Source: Sialis fuliginosa
Taxonomy: Eukaryota; Arthropoda; Insecta; Megaloptera; Sialidae
Length of the DNA stretch: 64,000 nt
Assembly (NCBI GenBank): GCA_961205875.1
Contig: OY540818.1
Span: 1,472,001 to 1,536,000 of the forward strand
Direction of reading: 5' to 3'
The translations under genes and the position numbers were made by a program. Positions 1 through 64,000 of the stretch are shown in pieces. The notes beneath the pieces were generated by a model. It was not told where the DNA came from, did no database searches, and was given only the letters and a program-made list of their open reading frames with translations. Numbering within the stretch: the first letter of the stretch is position 1; the number at the start of each line of letters is the position of its first letter.

Positions 1-855
1 TTGTTGCTTATTTTTTTCTTTATTTTTTTGGGTTCTTCGCTAAGTTCATATGAACTTAGCAGAGCACCCCCCCTTAAATTAGCTTCAGGCGAATCAGAAC
101 ACGGCTGAGAATTTGTTGCTAATTAGTTGCTTATTAGTTACGCTGATTTTGATTTTGTTGCTCAATTTCTCCTCTATTTTTTTGGGTTCTTCGCTAAGTT
201 CATATGAAATGGAATTGGTCAGAAATAAAACTCACCTTGGTATTATAAATATTAGTTTAATTGTATTATGAATATTAGTTCATATGAGCTTAGCGAAGAA
301 CCCAAAAAATAATGAAAAAATTGAGCAATAAAATCAAAATCAACGTAATTAATTAGCAACAAATTCTCAGCTCTGTTCTAATTCGTCTGAAGCTAATTTA
401 AAGGGGAGTTCTTCGCAAACTGCATATAAACTTAGCGAAAAACCCCAAAAAATACAGAAAAAATTGAGCAACAAAATCAAAATCAGTGTAACTAATTAGC
501 AACAAATTCTCAGCCGTGTTTTAATTCGTCTGAAGCTAATTTAAGGGGGAGTGCTTCGCAAACTGCATATAAACTTAGCGAAAAACCCAAAAAAAAAAAA
601 AATTGAGCAACAAAATCAAAATCAGCGTAACTAATTAGCAACAAATTTTCAGCCGTGTTCTGATTCGCCTGAAGCTTATTTAAGGGAGGTGCTCCGCTAA
701 GTTCATATGAACTTAGCGAAAAACCCCAAAAAATAAAGAAAAAATTGAGCAACAAAATCAAAATCAGCGTAACTAATTAGCAACTAATTAGCAACAAATA
801 ATCTACCTAATTTCGTTTTGATTAGCAATAGGTGCTTCGCTAAGTTCATGGTCAT
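1..855. mobile_element. Right-hand part of a foldback element with ~140-bp subterminal monomers
   Basis: Bases 1-210 and 285-855 hold the same monomer in opposite orientations around a short AT-rich spacer. Each monomer carries AACTTAGCGAA, a poly-A stretch, AATTGAGCAACAAAATC and GCGTAACTAATTAGC. Spacing of the AACTTAGCGAA motif (about 289, 431, 573, 711) gives a ~140-bp period. The right end is placed at 855 because the last 22 bases, read on the minus strand, match the terminus of the 12-kb foldback at 17476 with about 4 mismatches. The left end is outside the window. No coding capacity; open frames here are shadows. Confidence 0.75.
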
Positions 856-1287
856 TGTTTTAACTTTCTCACAAAAACTATCATATTCAAACTTCTTACA
901 AAAACTATATAGACTAGCACGTTTGAAATATTATCATGAAAACTAACACATTTAAGATATTTTACTGAAAAGTAACATGGTGAAAAATAAAATAAGGTAA
1001 AGGCACCAGTTATGACCATTATAAGAGCAAGTTTTCGCTTAATGTGCTTGTTTTTTGTAATTCTCATGAACTCATGTTACTAATAAAACAAGTAACTCTT
1101 TATTTAATCAATTTAATTACCAAAGTTCGCAAATATAATTTGTTTTTTAAATTATAACCTAATGATTACAAAATGATAAGTACTACGACACAAAAGATAT
1201 AAAATAAAGAATTTTCAAATTTGAAACAATGTAAAGCAGTTGCTATGATAATATAATAATTAATTCATTAATTAATTATACTAATAA
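856..1287. repeat. AT-rich spacer containing a dispersed repeat (993-1160)
   Basis: From about 993 to 1160 the sequence (AAGGTAAAGGCACCAG, then AAGAGCAAGTTTTC, then AACTCATGTTACT) matches 5050-5225 with few differences and in the same orientation. At 5052 this segment is the left end of a foldback, so this is probably a solo terminus of that family. The remaining bases show no gene. Confidence 0.7.
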
Positions 1288-1345
1288 CTAGCTGCTACCC
1301 GCGACTTCGTTCGCGTGGAATTTACGTTACTGAAAATACATTAAG
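1288..1345 (+). mobile_element. Retroposon 5'-end motif
   Basis: CTGCTACCCGCGACTTCG followed by TTCGCGTGG is a motif found at the edge of non-LTR retroposons or derived SINEs in many arthropods. The same motif begins the 3.7-kb insertion at 53552. How far the element extends rightwards here is unclear. Confidence 0.5.
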
Positions 1346-3256
1346 TTCGTTTAGGTAAATAATACAGATTTTTGTAATAAAACAGGTCAAATGTCACACA
1401 CCCATTTTTTATCTAATAAATTTTTCAGGATACAAAGTAGCATATAATAAAATAATTATGTCCATTTTATAAATATTCAAATGTGAGTTTTATTAAACAT
1501 ACCTCATAAGATTGATCCTGCATGTAAAAAATAAATGTGATAAAACTGAATTGTAGTGAAATTTTAAACTTAGCTGATTGAGTTTAACTGTTGAAATTAC
1601 TAAATATTAATTATATATTGTTCACCCAAAGAATTTTTTAATTTTCATAATTCATATCCACTATAGTATTATGTTGATATTAGAACTGTCACTTAACACG
1701 CATCAAAATCATCTACAAAATCAAGTATCGTGTGAAGCCAACACACATTGGACCCGGTGTTAATTATTATAATTATTATAATACCCGGGTATATACATTT
1801 AATCTCTTAAAGTAGAGATTCTGTAATATTTTTTTCGGTTAAATTATTTCTATATTGGAATCAAGTAATTTCCAAGTTGACTATTTTCAAAATTTTAATT
1901 TAAAATAAAATACACAGTTAATTATTTGAATGGAAAAAAAATTACACACACATTACAGTAGAAACTTTATAAGTCGGACCTTGATAAATCAAAATCCGTT
2001 CGCTTCCCTTCGGGCTCTAAAATCTCCTTTACGCAAACAAAATATGATCTCTATTGATGTTGTCTAACTGTTAACCTCTATAACTCGAAACTTTCTTTAA
2101 AAAACATTTACTTCTATATTGGAATATAATCATTTCCAGATCAACAAATATCCAAATTTTTAATTTAATGTAATTGACATGTTGGTGTATCGTAAGTGTA
2201 AACGGTTTCGTTGTATATAAAACTTCAATATGAAAAATTTCTCAGTTTTACATTTAATATTGTATCGATAATATCATTCTTTACACTGAAATTCTATCTA
2301 CAGTTATCAATTTTTATTTGTAACAATTGTAATTTTAACTATGACTTTCTATTTTAATTAATTTCTATTTTTCACATGCCACAACATGATATCTCTAGTC
2401 TCAATGCACAGAGGTAAAAAAACAAATTAAAGGTCTAATAAAAAACTACAAAAAATTTTTGAAATACTTATTAATAAAATTAGCTGATGTTATTAATGAA
2501 AAAAACTACTTTTTCACTCCATGCCAAACTACCCCTGCACTCCTTAATCAACTACGCTCATCAGTTTCTTAAAGTGTAGGTATAAAAACACATATGTACC
2601 AATGTTCGTTGATGAAAGATATTTTTATATAATAAACAAAACACTTAAAGTCTTCTACAATAAGCTTTATACCTCTTAATCAGGTCTCTATATACCGATG
2701 TTTATGTAATATTTTGCATTTGGATTGTATTGATGGAAAGGTATATATAAAGGTATAATAAATCTTTACGCTCGGTCTTAAACAATTTTTAGGTCCGTTT
2801 CATAAGAAAGTCATCAATGAGGTATTGACCACTCAGATTTTGTTTTGTAGAGTGTAGACCAACAGCAGTTAAATATGATCAGCAATTTTTTTGCAATGGG
2901 ACGTTCACCGTGTGTTATGAGTGACGGAAGTCTCCACGCCTATACGATTTTTTGAAGTCCACATTATAGCTACCTTGTAATTACACAATTGATTCTGAAA
3001 AGTATATGATGTTATCGTACAGGGACTAAATTAATCACACGTGTCGTTATTTTAGAGCTTAGCGTAATTTTTTTACATATCGTCCCCTACAAAAATAAAT
3101 AAAAATAAAGTACATATTATTAAAGAAAATTATGTCGTCTGGGATCATATTATTCATTTTTGTGTCTTGTAAAATTAGAAAAATGTCGTTTACAGTACAT
3201 TGACTTTTAGGGGACGATATAAACTCTGACACATCCATCGAAACAATCCCAAGACA
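1346..3256. other. AT-rich stretch, no gene seen
   Basis: About 1.9 kb of AT-rich sequence with no open frame above background, no RNA gene and no clear repeat. It may be decayed retroposon body downstream of the motif at 1288. Confidence 0.5.
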
Positions 3257-3415
3257 GGTGTTACATGCTCAGTCTGGCATCAGTTCAGTCCATGACCTTC
3301 ATCGTACCAAGACTGACGAAAATATTAAAATATTTAGGCGGTCGGTCAATGTATTACACGATCAGTTTGATGTCAGTCGTGGACTGAACTGATGCCAGAC
3401 TGAGCGTGTAACACC
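3257..3415. mobile_element. ~160-bp hairpin MITE
   Basis: Arms 3257-3296 and 3376-3415 are 40-bp inverted repeats with about two mismatches. The outer sequence reads GGTGTTACATGCTCAGTC on the left and is mirrored by GACTGAGCGTGTAACACC on the right. The ~80-bp loop holds GACTGAC and GTCGGTCA motifs that could extend the pairing. It has no coding capacity. Confidence 0.75.
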
Positions 3416-5049
3416 CATCTAATGCAAAAGATTTCAGAAGTATAGAGGTACATTTAGAAAAAACACTAAACGAACAATATTGCGTATGTGTACATTGTTC
3501 AAATTTAATTAAGTATTTTGTCTTTCATTAGGACAACCTCTACGAACCATAATCTCTTGTGGCAAAGCTTCTCGTTTAAAACGTGAACTCAATCTCCTTT
3601 ACATCAATTACTTATTTCAACATGATAGTTGAGAATGTTGAAATGCCAAATTAGAAAATTCACAGCAGTTCGGAAACCAAGTTCATATACCTATTAATTT
3701 TAACAACAGCATTGAGTAAAGAATAACAAGAGAAACAACGCAATGTATTTTGATGAAACGGGGACGATGTTCCAAGCTCTAGATGGCAGCACTCAAGCCA
3801 TCTTACAATCGGAACTTGAACTAACTTATTATCCAAGATACAAAATTATCCGTCCCGTACCCCTCGCTTGACAGCACTCTAAGCTTAAGCTCCGCCTTTA
3901 CCCAAACCAGTTTAATATAATATATACTAGGGGCTTTGCCCCTGTGCGCTACGCGCCCCAACCCCAAATCGTGCCACATTTGATAAAATATAAATTATTA
4001 TTTTATATTAACTTTTGTCATATCAAATTTTCATAAAATATTTCACTGTAATTGTTTCAAATGCTGATAAGTAAATAATTCTTCAATTTGGCGAGGATAA
4101 TCATTTATCATTATTACCTTTCCAATAATATTACAATTTACATGTACAAATCACCCTAACCTCAGAACGTACTCGAGTCTCAGCCTTCGGCTGCAACCCT
4201 CGTATCCATCGTAATTTATACCTCTACAATTAATTTTGATAATACCTTTGAGAAATTACCAAAAAATCATTGTGAATATCAGTTTCCACATTTTTTTGCC
4301 TACAACATATTCAAAGAATGCGTTGAAACATTTTCGATGTTAGTTATTAGGTTAAATTATCTTATTACGATTTTTATTTTATGTTTACGCAATTTTATGA
4401 AAAAATAGCAAAAAAAATTTTTTTCAAGGCTAACTTATTTATTATTTTTATAAATTTCTTAAGGATGAATGGCACGTACAGTCTATGTCGAAAATAACGT
4501 AAATCTAGGTGAGATGGAACGATCTAAATCAAACTTTTAAATATTCATTTTAAGTGCATGTAGGAAAGTCAAATTTGTTTATAAACTACTTAAACCCTAC
4601 TTAAACAATATAAATACTTATGTTTAAAGCTTATTTCTCATTCTTAACTATTATTTTAGAATTTTAGCCAATAAATGAATATTTTTGTTGATAATATGAA
4701 AACTTTTTACTCTGAATGTCATTTAAATTCATCTGTTAAAAATAAAAAAACCCCCAAGTATTTTATTATTATAAATGACTTCAGAAATTAAAATATTATT
4801 AAATAACACTATTTAGAACATACATGGAACATATAAATGCAATGAAAATAATAATATTAGTAGTATATATGCTTACAAATATGAAAAAATATGTAAGAAA
4901 ATAAATAATTACATTTGACAACATCGCATTAGTACCAATTTAATTTACAACAATCATATTTGTGATTGTGATAATATTTGTGAACACATGTGCACGCGTA
5001 TTCAATTTGTTAACGTAAAACACAGAACAATAATACGAGTATACTCAAA
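3416..5049. other. AT-rich stretch with a possible retroposon 5' motif at 3925-3960
   Basis: At 3925-3960 the sequence CTAGGGGCTTTGCCCCTG followed by TGCGCTACGCGCCCC interrupts AT-rich DNA. It resembles in style the CTAG-plus-GC-rich start at 1288 and contains a GGGGC/GCCCC hairpin. Nothing else between 3416 and 5049 is recognisable. Confidence 0.35.
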
Positions 5050-5399
5050 TAAGGTAAAGGCACCAGTGGTGGCCACTATAAGAGCAAGTTTTCAGTTTTT
5101 TTGGATTAATGACCTTGTTTTTTGTAATTTTCATGAACTCATGTTACTTATAAAACAAGTAACTCTTTATTTAATCAATTTCATTACCAAAATCCGCAAA
5201 TATAGTTTTTTTCTTTAAATTATAGCCTTTTATTTTGATCATGTTTTTTCTCCAGTAGTGGCAGAGGTAAAACCAGTAATGGCAACCCAGTAATGGCAAA
5301 ATAATATTTCTAGTACTTTGTTATAAAAATTTTTTTTTTAAACTAAAGGTAAATATCATGGAATGTCATACAATAAATAAATAAGTAAATAGATTACAT

Positions 5400-6330
5400 T
5401 TTTAATTAGAGCAGGGTCGTATTAAGTAAAATTTATAGTTAATATTTAATAATAAATCATAAGTAATTAAATACTAAGCAATGGAACTTTTGATATCGAT
5501 GTAATTAAACCGATAATGTTATTGAATATTTAAGCCAGGCACGTATTAAGAAGAATTTACAATTGGTATTTTCTCATAAAATTTGTTTAAAAATGAAAAT
5601 GTTAACCAATGGAAGTTGTTATATCTATGTAATTAAACTTATAATGTATATTGAATATTTAAGCCAGGCACGTATTAAATAGAATTTATAATTAATTTTT
5701 CCAATAAAAACTGTATAAAACGAAACCATTTAGCAATAAGTTATGGAATTAATGTAGTTAATACGAAAATGTATATATGAATATTTTAGTCAGGTACGCA
5801 TTAAGAAGAATTCATAATTAATATTTTCCAATAAAAACTATATAAAAATGAAACAATTAAGCAATGACAGTTATGACATTGATGTAGTTAAACTGAAAAT
5901 GTATATATGAATATTTTAGTCAGCTACGTATTAAGAAGAATTTATAATTAGAACATTTTCTGATAAAAATTCTATAAAAATGAAAATATTAAGTAATGGT
6001 AGTTATGAGTTTGATGTAACTAAACCAATAATGCATATTCTATATTTAAGCCAGGCACGTATTAAAAAGAATTTATAATTAATATTTTCTAATAAAAATT
6101 GTATAAAAATGAAACCATTAAGCAATGAAAGTTATGGCGTTGATGTAGTTAAACCAAAAATGTATATATTAATATTTTAGTCAGGCACGTATTAAGAAAA
6201 ATTTATAATGAATATTTTTTCATAAAAATTATATAAACATGAACATGTTTTCAATCCGCAGTTGTTATATTGTGATTTTTGAGTCAGGGGCGTATTAAGA
6301 AAAATATACAATTAATATTATCTAATATAA
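5400..6330 (+). repeat. ~125-bp tandem monomers, left arm
   Basis: The core (CAGG-ACGTATTAA-AAGAATTTA) recurs at about 5414, 5538, 5663, 5791, 5922, 6053, 6183 and 6285. Copies diverge by tens of percent, which points to an old array. Confidence 0.75.
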
Positions 6331-6714
6331 TTTGTGCAGATGCTTTAGTAAAACACATATGTGATAGTTACACAATTAAATTTATTTTTTTAATTAACAA
6401 ATTATAAATCACAAATAATAAGCAAGTATTTAACTAACAATTAATTAAAACAATTATCATATTAAATTTATAGTAAGCAAGTTAATTAACAGTCGTCTTT
6501 ATGTTAATCACACTTTCTTCTGATGATGAATTCACATCACATATGTTATGCCAGTACCTTATAATGAATAAAAAGCAAAAAATATAAAAAAATTATATTA
6601 AAATAATATTATTTCTGCTATTAATAAGTATAAAAAATTATACAACGCGAGCGAAGCGGGTACGAACATAACTATCATTAATTTTTCTTTTTTTATATTT
6701 CTTACGATAAAAAT

Positions 6715-7215
6715 CATTTGTAAATTTTCGTTAATACGGGCCTGCCTAAAATGCAAAATTCTATATTTTATTTAAATTATATCAACATAACTGTCTAAGT
6801 TTTTCTTTAAATTTTTGTATATTTTAAATATAAAATATTACAAATTTTCGTTAATACGGGCCTGCTCTAAATTTTCCATATTATAATTTGTTCAAATATT
6901 GTCAATATAACAACTATCTTCCATTTTTTTATCTTATAACTATATAATATAGTTTTTTAGAAAATATTATTTAAATTACTTCCTTAATACGGATCTGCCC
7001 TAATTATTCAATATTTTTTTGTACATTAAACAATTCATTTAAACAATTACCTTAAATTTGACTTTATGTTTTTATATATTTTTGCATAAAATAATATCAA
7101 TCGTAAATTTTCCTTAATACTTACCTGACCTAATTTGAATATGTTAATTGCAAATTTATCTTTAGAATTATAATTCACTATATATTAATAATTTCAACCC
7201 GCCTGCTTAACATTT
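6715..7215 (-). repeat. ~125-bp tandem monomers, right arm (inverted)
   Basis: Inverted cores (TTAATACGGGCCTG and variants) occur near 6725, 6845, 6983 and 7108, with a weaker one near 7198. They mirror the left-arm array. Confidence 0.7.
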
Positions 7216-7697
7216 TTCACACCTAGTAATGAAAACTACATTTGAAAACATCGCTGCCACTACTGGGTATTAGTGAAAAATGAATACCCAGTAATGGTTA
7301 TTGAACACAAAACCCCTCCTAGAACAATAAAATTAAATTTAGTGGTGACCTTATCTTTAAGATATGTTCAAGAATGAAACATATTAATTTCACTTCAAAA
7401 AAAAATTTAAGCAGCATAAAAATCACTAATAATCGAACTCGCTCCACTAATCATTTACATAAGAAAATACACACTACGTAAATTTCGACTGATCCGCGAT
7501 GTTTAAATGTCCACCATTTTGACACCTATTGGCCGATTGTCATCAAATCACGCTGTAAGACAGTTAAATATATATAGATTAATATTCAGAAATGATTATA
7601 ATCAAATATCATCACATATTTCAAATTCAGGACATTTAATTAAACATTTGCCATTACTGGGGTGCTTGCCAAGACCGGTGCCGTTACCTTATAGTGT

Positions 7698-9783
7698 TGT
7701 TAGTTTGTGAAGAGAAAAATGTTTCATTGGAAAGGAAAAATTATTAAAGAAACGGTATATAATCAACGACGAGTAAACTCTTTACGATAAAAAAAAATAT
7801 AGAGGAAGTGCCTGTTACACCCGAGGAGACCAAACAACACGGTTAGTTTTCTAGCACCCCTCCCCCCAAGTATATCTTATTATTTATTTATATACATATT
7901 ATTTAATTATTTAAATGCCGAGTTTTGTAATAATTGCGACAGAAAAACGTTAACCTTCAATTGTTTAAATTGAATACTTAAAAATCACGCAAATTTTAAT
8001 AAAAAATAAATGTTAACGTCTAAAAATAATAAAAATGAATCAATTATAAATATATTAACAGTAAAATAAAATATTTGGATGTACATATTGTAATAATACA
8101 AAAGTTTATACAGCGCGCCCTGGATAATCAGCTGTGCACTGTTGCCAAGTCAAAATATAATTTTTATAGAGTACGCCATTTTTTAATTTTTTTCGACATT
8201 TTTCAGCAATAATTATTTTTTTTCTCACAATTTAGTTCTGTATGCATATAATTTTTTTTATGAAACTTGTTGCTAAATATGTAAGTGACGTGTTGTGAAA
8301 ATTTCGGATTTTTCTCGATGCTTGAACCATGTGTTTTATTGGAATTCAACCGTCAATACACCATTCTCCCATAAGAGCCCATGTTAATTTTTTTAAATAA
8401 TAACTTTGAAACTATGTTGTAAAACCTTTTGAAATTTTGTGTGGGTACTTTAGATTTATTAAGGAGTAACTTCTCCAAATTTCAACTATTTCTCGTTGAA
8501 ATTAGATACCTGCCATACATCCTTAAGTTTTTAACTTTAGTTCAATTTCAATAAAATCAATTTTTTTTCGTCACGATTAAAAAATAGCAATTTTAAATAT
8601 TTTTTAATGCGGTGCCACTGACAATACTAAAAGAATTTATTAAATAAATTTAAAAAATCGCAAAAATCATTAATTTTTCAACATATCTGGTGTTTCCCCT
8701 TAATACTCCAGCCCTGTCTTTATTATTATTTAATATAAATTGTTCGATACATTACATATATCTTTGAACCACCAAATGATTTTCAAAAATGTTTATTATA
8801 CAACTCTTAAAAAATAACAATTTAAAATATTTTTTAGTATGCCGCACCTGACTTAATTGTTAATAAATATAAATTTTTGGGCAAATTACATCAATCCCCA
8901 CAACAACTAAATGACTAAAATAACCGTTTCATTTTAATACAGAAAAAAGAAATAAAAAATATTCTTGTAACCACGCTCCTGACGTAATTCTTATTAAATA
9001 TAAACGTTTTTATATTAAATATAAATAATTATACTAATTACATCAATATATCAACCAATTTTGGTTAAAATTTTCATTTATATACAATTTAATTGCAATG
9101 TACCAATTTGACACATTTCTGTACACGCCCCTGACGTATTTCAAATAAAAAACAGCTGTTTATGACAGGCAAATATCAAGTCCACGTGGAGTGTTTAAAA
9201 TTCATACGAAATGTCAATTTTTGACCAATCACAGCGACGAAATTCTAAGAATTCCAAAAACAAAAGCCTAGTGTCGAAACTGCTAAATTTCAAATTAAAC
9301 GCAGAAAGTAAAATTTTGTGCCAATTTTACACGTCGTTTTTTGTAAAAAAATCAAGAGCATAAAAAGTATAAATGTTTTGAACAAAAATAATAGCCTAAG
9401 CACTGTATAAAAGACGAATCTAAAAACAGTGAACATTTGAAAAAAATCCACTGAAAGGTTTATGATCGTATAAATTTATAGTCGGCGGACAGACATATAA
9501 ATTTTAAATATATTAGGGTTTATATTATAATGTAAGATTACTAGTTTCTGTTCATGTTAATGTAAACATGGACGCGGCGCGGCAGCTTTAACTATTTCAC
9601 ACATTGTGACTTGTGATTCGTACTATTATTTTATTTTTAACCTTCCGTCGGGCGCGACTGATCTATTTGATACATTTCTAACATGAATATTTATATGTAA
9701 TTGAAAAAGTTATGTTAGTAGTTGGAAAAATTATTGGTATAATAAATGTATTATTAAAATTAAAATAATGAACAAACTCTTTT
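7698..9783. other. AT-rich stretch with degenerate monomers of the 5.4-7.2 kb family
   Basis: No gene is seen. Inverted-orientation monomer cores reappear near 8605, 8837, 8965 and 9122 (for example CACGCCCCTGACGTATTT), so a second, older array of the same family probably covers about 8600-9140. A short GC-rich patch lies at 9570-9590. Confidence 0.45.
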
Positions 9784-10735
9784 TTAGGGTTCCGAAGAAA
9801 CCCTATTAATCTCACTTTGTCGTCCGTCCGTCCGTCATTTTCAGTCAAAGCAAAATATCTCGTTAACTTTATAAGCTAATAACTTAAAATTTTTACTGAT
9901 CATGTAAAATAATGCCTTCTAGTAAAAGATGTACTTTGTTGAAAAAATAATTTTTCAGGGTTGACGCTAAGGAGAAGTTAGGTAAACAAAATATTTTTTT
10001 TATATCAAGGCATGTGGCACGTTAAAATGTATAACCAAACCAGTGGAATTTGACGCTTTTTCTTATTTTTTTTAAAATCAAAAATTGCGCCAGCAGGGAG
10101 CTTTAAAGCAAATAAAAAAAAAACAAAACAATTCTATATCAAGACGTGTGGAGTATCAAAATGTAGATTTCAATAAGTAAAATTTGACCCTATTTTTCTA
10201 ACTCAAAAATAGCGCCAGCAGGAGGCTAAAAGCAGTTTTTAATTTTGTCCCCCCCTCTACCTCGGTAACTGCTGGTTCAAAAAATCTGCAAAAAATTGGT
10301 AACGTGGCTTTAGTGAGACTACCAACGACAAATACTAATGTCAATAATATCATTTTAAATTTTGGAATAATAGAGACGGGTGTCAGAATTTTTAATTTTC
10401 ATATCTAGGCATGTGGGTTATCGAAATATAGATCTCAATTAGTAGAATATGACCATATTTTTTTTTCTAAGTCAAAAATGGCGCCAATGGGAGACTAAAA
10501 GTAATATTTTATTTTGTCCCCCCCCCTCTAACGTTGTAACTACTGGCTCAAAAAATCTGAAAAAAAATTGGTAATGAGGCTGTGGTGAGACTACCTAAGA
10601 TAAATACTAAAGTCAACAATATAATTTTAAATTTTGGAATAATAGGGAGGGACGTCATAGAATTTTTTATTTTTATTTTCATATAACGGCATGTGGGGTG
10701 TCAAAATATAAATAACATATAGTAGAATTTATTTT
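9784..10735 (+). repeat. Dispersed TCCG-rich transposon-derived repeat, copy 1
   Basis: It opens with TTAGGGTTCCGAAGAAACCC and a CGTCCGTCCGTCCGTC run, then ATATCTCGTTAACTTTATAA. Copy 2 at 12153 shares this opening, the GTAAAATAATGCC block, the CAAAAATGGCGCC blocks and the poly-C TTTTGTCCCCCCC block. Inside copy 1 a ~300-bp segment recurs (10140-10330, 10400-10590 and 10690 onward). Similar openings are common in arthropod retroposon debris; no enzyme is encoded. Confidence 0.6.
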
Positions 10736-10737
10736 TA

Positions 10738-11105
10738 TTTATACTAATATTATAAATGCGAAAGTGTGTCTTATATTCTGAAGAAGGACATGGGCAACAT
10801 AGTCTCCCGAAAAAACAACACCTAAAGGATTGCAAGGGGGTGGAAAAGTTTGTATGGAAAAAAATTGTTTGGTCATTAATATTTCACCCCCTGTATATTC
10901 AGGGTTGTAATTGGTTTCATTCTATCCGGCGGAAAAAATACCACGAGGGTTGGGGTTTTAGAAGAAAAAAAAACCTTATCTTACATAGGAATTGAGTTAT
11001 TTACGATTTTGTATAATGAATGAAAAAAAAGGAATATTTCACCCCCTATTCAAATATGTAGAGTTTTAATTAGTTTTATTAGATCCGGCGGGAGAAATAC
11101 TACGT
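10738..11105 (-). mobile_element. Retroposon 3' tail, reverse orientation
   Basis: Read on the minus strand it ends with GACACACTTTCGCATTTATA and ATATTAGTATAAAT, the tail also seen at 54506 and 59959. Upstream on that strand are ATCCGGCGG/TCCGCCGGAT segments and runs of CCCCC matching the 53.6-54.5 kb copies. The 79-residue open frame at 10756-10995 is a shadow. Confidence 0.6.
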
Positions 11106-12152
11106 CGTCAATCTTTGAGCTCCAAACTCATTAAGAATAATGGAAGTAATATAAATAAAAGTAATGTATTTTACTATTTTCGAGTGTGCTCTTTCTATTT
11201 CCGGGTTCAAAATTACATTTTTATGGCTCTGAAAAAAAATATGGCGGATTTTAAGTCGAATAGTATCAAAAAATAAGAGATTTTTTATTTTCACTTTTTT
11301 TTTCGAGTCGAAAGAGTATCAGAATTGAATTGAAACTATGATCAACGGTGATCGGAGGTATCAGAGTTTAAGAAAACATTTTTTTTCTCACCTTAAACCA
11401 TTTTAAACTCACCAAAATGGTAAAAATAATAAAAAAATTTGTAAAATTAAGATTTTTTTTGTATCATGCTTTTATGAGCTACTTATAATAAAAGTGAAAT
11501 TCTATGTTAGATACACTATTACAGTAAATATTTTCACTCATTCCCCGTTTTTAATTCAATATGGTGGGGGTAAAAATAAAAAAATCATCATTTTTTTCGG
11601 AATTTTTAGTGATAAGACTTTATAAACTACATGTTTTATATCTTTCAGTCATATTCAAATTACTGTGTACATTTTGGGGTGCTTTTTTATTGTGAGTCCC
11701 CTTGCCTCTCTCTGATAGCTGACTTATTTTAGTATTTGTTTTTGAAACACTTATCGCAAAATCTCGTCACATTCCTTACACAATATTCTAGTTCTTATTG
11801 GACAATTTGAACAAGCTTTCAATGTTTCAAGCCGAGATTTTACGTGTGGTTTTCGACGTTTCAGATTACCTTTTAGAATGTAATGTTTAGTAATAGAAAT
11901 CGTGAAATCTTTTCTTCCAATTAAAAAAATTCTTCAAGTTCACCGAGACTCTTGGCAGTTCCCCACGCTTTATATATAATATAGATTTGTAGCCTAGGTG
12001 TTTATACATAAAAAACATGTATTAAGAATTAGGTGCAGATACGTGCAGTTTCCGAAGTTATCGAGAAAAAAGTGATAAAAGTCAGAAAACAGAAAACCGC
12101 TATTTATCACGGTTTCAAATTTTATCTGTTTATAACAATAGTTTGGTGTATG
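11106..12152. other. No gene; contains one copy of a 40-bp hairpin module (11676-11716)
   Basis: AT-rich sequence without recognisable coding. At 11676-11716 GGGGTGCTTTTTTATT is followed by GTGAG, the loop TCCCCTTGCCT and a degenerate CTCTC. This is the module repeated three times at 16407-16530. Confidence 0.5.
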
Positions 12153-12725
12153 TTTTTTAGGGTTCCAAAGAAACCTTATTAATCTCACTTTGTCGTCCAT
12201 CCGTCCATCCATTCGTCCGTCCGTCCGTCCGTCTTTTATACCCAAAGCAAAATATATCGTAAACTATATAAGCTAGAAACTTGAAATGTTAACTGAATAT
12301 GTAAAATGATGCCCTCTAGTAAAAGATGTACAAATTTATTTAAAAAATAATTTTTCAGGGGGGCACTAAGAAGCTAAATCTAGGTAAAAAAAATTTTTAT
12401 AGAAGTGACACGTTAAAATGTACAACCAAACAAGCGAAATTTGACCGTTTTTCTAATTTTTTTCTAAATCAAAAATGGTGCCTACAGGGGGCTTTAAAAC
12501 ATATCCAAAATAAAAAAAATTGTATACCAAGTAGATCTCAGTCAGTAGAATCTGACCCTATTTTTTTTCTAACTCAAAAATGGCGCCTTTAGGGGGATAA
12601 AAGCAGTATTTTATTTTGTCCTCCCCCCTCTAACTCTGTAACTACTGGCTCAAAAAATCTCAGTCAACAATATAATTTAAAATCTTGGAATAATAGGGAG
12701 GGGTGCCATAGAAATGTTTCATATT
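12153..12725 (+). repeat. Dispersed TCCG-rich repeat, copy 2
   Basis: A shorter copy of the 9784 repeat in the same orientation. It has TTAGGGTTCCAAAGAAACC, a longer run of CCATCCGTCC/CGTCCGTCCGTCC units at 12195-12235, GTAAAATGATGCCCTC and the poly-C block near 12620. It ends against the coding remnant at 12728. Confidence 0.6.
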
Positions 12726-12727
12726 TT

Positions 12728-13091
12728 GGTAGTTATGCTATAGAAACTGTCCGAATCTATGTTAGTAGTTATGGATAGTACTGTATGCCATCTTCAGTAC
12801 ATAAAATCTTAATTCACGAAGAAAATATAATAAAGCATTTTGCAGTAGGTACTTCCTATCGGTCAACTTTCAAAAGATGCGCAAGAATCCCGTAATAAGA
12901 ATTATAAAAAATTTCGCCTTCATCATGCTAGGAAATGCTCTCGATCAGCTACAAATGAGAATGTATTTCATACTCTTCTATACACTTCCGATTCGTACAT
13001 CAGCAGCATTAGAAAACCGTATAACAAAAATGTGCAGGAATTTGATGCCTCTGCAGCTTTTAAAAGTCAACGAACTGATTTCAGAATCTGA
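12728..13091 (+). pseudogene. Decayed C-terminal fragment of an arthropod repeat-family protein
   Basis: Two frames together read like one protein tail. Frame A (12728-12848) gives AIETVRIYV, an in-frame TAG at a position where Trp would fit, then CMPSSVHKILIH. Frame B (12849-13088, stop TGA at 13089) gives LPIGQLSKDAQESRNKNY, KFRLHHARKCSR and TSDSYISSIRK. From memory these resemble a conserved but uncharacterised insect family with VHKILIHG, LPIG-LSEEAQEARNKD and SSDP-ISS blocks; I know of no assigned function. The nonsense codon plus the frameshift near 12848 mark a dead copy. The 76-residue frame at 12877-13107 is a shadow of it. It directly follows a transposon-derived repeat and is probably repeat debris itself. 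Confidence 0.55.
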
Positions 13092-13440
13092 AGGTCCCCA
13101 AGTATAATATAGTATCTGTCTGTAATGTACCTATACATTATTCCATAAAAACAACAGCTTAAAATTTTTATTAACAAACTATTCTAAATATTTCTATAAT
13201 TAGTAGGTAAGCATTTTATGTATTTTTCGTCGTTTCTAATAATTTTAAGGTATTTTCATACACTTTTAAAGTAATATTTTTAGTTAAAAATAAAATAAAT
13301 GCCATTTAGAAGTTTTTTATTTATTTTTTATTTATTTTGTATTACGAAATTTTTTTATAAAATTTATTTCATTAGAAGCGTCATATACTACTTTATATTT
13401 GTGCAAAATTTCAACAGTCTATCTTTAGTAATAAAAAAGT
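13092..13440. other. AT-rich stretch, no gene seen
   Basis: T-rich sequence between the coding remnant and the GC-rich island. Open frames here are low-complexity (Phe/Ile-rich) and not credible. Confidence 0.5.
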
Positions 13441-13734
13441 TATCGATTTTTGGTCCGAACAGACCTTTATTTTCCACAGTGCGCCGTCACCTCACGTTGA
13501 GGACCGCTGACGCTCACCAGAGACGCCCGCTGCAGCTGTGACGCCCAAATCCACAGGCACGCACTCGAAGACAAGCGCCGTCTCCGGATCCAAAGCCGTT
13601 GCCGCTCAGACAAGAACTCTGACCGCTGACGCCCGAAGAAGAACGCCGCCCGCTGAAGCTCGCCAAGAAATGTCCGTCGCCGCTGTAACACCCAAAATCA
13701 CAGACGCGCACCGGAAGCCGAGCGCCATCTCACG
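13441..13734. other. GC-rich leader of the duplicated island
   Basis: The base composition changes sharply to GC-rich. Short repeats of GACCGCTGACGC and CGCCCG appear. Several overlapping frames on both strands are open, which follows from the composition. The segment lies just before the first unit of the ~820-bp duplication. Confidence 0.5.
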
Positions 13735-14554
13735 ACCAGAGACCGCTGACACTCCGAGAAGAACGCCGACCGCCGACGCCCGCCAAGAGACGTTCACTGT
13801 GATGCCAAACTCATAGACGCGCACCGGAAGCCGAGCGCCGTCGCACGACTAGACCCAGCTTCCACCGCGAAGCCCGCCATCATCTTCATGACGCCCAGCA
13901 CAGCTTCCACCGCGAAGCTCGCCGTCATCTTCATGATGCCCAGCACAGCTTCCACCGAGAAGTCCGCTGTCATCTTCATGACGCCCAGCACAGCTTCCAC
14001 CGCGAAGCCCGCCGTCATCTTCATGATGCCCAGCACAGCTTCCACCGAGAAGCCCGCCGTCATACTCATGACGCCCAACACAGCTTCCACCGCGAAGCCC
14101 GCCGTCATCTTCATGACGCCCAGCACAGCTTCCACCGAGAAGCCCGCCGTCATCTTCATGACGCCCAACACAGCTTCCATCGCGAAGCCCACCGTCATCT
14201 TCATGACGCCAACACAGCTTTAACCGAGAAGCCCGCCGTCATCTTCATGACGCCCAGCACAGCTTCCACCGAGAAGCCCACCATCACACGAATGACGTCT
14301 GCCCCATTGACATCTGAAGGATCGCACCGGCCCAGCTGATCCCAACATCAGCCCAGCCGATTCCAACGACACTGGAATCCCCGTCGATCCCCGTCAAGAC
14401 AAAAAAGACCCCCCCCCCCCTTCCATTGTAAATAATTGTATAATTTGTATATAAATATTAACGACGAAATAAATATTCCTTCCTAAGCCAACATTGTTTT
14501 TAATTTCTCCCGCTATAACACACAAACGCGGGGGTACAACAACATATACTAACT
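13735..14554. repeat. GC-rich island, tandem unit A (~820 bp)
   Basis: It starts ACCAGAGACCGCTGACACTC, contains about nine 45-bp minisatellite units (13850-14290), then a pyrimidine run, CCATTGTAAATAATTG, AATAAATATTCC (possible polyadenylation signal near 14470) and GCGGGGGTACAACAACA. The same order recurs in unit B. The AATAAA and ACAACA ending resemble an LTR or a 3' UTR, but no flanking retroelement genes are seen. Confidence 0.75.
13850..14290 (+). repeat. 45-bp minisatellite, block A
   Basis: The unit contains CAGCACAGCTTCCACCG, GAAGCCCGCCGTCATC and TTCATGACGCC, exactly 45 bp, so the frame is preserved. The plus strand reads 15-residue repeats (TPSTASTAKPAVIFM) and the minus strand also stays open (MKMTAGFAVEAVLGV). 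Alternation between CGCGAAG and CGAGAAG gives an A/E alternation. Openness on both strands is expected of an in-frame repeat and is not proof of a protein. Confidence 0.8.
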
Positions 14555-15317
14555 ACCAGAGACCGCTGACACTCCGAGAAGAACGCCGACCGCCGACGCC
14601 CGCCGAGAGACGTTCACTGTGATACCAAACTCACAGACGCGCACCGGAAGCCGAGCGCCGTCGCACGACTAGACCCAGCTTCCACCGCGAAGCCCGCCAT
14701 CATCTTCATGACGCCCAGCACAGCTTCCACCGCGAAGCCCGCCGTCATCTTCATGACGCCCAGCACAGCTTCCACCGCGAAGCCCGCCGTCATCTTCATG
14801 ACGCCCAGCACAGCTTCCACCGAGAAGCCCGCCGTCATACTCATGACGCCCAACACAGCTTCCACCGCGAAGCCCGCCGTCATCTTCATGACGCCCAGCA
14901 CAGCTTCCACCGAGAAACCCGCCGTCATCTTCATGACGCCCAACACAGCTTCCATCGCGAAGCCCACCGTCATCCTCATGACGCCAACACAGCTTTAACC
15001 GAGAAGCCTGCCGTCATCTTCATGACGCCCAGCACAGCTTCCACCGAGAAGCCCACCATCACACGAATGACGTCTGCCCCATTGACATCTGAAGGATCGC
15101 ACCGGCCCAGCTGATCCCAACATCAGCCCAGCCGATTCCAACGACACTGGAATCCCCGTCGATCCCCGTCAAGACAAAAAGACCCCCCCCCCCTTCCATT
15201 GTAAATAATTGTATAATTTGTATATAAATATTAACGACGAAATAAATATTCCTTCCTAAGCCAACATTGTTTTTAATTTCTCCCGCTATAACACACAAAC
15301 GCGGGGGTACAACAACA
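14555..15317. repeat. GC-rich island, tandem unit B (~763 bp)
   Basis: A near-identical direct repeat of unit A beginning at the same ACCAGAGACCGC and ending at the same ACAACAACATATACTAA. It carries about one fewer 45-bp unit (14667-15062), which explains most of the length difference. High identity implies recent tandem duplication or unequal exchange. Confidence 0.8.
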
Positions 15318-15603
15318 TATACTAAATTTGGCCAAAAATTACGTCTTTCAAAGACCTTAAAAGACGTAAAAATGCATGTTTTCGGGGAAAATAGTTTAAA
15401 AATTAATAACTTTTGTTAAAATCATCCAAATGACTCGTGACTAGGCTCAAATTGTTCCTGAAGTTCCAAAGAATTATGACCAACCATAATTTAAAAAAAT
15501 ATTAGTAGTTTAACCAGTGAAAATCGCTAATGTTTAAGGGTAAGTGGATTTTTACGTCTTTTAAGCCCTCTGGAAGAGATAATTTTTGGCCAAATTTAGT
15601 ATA
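15318..15603. mobile_element. ~286-bp MITE
   Basis: The ends are inverted repeats of about 55 bp: TATACTAAATTTGGCC and AAAAGACGTAAAAAT on the left, mirrored by ATTTTTACGTCTTTT and GGCCAAATTTAGTATA on the right. It abuts the end of GC-rich unit B. The frames at 15502-15732 and 15530-15817 overlap it and are not credible genes. Confidence 0.7.
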
Positions 15604-15900
15604 TGTGGTGATAATCGATTCGTCCGAGTGTCCTGAACATATATCAACCATAAAAATATACCATCTTCGCTTTAGATTTTGTGATAAATTGAAAAAACGG
15701 TTGGAAATGGGGTTTTCACCCTTAAACCCCATTTTTAAAGGTGTTGCACCACTTTTTGCTAGTCCGGGTTATTTTTTTCGAATTCTCCGGTTCAAAATCT
15801 ATAAGAATCAATCATAAAATTGCTTGCCGTCCTAATTTTCTGTCAAAATGCTTCCTTTATTGGACTATAAGCAAAAACCCCTTTTATAAAATAAACATAT
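15604..15900. other. Spacer, no gene seen
   Basis: Holds AAAGGTGTTGCACCAC and other short motifs but no coding or RNA signal that I recognise. Confidence 0.45.
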
Positions 15901-16240
15901 ACAGGGTGAGTGATTTTAAATGACCACTCGAAATAACTCGCGCGGGAAGCGCGATCGTGAAAAACTCTTTGGACAAAAGTTGTAGGGTTCGAAGGGGGAC
16001 ATCCAATGGTGACCTTGGATTTGACCTTGAAGGTTATTTGAAGGTGAACTTTGGGTTTTTAAATGGGAACACCCTTTTTGACCCCGGCAATGGAAAGAGC
16101 GGGAAATTTTACGTCCAGATATGACCTTAAATTTGACCTTGCCGCCAAGGTCAGACCTTGCTAATTTGGCTAACGAGACTCTAGCTCGTCTGGACTGCGT
16201 CTTTTGAAAAAAGATTGAGTGTAAAAGTTTCTGGATTTTT
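15901..16240. repeat. Left terminal inverted repeat of the mariner-type element
   Basis: Matches the reverse complement of 29900-30237 along most of its length, including ACTCGAAATAACTCG, CGGGAAGCGCGATCG, CATCCAATG and AGCGGGAAATTTTACGTCC. Several TGACCTTG motifs lie inside. The 122-residue minus-strand frame at 15916-16284 is a shadow. Confidence 0.85.
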
Positions 16241-16406
16241 TCCCAGCTTTCCAACGTTGGCCTTGGTTTGACCTTGAAGGTCATTTGAAGGTCAACTTTG
16301 GTTTTTTGAATGGGAACCCGCTCGTTTGACCTCGCAAATTGAAAGAGTGGAAAATTTTACGTCCGGATATGACCTTGAACCTAGCCGCCAAGGTTTAAAC
16401 TAGCTA
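16241..16406. repeat. Partial second copy of terminal-repeat sequence
   Basis: The blocks GGTTTGACCTTGAAGGTCA, GAATGGGAACCCG, TTGAAAGAGTGGAAAATT and ATGACCTTGAA repeat 16020-16150 in the same orientation, so this is an internal duplication of the terminal region. Confidence 0.7.
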
Positions 16407-16530
16407 GGGTGCTTTTTGAACGTGAATCTCCTTGCCTCTCACGATGGGGTGCTTTTTGAACGTGAGTCCCCTTGCCTCTCATGATGGGGTGTTTTTTGAA
16501 CGTGAGTCCCCTTGCCTCTCACGATGGGGT
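16407..16530 (+). repeat. Three 40-bp repeats with a GTGAG/CTCAC hairpin
   Basis: The unit is GGGTGCTTTTTGAAC, GTGAG, loop TCCCCTTGCCT, CTCAC, GATGG. It starts near 16407, 16447 and 16487, an exact 40-bp period, with one to three changes per copy. Related single copies lie at 11676-11716 and about 49922-49960, the last with its loop reversed. Confidence 0.8.
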
Positions 16531-16534
16531 ACCC

Positions 16535-17466
16535 TTAGAAACTAACGGATAAGTTGTTCAAATTTCCACCATTGTTCTGGATGCATAGCTGAAGACGCTG
16601 ATGGAACGATTGGATTGTACTCAAAAGAACATTTTGTGAGATCGCTGCACATGCATTACGGATGCGTTCTTTCATATTTTCGCGCGTTGTTGTTTTTTTT
16701 TCGTAAACCGTATTTTTTAGATATCCCCATAAGAAAAAGTCCGGAGACGTTAAGTCGGGAGACCGAGGAGGCCACTGAACGGATCCACCCCTTCCAATCC
16801 AACGGTCATTGAACTGGTTATTCAAGTAATTTCTAACAATAACAGCGAAATGGGGTGGTGCGCCATCCAATTGAATCCACATATGTCGCCTGGTTAACAA
16901 ATCGATGTTTTGTAATAAACCAGGTAAATCATCACGGAGAAATTGTAGAAAATTATGTTTCTTCACATTTTGTTCGAAGAAATAAGGACCAATTAAATGT
17001 CCATTAATAATGCTGCACCATTAAGCTCCACCGATTTTGGTGATCAACGGATTCATACCTGTGAGGGTTAACGTCAGACCAATAATGACAATTATGTCTG
17101 TTTAAAGAGCCATAGTTTTTAAAAGTTGCTTCATCGGAAAAAAGGACGTATTTAAAGAAGTTTGCATCCTGTGCAATCTTCTGCAAAACCCATTGACAAA
17201 AATTAACGCGCAATCCGAAATCATTTAATTTCAATTGTTGCGTTAAAGTGATATGATATGGACGATATTTACTTTTTTCAAAATCCTTACCACCGTGCGC
17301 TGAGGCAAGCCAATTTGTCTTTCAATTTGTCGCGTGCTAGTATGCGGATCAAGATGAATCGTACCTAAAATTGCGAAAACTCGAATATCATTATCGTCAT
17401 ATTCGTGACTACGTCTTTTGCGAATAACAGATCCAGCAACAGTTCTTGCAACTAATCTTTGAATAG
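16535..17466 (-). pseudogene. Tc1/mariner-type transposase, main 3' part (frameshifted)
   Basis: Three minus-strand frames follow each other. 17466 to about 17243 encodes the helix-turn-helix region (RRTIQRLVARTVAGSVIRKRR, then RQIERQIGLPQRTVVRIL). 17234-17004 holds FSDEATF with the likely first catalytic Asp at about 17135-17133. 16966-16535 holds WIQLDGAPPHF (second Asp, about 16867-16865) and WPPRSPDLTSPDFFLWGYL (third acidic residue, about 16741-16739). I count 41 residues between the second and third Asp, a DD41D-like spacing instead of the DD34D of classic mariners. Frameshifts lie near 17240 and 17000; in the second gap the sequence reads INGHLIGPYFFEQN in another frame. The enzyme would have bound the element ends and cut and rejoined DNA in the nucleus. 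Inactive here. Confidence 0.85.
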
Positions 17467-17475
17467 TACGTCGGG
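17467..17475. repeat. 9-bp target-site duplication, left copy
   Basis: TACGTCGGG directly precedes the foldback terminus at 17476 and is repeated exactly at 29502-29510. Nine bases is the size reported for Drosophila FB elements and for Mutator-like elements. Confidence 0.85.
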
Positions 17476-17519
17476 ATGTCCATGAAGTTAGCAGAGCAAA
17501 GTCAGCAAAACAAAAGTTC

Positions 17520-18480
17520 ACTTGACTAATAATTAAGTGCTAATTAAATGCTAATTAAATGCGCAAAAAGAAAATTTAATGCTCTTTTAGAAAAAAAAAT
17601 ATTGCATGTTTTGCTAGCTTCAGATGAACTCAGCAGAACAAAGTGTCGAATAACAGTTAAAATCGTATGTAACTACACGAAATGCTTCAGAAAATTAAAT
17701 GCTAATTAAATGCGCAAAAAGAAAATTTAATGCTCTTTTAGAAAAAAAAATATTGCATGTTTTGCTGGTTTCAGATGAACTCAGCAGAACAAAGTATCGA
17801 AAAACAGTTAAAATCGTATGTAACTACACGAGATGCTTCAGAAAATTAAATGCTAATTAAATGCGCAAAAATAAAATTTAATGCTCTTTTAGAAAAAAAA
17901 AATATTGCATGTTTTGCTGGTTTCAGATGAACTCAGCAGAACAAAGTGTCGAATAACACTTAAAGTCATATGTAACTACACGAAATGCTTCAGAAAATTA
18001 AATGCTAATTAAATGCGCAAAAAGAAAATTTAATGCTCTTTTAGAAAAAAAAAAATATTGCATGTTTTGCTGGTTTCAGATGAACTCAGCAGAACAAAGT
18101 ATCGAAAAATAGTTAAAATCGTATGTAACTACACGAGATGCTTCAGAAAATTAAATGCTAATTAAATGCGCAAAAAGAAAATTTAATGCTCTTTTAGAAA
18201 AAAAAAATATTGCATGTTTTGCTGGTTTCAGATGAACTCAGCAGAACAAAGTATCGAAAAACAGTTAAAATCGTATGTAACTAAACGAGATGCTTCAGAA
18301 AATTAAATGCTAATTAAATGCGCAAAAATAAAATTTAATGCTCTTTTAGAAAAAAAAATATTGCATGTTTTGCTAGCTTCAGATGAACTAAGCAGAACAA
18401 AGTGTCGAATAACAGTTAAAGTCGTATGTAACTACATGAAATGCTTCAAAAAATTAAATGCTAATTAAATGCTCATAGTG
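17520..18480 (+). repeat. ~151-bp tandem array, left arm (about 6 copies)
   Basis: ATTAAATGCTAATTAAATGC recurs near 17694, 17845, 17998, 18150, 18302 and 18453, spacing 151-152 bp. Each monomer has GCATGTTTTGCT, CAGATGAACTCAGCAGAAC, AAAGT-TCGAA and a CGTATGTAACTACACG segment. Two monomer variants (GCTAGCTTC and GCTGGTTTC) are interspersed. Confidence 0.9.
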
Positions 18481-18905
18481 ATACAGTTGAAATATATTAA
18501 ATTTGATAACCGGTTTATTATTAATAAGTATTATCTATTTCCAGTATCAAACAATAATAATTTTTACCAGGAGTGTATGGAGCCAGTGGGCCCGTCGATT
18601 TTTTTCAAATATTTTTGTGTTCTTTAATTATTTCCCGAGTAGGGTTCTTATAGAAGATTATTTGTCAAAAAATACACAGAAACATACTTTCTTCATTTTG
18701 GTGTTTTGAAAAAAATTAAGTTCAGAGTTTTGATACGCCCTGTACAAAGAATACAATTTTGTTAATGTTTGATGTAATATCGCAATAATAGATCATATGC
18801 CAAAATTATTTTTAGCAAAAAACAAAATTTTTTTTGTTGTAATTACAAGATGTTGAAAATAACACAATTTTCTTACAAAAATGGTCATAATTTATAAACT
18901 ACTTA
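18481..18905. repeat. Internal segment shared with the 48.6-49.7 kb inverted repeat
   Basis: AGTATTATCTATTTCCAGTA, GTGTATGGAGCCAGTGGG and the following ~120 bp match 48606-48780 and, inverted, 49540-49680. The 68-residue frame at 18503-18709 is a shadow. It may be the original body of the foldback or an older insertion. Confidence 0.65.
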
Positions 18906-21900
18906 CAAGGGAACCTTTTCAAGTGATAAAATCGTATCAATTTCAAATTTTGTATATAGTTAGAGGATATCAAGGGTAGTAAGAAAAAAATTATTTTAGC
19001 TGCGGTAAAACGGTTTAAGGGGGCGAAATACCCCTATGAAAATGTGCAAAAAAATCGTATATTACAAATAACTCTGAAACTAATGAAGATTTCAAAAAAT
19101 CTATAATGCAAAATTTTCATGATTTTTTATACTCTTTCAAATGGCAACAGTCGAAGTTCGAAAATGTGAAACCGTTCAACCCCACCCTCCACCCACCCTA
19201 TTATTTGTTAAGATTTTTTTCTTCTATTTACTAAATTTAATTGTATTATACAATAGTAATTCATATATATATTACATATTTCATGAAAAAAATATTTAAC
19301 CCTTTCATCGCCACATTATCATATTTCGAAAAATATATACATCTTTTTTTAATTACGTAAGCGATAAGAAAAGTGTTTATAGTTGAAAAGTGGCAAATTT
19401 AGAAGGATATTTACATTTCAAGACCCGTAGAAACCAGTAGTGATTTTTTAGCGCAAGTTATTCTAGAAAATGGCCGGATAAAAATTGTCATTTTGTACGT
19501 TAGTTTCTGATGAAAAACTACTTTATGTTACTGTTAAAATATTTAATCCATCTTCGGAACCGTTTCAAGTGGTAAAATCGTATCGACTTTAAATTTTGTA
19601 TATAATATGAGAGGGTCAGGGGTAGTAAGAAAAAAGTTATTTTAGCTGCGGTAAAACGGTTTAAGGGAGTGAAATACCCCTATGAAAATATGTAAAATAA
19701 TCTTTTTTTTTCAAATATCTTCGAAACCAATAAAAATGTAAAGAAATGTACTGTACATCATTTCAAGGATTTTTTATACTCTTTCAAATGGCAAGAATGG
19801 TTATAATAATATAGTCAAAATTCGAACAAGGGAACCCATTTACCCCTACCCCATTAATTATTTAAGATTTTTATTTCTATTGAATAAATTTTAGTGTATT
19901 AGAGAAAATTAATTAAAAACCATGATAATTTCAAATTTTTATTTAAATTTTTTAACCCTTTCATTGCAAATTTTTTTAAGTTAATATTTTTCCTATTAAA
20001 TATGAGAAAATTATTTTTTTAAATATTTTTTTTTATATTGCAATGAAAGCGTTAAAATATTTAAATGAAAATTCGAAATTAGATAACTTATCTATAATAC
20101 ACTAAAATTTTTTCAATAGAAATTAAAATATTGAATAATTAATGGAGTGGGTTTTTCTTTTTCGAATTTTGACTATATTATTATAACCATTTGAAAGAGT
20201 ATAAAAAATCCATAAAATTTTTTATTGGTTTCGAAGATATTTGAAAAAAATTATTATTTTTCACATTTTGCACATTTTCATAGGGGTATTTCACTCCCTT
20301 AAACCATTTTACCGCAGCTAAAATAACATTTTTCTTACTACCCCTGACCCCCTCTTATCATATACAAAATTTAAACTCGATACGATTTTACCACTTGAAA
20401 CGGTTCCGAAGATGGATTAAATATTTTAACAGTAACATAAAGTAGTTTTTCATCAGAAACTAACGTACAAAATGACAATTTTTATCCGGCCATTTTCTAG
20501 AATAACTTGCGCTAAAAAATCACTACTGGTTTCTACGGGTGTTGAAATGTAAATATCCTTCTAAAGCCACTTTTCAACTATAAACACTTTTCTTATCGCT
20601 AACGTAATAAAAAAAAGATGTATATATTTTTCGAAATATGATAATGTGGCGATGAAAGGGTTAAATATTTTTTTCATGAAATATGTAATATATATATGAA
20701 TTACTATTGTATAATACAATTAAATTTAGTAAATAGAAGAAAAAAATCTTAAAAAATAATAGGGTGGGTGGAGGGTGGGGCTGAACGGTTTAACATTTTT
20801 GAATTTCGACTGTTGCCATTTGAAAGAGTATAAAAAATCATGAAAATTTTGTATTATAGATTTTTTGAAATCTTCATTAGTTTCAGAGTTTATTTGTAAT
20901 ATACGATTTTTTTGCACATTTTCATAGGGGTATTTCACTCCCTTAAACCGTTCTACCGCAGCTAAAATAACTTTTTTCTTACTACCCCTGACCCTCTCTT
21001 ATTATATACAAAATTTAAAATCGATACGATTTTACCACTTGAAACGGTTCCGAAGATGGATTAAATATTTTAACAGTAACATAAAGTATTTTTTCATCAG
21101 AAACTAACGTAGAAAATGACAATTTTTATGCGGCCATTTTCTAGAATAACTTGCGCTAAAAAATCGCTACTGGTTTCTACGGGTCTTGAAATGTAAATAT
21201 CCTTCTAAATTTGCCACTTTTCAACTATAAACACTTTTCTTATCGCTTACGTAATTAAAAAAAGATGTATATATTTTTCGAAATATGATAATGTGGCGAT
21301 GAAAGGGTTAAATATTTTTTTCGTGAAATATGTAATATATATATGAATTACTATTGTATAATACAATTAAATTTAGTAAATAGAAGAAAAAAATCTTAAA
21401 AAATAATAGAGTGGGTGGAGGGTGGGCTTGAACGGTTTCACATTTTCGAATTTCGACTGTTGCCATTTGAAAGAGTATAAAAAATCATGAAAATTTTGCA
21501 TTATAGATTTTTTGAAATCTTCATTAGTTTCAGAGTTATTTGTAATATTTGATTTTTTTGCAAATTTTCATAGGGGTATTTCACTCCCTTAAACCGTTTT
21601 ACCGCAGCTAAAATAACTTTTTTCTTACTACCCCTGACCCTCTCTTATTATATACAAAATTTAAAATCGATACGATTTTACCACTTGAAACGGTTCCGAA
21701 GATGGATTAAATATTTTAACAGTAACATAAAGTAGTTTTTCATCAGAAACTAACGTAGAAAATGACAATTTTTATGCGGCCATTTTCTAGAATAACTTGC
21801 GCTAAAAAATCGCTACTGTTTTCTACGGGTCTTGAAATGTAAATATCCTTCTAAATTTGCCACTTTTCAACTATAAACACTTTTCTTATCGCTTACGTAA

Positions 21901-22993
21901 TAAAAAAAAGATGTATATATTTTTCGAAATATGATAATGTGGCGATGAAAGGGTTAAATATTTTTTTCGTGAAATATGTAATATATATATGAATTACTAT
22001 TGTATAATACAATTAAATTTAGTAAATAGAAGAAAAAAATCTTAAAAAATAATAGAGTGGGTGGAGGGTGGGCTTGAACGGTTTCACATTTTCGAATTTC
22101 GACTGTTGCCATTTGAAAGAGTATAAAAAATCATGAAAATTTTGCATTATAGATTTTTTGAAATCTTCATTAGTTTCAGAGTTATTTGTAATATTTGATT
22201 TTTTTGCAAATTTTCATAGGGGTATTTCACTCCCTTAAACCGTTTTACCGCAGCTAAAATAACTTTTTTCTTACTACCCCTGACCCTCTCTTATTATATA
22301 CAAAATTTAAAATCGATACGATTTTACCACTTGAAACGGTTCCGAAGATGGATTAAATATTTTAACAGTAACATAAAGTAGTTTTTCATCAGAAACTAAC
22401 GTAGAAAATGACAATTTTTATGCGGCCATTTTCTAGAATAACTTGCGCTAAAAAATCGCTACTGGTTTCTACGGGTCTTGAAATGTAAATATCCTTCTAA
22501 ATTTGCCACTTTTCAACTATAAACACTTTTCTTATCGCTTACGTAATAAAAAAAAGATGTATATATTTTTCGAAATATGATAATGTGGCGATGAAAGGGT
22601 TAAATATTTTTTTCGTGAAATATGTAATATATATATGAATTACTATTGTATAATACAATTAAATTTAGTAAATAGAAGAAAAAAATCTTAAAAAATAATA
22701 GAGTGGGTGGAGGGTGGGCTTGAACGGTTTCACATTTTCGAATTTCGACTGTTGCCATTTGAAAGAGTATAAAAAATCATGAAAATTTTGCATTATAGAT
22801 TTTTTGAAATCTTCATTAGTTTCAGAGTTATTTGTAATATTTGATTTTTTTGCAAATTTTCATAGGGGTATTTCACCCCCTTAAACCGTTTTACCGCAGC
22901 TAAAATAATTTTTTTCTTACTACCCTTGACCCCCTCTAACTATATACAAAATTTGAAATCGATACGATTTTATCACTTGAAAAGGTTCCCTTG
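18906..22993. mobile_element. Nested foldback built from 645-bp units, TTA target duplication
   Basis: Ends CAAGGGAACCTTTTCAAGTG (left) and CACTTGAAAAGGTTCCCTTG (right) are perfect inverted repeats flanked on both sides by TTA (18903-18905, 22994-22996), a 3-bp duplication typical of PIF/Harbinger-type insertion. The left arm (18906-19970) has about one and a half units. The right arm (20040-22993) has four to five units, the middle ones almost identical. Each unit includes GGGGTATTTCACTCCC, ACCGCAGCTAAAATAAC and GTGGCGATGAAAGGGTTAA. The 70-residue frame at 20726-20938 is a shadow. Confidence 0.85.
20280..22900 (-). repeat. 645-bp tandem array, right arm
   Basis: The landmark GGGGTATTTCAC recurs near 20283, 20928, 21573, 22218 and 22864, an almost constant 645-bp spacing. 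Units at about 20930-22860 differ by only a few bases, indicating very recent amplification. Confidence 0.85.
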
Positions 22994-22996
22994 TTA

Positions 22997-23339
22997 GTAT
23001 AATCCCACACATGCTATATCAAAGTATCCTAAAAATAAATACCTTTAGATTATAAATTAAAAAAATATACTTTGTATTTAAAAAAATATTACTTTGATCT
23101 GTAACACACTCATTGGACACCCTATATAAATGTAACTATTTAAAAAATGTGCTGCTTGTCTATCCTGACAACTTTTGTATTTAAAGTTTTCTTCCACTTA
23201 TTATAATAAATGAAATATTGTACTTTGACAACATAAGGCAAATAGCGTCCTATTAAAACATATACATATATAAAGACCTTGATAAACAACCATAGATGCA
23301 TGTTAACTGTCAAATCTGAGTTCAACAATTACAGTTTTT
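22997..23339. other. Foldback interior, no gene seen
   Basis: AT-rich sequence between the nested element and the right array. It contains ACACCCTATATAAATG. The 62-residue minus-strand frame is not credible. Confidence 0.45.
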
Positions 23340-26300
23340 TAGAAGAGTATTAAATTTTCTTTCTGCGCATTTAATTAGTTTTTAATTTTCTGTAGCATTT
23401 CGTGTAGTTACATACGACTTTAACTGTTTTTCGACACTTTGTTCTGCTTAGTTCATCTGAAGCTAGCAAAACATGCAATATTTTATTTTTCTAAAAGAGG
23501 ATTAAATTTTCTTTTTGTGCATTTAATTAGCATTTAATTTTCTGAAGCATCTCGTGTAGTTACATACGATTTTAACTGTTTTTCGATACTTTGTTCTGCT
23601 GAGTTCATCTGAAACCAGCAAAACATGCAATATTTTTTTTTCTAAAAGAGCATTAAATTTTCTTTTTGTGCATTTAATTAGCATTTAATTTTCTGAAGCA
23701 TCTCGTGTAGTTACATACGATTTTAACTGTTTTTCGATACTTTGTTCTGCTGAGTTCATCTGAAACCAGCAAAACATGCAATATTTTTTTTTCTAAAAGA
23801 GCATTAAATTTTCTTTTTGCGCATTTAATTAGCATTTAATTTTCTGAAGCATCTCGTGTAGTTACATATGACTTTAACTGTTATTCGACACTTTGTTCTG
23901 CTGAGTTCATCTGAAACCAGCAAAACATGCAATATTTTTTTTTCTAAAAGAGCATTAAATTTTCTTTTTGCGCATTTAGTTAGCATTTAATTTTCTGAAG
24001 CATTTTGTGTAGTTACATATGACTTTAACTGTTATTCGACACTTTGTTCTGCTGAGTTCATCTGAAGCTAGCAAAACATGTAATATTTTTTTTTCTAAAA
24101 GAGCATTAAATTTTATTTTTGTGCATTTAATTAGCATTTAATTTTCTGAAGCATCTTGTGTAGTTACATACGATTTTAACTGTTTTTCGATACTTTGTTC
24201 TGCTTAGTTCATCTGAAACCAGCAAAACATACAATATTTTTTTTTTCTAAAAGAGCATTAAATTTTATTTTTGCGCATTTAATTAGCATTTAATTTTCTG
24301 AAGCATTTCGTGTAGTTACATATGACTTTAACTGTTATTTGACACTTTGTTCTGCAGAGTTCATCTGAAGCTAGCAAAACATGCAATATTTTTTTTTCTA
24401 AAAGAGCATTAAATTTTCTTTTTGCGCATTTAATTAGCATTTAATTTTCTGTAGCATTTCGTGTAGTTACATACGATTTTAACTGTTTTTCGACACTTTG
24501 TTCTGCTTAGTTCATCTGAAGCTAGCAAAACATGTAATATTTTATTTTTCTAAAAGAGGATTAAATTTTCTTTTTGTGCATTTAATATGCATTTAATTTT
24601 CTGAAGCATCTCGTGTAGTTACATACGATTTTAACTGTTTGCGATACTTTGTTCTGCTGAGTTCATCTGAAACCAGCAAAACATGCAATATTTTTTTTTC
24701 TAAAAGAGCAATAAATTTTCTTTTTGCGCATTTAATTAGCATTTAATTTTCTGAAGCATCTCGTGTAGTTACATATGACTTTAACTGTTATTCGACACTT
24801 TGTTCTGCTGAGTTCATCTGAAACCAGCAAAACATGCAATATTTTTTTTTCTAAAAGAGCATTAAATTTTCTTTTTGCGCATTTAGTTAACATTTAATTT
24901 TCTGAAGCATTTTGTGTAGTTACATATGACTTTAACTGTTATTCGACACTTTGTTCTGCTGAGTTCATCTGAAGCTAGCAAAACATGTAATATTTTTTTT
25001 TCTAAAAGAGCATTAAATTTTATTTTTGCGCATTTAATTAGCATTTAATTTTCTGAAGCATCTCGTGTAGTTACATACGATTTTAACTATTTTTCGATAC
25101 TTTGTTCTGCTGAGTTCATCTGAAACCAGCAAAACATGCAATATTTTTTTTTCTAAAAGAGCATTAAATTTTCTTTTTGCGCATTTAATTAGCATTTAAT
25201 TTTCTGAAGCATCTCGTGTAGTTACATACGATTTTAACTGTTTTTCGATACTTTGTTCTGCTTAGTTCATCTGAAACCAGCAAAACATGCAATATTTTTT
25301 TTTTCTAAAAGAGCATTAAATTTTATTTTTGCGCATTTAATTAGCATTTAATTTTCTGAAGCATCTCGTGTAGTTACATACGATTTTAACTATTTTTCGA
25401 TACTTTGTTCTGCTGAGTTCATCTGAAACCAGCAAAACATGCAATATTTTTTTTTCTAAAAGAGCATTAAATTTTCTTTTTGCGCATTTAATTAGCATTT
25501 AATTTTCTGAAGCATCTCGTGTAGTTACATACGATTTTAACTGTTTTTCGATACTTTGTTCTGCTGAGTTCATCTGAAACCAGCAAAACATGCAATATTT
25601 TTTTTTCTAAAAGAGCATTAAATTTTCTTTTTGCGCATTTAATTAGCATTTAATTTTCTGAAGCATTTCGTGTAGTTACATACGATTTTAACTGTTATTC
25701 GACACTTTGTTCTGCTGAGTTCATCTGAAACCAGCAAAACATGCAATATTTTTTTTTCTAAAAGAGCATTAAATTTTATTTTTGCGCATTTAATTAGCAT
25801 TTAATTTTCTGAAGCATTTTGTGTAGTTACATATGACTTTAACTGTTATTCGACACTTTGTTCTGCTGAGTTCATCTGAAGCTAGCAAAACATGTAATAT
25901 TTTTTTTTCTAAAAGAGCATTAAATTTTATTTTTGCGCATTTAATTAGCATTTAATTTTCTGAAGCATCTTGTGTAGTTACATACGATTTTAACTGTTTT
26001 TCGATACTTTGTTCTGCTTAGTTCATCTGAAACCAGCAAAACATGCAATATTTTTTTTTTCTAAAAGAGCATTAAATTTTATTTTTGCGCATTTAATTAG
26101 CATTTAATTTTCTGAAGCATCTCGTGTAGTTACATACGATTTTAACTATTTTTCGATACTTTGTTCTGCTGAGTTCATCTGAAACCAGCAAAACATGCAA
26201 TATTTTTTTTTCTAAAAGAGCATTAAATTTTCTTTTTGCGCATTTAATTAGCATTTAATTTTCTGAAGCATCTCGTGTAGTTACATACGATTTTAAATAT

Positions 26301-29300
26301 TTTTCGATACTTTGTTCTGCTGAGTTCATCTGAAACCAGCAAAACATGCAATATTTTTTTTTCTAAAAGAGCATTAAATTTTCTTTTTGCGCATTTAATT
26401 TGCATTTAATTTTCTGAAGCATTTCGTGTAGTTACATACGATTTTAACTGTTATTCGACACTTTGTTCTGCTAAGTTCATCTGTAGCTAGCAAAACATGC
26501 AATATTTTTTTTTCTAAAAGAGCATTAAATTTTATTTTTGCGCATTTAATTAGCATTTAATTTTCTGAAGCATTTTGTGTAGTTACATATGACTTTAACT
26601 GTTATTCGACACTTTGTTCTGCTGAGTTCATCTGTAGCTAGCAAAACATGCAAAAAAATTTTTTCTAAAAGAGCATTAAATTTTCTTTTTGCGCATTTAA
26701 TAAGCATTTAATTTTCTGAAGCATCTCGTGTAGTTACATACGATTTTAACTATTTTTCGATACTTTGTTCTGCTGAGTTCATCTGAAACCAGCAAAACAT
26801 GCAATATTTTTTTTTCTAAAAGAGCATTAAATTTTCTTTTTGCGCATTTAATTAGCATTTAATTTTCTGAAGCATCTCGTGTAGTTACATACGATTTTAA
26901 ATATTTTTCGATACTTTGTTCTGCTGAGTTCATCTGAAACCAGCAAAACATGCAATATTTTTTTTTCTAAAAGAGCATTAAATTTTCTTTTTGCGCATTT
27001 AATTAGCATTTAATTTTCTGAAGCATTTCGTGTAGTTACATACGATTTTAACTGTTATTCGACACTTTGTTCTGCTGAGTTCATCTGTAGCTAGCAAAAC
27101 ATGCAATATTTTTTTTTCTAAAAGAGCATTAAATTTTATTTTTGCGCATTTAATTAGCATTTAATTTTCTGAAGCATTTTGTGTAGTTACATATGACTTT
27201 AACTGTTATTCGACACTTTGTTCTGCTGAGTTCATCTGTAGCTAGCAAAACATGCAAAAATTTTTTTTCTAAAAGAGCATTAAATTTTCTTTTTGCGCAT
27301 TTAATTAGCATTTAATTTTCTGTAGAATTTCGTGTAGTTACATACGACTTTAACTGTTTTTCGACACTTTGTTCTGCTTAGTTCATCTGAAGCTAGCAAA
27401 ACATGCAATATTTTATTTTTCTAAAAGAGGATTAAATTTTCTTTTTGTGCATTTAATTAGCATTTAATTTTCTGAAGCATCTCGTGTAGTTACATACGAT
27501 TTTAACTGTTTTTCGATACTTTGTTCTGCTGAGTTCATCTGAAACCAGCAAAACATGCAATATTTTTTTTTCTAAAAGAGCATTAAATTTTCTTTTTGCG
27601 CATTTAATTAGCATTTAATTTTCTGAAGCATCTCGTGTAGTTACATATGACTTTAACTGTTATTCGACACTTTGTTCTGCTGAGTTCATCTGAAACCAGC
27701 AAAACATGCAATATTTTTTTTTCTAAAAGAGCATTAAATTTTCTTTTTGTGCATTTAGTTAGCATTTAATTTTCTGAAGCATTTTGTGTAGTTACATATG
27801 ACTTTAACTGTTATTCGACACTTTGTTCTGCTGAGTTCATCTGAAGCTAGCAAAACATGTAATATTTTTTTTTCTAAAAGAGCATTAAATTTTATTTTTG
27901 CGCATTTAATTAGCATTTAATTTTCTGAAGCATCTTGTGTAGTTACATACGATTTTAACTGTTTTTCGATACTTTGTTCTGCTTAGTTCATCTGAAACCA
28001 GCAAAACATGCAATATTTTTTTTTTCTAAAAGAGCATTAAATTTTATTTTTGCGCATTTAATTAGCATTTAATTTTCTGAAGCATCTCGTGTAGTTACAT
28101 ACGATTTTAACTATTTTTCGATACTTTGTTCTGCTGAGTTCATCTGAAACCAGCAAAACATGCAATATTTTTTTTTCTAAAAGAGCATTAAATTTTCTTT
28201 TTGCGCATTTAATTAGCATTTAATTTTCTGAAGCATCTCGTGTAGTTACATACGATTTTAACTGTTTTTCGATACTTTGTTCTGCTTAGTTCATCTGAAA
28301 CCAGCAAAACATTCAATATTTTTTTTTTCTAAAAGAGCATTAAATTTTATTTTTGCGCATTTAATTAGCATTTAATTTTCTGAAGCATTTTGTGTAGTTA
28401 CATATGACTTTAACTGTTATTCGACACTTTGTTCTGCTGAGTTCATCTGTAGCTAGCAAAACATGCAAAAAATTTTTTTCTAAAAGAGCATTAAATTTTC
28501 TTTTTGCGCATTTAATTAGCATTTAATTTTCTGTAGCATTTCGTGTAGTTACATACGACTTTAACTGTTTTTCGACACTTTGTTCTGCTTAGTTCATCTG
28601 AAGCTAGCAAAACATGCAATATTTTTTTTTCTAAAAGAGCATTAAATTTTATTTTTGCGCATTTAATTAGCATTTAATTTTCTGAAGCATCTTGTGTAGT
28701 TACATACGATTTTAACTGTTTTTCGATACTTTGTTCTGCTTAGTTCATCTGAAACCAGCAAAACATGCAATATTTTTTTTTTCTAAAAGAGCATTAAATT
28801 TTATTTTTGCGCATTTAATTAGCATTTAATTTTCTGAAGCATCTCGTGTAGTTACATACGATTTTAACTATTTTTCGATACTTTGTTCTGCTGAGTTCAT
28901 CTGAAACCAGCAAAACATGCAATATTTTTTTTTCTAAAAGAGCATTAAATTTTCTTTTTGCGCATTTAATTAGCATTTAATTTTCTGAAGCATCTCGTGT
29001 AGTTACATACGATTTTAACTGTTTTTCGATACTTTGTTCTGCTTAGTTCATCTGAAACCAGCAAAACATTCAATATTTTTTTATTCTAAAAGAGCATTAA
29101 ATTTTATTTTTGCGCATTTAATTAGCATTTAATTTTCTGAAGCATCTCGTGTAGTTACATACGATTTTAACTATTTTTCGATACTTTGTTCTGCTGAGTT
29201 CATCTGAAACCAGCAAAACATGCAATATTTTTTTTCTAAAAGAGCATTAAATTTTCTTTTTGCGCATTTAATTAGCATTTAATTTTCTGAAGCATTTCGT

Positions 29301-29460
29301 GTAGTTACATACGATTTTAACTGTTATTCGACACTTTGTTCTGCTGAGTTCATCTGTAGCTAGCAAAACATGCAATATTTTTTTTTCTAAAAGAGCATTA
29401 AATTTTCTTTTTGCGCATTTAATTAGCATTTAATTAGCACTTAATTATTAGTCAAGTGAA
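23340..29460 (-). repeat. ~151-bp tandem array, right arm (about 40 copies)
   Basis: Inverted relative to the left arm. Each monomer reads CTGAAGCATCTCGTGTAG, TTTGTTCTGCTGAGTTCATC, AACATGCAATATTTTTTTT and CTAAAAGAGCATTAAATTTT. Variants (TCTCGTG/TTTCGTG, ACGATTTT/ATGACTTT, GAAACC/GAAGCT/GTAGCT) recur in blocks of several monomers, for example 23400-24370 resembles 24440-25000 and 27310-27900. This suggests multi-monomer duplications by unequal exchange. It is a contiguous array with no unique spacers and therefore not a CRISPR. Confidence 0.9.
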
Positions 29461-29501
29461 CTTTTGTTTTGCTGACTTTGCTCTGCTAACTTCATGGACA
29501 T

Positions 29502-29510
29502 TACGTCGGG
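29502..29510. repeat. 9-bp target-site duplication, right copy
   Basis: TACGTCGGG, identical to 17467-17475 and lying directly outside the right foldback terminus. Confidence 0.85.
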
Positions 29511-29631
29511 ATGGATGTCTTCGGCCGTCATAGCGTTCAGCGTACAGATTCGCTGCTAGCGAATAATTATCGTGGCATTCTCCGACAATCTTAATCATAT
29601 CCACAATCTCGTTTAGTGGATAATCAGCCAT
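29502..29631 (-). pseudogene. Tc1/mariner-type transposase, N-terminal part separated by the foldback
   Basis: From ATG at 29631-29629 the minus strand reads 43 codons starting MADYPLNEIVDMIKIVGECH and ending DGRRHPSRR. It resumes in frame at 17466 with TIQRLVARTV once one copy of the 9-bp duplication is removed. The MADY-LNEIVDMI start is typical of the helix-turn-helix leader of one large insect transposase family. It is too short to stand out as an open frame and is recognisable only through the split. Confidence 0.85.
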
Positions 29632-30237
29632 GGTATGAAATCGAAAATAAGTTAAATTTAAGCAAGGAAAAAGGGCACCAATGAAAGCAGAATAGAAATT
29701 ATTTTCAAATCGATAGTAATTTTGCCAATTGAAGATACGCTTACAACAAAACTATTGTAAACACAATTAAATACTTCAAACGACTAACGTTGATATAAAC
29801 ATACTACATGAAAAGTATTGCATGCGCCACCTAGTGGTAAAAAGTGGAACCAGTCCATCTATCCCATTTAGGTATCGTGCACAAACTACGTAACGAAAGA
29901 ATCCAGAAACTTTTACACTCAATATTTTTTCAAAAGATGCGTCCAGACAAGCTATAGTCCCGTTAGCCAAATTAGCAAGGTTTGACCTTGGCGAAAAGGT
30001 CAAATTTAAGGTCATATCTGGACGTAAAATTTCCCGCTCTTTCCATTGCCGGGGTCAAAAAGGGTGTTCCCATTAAAAAAAAACAAAGTTGACCTCCGAA
30101 TGACCTTCAAGGTCACGTTCAAGGTAAAATCCAAGGTCATCATTGGATGTCCCCCTTCTTTTGTCCGAAGAGTTTGTCTCGATCGCGCTTCCCGCACGAG
30201 TTATTTCGAGTGGTCAATTAAAATGACTCATCCTGTA
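29632..30237. repeat. 5' leader and right terminal inverted repeat of the mariner-type element
   Basis: 29632-29899 is the untranslated leader of the split transposase. 29900-30237 mirrors 15901-16240 (AAGATGCGTCCAGAC, TTTAAGGTCATATCTGGACG, CATTGGATGTCCCCC, GAGTTATTTCGAGTGG) and ends in CATCCTGT next to TATA. The open frames at 29776-30246 on both strands are shadows. Confidence 0.8.
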
Positions 30238-30885
30238 TATATTTAACTAAATTTTTATTTGTTTCCCCATATTCTACTTCACCACAGGATATAAAAAACA
30301 TTTTTTCCAAACAAAAAAAAATCATGAAATGAAGGGTTAAACAGAAAAAAGAAAGCACCCTATAGTGAAAGAACAAAGCATTTTTAAGAAAAATGTTTCT
30401 TACAAAACTTGCGTATTTTTTTCCGATAAATACGAATCTACAGTAAAAGATATGGGTTCCAGCTAAGAAAATCAAAATAAACCTTAAAATAACCTTGAAA
30501 ATTGGATCCAAAATAAAATTCAAGGTCACCATCACTCCTCAAAACCCTGCAACTTTTGTCCCAAACATTTTCTCTAAAAAAACCCTAGTTTTTAAGTTAT
30601 TTAAACTCGAAAGTTAAAATGGGACACCCTGTATAATGCTCATTTTTACAATTTTAATACAAAAAAATGTTTAGGACGCGAATAGAACACACTTCCAAGC
30701 AGAGCTTGCTTGGGGTGTGCAATATGTGTGTAGGGACACAACAAGTCAATAGAATATTCTACATAAATAAACAAATAGAAAGCAAAAGAACACCCTAGAA
30801 TATTCATAACGCAACAGCACTTAACGAACGTGCGAGTGCAACAAGGAAAGAAGATGCAAGCAGCAAATGACTACGCTATCACATG
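30238..30885. other. Spacer with a solo terminal arm (about 30330-30638)
   Basis: 30330-30638 resembles the outer arm of other inverted-repeat elements here: ATTCAAGGTCACCATC, GCAACTTTTGTCCCAAAC, then ATGGGACACCCTGTATAA at the end. No partner arm was found. 30640-30885 holds nothing I recognise. Confidence 0.5.
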
Positions 30886-31246
30886 ATAGTCCAGTAACTT
30901 TGTCGCCTGAATGTATGGGGTAGTATGCGTTAAATCCGGTAGTTCTGATTTTTTGCAGACTTGTTTATGATGTTGGCCTAATGAATAATCCAAGTTTGTG
31001 ACCTCGAGCGCCGAACGCAACTTTGTCAAAAATCGAAAAAACCGCGAAAAAATCGTTATTTTTTCAAATTTTGGCGATTATAACCCTAAAGGACTAGTTT
31101 TAGAAAAAAACTTTTTTAGAACGTTTTTAAAGTAGACTAAATTTTCTACAATATGATACTAGAATTGTCTCTGTAGACCCAATAGTTTCCGAGATTAAGC
31201 CTTTCAAAGTTTATCATTTTTTTCGAACTTCGCAATTTTTTGCAAT
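30886..31246. repeat. Left terminal inverted repeat of the CXC element
   Basis: Pairs with 32972-33319. Landmarks are CCGGTAGTTCTGATTTTTTG, CGAACGCAACTTTGTC and TTCGAACTTCGCAATTTTTT at the inner edge. Confidence 0.8.
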
Positions 31247-31607
31247 ATTTTAGACGTCACTCAAATAACTCTAGCGGGATGAAGTTCCAATTACCTCCGA
31301 CGGAGTGTGCTAGTATTGCTCGTGTGAAGTCACGAATCGGAACCTAGCAACTGGTCCCCAGTGCTCCGCCATCTTGTCTATTTTGCTACCTTACCGTGGT
31401 TACAGAGACAGCATTAAATATAAAGTTGATCATTCCAGGATCTTCCAGGACCTCTTCTAGTGAGTCGTTCACAATTATCTCTGATAATGAAAACATGTCA
31501 ACATTGTCGTCACGTAATATTAGATTAAGATTAAATAAACTGGTAAAGTTTTAATTTTTGTCTTCTTAGATAAACTTAGAATTTAATTTATTATTATTGG
31601 CATACAC

Positions 31608-31610
<3 letters not shown>

Positions 31611-31642
<32 letters not shown>
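31611..31642. repeat. (TTA)n microsatellite
   Basis: About ten TTA/ATT units in a row. Confidence 0.9.
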
Positions 31643-31644
<2 letters not shown>

Positions 31645-31722
31645 ATAGTTATAATACAACAGAACATTTAAAATATTATATGGTATGGTGATGAACTATA
31701 AAGCCAAAATTTCATGCCTAAG

Positions 31723-32765
31723 TACTCCAAGCAGAGGAAGATGCTGATAGGCTCATCATCACTACAGCTGTAACTGCTGCCTCTACCTATGATATAGTGA
31801 TAGTCGTTGGTGAGGACATTGACTTGCTGATCATCCTTACTGCGATCTCAAACCAACGTGAAATGTTTTACAATAAATGTGGAAGAGGCAAAGCATCAGA
31901 TGTCATGTATTCCAGCATCGCTTCTTCAAAATCCTCTTTGAAATCAGAGCTTTTCCTCTTCATCCATGCCTTTAGTGGTTGTGACTCGACATCCTGCTTC
32001 TTTGGCTTAGGGAAGATGCAAATGATGTACATAGTCGAAAAAAATCCGGACGTTGAAAAGCAAGCTGCGATTTTTCTCGACACCAACTCTACACCTGACG
32101 AGATAGCACCAACAGGAGAGCGAGTCATAATTGCTCTATACGGAGGCAACCCCAACACCCATAACTTTGACGAGCTGCGGTACCAACTATTCGCCAGGGC
32201 TGCGACGAAAACCAGCTTCAATCTAGCCAGGTTACCTCCTACACGAGACTGCTCGATTTCACTCCTTGCGGACATACCATCAGGTAAAAATTTGTCCTTG
32301 CATCAGTTACATATCATTCATCATTTTCTATTCTCATGTACAATCTTCTTAAAGGTACAGGCGTAGTTGGGGGTCACACTGAACCCTCTCTCCTGGGGAT
32401 GGATATCCACGCCACAAGGCCTCAACCCCAAAATGATGACCAGAGATGCAGCCCCACAACACCTCTTGCGGATGATTTCTTGTGGCTGCACGAAGGGTTG
32501 TGGGAACGCGTGCAGCTGCAGGAAGGCAGGATTAAAATGCTCATCAGTCTGCAGGCACTGCAGCGGGGCCTCTTGTGACAATATACCTGATGTTGCAAAA
32601 GTAGATATCCCAGAAGGCGACGATCTGTCCGATGTCGAAATGGAGGATGACTTGTGGGCACAAGACGTCGACGATTCATCACCATCCCCTGATGGGGATA
32701 TGCCATCCCAATACGTCCAGATACGGACGAACCTCAACCGGGACCTTTCAAGAGGGCTAAATTAA
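31723..32765 (+). pseudogene. CXC-domain protein of the invertebrate VVVGED-family, with one nonsense codon
   Basis: The frame opens after a plausible acceptor (CCTAAG, AG at 31721-31722) and reads LQAEEDADRLIITTAV, VIVVGEDIDLLIILTA, FIHAFSGCDSTSCFFGLGK and ARLPPTRDCS. It reaches TAG at 32364-32366, inside VQA-stop-LGVTLNPLSWGW; relatives have Trp there, so TGG to TAG is likely. The same frame continues to a cysteine cluster at 32481-32576 (CGCTKGCGNACSCRKAGLKC, then CSSVCRHCSGASC), a CXC-type zinc-binding motif, then an acidic tail ending at TAA 32763-32765. From memory, arthropod genomes carry many uncharacterised proteins with this order; the VGEDIDLL part may be nuclease-like, but this is unproven. 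A possible intron donor CAGGTAAAA at 32283 could complicate the reading. AATAAA lies at 32806-32811. The minus-strand frames here are shadows. Confidence 0.7.
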
Positions 32766-32805
32766 TTTAATTTTTTGATTTTGAATATTACTCAATTTCC
32801 TAACA

Positions 32806-32811
32806 AATAAA
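32806..32811 (+). terminator. Polyadenylation signal AATAAA
   Basis: Lies 41 bases after the CXC-gene stop codon within ACAAATAAACTTATT, followed by a T-rich stretch. Confidence 0.5.
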
Positions 32812-32971
32812 CTTATTAACGTTTGTTGTACTTATCTTTTTTACTTCATTATTCGTAGCTTAGCTTAAACATCATCGTTCACACTTCTCATTTTCTTTTT
32901 TAACACCCCATCATAAAAGTACAGGGCTTCGATAGTATAATCAGGGTTAAAATTCATTCAGAACGACAGAA

Positions 32972-33319
32972 TTGCAAAAAATTGCGAAGTTCGAAAAAAA
33001 TGATAAACTATGAAAGGCTTAATCTCGGAAACTATTGGGTCTACAGAGACAATTCTAGTAACATATTGTAGCAAATTTAGTCTACTTTAAAAACGTTCTA
33101 AAAAATTTTTTTCAAAAACCAGTCCTTTAGGGTAATAATCGCCAAAATTTGAAAAAATAACGATTTTTTCGCGGTTTTTTCGATTTTTGACAAAGTTGCG
33201 TTCGGCGCTCGAGGTCACAAACTTGGATTATTCATTAGGCCAACATCATAAACAAGTCTGCAAAAAATCAGAACTACCGGATTTAACGCATGCGGTGATG
33301 TATAAGGTTACTGGACTAT
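32972..33319. repeat. Right terminal inverted repeat of the CXC element
   Basis: Mirror of 30886-31246, ending GTTACTGGACTAT. Confidence 0.8.
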
Positions 33320-33680
33320 GAAGCGAACTCTCTGGAATGATGTCGATAATAATGTATTGACAGCCGCTAGAAGCATCGAGAAGGAGACAGCGCCTGATAT
33401 AAGAGAGCGCACTGCGAGTGGAAGGAGAAGTGTACTTACGGACGTACTACGTACCGAATCAGCTGTGAATAAAGGCTCGCACACAATATATCGGAGTAAT
33501 TATAATATTTGTGTTTTTATGTAGGTATATTACATTGTTATAATTTATTGTGACGTGTTATAAAGTTAAATAAATATATTTTACGTTAGAGGTAACCTTT
33601 TATTGTTACAACAACCAACCTCTACATGTGTCTACTCCATAATTTAATAATTTAATTAAATTTAACAAATAAATTAAACC
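33320..33680. other. Spacer, no gene established
   Basis: A 68-residue plus-strand frame at 33318-33524 (SIEKETAPDIRERTASGRR) is less AT-biased than its surroundings but unrecognised. ATAAATATATTTTACG near 33570 and TTATTGTTACAACAACC near 33603 could be the end of a retroelement or transcript. Confidence 0.35.
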
Positions 33681-33979
33681 TTACAATTAAAAAGGCCACT
33701 CATTAGAATGTATAAATTTATGTGAATTCAAATGTTATTTTAGTCTACAACTATATTCACATTGGTTGCATTTAACAGGTCGCTCATTAGAATGGGTCAA
33801 TTTATGTGAATTCAAATTACCTTTATGTCCACAACTATAATCACACTTGTCGCATTTAAAAGGTCGTTCATTAGAATGTTTCAATTTATGTTTATTCAAA
33901 TCTTTTTTATATCCACAACTATAATTACACTTGTCTCATTTAAAAGGTCGTTCATTAGAATGTTTCAATTTATGTGTAT
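33681..33979 (-). pseudogene. Decayed 3' fingers of the zinc-finger gene
   Basis: Continues the finger array after the frame break at about 33985. Four more finger units can be read. In one the second half of CxxC is preceded by TGA replacing a Cys codon (near 33937). The last one, CNQCEYSCRLK, is followed by TAA before HLNSHKFIHSN, and the array ends at WPF-TAA near 33683. A missing stretch inside finger 12 (CDNYKKVI, should be ~21 residues) caused the frameshift. The functional protein, if any, stops at 33980. Confidence 0.75.
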
Positions 33980-35065
33980 TCAAATTACTTTTTTATAGTT
34001 GTCGCATTTAAAAGGTCGTTTATTAGAATGTTTCAATTTATGTTTATTCAAATCACTTTTATATCCACAGATATAATTACACTTGTCACATTTAAAAGGT
34101 CGTTCATTAGAATGTTTCAATTTATGTCTATTCAAATTACTTTTTTGTCTACAACTATAAGTACACTTGTCGCATTTAAAAGGTCGTTTATTAGAATGTT
34201 TCAATTTATGTCTATTCAAATGACTTTTAATTTTGCTACTATAATCACACTTGTTGCATTTAAAAGGTCGTACATCAGAATGTGTTAATTTATGTGTATT
34301 CAAATCACAATTTCGTCTACAACTATAATCACACTTGTCGCATTTAAAAGGTCGTACATCAGAATGTGTTAATTTATGTGCATTGAAATCACAATTTCGT
34401 CTACAACTATAATCACATTGGTCGCATTTAAAAGGTGGCTCCTTAGAATGTGTCAATTTATGTGAATTCAAATCACTTTTATGTCCACAACTATAATCAC
34501 ACTTGTCGCATTTAAAAAATCGTTCATTAGAATGTATTAATTTATGTTTATTCAAATTACTTTTATGCCTACAACTATAATCACAATTGTCGCATTTAAA
34601 AGGTCGTTCATTAGAATGTTTTAATTTATGTGAATTCAAATGACTTTTATGTTTACAACTATAATCACACTTGTCGCATTTAAAAGGTCGTTCATTAGAA
34701 TGTTTCAATTTATGTTTATTCAAATCACTTTTATATCCACAACTATAATTACACTTGTCGCATTTAAAAGGCCATTCATTAGAATGTTTCAATTTATGTG
34801 TATTCAAATTACTTTTTTGTCTACAACTATAATTACACTTGTCGCATTTAAAAGGTCGTTTATTAGAATGTTTCAATTTATGTCTATTCAAATGACATTT
34901 ATGTTTACAACTATAATCACATTGGTCGCATTTAAAAGGTGGCTCATTAGAAGCTATTAAATATTTATCACTGTATTTTGTATCTTCACTGAGATCTTCA
35001 TTTTGTTGTTCCTTTTTATTAATGTCAGCATCTGGCGGATTTTCTTCTTTAACATCCAAGTCTTC
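33980..35065 (-). CDS. C2H2 zinc-finger protein, finger-array exon (11 complete fingers)
   Basis: The frame has 11 complete C-x2-C-x12-H-x3-H fingers joined by 7-residue linkers of the form SNERPFK, then a truncated twelfth (CDNYKKVI-stop). Fingers follow KCDKCDYSCRHKSNLNKHKL and differ mainly at the helix positions that read DNA, so this would be a sequence-specific nuclear DNA-binding protein. Residues 1-40 are acidic (DLDVKEENPP, EQQNEDLSEDTKY). There is no ATG at the 5' edge; the exon is bounded by an acceptor TTGTCGTTCTACAG, exon from 35065 in phase 0. The first coding exon may lie at 61025. Fingers 2-3 and 10-11 are near duplicates, a sign of unequal exchange within the array. Plus-strand frames at 33974-34288 and 34640-34960 are shadows. 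A family match (zinc finger) is certain; the gene's identity is unknown. Confidence 0.85.
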   Translation of the reverse strand, partial: EDLDVKEENPPDADINKKEQQNEDLSEDTKYSDKYLIASNEPPFKCDQCDYSCKHKCHLNRHKLKHSNKRPFKCDKCNYSCRQKSNLNTHKLKHSNEWPFKCDKCNYSCGYKSDLNKHKLKHSNERPFKCDKCDYSCKHKSHLNSHKLKHSNERPFKCDNCDYSCRHKSNLNKHKLIHSNERFFKCDKCDYSCGHKSDLNSHKLTHSKEPPFKCDQCDYSCRRNCDFNAHKLTHSDVRPFKCDKCDYSCRRNCDLNTHKLTHSDVRPFKCNKCDYSSKIKSHLNRHKLKHSNKRPFKCDKCTYSCRQKSNLNRHKLKHSNERPFKCDKCNYICGYKSDLNKHKLKHSNKRPFKCDNYKKVI

Positions 35066-35170
35066 CTGTAGAACGACAATTATCTCGTTAAAAAATAAAT
35101 AAAACGAACCAGCTGTAGTTAGAATAGGAGGTACCTACTTGTCTATTATATCTACAACATTTGTGTATGT

Positions 35171-35331
35171 ACAAGCAGGCGCGGATTTAGGATCTAATGG
35201 GGGGGGAGGTCTCGGTCTTTGTTATGGACAAAAAAATTACTTTAGTATATTTATTAATTTGCTATAATTTTGTATGTTTGGGTGGTGGGTCACGTCACCC
35301 ATGACCCCCCCCCCCCTAGATCTGCGCTTGT
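35171..35331. mobile_element. ~160-bp MITE with poly-G/poly-C subtermini
   Basis: The ends ACAAGCAGGCGCGGATTTAG and CTAGATCTGCGCTTGT are inverted, each followed inward by a run of 8 to 13 G or C. If the intron model holds, it lies in the first intron of the zinc-finger gene. Confidence 0.65.
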
Positions 35332-35424
35332 GAGCAAGTCACATGTATTACATGAATTGATTAGCGTCAATATGAGTAAAGGGTGTACAATTGGTTATTT
35401 ATCGTTTTAGCGTTCCAAATTATT

Positions 35425-35752
35425 TCTGAGTAAAAAATTCTTGTAAGTTCAAAATCTCGAATTATTTTGTTAGATACCTTGGAAAGCTTGGGTTGTTCAA
35501 AAAAAAGTTTTCAATGAAAGATTCGTGTTTCTTCACGTAGCATAAGATTACTAAATAAAAACTATAGGTTCCTATTTAAAAAAATGATGTTGACCTTCAA
35601 ATATCCTTGAAGGACACGTTAAAATAGCAAATAAATATTACTATTCGATTACCCCTTTACAATCAAACATTTTTTGGTTGAAACATTTTTTTCAAATATG
35701 CGATGGTTCTGAGATAATCAACTGTAACACTTTAAATGCCCCACCCTGTATA
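35425..35752 (+). repeat. Dispersed repeat, copy 1 (pairs with 57669-57983)
   Basis: About 325 bp from TTCTGAGTAAAAAATTC through GATACCTTGGAAAGCTTGGG and GATGTTGACCTTCAAATATC to CACCCTGTATAAT, matching 57669-57983 in the same orientation with scattered differences. The terminal CACCCTGTATA suggests a transposon arm. Confidence 0.8.
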
Positions 35753-35799
35753 ATATATAGTCACATGAATATTATTGAGATAACAACATCGTTCTCAAA

Positions 35800-36095
35800 T
35801 TTAAATCTTTATTAATAGCCTGACGATGATTCTGTGAATCGAAAGCTTGCGATTACCTTTTCTTAAATAAATTTTTGACGTTTAAACAAGTTTGTTTTTA
35901 TAATATATAGTATATAGTATAATAATATAATAGTAGTGACGTTAAATATAAATAAAAACAAACTTGTTTGTTTAAACGTCAAAATTTATTAAAGAAGAGG
36001 AAACCGCAAGCTTTCGATTCACAGAATCATCGTCAGGCTATTAATAAAGATATAAATTTTGACGTTTAAACAAACAAGTTTGTTTTTATTGTATA
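35800..36095. repeat. Inverted repeat carrying two hammerhead-like motifs
   Basis: ATTAATAGCCTGACGATGAT through GAATCGAAAGCTTGCG (35811-35851) is mirrored at 36005-36045. GACGTTTAAACAA-AAGTTTGTTTTTAT occurs three times in alternating orientation (about 35878, 35960, 36062). The CTGACGA, hairpin, GAAA order resembles a hammerhead ribozyme core. Confidence 0.55.
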
Positions 36096-36129
36096 TAGTA
36101 TAATATACATTTGCACTAAAAAGTAAAAA

Positions 36130-36545
36130 ATAAATTTTCAATCTATTACAGTATTTTCCAGCTATCACAAAATTTTCCAGAATTCATATTATGACTAAAA
36201 AGCTTGTAGCGCTCATTCAATATTTAATGTTATATTTAGGAATAGAAGAAATGTCTAAAAAGAAACACTACATTCTATTATAAATTAATATTTCCAAATA
36301 TTACATTAAATTATATTAATATTATGTTAAATTGTACATTTCATTAATATTTAGAATTGTAGATTAAAATTATAATTTTCGGAAAGAAAAATGTATCTTT
36401 TGCTACTTTAAATTAGTATTTCAAAATATTATATTAAATTCCAGGTTAATTTAATATAGATTACAGAATTATTTAGAATTCTAGAATCAGTATAGGAAAA
36501 AAGGCTAAGGCCCGGTATTATAAAAGCCAGATAACTTTTACTCTA
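36130..36545. repeat. Outer arm-like repeat (pairs with 47985-48410, inverted)
   Basis: Repeating AT-rich units with ATTAAATTCCAGGTTAAT, AGAATTCTAGA and AATATTTC motifs, ending in GGCCCGGTATTATAAAAGCC. The reverse complement appears at 47985-48410, so the two may be the outer arms of a larger nested inverted repeat. Confidence 0.5.
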
Positions 36546-36857
36546 GGGAATAAATTTATTCCACAAATAGTTTACACATTCTATGAGGTCCTTATTTGAG
36601 AAATTTCATTGTCAGAAATGTCATATCGATTTCGGTTTTTTTACACAAAATAATGTTTAGACATATTAAATACAAAGTAAAAAAAAGATTATATACATAT
36701 AAAAACTCCAAAATATCAATTTTTAATTCAATATTATGGAGATTTCTAATAAATTTTTACATTAGAAAATATTGCAACCAATAACGTCTATATGATTTAT
36801 TTATCTATGTACATACTGAAACGTCAAACTTATGTGCATCAAACAGATAACCTAATG

Positions 36858-39155
36858 CCGTGTTCAGACCGAAAAAACAAAACAGCAACATCGTGTCTTT
36901 TTGACAAAAGTGCAATAAAGCCTATGGGGCATTCCACGCAAAATTTGCCACCAAAATTTTGTTTTCTGTAAAACATTTTTTTTACGGTTCAGCAGTCAAA
37001 AATATTCGATACGTATTTTTTTATTTCAATATGATACGCGTAATTTTCGAAAAAAAAAAATTTTTAATTCTATGTTTGTAAAAAAGTACTTTTTTCAATC
37101 GCTAATACTGCAATATCTAATGAAGATATAAAAAAAAATCCCAAACATGAAATGTGCGCCTTTTTCTCAGCTTTCTAATAAAGTATACTAATACCCAATC
37201 TTATTATTTATTTAATGAAAAAAATTGAAATTTTATAAACAAATAGAATTTTTTCGAATTTGGACATGATTTTTTTTTTTTTTTATTGAAAAAAGTAGCC
37301 AAAACGTTTTTCTTAATACTGGCAAAATTTCAGAGTGGAGAGGTGAATACTTCCGGAGCAATTAATTTTTCAATCGCGGCTTGCACGCGCGAAGCGTACC
37401 GCAGCGCGACTTGCTCGGACTCGGGCTTGACTATAAGAGTTCTCCACGCCTACGCGATGAGTAAAACACAATCGTATACTTGCAAAATGGTTTGGTTACA
37501 ATTGTATACATTAAAAATGAAGAAGGGATTTCATATGATTCTGAACTCAAGGTGGTAAATGTGAAATGACGTTGAAACTTGAATTCAATGTTATACATAA
37601 GTTTATTTATTATCGTTAATATTGTATAATAAATTTTAATGATGTAAATTCTAGAGCTTTTTCAAACATTTGAAAAAGTAACTTTACTATTTATTACATT
37701 TAGATGTACGTTTGACTTCTGATTTACAAAATCTTAATATTTAAAAAGTGTCACAGGAAGAAAAGACTTTTATTTTCAATTTGAAAATATTTATAACTTA
37801 TTATTTTTCGTGTATTTTCCATGTTTATCGTTGACACGTGTATATTTAAGCATTGACTGACATTTCAGTACTGAAATATGACGTCACGCCACATGGCGCG
37901 CAATTGGAAGCATTTGAAAAGTACCTTTTTTTAAGTTTGATATTTTGGGGTCGGGATAAACTTTTGGAGTATGAAAAAAAATTCTACAATATTTTTTACC
38001 TCTAGATTACATTAAACAGGTTTTTAAGGATTTTCATTTTTGACCGAATTACTCTATTGTATGAGTGGGCTAAAAAAGTTTCTTCTCTGCCTAATATTTC
38101 AGTGATATACAAATGTTTGGAGGACTATGCGAGAGCAGAAAAAATTCTTCAGAATCGTTTTGAAAAATGCAAAACCATATCAGGAACACAATCATTTCAC
38201 TATGTTGAACCGAACGAAGACTTCAAATTGAAAATAAAAGTATTTTCTTCCTGTGACACTTTTTAAATATTAAGATTTTGTAAATCAGAAGTCAAACGTA
38301 CATCTAAATGTAATAAATAGTAAAGTTACTTTTTCAAATGTTTGAAAAAGCTCTAGAATTTACATCATTAAAATTTATTATACAATATAAACGATAATAA
38401 ATAAACTTATGTATAACATTGAATTCAAGTTTCAACGTCATTTCACATTTACCACCTTGAGTTCAGAATCATATGAAATCCCTTCTTCATTTTTAATGTA
38501 TACAATTGTAACCAAACCATTTTGCAAGTATACGATTGTGTTTTACTTAGCGCGTAGGCGTGGAGAACTCTTATAGTCAAGCCCAAGTCTGAGCAAGTCG
38601 CGCTGCAGTACGCTTCGCGCGTGCAAGCCGCGATTGAAAAATTAATTGCTCCGGAAGTATTCACCTCTCCACTCTGAAATTTTTCCAGTATTAAGAAAAA
38701 CGTTTTGGCTACTTTTTTCAATAAAAAAAAAGAAAAAAAATCATGTCCAAATTCGAAAAAATTCTATTTGTTTATAAAATTTCAATTTTTTTCATTAAAT
38801 AAATAATAAGATTGGGTATTAGTATACTTTATTAGAAAGCTGAGAAAAAGGCGCACATTTCATGTTTGGGATTTTTTTTATATCTTCATTAGATATTGCA
38901 GTATTAGCGATTAAAAAAAAGTACTTTTTTACAAACATGGAATTAAAAAAAATTTTTTTTCGAAATTTACGCGTATCATATTGAAATAAAAAAATACGTG
39001 TTGAATATTTTTGACTGCTGAACCGTAAAAAAATGTTTAACGGAAAAAAAAATTTTGGTGGCAAATTTTGCGTGGAATGCCCCCTATGCATTTTTAAATA
39101 CGACGTGTTTTCAAACACCGTGTTGCTGTTTTGTTTTCTTTGGTGTGAACACTGC
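36858..39155. mobile_element. 2.3-kb inverted-repeat element with ~900-bp arms
   Basis: Left arm about 36858-37765, right arm about 38245-39155. Outer motifs are GTGTTCAGACCG and CGGTGTGAACAC-like, then ACAAAACAGCAACA and GGGGCATTCCACGCAAAATT. Both arms carry the same 90-residue frame (37286-37558 plus, 38449-38721 minus; GEVNTSGAINFSIAACTREA), conserved only because the arms are. The ~480-bp centre holds the frame at 38057-38266. Confidence 0.8.
38057..38266 (+). other. Possible coding remnant in the loop of the inverted repeat
   Basis: A 69-residue frame reading EWAKKVSSLPN, EDYARAEKILQNRFEKCKTI, SGTQSFHYV and KVFSSCDTF. The RFEKCKTI-GT--FH order faintly recalls a C-terminal motif of uncharacterised insect transposon-associated proteins, from memory only. 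No homologous continuation was found. Upstream, TGACGTCA and CCACATGG palindromes (about 37880-37900) could be promoter elements or chance. Confidence 0.3.
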
Positions 39156-39261
39156 ATAAAACTGCATATGCATATAACGCTTAACGTGAAATTTTAATTT
39201 TTACAGTATTTAAAATTCTTATGAATTTTATTATGTACTCTTCATATTCAATTTTATTGAT

Positions 39262-40311
39262 ATACCGGGTGGACCATTTTAACCTTTAATGGAAAATAAC
39301 TCGACCGGTAAACGAAATAATAAAAAAAGTTTTATACAAAAGTTGTTGGGCAAGATGGGGGACGTACGACCATGATCTCGAATTTGACCTTGACCGTAGG
39401 GTTTATTTGAAGGCCAACTATAATTTTTCAAATGGAAATGCCTATTTTCGACCCCGGATTCAGAAAGAACGGGAAATTCTACAATAAGATATGTAGATTT
39501 ATAAGGTCCAATGTCATGTTTTGAGGTCATTTCAAGGTCAAAAGGAACATGCGAAAATCGTATCTGTGCACGGGTATTTTTAAACGTTGGCGTTGAAAAC
39601 AGAATAAAGTGTAATTTTGATTGGAAAACAATTGAATTTTCCATGGGGGCGTGATTAAACTAAAAGGGGCGCGCGGACATATCGAGAAAAAATGAGAAAA
39701 ATATTATTAAAAAATTTATTTAATTTACTGAAAGAAAAGCAATAAAATACATTGATACAATCCTATTTATAAGTGTATTTTATTTTTTGTTATGTCAGAG
39801 CGTTTTTTTTAGCTTTTCTTTCAGTAAATTAAAGAAATTTTTTAGTAATATTTTTTCTCATTTTTTCTCGATATGCTCGCGCCTCCCTTTTAGTTTTATC
39901 ACGCCCCCATGGAAAATTCAATTGTTTTCCTATCAAAATTACACTTTATTCTGTTTCCAACGCCAACGTTAAGAGATACCCGTGTACAGATACGATTTTC
40001 GCATGAATACACGTACAAGTTCCTTTTGACCTAGAAATGACCTCAAAACATGACATTTGAACTTATCAATCTACATATCCTATTGTAGAATTTCCCGTTC
40101 TTTCCGAATCCGGGGTCGAAAATAGGCATTTCCATTTGAAAAATTATAGTTGGCCTTCAAATAACCCCTACGGTCAAGGTCAAGGTCAAATTCAAGGTCA
40201 TGGTCGTACGTCCCCCTTCTTGCCCAACAACTTATGTATAAAACTTTTTTTATTATTTCGTTTACCGGTCGAGTTATTTTCCATTAAAGGTTAAAATGGT
40301 CCACCCGGTAT
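39262..40311. mobile_element. 1.05-kb near-palindromic foldback element
   Basis: Starts ATACCGGGTGGACCATTTTA and ends with its mirror. Arms 39262-39743 and about 39822-40311 are very similar, leaving a loop of under 100 bp. The arms include AACTCGACCGGTAAACGAAA, GACGTACGACCATG and several AAGGTCA sites, with three in tandem near 40170-40200. The frames at 39279-39644 and 39787-39972 are shadows. Confidence 0.85.
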
Positions 40312-41180
40312 AATAATACAAAAATATTGGCACATATTTCTTCATTTTTAGATGGGATTGTATAAAACATGCGGATGATTATTTAAAAAAAAGGTTAGAT
40401 AAAATTTCAAAGAAATGTTCACAGAGTTAAAAACAACTTGAATTCATTTGAAAATCCATAAGACAGTTCGGTATCTATTGGTTTTTAGTTTTTTATATTA
40501 CTGTATTCCTTCAATCTAAATAGGTATATACAATTTTTTCCCATATGAGTGTCCAAAAAGGTTTTAGAATCGATAATGTCTTGCAGTCGCAGGTATAATT
40601 GACTGCATATTACATTATCATTTAAAATTTGCAGGTTTATTAAAATCAGACAACAGTTAAAAGAAACAGGAATGATTTAGTACTTTATTTTATTTCTTAT
40701 TGATCTTATCGTTGAGCACAGCTTCGGGTATGAAATAAAAATGTAAATAGTTATGCAAAATTTTTTATTAATTATAATTATACATTACTTTTCAAAACGA
40801 TGTACAAGAAACAAAACTATTTTTCTTGTGAAAGTGCTAATAAATGTGATTTCTAGTTTAAAAAAGCATTTATATGTACTTACGATGTTGTTCGGTACAA
40901 ACCTTTAGAAAACATTAATTCCTCTCCGTAACAAACAGCAAAGAAATTTTGGTTTAGTTTTTTGTATTTATTCGTATAAATACGATGTTATTTTGTTCAG
41001 TACAAACCTTTACAAAACATTAATTTATTTACGTATCAAACTGCAAAGTAATTTTGATTTCATTTTTTGTATATTCGTATGTGCTTCAAATGAAAAAATC
41101 TCTTTCGTCTTTTTTTATGTGTCGTTTGCTTGAGTTATATCACATACATACATATGTACAATGTATGGATATTTGTATAT
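40312..41180. other. AT-rich spacer with an internal ~110-bp duplication
   Basis: GTACAAACCTTTAGAAAACA near 40897 and GTACAAACCTTTACAAAACA near 41000 begin a repeated block (CGATGTTRTTCGGTACAAACC, then AATTTTGRTTT). No gene is seen. Confidence 0.5.
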
Positions 41181-42010
41181 ACAGTGCGTTCACGATGAAA
41201 GGAACAAATTCGTTTAAAATTTAGGTAATTATTTTATGGAAAAACGCTCGGACCCGTCGATTAGTATTTTTAGTTGCGGATTTTTTGACATAAGAAAATT
41301 GTATACAGGGTGTCTCGGGAAAAACATATGCAGTCATCATTGATTTTTTTAAATGGAACACCCTATACATTATACTATTTTTGAATTGTGCGATAAATTT
41401 TGAACACTTTTTGTACAGCATATCATATCTCTAAAATCAGCGGTTTTCGGAATAATGACGTTTGAAAATTGACATTTTGAAATACACACAAGTCAAATAA
41501 ATTGTTTAAATTGAACAAAAACACTTTGAACATTTTTTTAAAAGCCAACAAAAACATCCTGGTATGCCAGAAAAAAACATTGAACTTTTTTTTTCTTTTT
41601 TTTCTTTTTTTTCTCTTTTTTTGCAATACCAGGTTATTTTTGTTGGCTTTTAAAAAAATGTTCAAAGTGTTTTTGTTCAATTTAAACATTTTATTTGACT
41701 TGTGTGTATTTCAAAATGTCAATTTTCAAACGTCATTATTCCGAAAACCGCTGATTTTAGAGATATGATATGCTGTACAAAAAGTGTTCAGAATTTATTG
41801 CACAATTCAAAAATGGTATAATATATAGCGTGTTCCATTTAAAAAAATCAATGATGACTGCCTATGTTTTTCCTGAGACACCCTGTATACAATTTTCTTA
41901 TGTCAAAAAATCCGCAACTAAAAATACTAATCGACGGGTCCGAGCGTTTTTCCACAAAATAATTACCTGAATTTTAAACGAATTTGTTCCTTTCATCGTG
42001 AACGCACTGT
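41181..42010. mobile_element. 830-bp near-perfect hairpin element
   Basis: Arms of about 390 bp (41181-41570 and 41630-42010) mirror each other almost base for base from ACAGTGCGTTCACGATGAAA inward. An inner ACAGGGTGTCTCGGGAAAAA end and a GGAACACCCTATA end lie inside each arm, so an older element is embedded in both. The loop is a polypyrimidine tract (41580-41625). The 88-residue and 66-residue frames on both strands are arm copies, not genes. Confidence 0.85.
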
Positions 42011-42558
42011 ATATGTATTTATGTACAAAAAGATATACAGGGTGGTGTACTATCTGTATGTACTATGTACATATAAATAAACAGGCTTGTTTCTAAAAAT
42101 TATAAAAATATAAAACTACCACAAAATCTACATTATTATAAGCACAAATAATTATTAATTAAGTTACCATGTTTTTGAAAAATTATTATTAAAGCATCCC
42201 TAGATGGTCGCAGTTTCAATATATTCATAACATTATATATTACTCCTTAAATAATACACAAAACAAATTTGACATTTATGCGTGAGTTGTAGGTTGTAGG
42301 TAACCATATTTCCACAAATAACAGCTGTCACCTATGACTATGGCTGCCACAATTTATTCTAATTAACACGTGACCAAGTAAATATTTATTCCTTGCAAAA
42401 AGATCGGAATAAATTTAATGGTATGATATAGTAAATTTGTTATTTTTATTCCGTTTTTAGTAATTTTTCGTTCCAAATGTTGAACTAGTCGACATCAGAA
42501 AGAGAAGAACTTATCTGTAGCAAATGAAACAACAATACTATTTTTGCTACCTAGTACT
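42011..42558. other. AT-rich spacer, no gene seen
   Basis: Contains ATACAGGGTGGTGTACTATC (42034-42053), a solo terminal motif. Nothing else is recognised. Confidence 0.4.
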
Positions 42559-42979
42559 GTCGCTATTTATTCATGTCCTGGAAGTTGCACCAGCCAAATC
42601 AGCCCAATCAAATAAAAGTACTTGGGGTTTTTCTTACTTTTTTTTTACTAATTTATTACCACTAAAGATATTTTATTACCATTTCCGGTATCGAGTTACA
42701 GCCGTGTGATCTAGATTCGTCCGTAAGCTACACCAGCCATAGTGTTTCATGTGTTCATTTTATGCGTTCAGAATGAAACCTATGTCATTTTTTATTACTT
42801 ATTTTTTACTCTTGAACGATACCAAGAAAAATAAAAAATAAAATTTTTTCAACCCTTAAACCAAAATATTAACTTTTAAGACAAAAATCATTAGAAAGCG
42901 TTAAATAAAAACTATATAATAAATTTAATATATCAACTATCTAGAACAGTGGTTCCCAAACTTCTTTTGTCGCTGAACT

Positions 42980-45360
42980 CCTACAGGTTTTTTCATAATT
43001 TGAAAAACCCTTATCCTAAAAAAAATTTTTTTTACCGATTTAAATTATTTCAACTAAAAAAAAAATTAAAACGTCTAAAACAAATTATTACCCCAGCCCA
43101 ATCAACTAAAATGTATCCATACATGTTGTTTTATACCTAGATAATAATATTATAATAGAAATAACCGTTTAGCGATGGCCAATAATTTATTCTACCGATT
43201 TTAATCATTTCAAATAAAAATAAAAATCTTTAAATCTTCTAATACAATTTATTACCCCAGCCCAATCAACTAAAATGTATCCATACATATTGTTTTATAC
43301 CTAGTTAATAAAATTATATTAGAAATAATAGTTTAGTGATGGCCAATAATTTTTTTTTTAAGATTTCAATTATTTGAAATAAAAACAATCCTTTAAACGT
43401 CTAAAACAATTTATTACCCCCAGCCCAATCAACAAAATTGTATCCATACATGTTGATGTATATCTAAAAAATATTATTATAACAGAAATAACCGTTTAGC
43501 GATGGTCCATAATTTTTTTTACCGATTTTAATCATTTCAAATAAAAATAAAAATCTTTCAAATTCCAAAACAATTTATTACCTCAGCCCAATCAACTTAA
43601 ATGTATCCATACATGTTGTTTTATATCTAAATACTAATATTATAATACAAATAACAGATTGATGGCCAGTAATTTTTTTTACCGATTTCAATTATTTCAA
43701 ATAAAAAAAATACTTAAACGTCCAAACCAATTTTTACCCCCAGCCCAATCAACTAAAATGTATCTAGATAATGATATTATAATGGAAATAAGTTTGGTGG
43801 TGGCCAGTAATTTTTTTTACCAATTTCAATTATTTCAAATAAAATAAATCCTTAAAACGCCCAACAAAATTTATTACCCCCAGCCCAATCAACTAAAATG
43901 TATCCATACATGTTGTTTTATATCTAGATAATAATATTATAATAGAAATAACAGTTTGGCGATGACCAGAAATTATTTTAACCGATTTTAATTATTTCAA
44001 ATAAAAAAAATACTTAAAACGTCCAAATCAATTTATTACCCTCAGCCCAATCAACTAAAATATATCCATGCATGTTGTTTTATACCTAGATAACAATATA
44101 ATAATAGAAATAACAGTTTAGCGATGGCCAATAATTTTTTTCCTATTTAAATTATTTCAACTAAAAAAAAACCTTAAAACGCTTAACAAAATTTATAACC
44201 CCCAGCCCAATTAATTAAAATGTATCCATAAATGTTGTTATATATCTAGATAATGATATAATGGAAATAACAGTTTGGCAATGGCCAGTAATTTTTTTTA
44301 CCAATTTCAGTTATTTTAAGTAGAAAAAAATCCTTACAACGTCCAAAACCTAATCATCTAAAATGTATTCATTAATGTTGTTTTATATCTAGATAATAAT
44401 ATTATAATAGAAATAACAGTTTGGCGTTGGCCAGTATTTTTTTTACCGATTTCAATTATTTCAAATAAAAAAAATACTTAAAACGTCCAAATCAATTTAT
44501 TACCCCCAGCCCAATCAACTAAAATGTATCCATGCATGTTGTTTTTTTCCAAAATAGCAATATAATAATAGAAATAACAGTTTAGCGATAGACAATAATT
44601 TTTTTCCGATTTAAATTATTTCAACTAAAAAAAATCCTTAAAACGCACAACAAATTTTATTACCCCCCGCCCAATCAACTAATATGTATCCATAAATGTT
44701 GTTTTATATCTAGATAATAATATTATAATGGAAATAACAGTTTGGTGGTGGCCCGTAATTTTTTTTACCAATTTCAATTATTTCAACTAAAAAAAAATAA
44801 TTATTTCAACTAAAAAAAAATTCTTAAAACGTCTAAAACAATTTATTACCTCCAGCCCAATCAGCTAAAATGTATTCATGAATGTTGTTTTATACTTAGA
44901 TAATAATATTATAACAGAAATAACAGTTTAGCGATGGCCAATCATTTTTTATACCGATTTAAATTATTTCAACTAAAAAAAATTTTTTAAAACGTCCAAA
45001 ACAATTTATTACCCCCAGCCCAATCTACTGAAATATGTTCAGAAATAATTTACTATGTCCTCCTAATATGATTATAAAAGAACTTACAGTATAGCGATGG
45101 CCAGTAATTTTTTTTACCGATGTTACACATTTCAAATAAAAAAATCCTTAAAACGTTCATCACAATTTATTACCCCCAGACCAATGAACTTAATGGTATC
45201 CATACATGGCCAGTAATTTTTTTCCGATTTCAATCAACTAAAATGTGTACATACATGTTGTTTTATACCTAGATAATAATATAATAACAGAAAGAAATGT
45301 TTAGCGATGGCCAATATTTTTTTTACCGATTTATATTATTTCAACTAAAATAAAATTCTT
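42980..45360 (+). repeat. ~160-bp tandem array, left arm
   Basis: AGCCCAATC recurs at about 43095, 43259, 43422, 43585, 43742, 43882, 44044 and 44204 and onward (140-164 bp). Copies are diverged by indels in A- and T-runs. Confidence 0.8.
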
Positions 45361-47560
45361 TGTTGTTGAAATAATTGAAATCGGTAAAAAAAAAATATTT
45401 GCCATCGCTAAACTGTTATTATATTATTATCTAGTTATAACACAAAATGTATTGATTAATTTTAGTTGATTGGGCTGGGGGTAATAAATTGTTTTTTGAC
45501 GTTTTAAGGATTTTATTATTTGAAATAATTCAAATCGGTAAACAAAATTATTGTCCACCGCTGTACTGTAAGTTCTTTTATAATCATATTAGGAGGACAT
45601 AGTGAATCAATTATGAGGACATTTCAGTTGATTGGGCTAGGGGTAATAAATTGTTTTGGACGTTTTAAGGATTTTTTTTATTTGAAATAATTGAAAATGG
45701 TTAAAAAATAATTATTGGCCATCACCTTACTGATTTTTCTATTATAATATTATTATCTAGATATAAAACAACATGTATGGATACATTTTAGTTGATTGGG
45801 CTGGGGGTAATAAATTGTTTTGGACGTTTTAAGGATTTTTTCTTGTTGAAATAATTGAAATTGGTAAAAAAAATTACTGGCCACCACCAAACTGTTATTT
45901 CCATTATAATATCATTATCTAGATATAAAACAACATTTATGGATACATTTTAGTTGATTGGGCTGGGGGTAATAAATTTTGTTGGGTGTTTTAAGGATTT
46001 ATTTTATTTGAAATAATTGAAATCGGTAAAAAAAATTATTGGCCACCGCTATACATAAGTTCTTTTATAATCATATTACGAGGACATAGTGAATAATTTC
46101 TGAGGACATTTCAGTTGATTGGGCTAGGGGTAATAATTTGTTTTGGACGTTTTAAGGATTTTTTTATTTGAAATAATTGAAAATGGTTAAAAAAATACTT
46201 ACTGGCCATCAAGATACTGATTTTTCTATTATAATATTATTATCTAGGTACAAAAAAACATGCATGGATACATTTTAGTTGATTGGGCTAGGGGTAATAC
46301 ATTGTTTTGGACGTTTTAAGTATTTTTTTTATTTGAAATAATTGAAATCGGAAAAAAAATTACTGCCCATTACCAAACTGTTATTACTATTATAATATTA
46401 TAATCTAGATATAAAACAACATGTATGGATACAATTGAGTTGATTGGGCTGGGGGTAATAAATTGTGTTGGACGTTTTAAGGATTTTTTTTTAGTTGAAA
46501 TAATTAAAATCGGTAAAAAAAATTATTGGCCATCGCTTAACTGTTATTTCTGTTATTATATTATTATCTAGGTATGAAACAACATGCATGGATACAGTTT
46601 AGTTGACTGGGCTGGGGGTAACAAATAATGTGGACGTTTTAATTACTTTTTTTTAGATTACATAATTTAAATCGGTAAAAAAAAATTATTGGCCAATGCT
46701 ATACTGTACGTTCTTTTACACACATATAAGGAAGACATAGTAAATCATTTCTAAACACATTTCAGTTGATTGGACTGGGGATTATAAATTGTTTTGGACG
46801 TTTTAAGATTTTTTTAGTTGAAATAACTAAAATCGGTAAAAAAAAATTATTGGCCATCGCTAAACTGTTATTTCTATTATAATAATATTTTTTAGATATA
46901 CATCAACATGTATGGATACAATTTTGTTGATTGGGCTGGGGGTAATAAATTGTTTTAGACGTTTAAAGGATTTTTTTTATTTCAAATAATTGCAATCTTA
47001 AAAAAAATTATTGGCCATCACTAAAATATTATTTCTAATATAATTTTATTATAATATAAAATAAATTGTATTAGAAGTTTTAAAGATTTTTATTTTTATT
47101 TGAAATGATTAAAATCGGTAGAATAAATTATTCTATTATAATAATAATATTATAATAGAAATAACCGTTTAGCGATGGCCAATAATTTATTCTACCGATT
47201 TTAAGGTATTTATATATTATATATATTATAAGGTATTATATTTTAGGTATAAAACAACATGTATGGATACATTTTAGTTGATTGGGCTGGGGTAATAATT
47301 TGTTTTAGACGTATTAAAGATTTTTTATATTTCAAATAATTTAAATCTGTAAAAAAAATTATTGGCAATGGCTAATCTGTTATTTCTATTATAATATTAT
47401 TATCTAGGTTTAAAACAACATGTATGGATACATTTTAGTTGATTGGGCTGGGGTAATAAATTGTTTTAGACGTTTTAATTTTTTTTTTAGTTGAAATAAT
47501 TTATATCGGTAAAAAAAATTTTTTTTAGGATAACGGTTTTTCAAATTATGAAAAAACCTG
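45361..47560 (-). repeat. ~160-bp tandem array, right arm (inverted)
   Basis: GATTGGGCTGGGGGTAATAA recurs about every 160 bp. Some monomers (about 45560, 46060, 46710) carry a distinct variant, TTCTTTTATAATCATATTA plus GAGGACATAGT, which also occurs once in the left arm near 45050. Confidence 0.8.
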
Positions 47561-47984
47561 TAGGAATTCAGCGACAAAAGAAGTTTGGGAACCACTGTTC
47601 TAGATAGTTGATATATTAAATTTATTATATAGTTATTATTTAACGCTTTCTAATGATTTTTGTCTTAAAAGTAAATATTTTGGTTTAAGGGTTGAAAAAT
47701 TTTTTTTTTTTAATTTTTCTTGGTTTCGTTCAAGAGTAAAAAAAAAGTAATAAGAAATGACATAGGTTTCATTCTGAACGCATAAAATTAACACACGAAA
47801 CACTATGGCTGGTGTAGCTTACGGACGAATCTAGATCACACGGCTGTAACTCGATACCGGAAATGGTAATAAAATATATTTATTGGTAATAAATCAGTAA
47901 AAAAAAAGTAAGAAAAACCCCAAGTACTTTTTTGATTGGGCTGATTTGGCTGGTGCAACTTCCAGGACATGAATAAATTATTTA

Positions 47985-48410
47985 TTCATCGAGTAAACTT
48001 ATCTGCCTTTTATAATACCGGCCCTAAAGAGTTAAAAAAAAGTATCTTATCTAAGTACCTTAAATTAATATTTCGAAATATTACATTAAATCACATGTTA
48101 AATTGGTGCAATATTTGGAATTCTAGATTCAAAGTAGTTTTAGGGATTTCCCAAAGAAAAAACTACATTTAGTTACTTTAAATGAATATTTCGAAATCTT
48201 CAAATATTACATAAAATTCCAGGTTAATACATTCCCGTAATTTATATCAAATTAACCTGGAATTTAATGTAATATTTCGAAATATTCATTTAAATAAGCT
48301 ATTCCTGTGAATATTTTGAAATTTAGATTCAACATAAAAGAAATTATCTACTTTTAATTAATAATTCAAAATTTTACATTAAATTTCAGGTTCATCCTTA
48401 ATATACAGAG
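47985..48410. repeat. Outer arm-like repeat (inverted copy of 36130-36545)
   Basis: TTTTATAATACCGGCC, then two to three units with AATGAATATTTCGAAAT and ATTCCAGGTTAAT. A small internal palindrome, AAATTCCAGGTTAAT against ATTAACCTGGAATTT, lies near 48220-48265. Confidence 0.5.
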
Positions 48411-49700
48411 TGATTTACAACCAGTGTAAAAAAATTTAACAGTAGATCGAGGATGTAATTTTAAGCAAAAAACCTTAAGTGAACCTATGTCCGGAAATTC
48501 TTCCTGAGGGAGCTACAGTCTTTTACCCAAAGATAGTGTTTATTTAATATCTAGAGAGCCCATTTTGCTACAGTTGTGAAATTTGATACCGGGATTGGTA
48601 TTACTGAGTATTATCGACTTCCAGTATCAAAAAATCATAATTTAGACCTGGGCTGTGTGGAGCCAGTAGGCCCACCGATTTTCATCAAGTATTTTTTTGT
48701 TCTTTAATTTTTTCCTGATTTGGGTACTTGCAGAAGATAATATGTATGACACAAAATACATAAAAATATACTTTGTTCATTTATCATAAGAACAACCGTT
48801 TTCGAGAAATATCGAAAAAATAAAGTACTGCTGAATTTTACTGAATACGGATGCTTCAAATTATACAAAATATGTTTATATTATTGTTCTATAATTATAA
48901 ATAAGATTAAAAGTTAATATAAATATACCTCCTAATACTTGTCATCATAGACTTATAGCTAGTCGTATTACTGTTACATGTACTTTACTAAAATGACTAA
49001 AAAACAAAACTATAAATGACTATTTGTGCAATTTTGAAGGTATAGTTGTTATTTTAAATGAAATAGTTACTATATAGTTGATTTTTTTTCTGTAAAATAG
49101 TTGGCAAATAGTTTTTTTTAATCAAAATAGTTGTGAAATAGTTACAAATTTTTTTTCGATTTAATCAATATAAAACTACAAAATTTTTAACGTTGAATAA
49201 AAAAAAGGCAAATAGTTGGAAAGGTAAAATAGTTGCAAATAGTTGATTTCAAATTGGGTTCAATCAAACCAGTTTTCTGAAATCAATGGAGATATGTAAT
49301 AAAAATTACAATAGTTACATTTTCCGCAATAGTTGAAAAACTATTTTTCCAATCTCTATATATTTATAATAACTTTTTATCTTATTTTTAATTATAGAAC
49401 AAGAATATAAACATATTTTGTTTCATTTGATGCATCCGTATTAAGTAAAATTTTGCAGTACTTTATTTTTTCGATATTTCTCGGAAACGGTTGATCTTAT
49501 GATAAATGAACAAAGTATATTTTTGTGTATTTTGTATCATATAATCTTCTGCAAGTACCCAATTCAGGCAAAAATTAAAGAACAAAAAAATAGTTGATAA
49601 AAATCGGTGGGCCTACTGGCCCCATACACTCCTGGTCTGAATTATGATTGTTTGATATTAGAAATCGATAATACTTATTTAATACTAAACCTTTACAAAA
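48411..49700. mobile_element. Inverted-repeat element with an ATAGTTG-rich centre
   Basis: Arms 48595-48930 and 49370-49690 are inverted (AGTATTATCGACTTCCAGTA, GAGCCAGTAGGCCCACCGAT, GTACTTGCAGAAGATAATAT). The family is also present inside the 12-kb foldback (18481-18720). The centre, 49040-49345, holds about a dozen AATAGTTG motifs. No gene. Confidence 0.75.
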
Positions 49701-49704
49701 TTAC

Positions 49705-50308
49705 AAATTGAGAAAAACGTTTCATACAAAAGTTACTTGGTTTCAAGGGGGCCAAACAATGGTGACCTTGCGGTTGACCTTCAACCATTTTCAAGGTCAA
49801 ATCAAGGTCAACTTTCATTTTTTAAATAAAAACCTATATTTTTTCTTAAAAATGCTCTTCTCTCGATGGAGGGCGCTGTAAGATTAATCAACGAACTCAA
49901 ATATCTGAAAAAAGTTGCACAATGTGAGTCCCCTTGCCTCTCACATTAAAAAAGCACCCTAAAGGAAACATACAACTACTACGTCCACGCCGTTGTTTCT
50001 GGGTAATGTTAAAAGTAGTTTGAGCTATTAGGTGCAACTTTTTTTCAGACATTTGAGTTCGTTGATTAATCTTACAGCGCCCTCCATCGAGCGAAGAGAG
50101 CATTTTTAAGAAAAAAATTTCCTACTAAAGATACTAATTTTTTCACGTAGAATACGAATATGCAATAAAAAATATAGTTTTTTATTTAAAAAATCAAAGT
50201 TGACCTTGATTTGACCTTTAAATTGGTTTGAAGGTCAACCGCAAGGTCACCATTGTTTGGCCCCCTTGAAACCAAGCAACTTTTGTTTGAAACATTTTTC
50301 TCAATTTC
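49705..50308. mobile_element. 600-bp foldback element with FTZ-F1-like sites
   Basis: The arms (ACTTGGTTTCAAGGGGGCCA, AACAATGGTGACCTTGCGG, TTTCAAGGTCAAATCAAGG, CTCGATGGAGGGCGCTGTAA) mirror each other across a ~110-bp loop. The loop holds the 40-bp hairpin module with reversed loop (about 49922-49960) and CGTCCACGCCGTTGTTTC. Frame 49897-50103 is a shadow. Confidence 0.8.
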
Positions 50309-51501
50309 GCTTACTTTTCGAGATATTTGACTGCGTTGATTAAAATGACTCATATAATATAACTAGTATAATATAAAAAAATTCACTCCGGGATTATATT
50401 AGGTTGACTTTATATTCGTAATCAGCGACCTCGAAAACACTCATATGTATATTAAGTTTCGCTGAAATCAAACAATATCTTCACATTTTGTCCAGCTTTT
50501 CGGGATTTGGCAACAGTGTGCAGCGAGCGGATAAACAAATGTTTTTTTTTTAAATTTTTTCAAAATATAGATTGTAGGAAATTTTGTAGCGTTTAACTTT
50601 TATTTGAAACTTTTTTTTGTATAATACTTATGTAAAGTAAAAATAGACTCTGTTTACTTTATTATCACTTTATTAAACTCACTTCTTACATTTACTCATA
50701 ATTCAACGTCTTAAACATGCTAGCGTCCTTACGTCTTTTCGTCTTGCGTCTTCTGTTTCTTCTTCTTACCTCTTCTTTCTCTTCTCCTTAAACTCTTCTT
50801 ACGCGGTCTATTTAAGTTTTTATCTTTGTATATTTTTGGAGTTTACACTTATTTAGACCGCTATTTAGCAAAAATTAGAAAATCTTAATAATTTTGCAAT
50901 TGAACCATGGTTAACTCCTGTCACGGACATGCAAAATCGGAGCAAAATTAGGGTATTAATCCATATCACTTTTGTAACATATCCTGTAAGTATTAAAACT
51001 ACGCAAAAATAACCTGTTTTGGCCTCCACAGCCTGGACTACAAGTGAAAAACTGTAAAAATATTTGTAAATATATTTGTTGAAATAATCAATCCATGGCA
51101 ATTTTTCTTTTCATGTTACTTTAGACTTGTAAAATGCATTCTTTTGTGTTTTTTTAAACATTGTGGGCAAACGGTTATACTTACAACTTCGAATCAAGAG
51201 ATTAAATTTGCAGAGAATAAAATCACCTATAAAATGCATTATATTGTTTTATTCTACGTTCGATAGTTTTTATAATACGTAATACCAAAAAAAGGCAAAT
51301 AATTACAAAAAAATCTCTTGATGTAGCTCCTATAGTTATAGTATATAGTATAGGAGCCAGCTGCAAAATCGGTGTAGATTTAACAACCGTCTGCCGTTAT
51401 GGTTTTTTGAAGTACTCACTTAGACAAAGCTCGGACGATGAGTCCGGTTCACCAGCTTGTAGGGATTTAATAGATAGGGCCCACGAAAAATACGCACAAA
51501 A
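50309..51501. other. AT-rich stretch, no gene; CT-rich tract at 50690-50815
   Basis: 50690-50815 is a pyrimidine-rich tract of CTTCTT and CGTCTT runs. 51020-51110 contains a frame (to 50865, minus) without recognisable features. A hammerhead-like CGATGAGTCC near 51438 is discussed under rejected items. Confidence 0.4.
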
Positions 51502-52646
51502 AAATCACGTAACAACCGTTTGAATGAGACGGTTGCTTATAGTAGACCCCAATTAAAGATGTTTTGGATATACGGCAGAAATTTTTGCGTAGGGGTTTAA
51601 TTACAGGGGCCTCTCAAAATTTCGACCCAAAAAAATCAGATAACAACCGGACCAGACCTGGTGCAAAATGTTTATTTGGACGTATACTTCGGTGCTATAA
51701 GGCCTACAAATGGCCAGAATTGGGCCCCAATCTTAAAAATGCTGTAAAATCTAAAATACCGAATGAAAATTTCTGCCGCGCGGTGTATGCCTTCGTTATG
51801 AACTATAAAATAGATATATACCCATGGCAGAAGTTTTTATTCATGCAATTCCCCCTCCCAGCTCCCCCAAAAGGTAAATTTGGATTAGTAATAAAATGCA
51901 CTAAAAAAATCATAACAAATAGGCCTATAGAGGCTTATAAACTTATAAAATGATAATATATTATTGTATGTAATGTTAGACACCCCCGTGCCCCCCCCCC
52001 TTTCACCCTCAAGAGAAAATTTGGGTTAGTAATAAAATTTGCTAAAAAATCATTACAATTAGGTCTATAATGGCTTATGAACTTTTAAAATGATAATATA
52101 TTATTGTATGAGGGGGGGCACGTGGGGTGTCTAACATTACATACAATAATATATTACCATTTTATGTTTATAAGCCTTTATAGGCCTATTTGTTATGATT
52201 TTTTTGCTGCATTTTATTACTAATCCAAATTTACCTTTTGGGGGAGCTGGGAGGGGGAATTGCATGAATAAAAACTTCTGCCATGGGTATATATCTATTT
52301 TATAGTTCATAACAAAGGCATATACCGCGCGGCAGAAATTTTCATTCGATATTTTAAATTTTACAGCATTTTTAAGATTGGGGCCCAATTCTGGCCATTT
52401 GTAGGCCTTATAGCACCGAAGTCCCTACATAAAAAATTCTGCCATTATGTTTTTATGTAAGTATACGTCCAAATAAACATTTTGCACCAGGTCTGGTCCG
52501 GTTGTTATCTGATTTTTTTGGGTCGAAATTTTGAGAGGCCCCTGTAATTAAATCCCTACGCAAAAATTTCTGCCGTATATCCAAAACATCTTTAATTGGG
52601 GTCTACTATAAGCAACCGTCTCATTCAAACGGTTGTTACGTGATTT
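51502..52646. mobile_element. 1.15-kb near-palindromic foldback element
   Basis: AATCACGTAACAACCGTTTG at 51503 is mirrored at 52627-52646. Arms run to about 51999 and from about 52112. The right arm has a ~40-bp insertion (about 52425-52465). Both arms keep an open frame: 129 residues at 51564-51953 and 83 residues at 52388-52137, sharing NFCRAVYAFVMNYKIDIYPW and QFPLPAPPKGKFGLVIKC. The frame is unrecognised and lacks a conserved domain I know. CCCGTGCCCCCCCCCC and its mirror flank the loop. Confidence 0.8.
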
Positions 52647-52911
52647 TATATTTAAGATTAATTTTTGTCTGGGAAGAAAACGCCCTATTATAGAAAACGA
52701 TCTTTCAACCGGATACGGATGTATACCTACGTCGATTTTTGAATTTTTCGAATTACTCTGAAACAGTGCGAAATAGAGAAAAACTGGTAAAATTAAAAAT
52801 TGTAGGTAATATCAATACCTATAATTTATGTTCTATTCATTTTTTCGTAAAAACGAACTTTTGAAAAAAAAATTATTATAATTCAAATATGTAGATTATA
52901 ACAGAGGAGAA

Positions 52912-53270
52912 ATATCTGCCCTGAGTGTCATGGTACTTTCTTATACGTATTACAGAGATTGAACAGTGCGTGTGTTTGTCATAGGTAACATGGGACTTTC
53001 TTATACGTAATACTGAGAGTGAACAGTGTAGGTGAATCTAAATAATTACATAAAACAATTCTTTCTGGCTAAATCATAAATGTTGGAAAAAAATATATGG
53101 GGAATATATTATAGATAATAACATACTCGACATTTTTTATCCAAATCATTTTTTTCTTATTTCCAAAATAATTCGAAAAATCAAAAATTTACAAGAGTAA
53201 ACATCCGTTTCCTGTTTAGTGATCGTTTTAAAAATAAGATGGTTGTCTTCCCAGACGTCAATCTATCCTA
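52912..53270 (+). repeat. Direct repeat, uninterrupted copy
   Basis: Landmarks are ATCTGCCCTGAGTGTCATGG, ACAGTGCGTGTGTTTGTCAT, TTCTTTCTGGCTAAATCATA, ACTCGACATTTTTTATCC and AGAGTAAACATCCGTTTCC. It serves as the empty-site reference for the interrupted copy that starts at 53349. Confidence 0.75.
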
Positions 53271-53551
53271 AATATAAAATTTCACCCTTCGATCACCAGT
53301 CGTTTTGGAGCTAGTAATTTTATTACTTTCTTACACCTTGTATATGAAATATTTCTGCCATGAGTGTCATGGGACTTTCGTATTACAGAAAATAAACAGT
53401 GCGTGTGTTTGCCATAGGTACCATGGGACTTTCTTATACGTAATACTGAGAGTGAACAGTGTAGGTGAGTCTAAATAATTACATAAAAAAATTCTTTCTG
53501 GCTAAATCATAAATGTTGGAAAAAATGTATGGGGAATAAATTATAGATAAC

Positions 53552-54506
53552 TAGCTGCTACCCGCGACTTCGCTCGCGTGGATTTCGAAACCCTTCATAT
53601 GTGACAGGGGGTAAAATATTAAATTTATCTTATTTTTAGTTTTCTTTAATTATACAAAATCGTAAATGTGTCGGCTCCTATGCGAGATAGAGGGGTTTTT
53701 CCGCCCTAAAACCCCCGCCCCCGTGGTATTTTTCCCGCTGGATCGAATAAAACCACTTACAACCCTTCATATGTAACGGGGGGTAAAATAATAATTACTA
53801 AAAAAAATTAAAAATTTTCCTCTCCCTTGCAATTCCTTAGGGGTTGAATTTTCGAGATACGAAATAGCCTCAATCCGTCCTCGGGATGTAAGCCATCTCA
53901 CTGCCAAATTTCATCAAAATCGGTAAAGCAGTTTAGTCGTGAACAGGTAACAAATAGACAGACTGAGAGATACACTTTCGCATTTATAATATAAGTCGCG
54001 ACTCCTATGTAAGATAAGGGGTTGTTTTGTCCCCCTAATAATCCCTCTTCCGTAGTATTTTTGCCCGCCAGATCGAATGTAATCAATTACAACTCTTCAT
54101 ATGTGACAGGGGGTAAAATATTAAATTTTTCTTATTTTTAGTTTTCTTTCATTATACAAAATCGTAAATATCTCGGCTCCTATGCGAGATAGAGGGTTGT
54201 TTTGCCCCCTAAAACCTACGCCCCCGTGGTATTTTTCCCGCCGGATCGAATAAAACCACTTACAACCCTTCATATGTATCGGGGGGTAAAATAATAATTA
54301 CTAAAAAAAATTAAAAAATTTCCACCCCCTTGCAATTTCTTAGGGGTTGAATTTTTAAGATACGAAATAGCCTATGTCCGTCCTCGGGATGCAAGCTATC
54401 TCACTGCCAAATTTCATCAAAATCGGTAAAGCGGTTTAGCCGTGAAAAGGTAACAAACAGAAAACAGACAGACAAACACACTTTCGCATTTATAATATTA
54501 GTATGG
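53552..54506 (+). mobile_element. Two tandem retroposon 3' segments
   Basis: Both segments contain CTTCATATGTGACAGGGGGT, CCCGC-GGATCGAATAAAACC, GAGATACGAAATAGCCT, CACTGCCAAATTTCATCAAA and ATCGGTAAAGC-GTTTAG-CGTGAA, and end in ACTTTCGCATTTATAATA. The conserved tail suggests a family of non-LTR elements or SINEs; no reverse transcriptase is present. The 62-residue minus-strand frame is a shadow. Confidence 0.7.
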
Positions 54507-55648
54507 ATATCGTAAAATGTCCAAATATTACTTTACTTAATATTTTATTAACTAATTAAAATTTGAACAATAAAACTTAAATTTTTCGAAAAATTGTTCA
54601 TTCAAAGAATTTTGATTTAAAAAATTGTGATTCGAAAAATTGTGTTTCGAAAAATTTACACCAAACCTAATAATTAATTTCGATATTTTACCTTTCATAG
54701 AAGTGAAATGTTTCTTCATATTTAAATTTTCAATCAATATAGGCATTTCAAAATATTTAATTGTTAATATGTGTCAAAAATCATTTAATTGTTCGACAAA
54801 ATATTTTAAAGAGACATAATCATAGTAACCTAAATTAATAAAATAAAATATTGAAACCGTAAATTATAAAATTCCGTATTCCATGGCTAGGTACTATGTT
54901 TTTATATACCTAAATTATAACATACCTGGTTAAATTATTTCTATATCGTCCCCTCCAAGGCAAAGTATCGTAAGATACACTTTTTGCGAAATTGAGTTAT
55001 CGATTCTAAAAATCTCATATATAAGCGACAAAATTCTCTTTTCCGCTAAAAAATCTGTTAAAACTTTTATCGTATTCCTCCAGACAATGTATTCTAAGCA
55101 CCGATATCTGTTTATGAAATATCGTAACCAACAATAATATAGTATCGTAACCAGTGACGTAGCTAGCCCTGAGTGGATCCTGACTGGCCTATATGGTAGG
55201 TACTTTCCCGCGACGGAATAATATAGTGCTGTGACGGAGTGCTTTCTTATTTATTCATTAGAGCTGGGCTTTTATCAATTTTAATTTTATTAATTTTAAG
55301 ATATTTTAGAAAAATCGTACCTGTTAAAACTTTATTGCACAAACTAAATATGGTTTCTCTATGAGGTTTTTTCAATATATTTTTTACCCTCAATAACTCA
55401 ATTTGGTTGATATTGAAGTATGATGTAGAACAGTGCTTCCTAAACTTTTCCTACGACAGAACACTTCACAAATCCTGAAATTTTAATGGAACGTCTTGGT
55501 TATTTTGTAAGTAATATATAAAATAAGGAAAAAAGTAAATTTAAATCAGTCAAGCATGTTTGAACTTCTCGCAGCATTTAAAAACATTGAATATTAACTT
55601 TGATATTTTTTACGCAAACTGATAAGACATACGTTATATATCGTAGTA
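54507..55648. other. AT-rich segment of the insertion, no gene
   Basis: It contains CCAGTGACGTAGCTAG near 55155 and a relic hAT-like end ACAGTGCTTCCTAAACTT near 55432. No credible coding. Confidence 0.45.
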
Positions 55649-55937
55649 CAGGTATTCCTCGACTTACAACCGAGATAGGTTTCTAAACATCGATCGTAAA
55701 TAGAATAAGTTGTAAGTTAACACGTACAATATGTACATATTTTTGCTTTGGACGTTTTCCTTGATGTGAAGCGAATCGCATTTTCTATACATAACAAACA
55801 GTTGCGGGTTCCCAAAAATATCTACATAAATAATAATAAATTACATTTTTGGGAAATTCCCGGAACTGTTTGTTTCATTTATGTAATATGTGCATGTAAG
55901 AAAGAGACAAAGACAATTATAAGTCGAGGATTACCTG
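55649..55937. mobile_element. 289-bp pogo/Tigger-like MITE
   Basis: The ends CAGGTATTCCTCGACTTACA and TATAAGTCGAGGATTACCTG are inverted and flanked by TA. The CCTCGACTTA terminus is typical of pogo/Tigger-type elements. The 86-residue frame at 55748-56008 runs across its right boundary and is a shadow. Confidence 0.7.
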
Positions 55938-56989
55938 TATATTTGTTTACGATGCGTTTTCAACTCTTGTCGTATGAAAATATATTGCATACTAAATACA
56001 TATTATGACATTTGTTTCTGATATGACAACGACAAAAAATTATTTTATGACTTCTGGTACATGTATTGTATTACATCATGTACTTACATGATTTGAACAT
56101 TTTATGAATATTAAAAATAATTTCATTTTTGGTTTTTCTGCTCGTGTCTTTCAAAAATTCATCAATGTGTCTATATAAATACATTATTAGCTCTTGTAGA
56201 TACTCGTACACCCTTTGTACAATTAATTAATTAATTACAATCAAATATAGGTCTTGTCAATTGAATGAAGCTTTCGTAACAATTTGCAATAAATCAACAT
56301 CTTGTTTTAATTTTGTAAATGTACATTTTAGGTTAAAGATGACAGATATACATTTTCAAACAACAATTAAAATAATATCATTTAAAATTACAATGTTAAT
56401 TTGAAATTATATAAATTCTTCTGATATTTATGATTACAAATAAATATAATAAAATACCTATAACTATGAAAGTAAAAATATTGATAATTCAATGACTTAA
56501 GATTTAAAAAATGTCATTATATACCTACTTAATTTTTATTTGTACCGGGAACACATATCTATCGCCGAATGTTGGTCGAATTGTGTCCGAATGCTGTAAT
56601 TGTTTGTCTTCAATTTTTTTGTCAAATTTATTTATGAAAATTTAAATTATTTATTACATTAGAGTTGTGCATATTTTTTCGTTCGTTATGTTCTTTATAT
56701 TTCTTTTTTGTTATATTTTATTGTTCACTTCAAAATTTTAAATGGCCACTGACATTTAAAATTTTTAAAAATAATCAATAAAATATAATGTATCCATAGT
56801 TACGACATTTGCAATTAATTTAGTAAATGCTTAAAGCGCATTATATGTAAACGTATTTTGTTTATTTTCTCCTCTTTAACATATCTTTTTCAAAAATCAG
56901 ACACGGGTTTATGGTTGTCAATTAACCAAAGTATTTGAAAAAAATTAAAAAAATCTAATATCGGTTTTCGTTTTGATACTTTTTTACAT
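55938..56989. other. AT-rich stretch, no gene seen
   Basis: No open frame, repeat or RNA gene that I can support. Confidence 0.45.
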
Positions 56990-57275
56990 CAAAACTTTTT
57001 TTTTCCTTTTTTTTTCTTTTTTTTTTAAATCTGAAATTTGAACCTTACATTATATCGCCCAAGGAATATAAAAAAAATAATAAAAAAATTCTAACTGTTT
57101 TTTTGAAAAATTGGGGGCCCCTTGTCACCCCATTTATAAACTTTTTCAAAAAAGGCCCACTAGTTGTTATTTTTTACCCCCAAGGAATGTATATACCAAA
57201 TTTCAAGTTTCTCCGATGAGTGGAAATGGTCAAAAAAATGATTATCAGTCAGTCAGGGCACTTCGTTATATATAG
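56990..57275 (+). mobile_element. Retroposon 3' tail
   Basis: T- and A-rich runs, GGGGGCCCCTTGTCACCCC, ATACCAAATTTCAAGTTTCT, CCGATGAGTGG and GTCAGTCAGGGCACTTCG form the usual order of an RTE-like 3' UTR. This is the right end of the insertion. Confidence 0.6.
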
Positions 57276-57668
57276 TAGATAACATAATCGACATTTTTTA
57301 TCTAAACAAATTTTTTCTTATTTCAAAATTAATTCGAAAATCCAAAAATTGACAAGAATAAACATCCGTTTTCAGTTAATACGTTCAAAAAAATTCATTT
57401 GTTATATAATGTAGAGAATAATATTATCTATATTATTCATTTTATTATTATCTTATTAGTTGGTCAGAAAAGTTTTAATAAAATAAGAATTACGTATACA
57501 ATTCACTGTTAGGATTACGTATAGGAAAGTCCTGTGGTTCCCAAGGCAGATATTTTTGTTTTTACTAAAATAAAATAAATTGAAAAGTTTTTAAATTAAT
57601 TCTCCAAGCTCTATTAGACCAAAATAAATACTTTGTGTATCCTGTACTTTTTTTCTAATGTTTATGGT

Positions 57669-57983
57669 TTCTGAGTAAAAAATTCTTGTAAGTTCGAAAT
57701 CTCGAATTATTTTGTTAGATACCTTGGAAAGCTTGGGTTGTTCAAAAAAAAGTTTTCAATGAAAGATTCGTGTTTTTTCACGTATAATAAGATTACAAAA
57801 TAAAAATTACAGGTTCCTATTTAAAAACATGATGTTGACCTTCAAATATCCTTGAAGGCTACGTTAAAATATCAAATAAATATTACTATTCGATTACCCC
57901 TTTACAACCAAACATTTTTTTTTTCAAATATGCGATGGTTCTGAAATAATAAACTGTAACACTTTAAATACCCCACCTTGTAT
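57669..57983 (+). repeat. Dispersed repeat, copy 2 (pairs with 35425-35752)
   Basis: Same order of landmarks as copy 1, with a deletion of about 12 bp near 57917 and the end CACCTTGTATAAT. Confidence 0.8.
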
Positions 57984-57991
57984 AATTATAT

Positions 57992-58505
57992 AGAACATGC
58001 AAGTCATGTATGGTTCTCCATACCGATATTATTATTTTTGTAGCATATGGCAAGTTCAATTATTATTATTAATTTATATAAATTAAATATTAATCATTGG
58101 TCTTTGTTTATCCCAAAATATGTGCATTTTAATGCTGCAGTAGTTTTCGAAAATAATAACTGTCAAAATTAGACAGAAATCAAACACATAAACTTCAAAA
58201 CGAGTAAATTATCGCCTTATGCATTCAGCACTATTGGCGCTAATCAAATTATATAATACATGAGACTCGCACATCTGCAAATGCCGGGGATATAATAGAC
58301 AAGTACAGAATAGAATTTTCAACACGTATATGAGAGTTAGGAATGTTGAAAATGTACATTTTTAATATTCTCAATAATATATTTTAAATATGATTGTTTT
58401 GGAGCCGCTGTTTTTACTTTCATGTTCTGAAAGAAATGCAAGTATTGTAATACCATCGAAAATATCCGTATGGAGAACCATACATGACTTCCATGTTCTT
58501 TCTAT
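57992..58505. mobile_element. Short inverted-repeat element sharing its end with the next element
   Basis: AGAACATGCAAGTCATGTAT and GGTTCTCCATAC at 57992-58024 are mirrored at 58467-58505. The same ~40-bp end occurs a third time at 60786-60826. Its interior (58031-58460) has no gene. Confidence 0.65.
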
Positions 58506-58719
58506 TTTTTTAAATAATATTATATAAATTTTTTGACAAATATTTATTTATATAACCTACTACTATGAATATAAATTTCGTAATACATAAAAAAACATAT
58601 ACTTACGACGATTACAGCAGTTATGGCCATTTGTATATAAATATTAGTTTTCTAATGTCCTAGTGTCAAAAATATAATACACATTCTTAGAGTAATTAAT
58701 TTGACAATTTGAACAGGGC

Positions 58720-59067
58720 CTATACTCTATTTGATTTAAGAATGCAGTGGTAGCTAGCATAGGAAGTATAATACGCGCTCCTGATTGGACAAAACGTTAG
58801 ACAGATTCACAATAACACAATTTTCACAGACGCAATACTTTTTACATACAGTCTTTGGATATTATGACGTTTGGAGTTGACACGTCTGATTGGTTAAAAT
58901 ATTACTTTGACCAATCAGAAGCTCTAAACGTCAGATGACGTCATAATACCCATAGAGTGTATGTAAAAACGATTGTCATTTTTTTAACGTAGAGAGAATT
59001 GTGCTTGTGTGATTCGTACCGTCTAATCCCCGCCCACCACTGCATTCTTAAATGAAATAGAGTATAG
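58720..59067. mobile_element. ~348-bp MITE
   Basis: CTATACTCTATTTGATTTAA and AAGAATGCAGTGG at the left are mirrored by CCACTGCATTCTTAA and TGAAATAGAGTATAG. Inner motifs are also inverted (TTTTACATACA/TGTATGTAAAA; TCTGATTGGT/ACCAATCAGA; GACGT-rich centre). Confidence 0.8.
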
Positions 59068-59448
59068 TCATTTGAATAGAACGCAATTTGCATTCTTTCT
59101 ATAATTAATATGCGTCAAAAGATGGTACCACTGGCGGTTCTAGAATTTAAGAATTTTATTTTTGATCGCGTTACTTGGATAACAAATTTTGTTTTATAAT
59201 ATTTATATGACATTCATATTTTCATGATTTTTGCGATGTATTTTGGTGAATTTTCGAACCAAGCCGCGTAGCGGCGAGGGAGAAGAAATTCCGAGGTAAT
59301 AATAGCCATTATTGCGAGTAGTATACTGTACTTTATCCACGACTATTTGAATTACTTTCATAAAACACAACTGAATACATACATAACCTCAAATTAATAT
59401 AAAATAATTTTTTTCTATATTTTGGTTTTCATTCATTATATTTATATT

Positions 59449-59959
59449 TCGACTCTTATGTAAGATAAGGGGTTGTTTTGTCCCCCTAATAACCCCTCTA
59501 TCGCAGTATTTTTCCCGCCAGATCGAATGTAACCAATTACAACCCTTCATATGTGACAGGGGGTAAAATATAAAATTTTTCTTATTTTGAGTTTTCTTTC
59601 ATTATACAAAATCGTAAATATCTCGGCTCCTATGCGAGATAGAGGGTTGTTTTTCCCCCTAAAACCCCCGCCCCCGTAGTATTTTTCCCGCCGAATCGAA
59701 TAAAATCAACCACAACCCTTCATATGTAACGGGGGGTAAAATATTAATTACTAAAAAAAAATAAAAAATTCCACCCCCTTTGAAATTACTAAGGGGTCGA
59801 ATTTTCGAGATACGAAGTAGCCTATGTCCGTCCTCGGGGTGCAAGCTATCTCACTGCCAAATTTCATCAAGATCGGTTCAGCGGTTTGGCCGTGAAAAGG
59901 TAACAAACAGAGAGAGAGACAGACAGACACACTTTCGCATTTACAATATTAGTATGGAT
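59449..59959 (+). mobile_element. Retroposon 3' tail, third copy
   Basis: Matches 53995-54506 along its length (GTAAGATAAGGGGTTGTTTT, CTTCATATGTAACGGGGGGT, CACTGCCAAATTTCATCAAG) and ends CACTTTCGCATTTACAATAT plus TAGTATGGAT. Confidence 0.75.
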
Positions 59960-59970
59960 TTGAGAAATTG

Positions 59971-60024
59971 TGATTGGTGCACAAGCGGGTATAATGGTCA
60001 TTATACCCGCTTGTGCACCAATCA
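59971..60024. repeat. Perfect 26-bp-arm palindrome
   Basis: Arms 59971-59996 and 59999-60024 are exact inverted repeats (outer TGATTGGTGCACAAGC, inner GGGTATAATG) separated by 2 bases. It begins 11 bases after the retroposon tail ends. Confidence 0.85.
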
Positions 60025-60923
60025 TAATTCATTATTCCCTCTGGGATTAATATATAGCATTATATAGTAAAAACTACGTATGTAATACATGTATCGTGGA
60101 TAAATTATGTTATTGTCACTTATTGTTTGATACGTTTTTCTATGAAAATATACGACGGTATTTTCTATGAAAATATACATCTGGATATTGTTCTGTGTTC
60201 TGAATTTCCATACGTTTCATTGTTGGTATGGTATGTTTTTTTTTAAATTTTGAATTGTGTTTGTTGAAAAATGTTAATTTAGAAAAATTATAATTGTATT
60301 ATTTATTATTTGTGGAATATGATTTTCAGGTTCTGTATTTCTTTATTCTTTTGTGACAAATTGTTTGAAGAAAATATACTACTTGAAAGTGAGGTAATGT
60401 ATTTTATTTATTGTTTTGAAATGAACTTAATAAACCACTATTATTACAATTAATATCAATTTTTACAAGAAAGGAGAGTAAAGATAAGAAAATTACCATT
60501 TTTTAAAAACATTCTTCAAAAAACAATAGTTTCAAAAGTCTAAGGGGTGTGCTTTTAATGGCCAAGCCATGCTATTGTCAAATTAGTTGTTCTACGAATG
60601 TGTATTATGTTTTTGACATTAGGACATTAGAAAACTAATATTTATTACAAATGGCAATAACAGCTGTAACCGTCGTAAGTATATACAATGTTTTTTATGT
60701 ATTACGAAATTTATATTCATAGTAGTGGGTTATATAAATAAAATATTTAAAAAAAATTATATTTAAAAATTATTTAACAAGATAGAAAGAACATGGAAGT
60801 CATGTATGGTTCTCCATACGGATATTTATTTACTTGTACATTTACGCATGCGCGGCATATGTCAAACATAGTGATGTCTACCTTTATAAAACTAAATATT
60901 ACCCAATAAATATTTTGCATTAC

Positions 60924-61025
60924 CTGGAATTCTTGCTTATAATATATTGGAAATTCATCATAAACATCTATATCTTCCAGAAGGTCGACTTCTTCTTTTA
61001 TATCTTCTTGTTTAACGGGAAACAT
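60924..61025 (-). CDS. Possible first coding exon of the zinc-finger gene
   Basis: From ATG at 61025 (context AAAATGT) the minus strand reads 34 codons starting MFPVKQEDIKEEVDLLEDID and ending YYKQEFQ, followed at once by a donor CAG|GTAATG. Short acidic leaders with KQEDIKEE are typical of first exons of insect multi-finger C2H2 genes. The exon ends in phase 0, and the finger exon at 35065 starts in phase 0 on the same strand, so joining them is consistent and gives QEFQ-EDLDVKEE. The implied intron is about 25.9 kb of transposon-rich DNA. Translation beyond 60924 is intronic. Other exons could lie between, or this could belong to another gene. Confidence 0.5.
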
Positions 61026-61330
61026 TTTTATATACTTTCGATTTTGAGATTCACTCTTACAATATAAACTAAATTACAACTCTCGACTACGTTACTCAAA
61101 TAATAGAGACAGATTCACTGAGAACTAACACAAAGTATTAAACAACTCTTCAGTAGAATACAACAGCGAAAGATTAACTATATCTGATCTGACGCATCAT
61201 TCGTTAGTTACCAGCACAGAATAATGGCTGCTATAGGTAGACATGTGCTACACACCAGTGTTTCTCAAACGTTGTACAGGCCATAGATAAGGTTACATTC
61301 CTGTTGTACCAACTACAAAATAGTTTTTTG
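61026..61330 (-). promoter_or_regulatory. Candidate 5' UTR and promoter of the zinc-finger gene
   Basis: TATATAAAA sits just before the ATG on the minus strand and would lie in the leader. Less AT-rich DNA at 61080-61250 could contain the transcription start, but no clear initiator was found. CAGTGTTTCTCAAACG near 61257 resembles a hAT-type end. Confidence 0.25.
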
Positions 61331-62329
61331 TATGGCGGCTGTGTGCCTTATCTGTTTGGGTCATATTTGTTTTAAATATTATTCATATAAAAATAATAAA
61401 AATACTAAAAATCAAGATTTTAAAAATTTAGATACTCAGTGTTTCCTTGCAACCAGTGCTGTATCATAAAAAGTTAAAATATAAAAATAACACAGGTTTA
61501 CAAAAAAAAAGTTTATGAATATTTGACGAGACCATTGTATCCTTATGTGTTTTGACGTCCTGAATCCGAATCTTAGGTCCGTTGACCTTGGTTAGCTCAG
61601 TTTCAAGGTCATTTTAAGGTCAAGGCAAAACTTCAGTATCCGACGTACACTCTGATTTGATATTTTTATTTGGTGGCAATACTGTATTTGGGTGATGCGC
61701 GCGCATATGAGTTGTGTCAGTGACAGAATGGTGCTCAAACGGTGGAATATATGCGACCGCCAATACATTGTAATATAATATTAATAAACTATTAACTGGC
61801 TGCATATGCAAATTAATGCCAAAAAAAAAAAAAAACATCTGCCAAGTAAATGCACAGTGCTTCCTCGTGCTAAATTCACTAAAACCGATAGTGTTGAAGA
61901 TAAATTGCCTGGCATTGGCTAACCATTTAATTTTTATACAAATTTTACTAAAAAATCTTAGTTCGAATTTTTTCTTAAAATGCACCTGAATATTTTTTCA
62001 TATATTTTTAATTTTTTGACAATTTCTATCTAAATCTAAATTTATGCAAATGTCAAAATGACGTCAAAGTGACATTTAAAACGCCAAAGTGACATTTAAA
62101 ACGTCAAAATGACACTTAATATATCCAATCAAAATTAAATATCAATTTAGAAAAACAAAACACGAATTTTTAAAATTAATTTAGATAAATCTTTGTAAGG
62201 GAATATTTTACAACAAACGTAGTAGACCCATATTATAGGAAATTTAATTCTCTACAAAAAATATTCTATAAAATTTTCTCGTAACATGTGTCGTTCTTGA
62301 GATATCTTGAAAAAATAAATATTTTGGGG
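61331..62329. other. No gene; AAGGTCA cluster at 61580-61625
   Basis: TTTCAAGGTCATTTTAAGGT and CAAGG lie at 61603-61626, with TTGACCTTGG near 61580. TGACATTTAAAACG is tandemly repeated near 62070-62110. The 121-residue frame at 61620-61985 is unrecognised. Confidence 0.4.
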
Positions 62330-62530
62330 TGTCACCCCTCCCCCTTACACACGATTTTGATGATTTTGAAATGGGACCGTCCTCAAACCAAACCCAACCA
62401 TCCGACCAAGTTTCAATAATATCGGTTCAGTGGTTCATGAGTTATGCGTGTGACAAGGATTCAGGGGACAGACGGACGGACGGACGGACACACGGACAGA
62501 CAGACAGACACGGAACGAAAAGTGTTTGTC
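62330..62530 (+). mobile_element. Retroposon 3' tail with GGAC/AGAC repeats
   Basis: CCGACCAAGTTTCAATAATA, TCGGTTCAGTGGTTCATGAG and GACGGACGGACGGACGGAC followed by CAGACAGACAGACACGG is the usual order of an arthropod non-LTR 3' UTR. The overlapping 89-residue frame is a shadow. Confidence 0.65.
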
Positions 62531-62773
62531 TTGACGTGAAACGGATAAATAAATTTAAAATTTTGAAATTGGAGAACTTTTTTTTTGTCTCAATCTGAAA
62601 CGATCACATAGCTTCTCGTATCTTCGATATTGCGAGGAAGCAATATTAATAAACTCATTATGTTTATCAACATAATATAACTGATTATTATTTTTAGTAT
62701 ATTTTTTACTATTTACATATATATTTTCATTCATTCATTATGTGTATCATGTTGTTACTTATTATACATATAT
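62531..62773. other. AT-rich spacer, no gene seen
   Basis: Nothing recognised. Confidence 0.4.
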
Positions 62774-64000
62774 ACAGGGTGGAGCAATAGTGTGTGGAAG
62801 TTCGATAGCTCGTAGATTATAACAGATAAGAAAAAAATTCTAATGCAGATGGAAACTGTGGGTAAATGCGCATACATAGAAATTATTTTCAAATGTACAG
62901 GGTGCTACAAAAAAGTGTGGAACGCTTAAGGTAATTTTTTTTAAATGGAATGCCCTGATTATTTTTGCATATTTAAAACTTCTCTTGGGATGTTTATTCA
63001 TATCAAAAATATTAGCCCCATCTGATGCCCGGTTTAGACTTAAATATATATTTTTCAAAAAAATTGACTTTTACATTACTCCACTTAAAAATTCACCACT
63101 TCCGCGGCCGCAGCTTTGAAGACGAAATTAAATATGGACCTTATTGTAGGAGGTTGGTGTGTACTTTTGCTTCAATATCTTTGAGCCACCATGTACAGGG
63201 TGTTCAAAATTAATTTCCAAATTTTGAGAACTTCAAAGTTATTTTTCTCAACTATTTCAAATGGAACACCCTATATATTTTTTAATGATGTTATGTAGAA
63301 TTACATAACGAACATTTTTTGTTTATTCATCCTTATGGTTATTTGTAACCATTTTAGAATTATTGAGCAAAAAGTACATAATTCAACAATATTTACTAAA
63401 AAAAAGTTAAATTTTTTTCAAATAAAATAAAACACCATGTACAGGATCTTCATGTTACCCATAAAAACAGCTTGAATTTTTTTCAGCTAGCAAACAGACG
63501 CTTTATTGTTTTATTGAACACAAACAACCAAAATAATTTACAATCATATAAATTCATTAATGAGCAGTGTGAAATTGAGACAGAAACATAAAATGCTGTT
63601 TTTATGGGCAACATTAAGATCCTGTACATGGTGTTTTATTTTATTTGAAAAAAATTTAACTTTTTTTTAGTAAATATTGTTGAATTATGTACTTTTTGCT
63701 CAATAATTCTAAAATGGTTACAAATAACCATAAGGATGAATAAACAAAAAATGTTCGTTATGTAATTCTACATAACATCATTAAAAAATATATAGGGTGT
63801 TCCATTTGAAATAGTTGAGAAAAATAACTTTGAAGTTCTCAAAATTTGAAAATTAATTTTGAACACCCTGTACATGGTGGCTCAAAGATATTGAAACAAA
63901 AGTACACACCAACCTCCTACAATAAGGTCCATATTTAATTTCGTCTTCAAAGCTGCGGCCGCGGAAGTGGTGAATTTTTAAGTGGAGTAATGTAAAAGTC
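62774..64000. mobile_element. Foldback element cut by the right window edge
   Basis: ACAGGGTGGAGCAATAGTGT next to TA at 62774 is a plausible left end. 63066-63475 is mirrored by 63591-64000 with few mismatches (GACTTTTACATTACTCCACT, CCGCGGCCGCAGCTTTGAAG, ACAGGGTGTTCAAAATTAAT, AAATGGAACACCCTATATA). The remaining ~290 bp of right arm should lie beyond 64000. The hinge is 63476-63590. Inner ACAGGGTG/CACCCTAT pairs show one element nested in each arm. Confidence 0.8.

Follow-up and report, generated by a model that had tools for sequence, protein, structure and literature searches.

The 64-kb window analysed here (C10:1472001-1536000 of a chromosome-scale, 392-Mb assembly in 20 contigs) carries a foldback element of 12,026 bp, which belongs to a young foldback family with dozens of copies and nearly identical ends, hereafter family 1. 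We consider it likely that the element is a foldback DNA transposon which is non-autonomous and is mobilised in trans, the enzyme being probably a transposase of the Mutator/Rehavkus type. The finding at this locus is real, sharp and well supported, and the kind of element is already known; the main interest lies in the 9-bp footprint, which is uniform across 36 copies, in the several families that have one design, and in a 39-kb copy that holds a satellite-like array between intact ends. The features of the window are as follows.

1..855, no strand: family 3, a third and related foldback, of which the right part is present, with 143-bp monomers and the end ATGACCATGAACTTAGC; its 9-bp duplication TGTTTTAAC is at 856-864
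16538..17466, minus: putative interrupted mariner-like transposase, remainder, with the end of DUF4817 and a weak partial DDE_3; decayed
17467..17475 and 29502..29510, no strand: target-site duplication TACGTCGGG, left and right flanks of the foldback
17476..29501, no strand: whole foldback element of family 1, 12,026 bp
17476..17541, plus: left terminal segment, starting ATGTCCATGAAGTTAGCAGAGC and including a 37-bp stretch like the arm monomer
17542..18475, plus: left arm, 6 full 151-bp monomers and partial ones
18476..18905, plus: family middle domain, part one; the domain is noncoding and measures some 760 bp in many copies
18906..22993, no strand: nested insertion of 4,088 bp, bounded by long inverted ends (CAAGGGAACC...), with TTA on either side
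22994..23334, plus: family middle domain, part two
23335..29435, minus: right arm, 40 full 151-bp monomers, inverse of the left arm
29436..29501, minus: right terminal segment, finishing ...CTTCATGGACAT; with its neighbours the inverse of the left end over 125 bp
29511..29631, minus: N-terminal part of the putative interrupted mariner-like transposase, where DUF4817 begins
42573..47970, no strand: second, related foldback (family 2), with arms of 160-bp monomers and ends ATGTCCTGGAAGTTGC

The preliminary description of this DNA had claimed a 12-kb foldback with an exact 9-bp target duplication and boundaries fixed to the base, and each of these points was borne out. When both strands are counted, TACGTCGGG occurs in the window at the two flanks only, and the inverted ends of the element are identical over at least 125 bp (outermost 125 bp, inverse comparison), which together place the element at 17476-29501. 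A 10-bp duplication was rejected because it would leave the two ends unequal, and no duplication longer than 9 bp was found among the 36 copies that carry one. The interrupted gene, which looks like a decayed mariner-like transposase judging from its domain matches, also agrees with the earlier claim: once one duplication copy is removed and the other retained, the minus-strand frame crosses the rejoined junction at residue 40-41, and the Pfam match to DUF4817 spans the rejoined site (residues 6-52, E 1.3e-10). Downstream there is a partial match to DDE_3, which at E 8.1e-4 falls under Pfam's cut-off. Since stop codons are present elsewhere in the frame, the host gene was either dead when hit or died afterwards. 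Searches of the window gave no Rfam match at the gathering threshold and no tRNA.

Family 1 ends were located across the genome by matching their first 28 bases, allowing 3 mismatches at most and using the reversed sequence as a control. The terminus occurs at 84 places, 75 of them exact, and the control at none. Seventy-four of these ends face each other in 37 pairs, the remaining 10 being unpaired, and the paired copies range from 1,216 to 39,021 bp (median 3,665 bp). The duplication length at other copies had been set beforehand as a refuting test, which the claim withstood; the length is exactly 9 bp in 36 of the 37 paired copies, and the one exception, C10:11902884-11910510, has no duplication (6 of 9 bases differ). 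Swapping left and right flanks between copies gave no agreement in 1,332 pairings, also when one mismatch was allowed. The 36 duplicated sequences have no strict consensus and an A/T-rich middle. Over 2,758 bp no base separates C3:19389149 from C4:16004221, two copies on separate contigs whose duplications are not the same, which indicates recent movement. As for C10:11902884, an origin by ectopic recombination was considered, and no reciprocal partner was found among the 12 flanks of unpaired or extra ends.

The complete sequence was examined for 22 copies (the window copy, L061-L066, L068-L081, and L082 with L083); L067, in which both ends point in one direction, was excluded from this set. 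Arms of 151-bp monomers are present in every one of the 22. They contain 259 full monomers, with 2-40 per arm and usually unequal numbers in the left and right arms; the monomer matches are 145-153 bp long, most commonly 151. The middle is shorter than its usual length or interrupted in some copies. The size of the window copy, regarded as distinctive in the preliminary description, is untypical of family 1 and no family trait: it is accounted for by the right arm, with its 40 full monomers, and by the nested insertion, and copy L065 is uninterrupted at the matching position.

P/Galileo elements make duplications of 7-8 bp, with the length in Galileo differing from 9 bp, and Merlin elements 8-9 bp, while Tc1/mariner elements duplicate TA; FB4 has short inner repeats of 10, 20 and 31 bp. 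The 9 bp of family 1 (36/37) thus disagree with P/Galileo, and the TA duplication is not what family 1 shows. Structurally, family 1 is a foldback element, having long inverted repeats of tandem subrepeats in variable number in 22/22 copies, and it is mobile in that 36/37 pairs lie at different sites with target duplications. Exactly 9 bp in 36/37 falls within the 8-11 bp described for Mutator-like elements (MULEs), and the combination with a minisatellite near the termini is that described for Rehavkus, with its 9-bp duplications (PMC6446971). The transposase of the Rehavkus group is described as including a PHD finger (PMC6446971), and any membership of family 1 in Mutator/Rehavkus would hinge on the transposase. 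In an arthropod MULE survey, complete elements are given as 1.4-10.0 kb with TIRs up to 1,193 bp (PMC13359780); the 12-, 13- and 39-kb copies of family 1 exceed this range, but these are non-autonomous copies enlarged by their arrays.

The duplication length and the arm design would place family 1 alongside Tetris, Rehavkus-1_TC, FB4 and Tm1, where the likeness to Tetris, Rehavkus-1_TC and FB4/NOF is one of published descriptions rather than of aligned sequences. Tetris/DAIBAM of the Drosophila virilis group, as described in PMC4079207, is likewise a non-autonomous foldback, its arms consist of AT-rich tandem repeats of about 220 bp in varying number (151-bp repeats in family 1), its duplications are 8-10 bp long, its monomer has a 37-bp stretch in common with the outer terminal domain as in family 1, and it is presented as a source of satellite-like arrays, with an autonomous partner likewise missing from that account. 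It differs in its three structurally complete copies (37 paired copies in family 1) (PMC4079207) and in that the duplication of family 1 is 9 bp in 36/37. Tetris is also cited in PMC12910113 and PMC12628747. Rehavkus-1_TC of Tribolium castaneum, described as 9.5 kb long, has a 164-bp satellite unit in its inverted termini, mostly as five and eight monomers (PMC10218199). Hence the 151-bp monomer, called distinctive in the preliminary description, is so as a sequence and not as a length, given the units reported for Tetris (PMC4079207) and Rehavkus-1_TC (PMC10218199). Drosophila FB4 resembles family 1 in its long inverted repeats, 9-10 bp duplications and non-autonomy, with the transposase given as unknown in that account, and its inverted repeats are about 700 bp (PMC8277862). 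Tm1 of root-knot nematodes shares the foldback-like composite inverted repeats of variable tandem units, with duplications of 8-10 bp, mostly 9 bp, and differs in its units of about 14 bp and in having an identified Phantom-type MULE transposase (PMC3169594). Galileo of Drosophila also has long, internally repetitive inverted repeats, whose additional transposase binding sites serve as a model for the family 1 arms, but it uses a P-superfamily transposase with a THAP domain (PMC3688188). Among the titles and abstract openings listed by literature searches, mainly outside subscription journals, none dealt with family 1.

A search for full-length copies encoding a transposase, proposed in the preliminary description, found none: across the 22 copies read whole, the longest stop-to-stop frame is 103 aa, whereas the Rehavkus group is described as coding for a transposase (PMC6446971). 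The long copies C10:11902884 and C6:19128648 and the read part of C11:707747 were considered as coding candidates and rejected, consisting of arrays and middle sequence only. The genome has 10 matches to the MULE domain PF10551 and 87 to PF20700, some being fragments of one gene, and these were compared with 220 end positions (ends of families 1, 2 and 3 and those of a looser pattern, from which one row repeating a family 1 end was dropped). Neither domain was found inside a paired family 1 copy, where a match would have surfaced because these copies are all 39.1 kb or shorter. At a distance of up to 20 kb from an end there are two PF20700 matches, C4:35660019 (13-15 kb away) and C14:8159633 (5.5 kb away). 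The latter, degraded and beside a relic end to which nothing ties it, is the sole one of the PF20700 matches to come closer than 10 kb to any end in the comparison; its locus (L099) was rejected as an autonomous copy, since it contains 115 bp of diverged end beside unrelated decayed sequence, with no arms. Also rejected as a partner was a Phantom-like MULE at C7:18231595 (FLYWCH and MULE domains, with a 134-bp minisatellite behind the gene), which contains no family DNA; its single weak match, 36 bp, is to a portion of L067 outside the family sequence. Accordingly, no autonomous partner was found near the 220 end positions or in the 22 copies. An autonomous copy with diverged ends would escape the end patterns used, and ends with other changes may have escaped because 100 of the 213 places of a 17-base end search were among the matches listed.

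The recurrence of the same ends across the genome, with a separate 9-bp duplication at each site, makes it likely that a staggered 9-bp cut is followed by insertion of the whole unit, i.e. the arms and the noncoding middle. The transposase would be supplied in trans by a Mutator/Rehavkus-type element. By analogy with Galileo, it may recognise the ATGTCC end together with a terminus-like motif repeated in the monomers, a putative binding site, so that the arms would constitute arrays of secondary binding sites. The number of monomers would then drift through unequal exchange or slippage, and the middle could pick up other DNA, presumably as seen in the nested insertion of the window copy and in a 184-bp satellite-like array of other copies.

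Alternatively, the mobilising transposase might lie outside Mutator/Rehavkus, in P/Galileo, Merlin or an undescribed group, and happen to cut with a 9-bp stagger. Such an origin would be compatible with the finding that no Mutator-type domain is tied to family 1 ends and with the rise of foldbacks in unrelated superfamilies, as in the P-superfamily foldback Galileo (PMC3573991, PMC3688188), but we regard it as unlikely, since 9 bp in 36/37 agrees with the lengths reported in PMC6446971, 8-11 bp in MULEs and 9 bp in Rehavkus. That the locus is instead host satellite DNA, placed in the mariner gene by segmental or assembly duplication with no transposon involved, might be suggested by the tandem arrays of the arms and by the decayed repeat DNA of the flanking gene, but it is already refuted by the 37 paired copies with common ends, 36 of them with their own 9-bp duplication. 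The distribution of the monomer also speaks against it: a monomer 24-mer has 429 matches genome-wide, and the 100 among the matches listed are all near family 1, either in paired copies or at most 3 kb inside an unpaired end. Finally, the window junctions could be assembly artefacts. The preliminary description had proposed a check for empty sites, and the rejoined 300 bp match only their own two halves in the whole assembly, with no independent empty-site allele found, so that the support for an empty site comes from the frame and the domain; an artefact is nevertheless extremely improbable in view of 36 sites whose flanks differ and which agree in their ends and in duplication length.

In family 1, a 37-bp stretch is common to the outer terminal sequence and the monomer. 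The score of this likeness was matched by 0 of 2,000 shuffles in one test and by 2 of 2,000 in another; the likeness speaks for the reading we prefer, but for family 1 the result is not extreme. For families 2 and 3 the corresponding scores were matched by 0 of 2,000 shuffles each, and the shared motif of family 2 begins about 28 bp inward, away from the extreme end.

To describe how the arrays are related, the nearest relative was counted for 249 monomers, the 10 monomers of L066 being dropped as a duplicate of L065. The nearest relative lies in the same arm for 57 monomers (10.9 expected), in the opposite arm for 15 (6.3 expected), and in another copy for 177 (232 expected). Mean identity is almost equal within an arm (95.1%) and between copies (94.6%), and between copies the outermost monomers are more alike than the innermost (96.7% and 94.5%). 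These figures are consistent with a young family in which unequal exchange or slippage has duplicated some monomers locally. In the 40-monomer arm there is no clear higher-order period, the identity being flat by lag at 94.1-95.5%. The excess of nearest relatives in the same arm speaks for the reading we prefer. That the majority of monomers (177/249) are closest to a monomer of another copy counts against it, as does the paired copy without a duplication (C10:11902884).

In seven of the 22 copies the middle contains tandem arrays of a 184-bp repeat, 7 to 56 units in length, and this repeat has no clear similarity to the terminus or to the 151-bp monomer. The largest pair, C3:29023389-29062409, spans 39,021 bp with the exact duplication AATTATTTA; six of six 450-bp samples from 29026000-29055449 consist of the 184-bp repeat, and the outer 1.5 kb at either end is family sequence. 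Thus, unlike Tetris as described, the largest array of family 1 is a dissimilar repeat in the middle, between intact ends. A 28-mer of the repeat has 360 exact matches in the genome, and the 100 among the matches listed fall in four copies of the family, including C1:3623488, where one end only was recognised. Both the 151-bp and the 184-bp repeats appear confined to the family, among the matches listed. We tentatively raise the possibility, although we are inclined to doubt it, that the arms act as a transposase-loading array enabling the pairing and movement of very long cargo, and that the family is a vehicle in which a whole satellite array travels as one insertion; the copy of 39,021 bp would then have landed with most of its 184-bp array inside. 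If this were true, foldbacks would be a route for satellite birth and dispersal.

Family 1 offers a good system for asking which transposase moves foldbacks without a known autonomous partner, a partner that is likewise given as unknown in the accounts of Tetris (PMC4079207) and FB4 (PMC8277862), and also for how tandem arrays grow within transposons. Because both tandem repeats, among the matches listed, occur in family copies only and the window holds three related families with a shared design, copy number, age and array length are directly comparable. The 17-base end, with up to 2 mismatches, occurs at 213 places genome-wide compared with 30 for the control. Family 3 ends are found at 27 places (control 0) and form 11 pairs; an exact 9-bp duplication is present in 9 of the 10 pairs tested (all but C14:456295-458079), the tenth differing at 2 bases. 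Family 2 ends number 41 at up to 2 mismatches (control 0), and the duplication was seen in the window copy, the sole family 2 copy examined. The looser end pattern occurs at 69 places compared with 11 for the control, pointing to probable further families beyond these three. The ends of families 1 and 2 can be aligned over 30 bp, with a score equalled by 2 of 5,000 random 30-mers from the window.

Three loci elsewhere in the genome belong to the first foldback family, whose arms are built of 151-bp monomers. The copy at G000:C3:29023389-29062409 extends over 39 kb, and all six stretches sampled from it (L119-L124) consist of the 184-bp tandem repeat that occurs in the middle of some copies. 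Only one paired copy, at G000:C10:11902884-11910510 (L081), has no target duplication, and two full 151-bp monomers are embedded in its 184-bp array. In another stretch, G000:C4:21958614-21963300 (L067), both family ends lie in the same orientation, and the second follows immediately after inverted arm monomers belonging to the first copy; the locus therefore looks like one copy inserted into the arm of another.

Further features of the window, and one locus on contig C7, are as follows.

1-855: right part of a copy of the third foldback family, 143-bp monomers
13856-14286: GC-rich 45-bp tandem array, open frame
14676-15061: GC-rich 45-bp tandem array, open frame
18906-22993: nested 4,088-bp element, long near-perfect inverted ends, TTA at either side
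33983-35134, minus strand: tandem C2H2 zinc fingers in an open frame, encoded by an 84-bp repeat
37270-38737: long palindromic stretch
41177-42014: long palindromic stretch
51686-52422: long palindromic stretch
63066-64000: long palindromic stretch, extending to the window edge
G000:C7:18230200-18233500 (L084): FLYWCH and MULE-domain frame, open, 468 aa

The nested element, which interrupts the window copy of the first family, contains inverted and direct repeats and has no frame of at least 80 aa when ATG, GTG and TTG starts are considered.

The third-family copy, whose left end lies beyond the window at C10:1469950, is flanked by an exact 9-bp duplication. At the second foldback (160-bp monomers), the 9-bp TATTTATTC stands immediately left of the element (42564-42572), and on the right (47971-47987) 8 additional bases, GAATAAAT, separate the element end from a second TATTTATTC. 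GAATAAAT repeats 8 bases of the 9-bp TATTTATTC in inverted orientation. The extra bases could be a hairpin scar or an inverted-repair scar.

The four palindromic stretches have arms of 263-516 bp. No convincing duplications were found at the first three, which were checked, except for a candidate 9-bp duplication, TATGTACAA, at offset ends of the second.

One frame checked from the 45-bp arrays gave no Pfam match. Behind the L084 frame lies a 134-bp minisatellite, an arrangement that is Phantom-like; the DNA of this locus is unrelated to the first foldback family.
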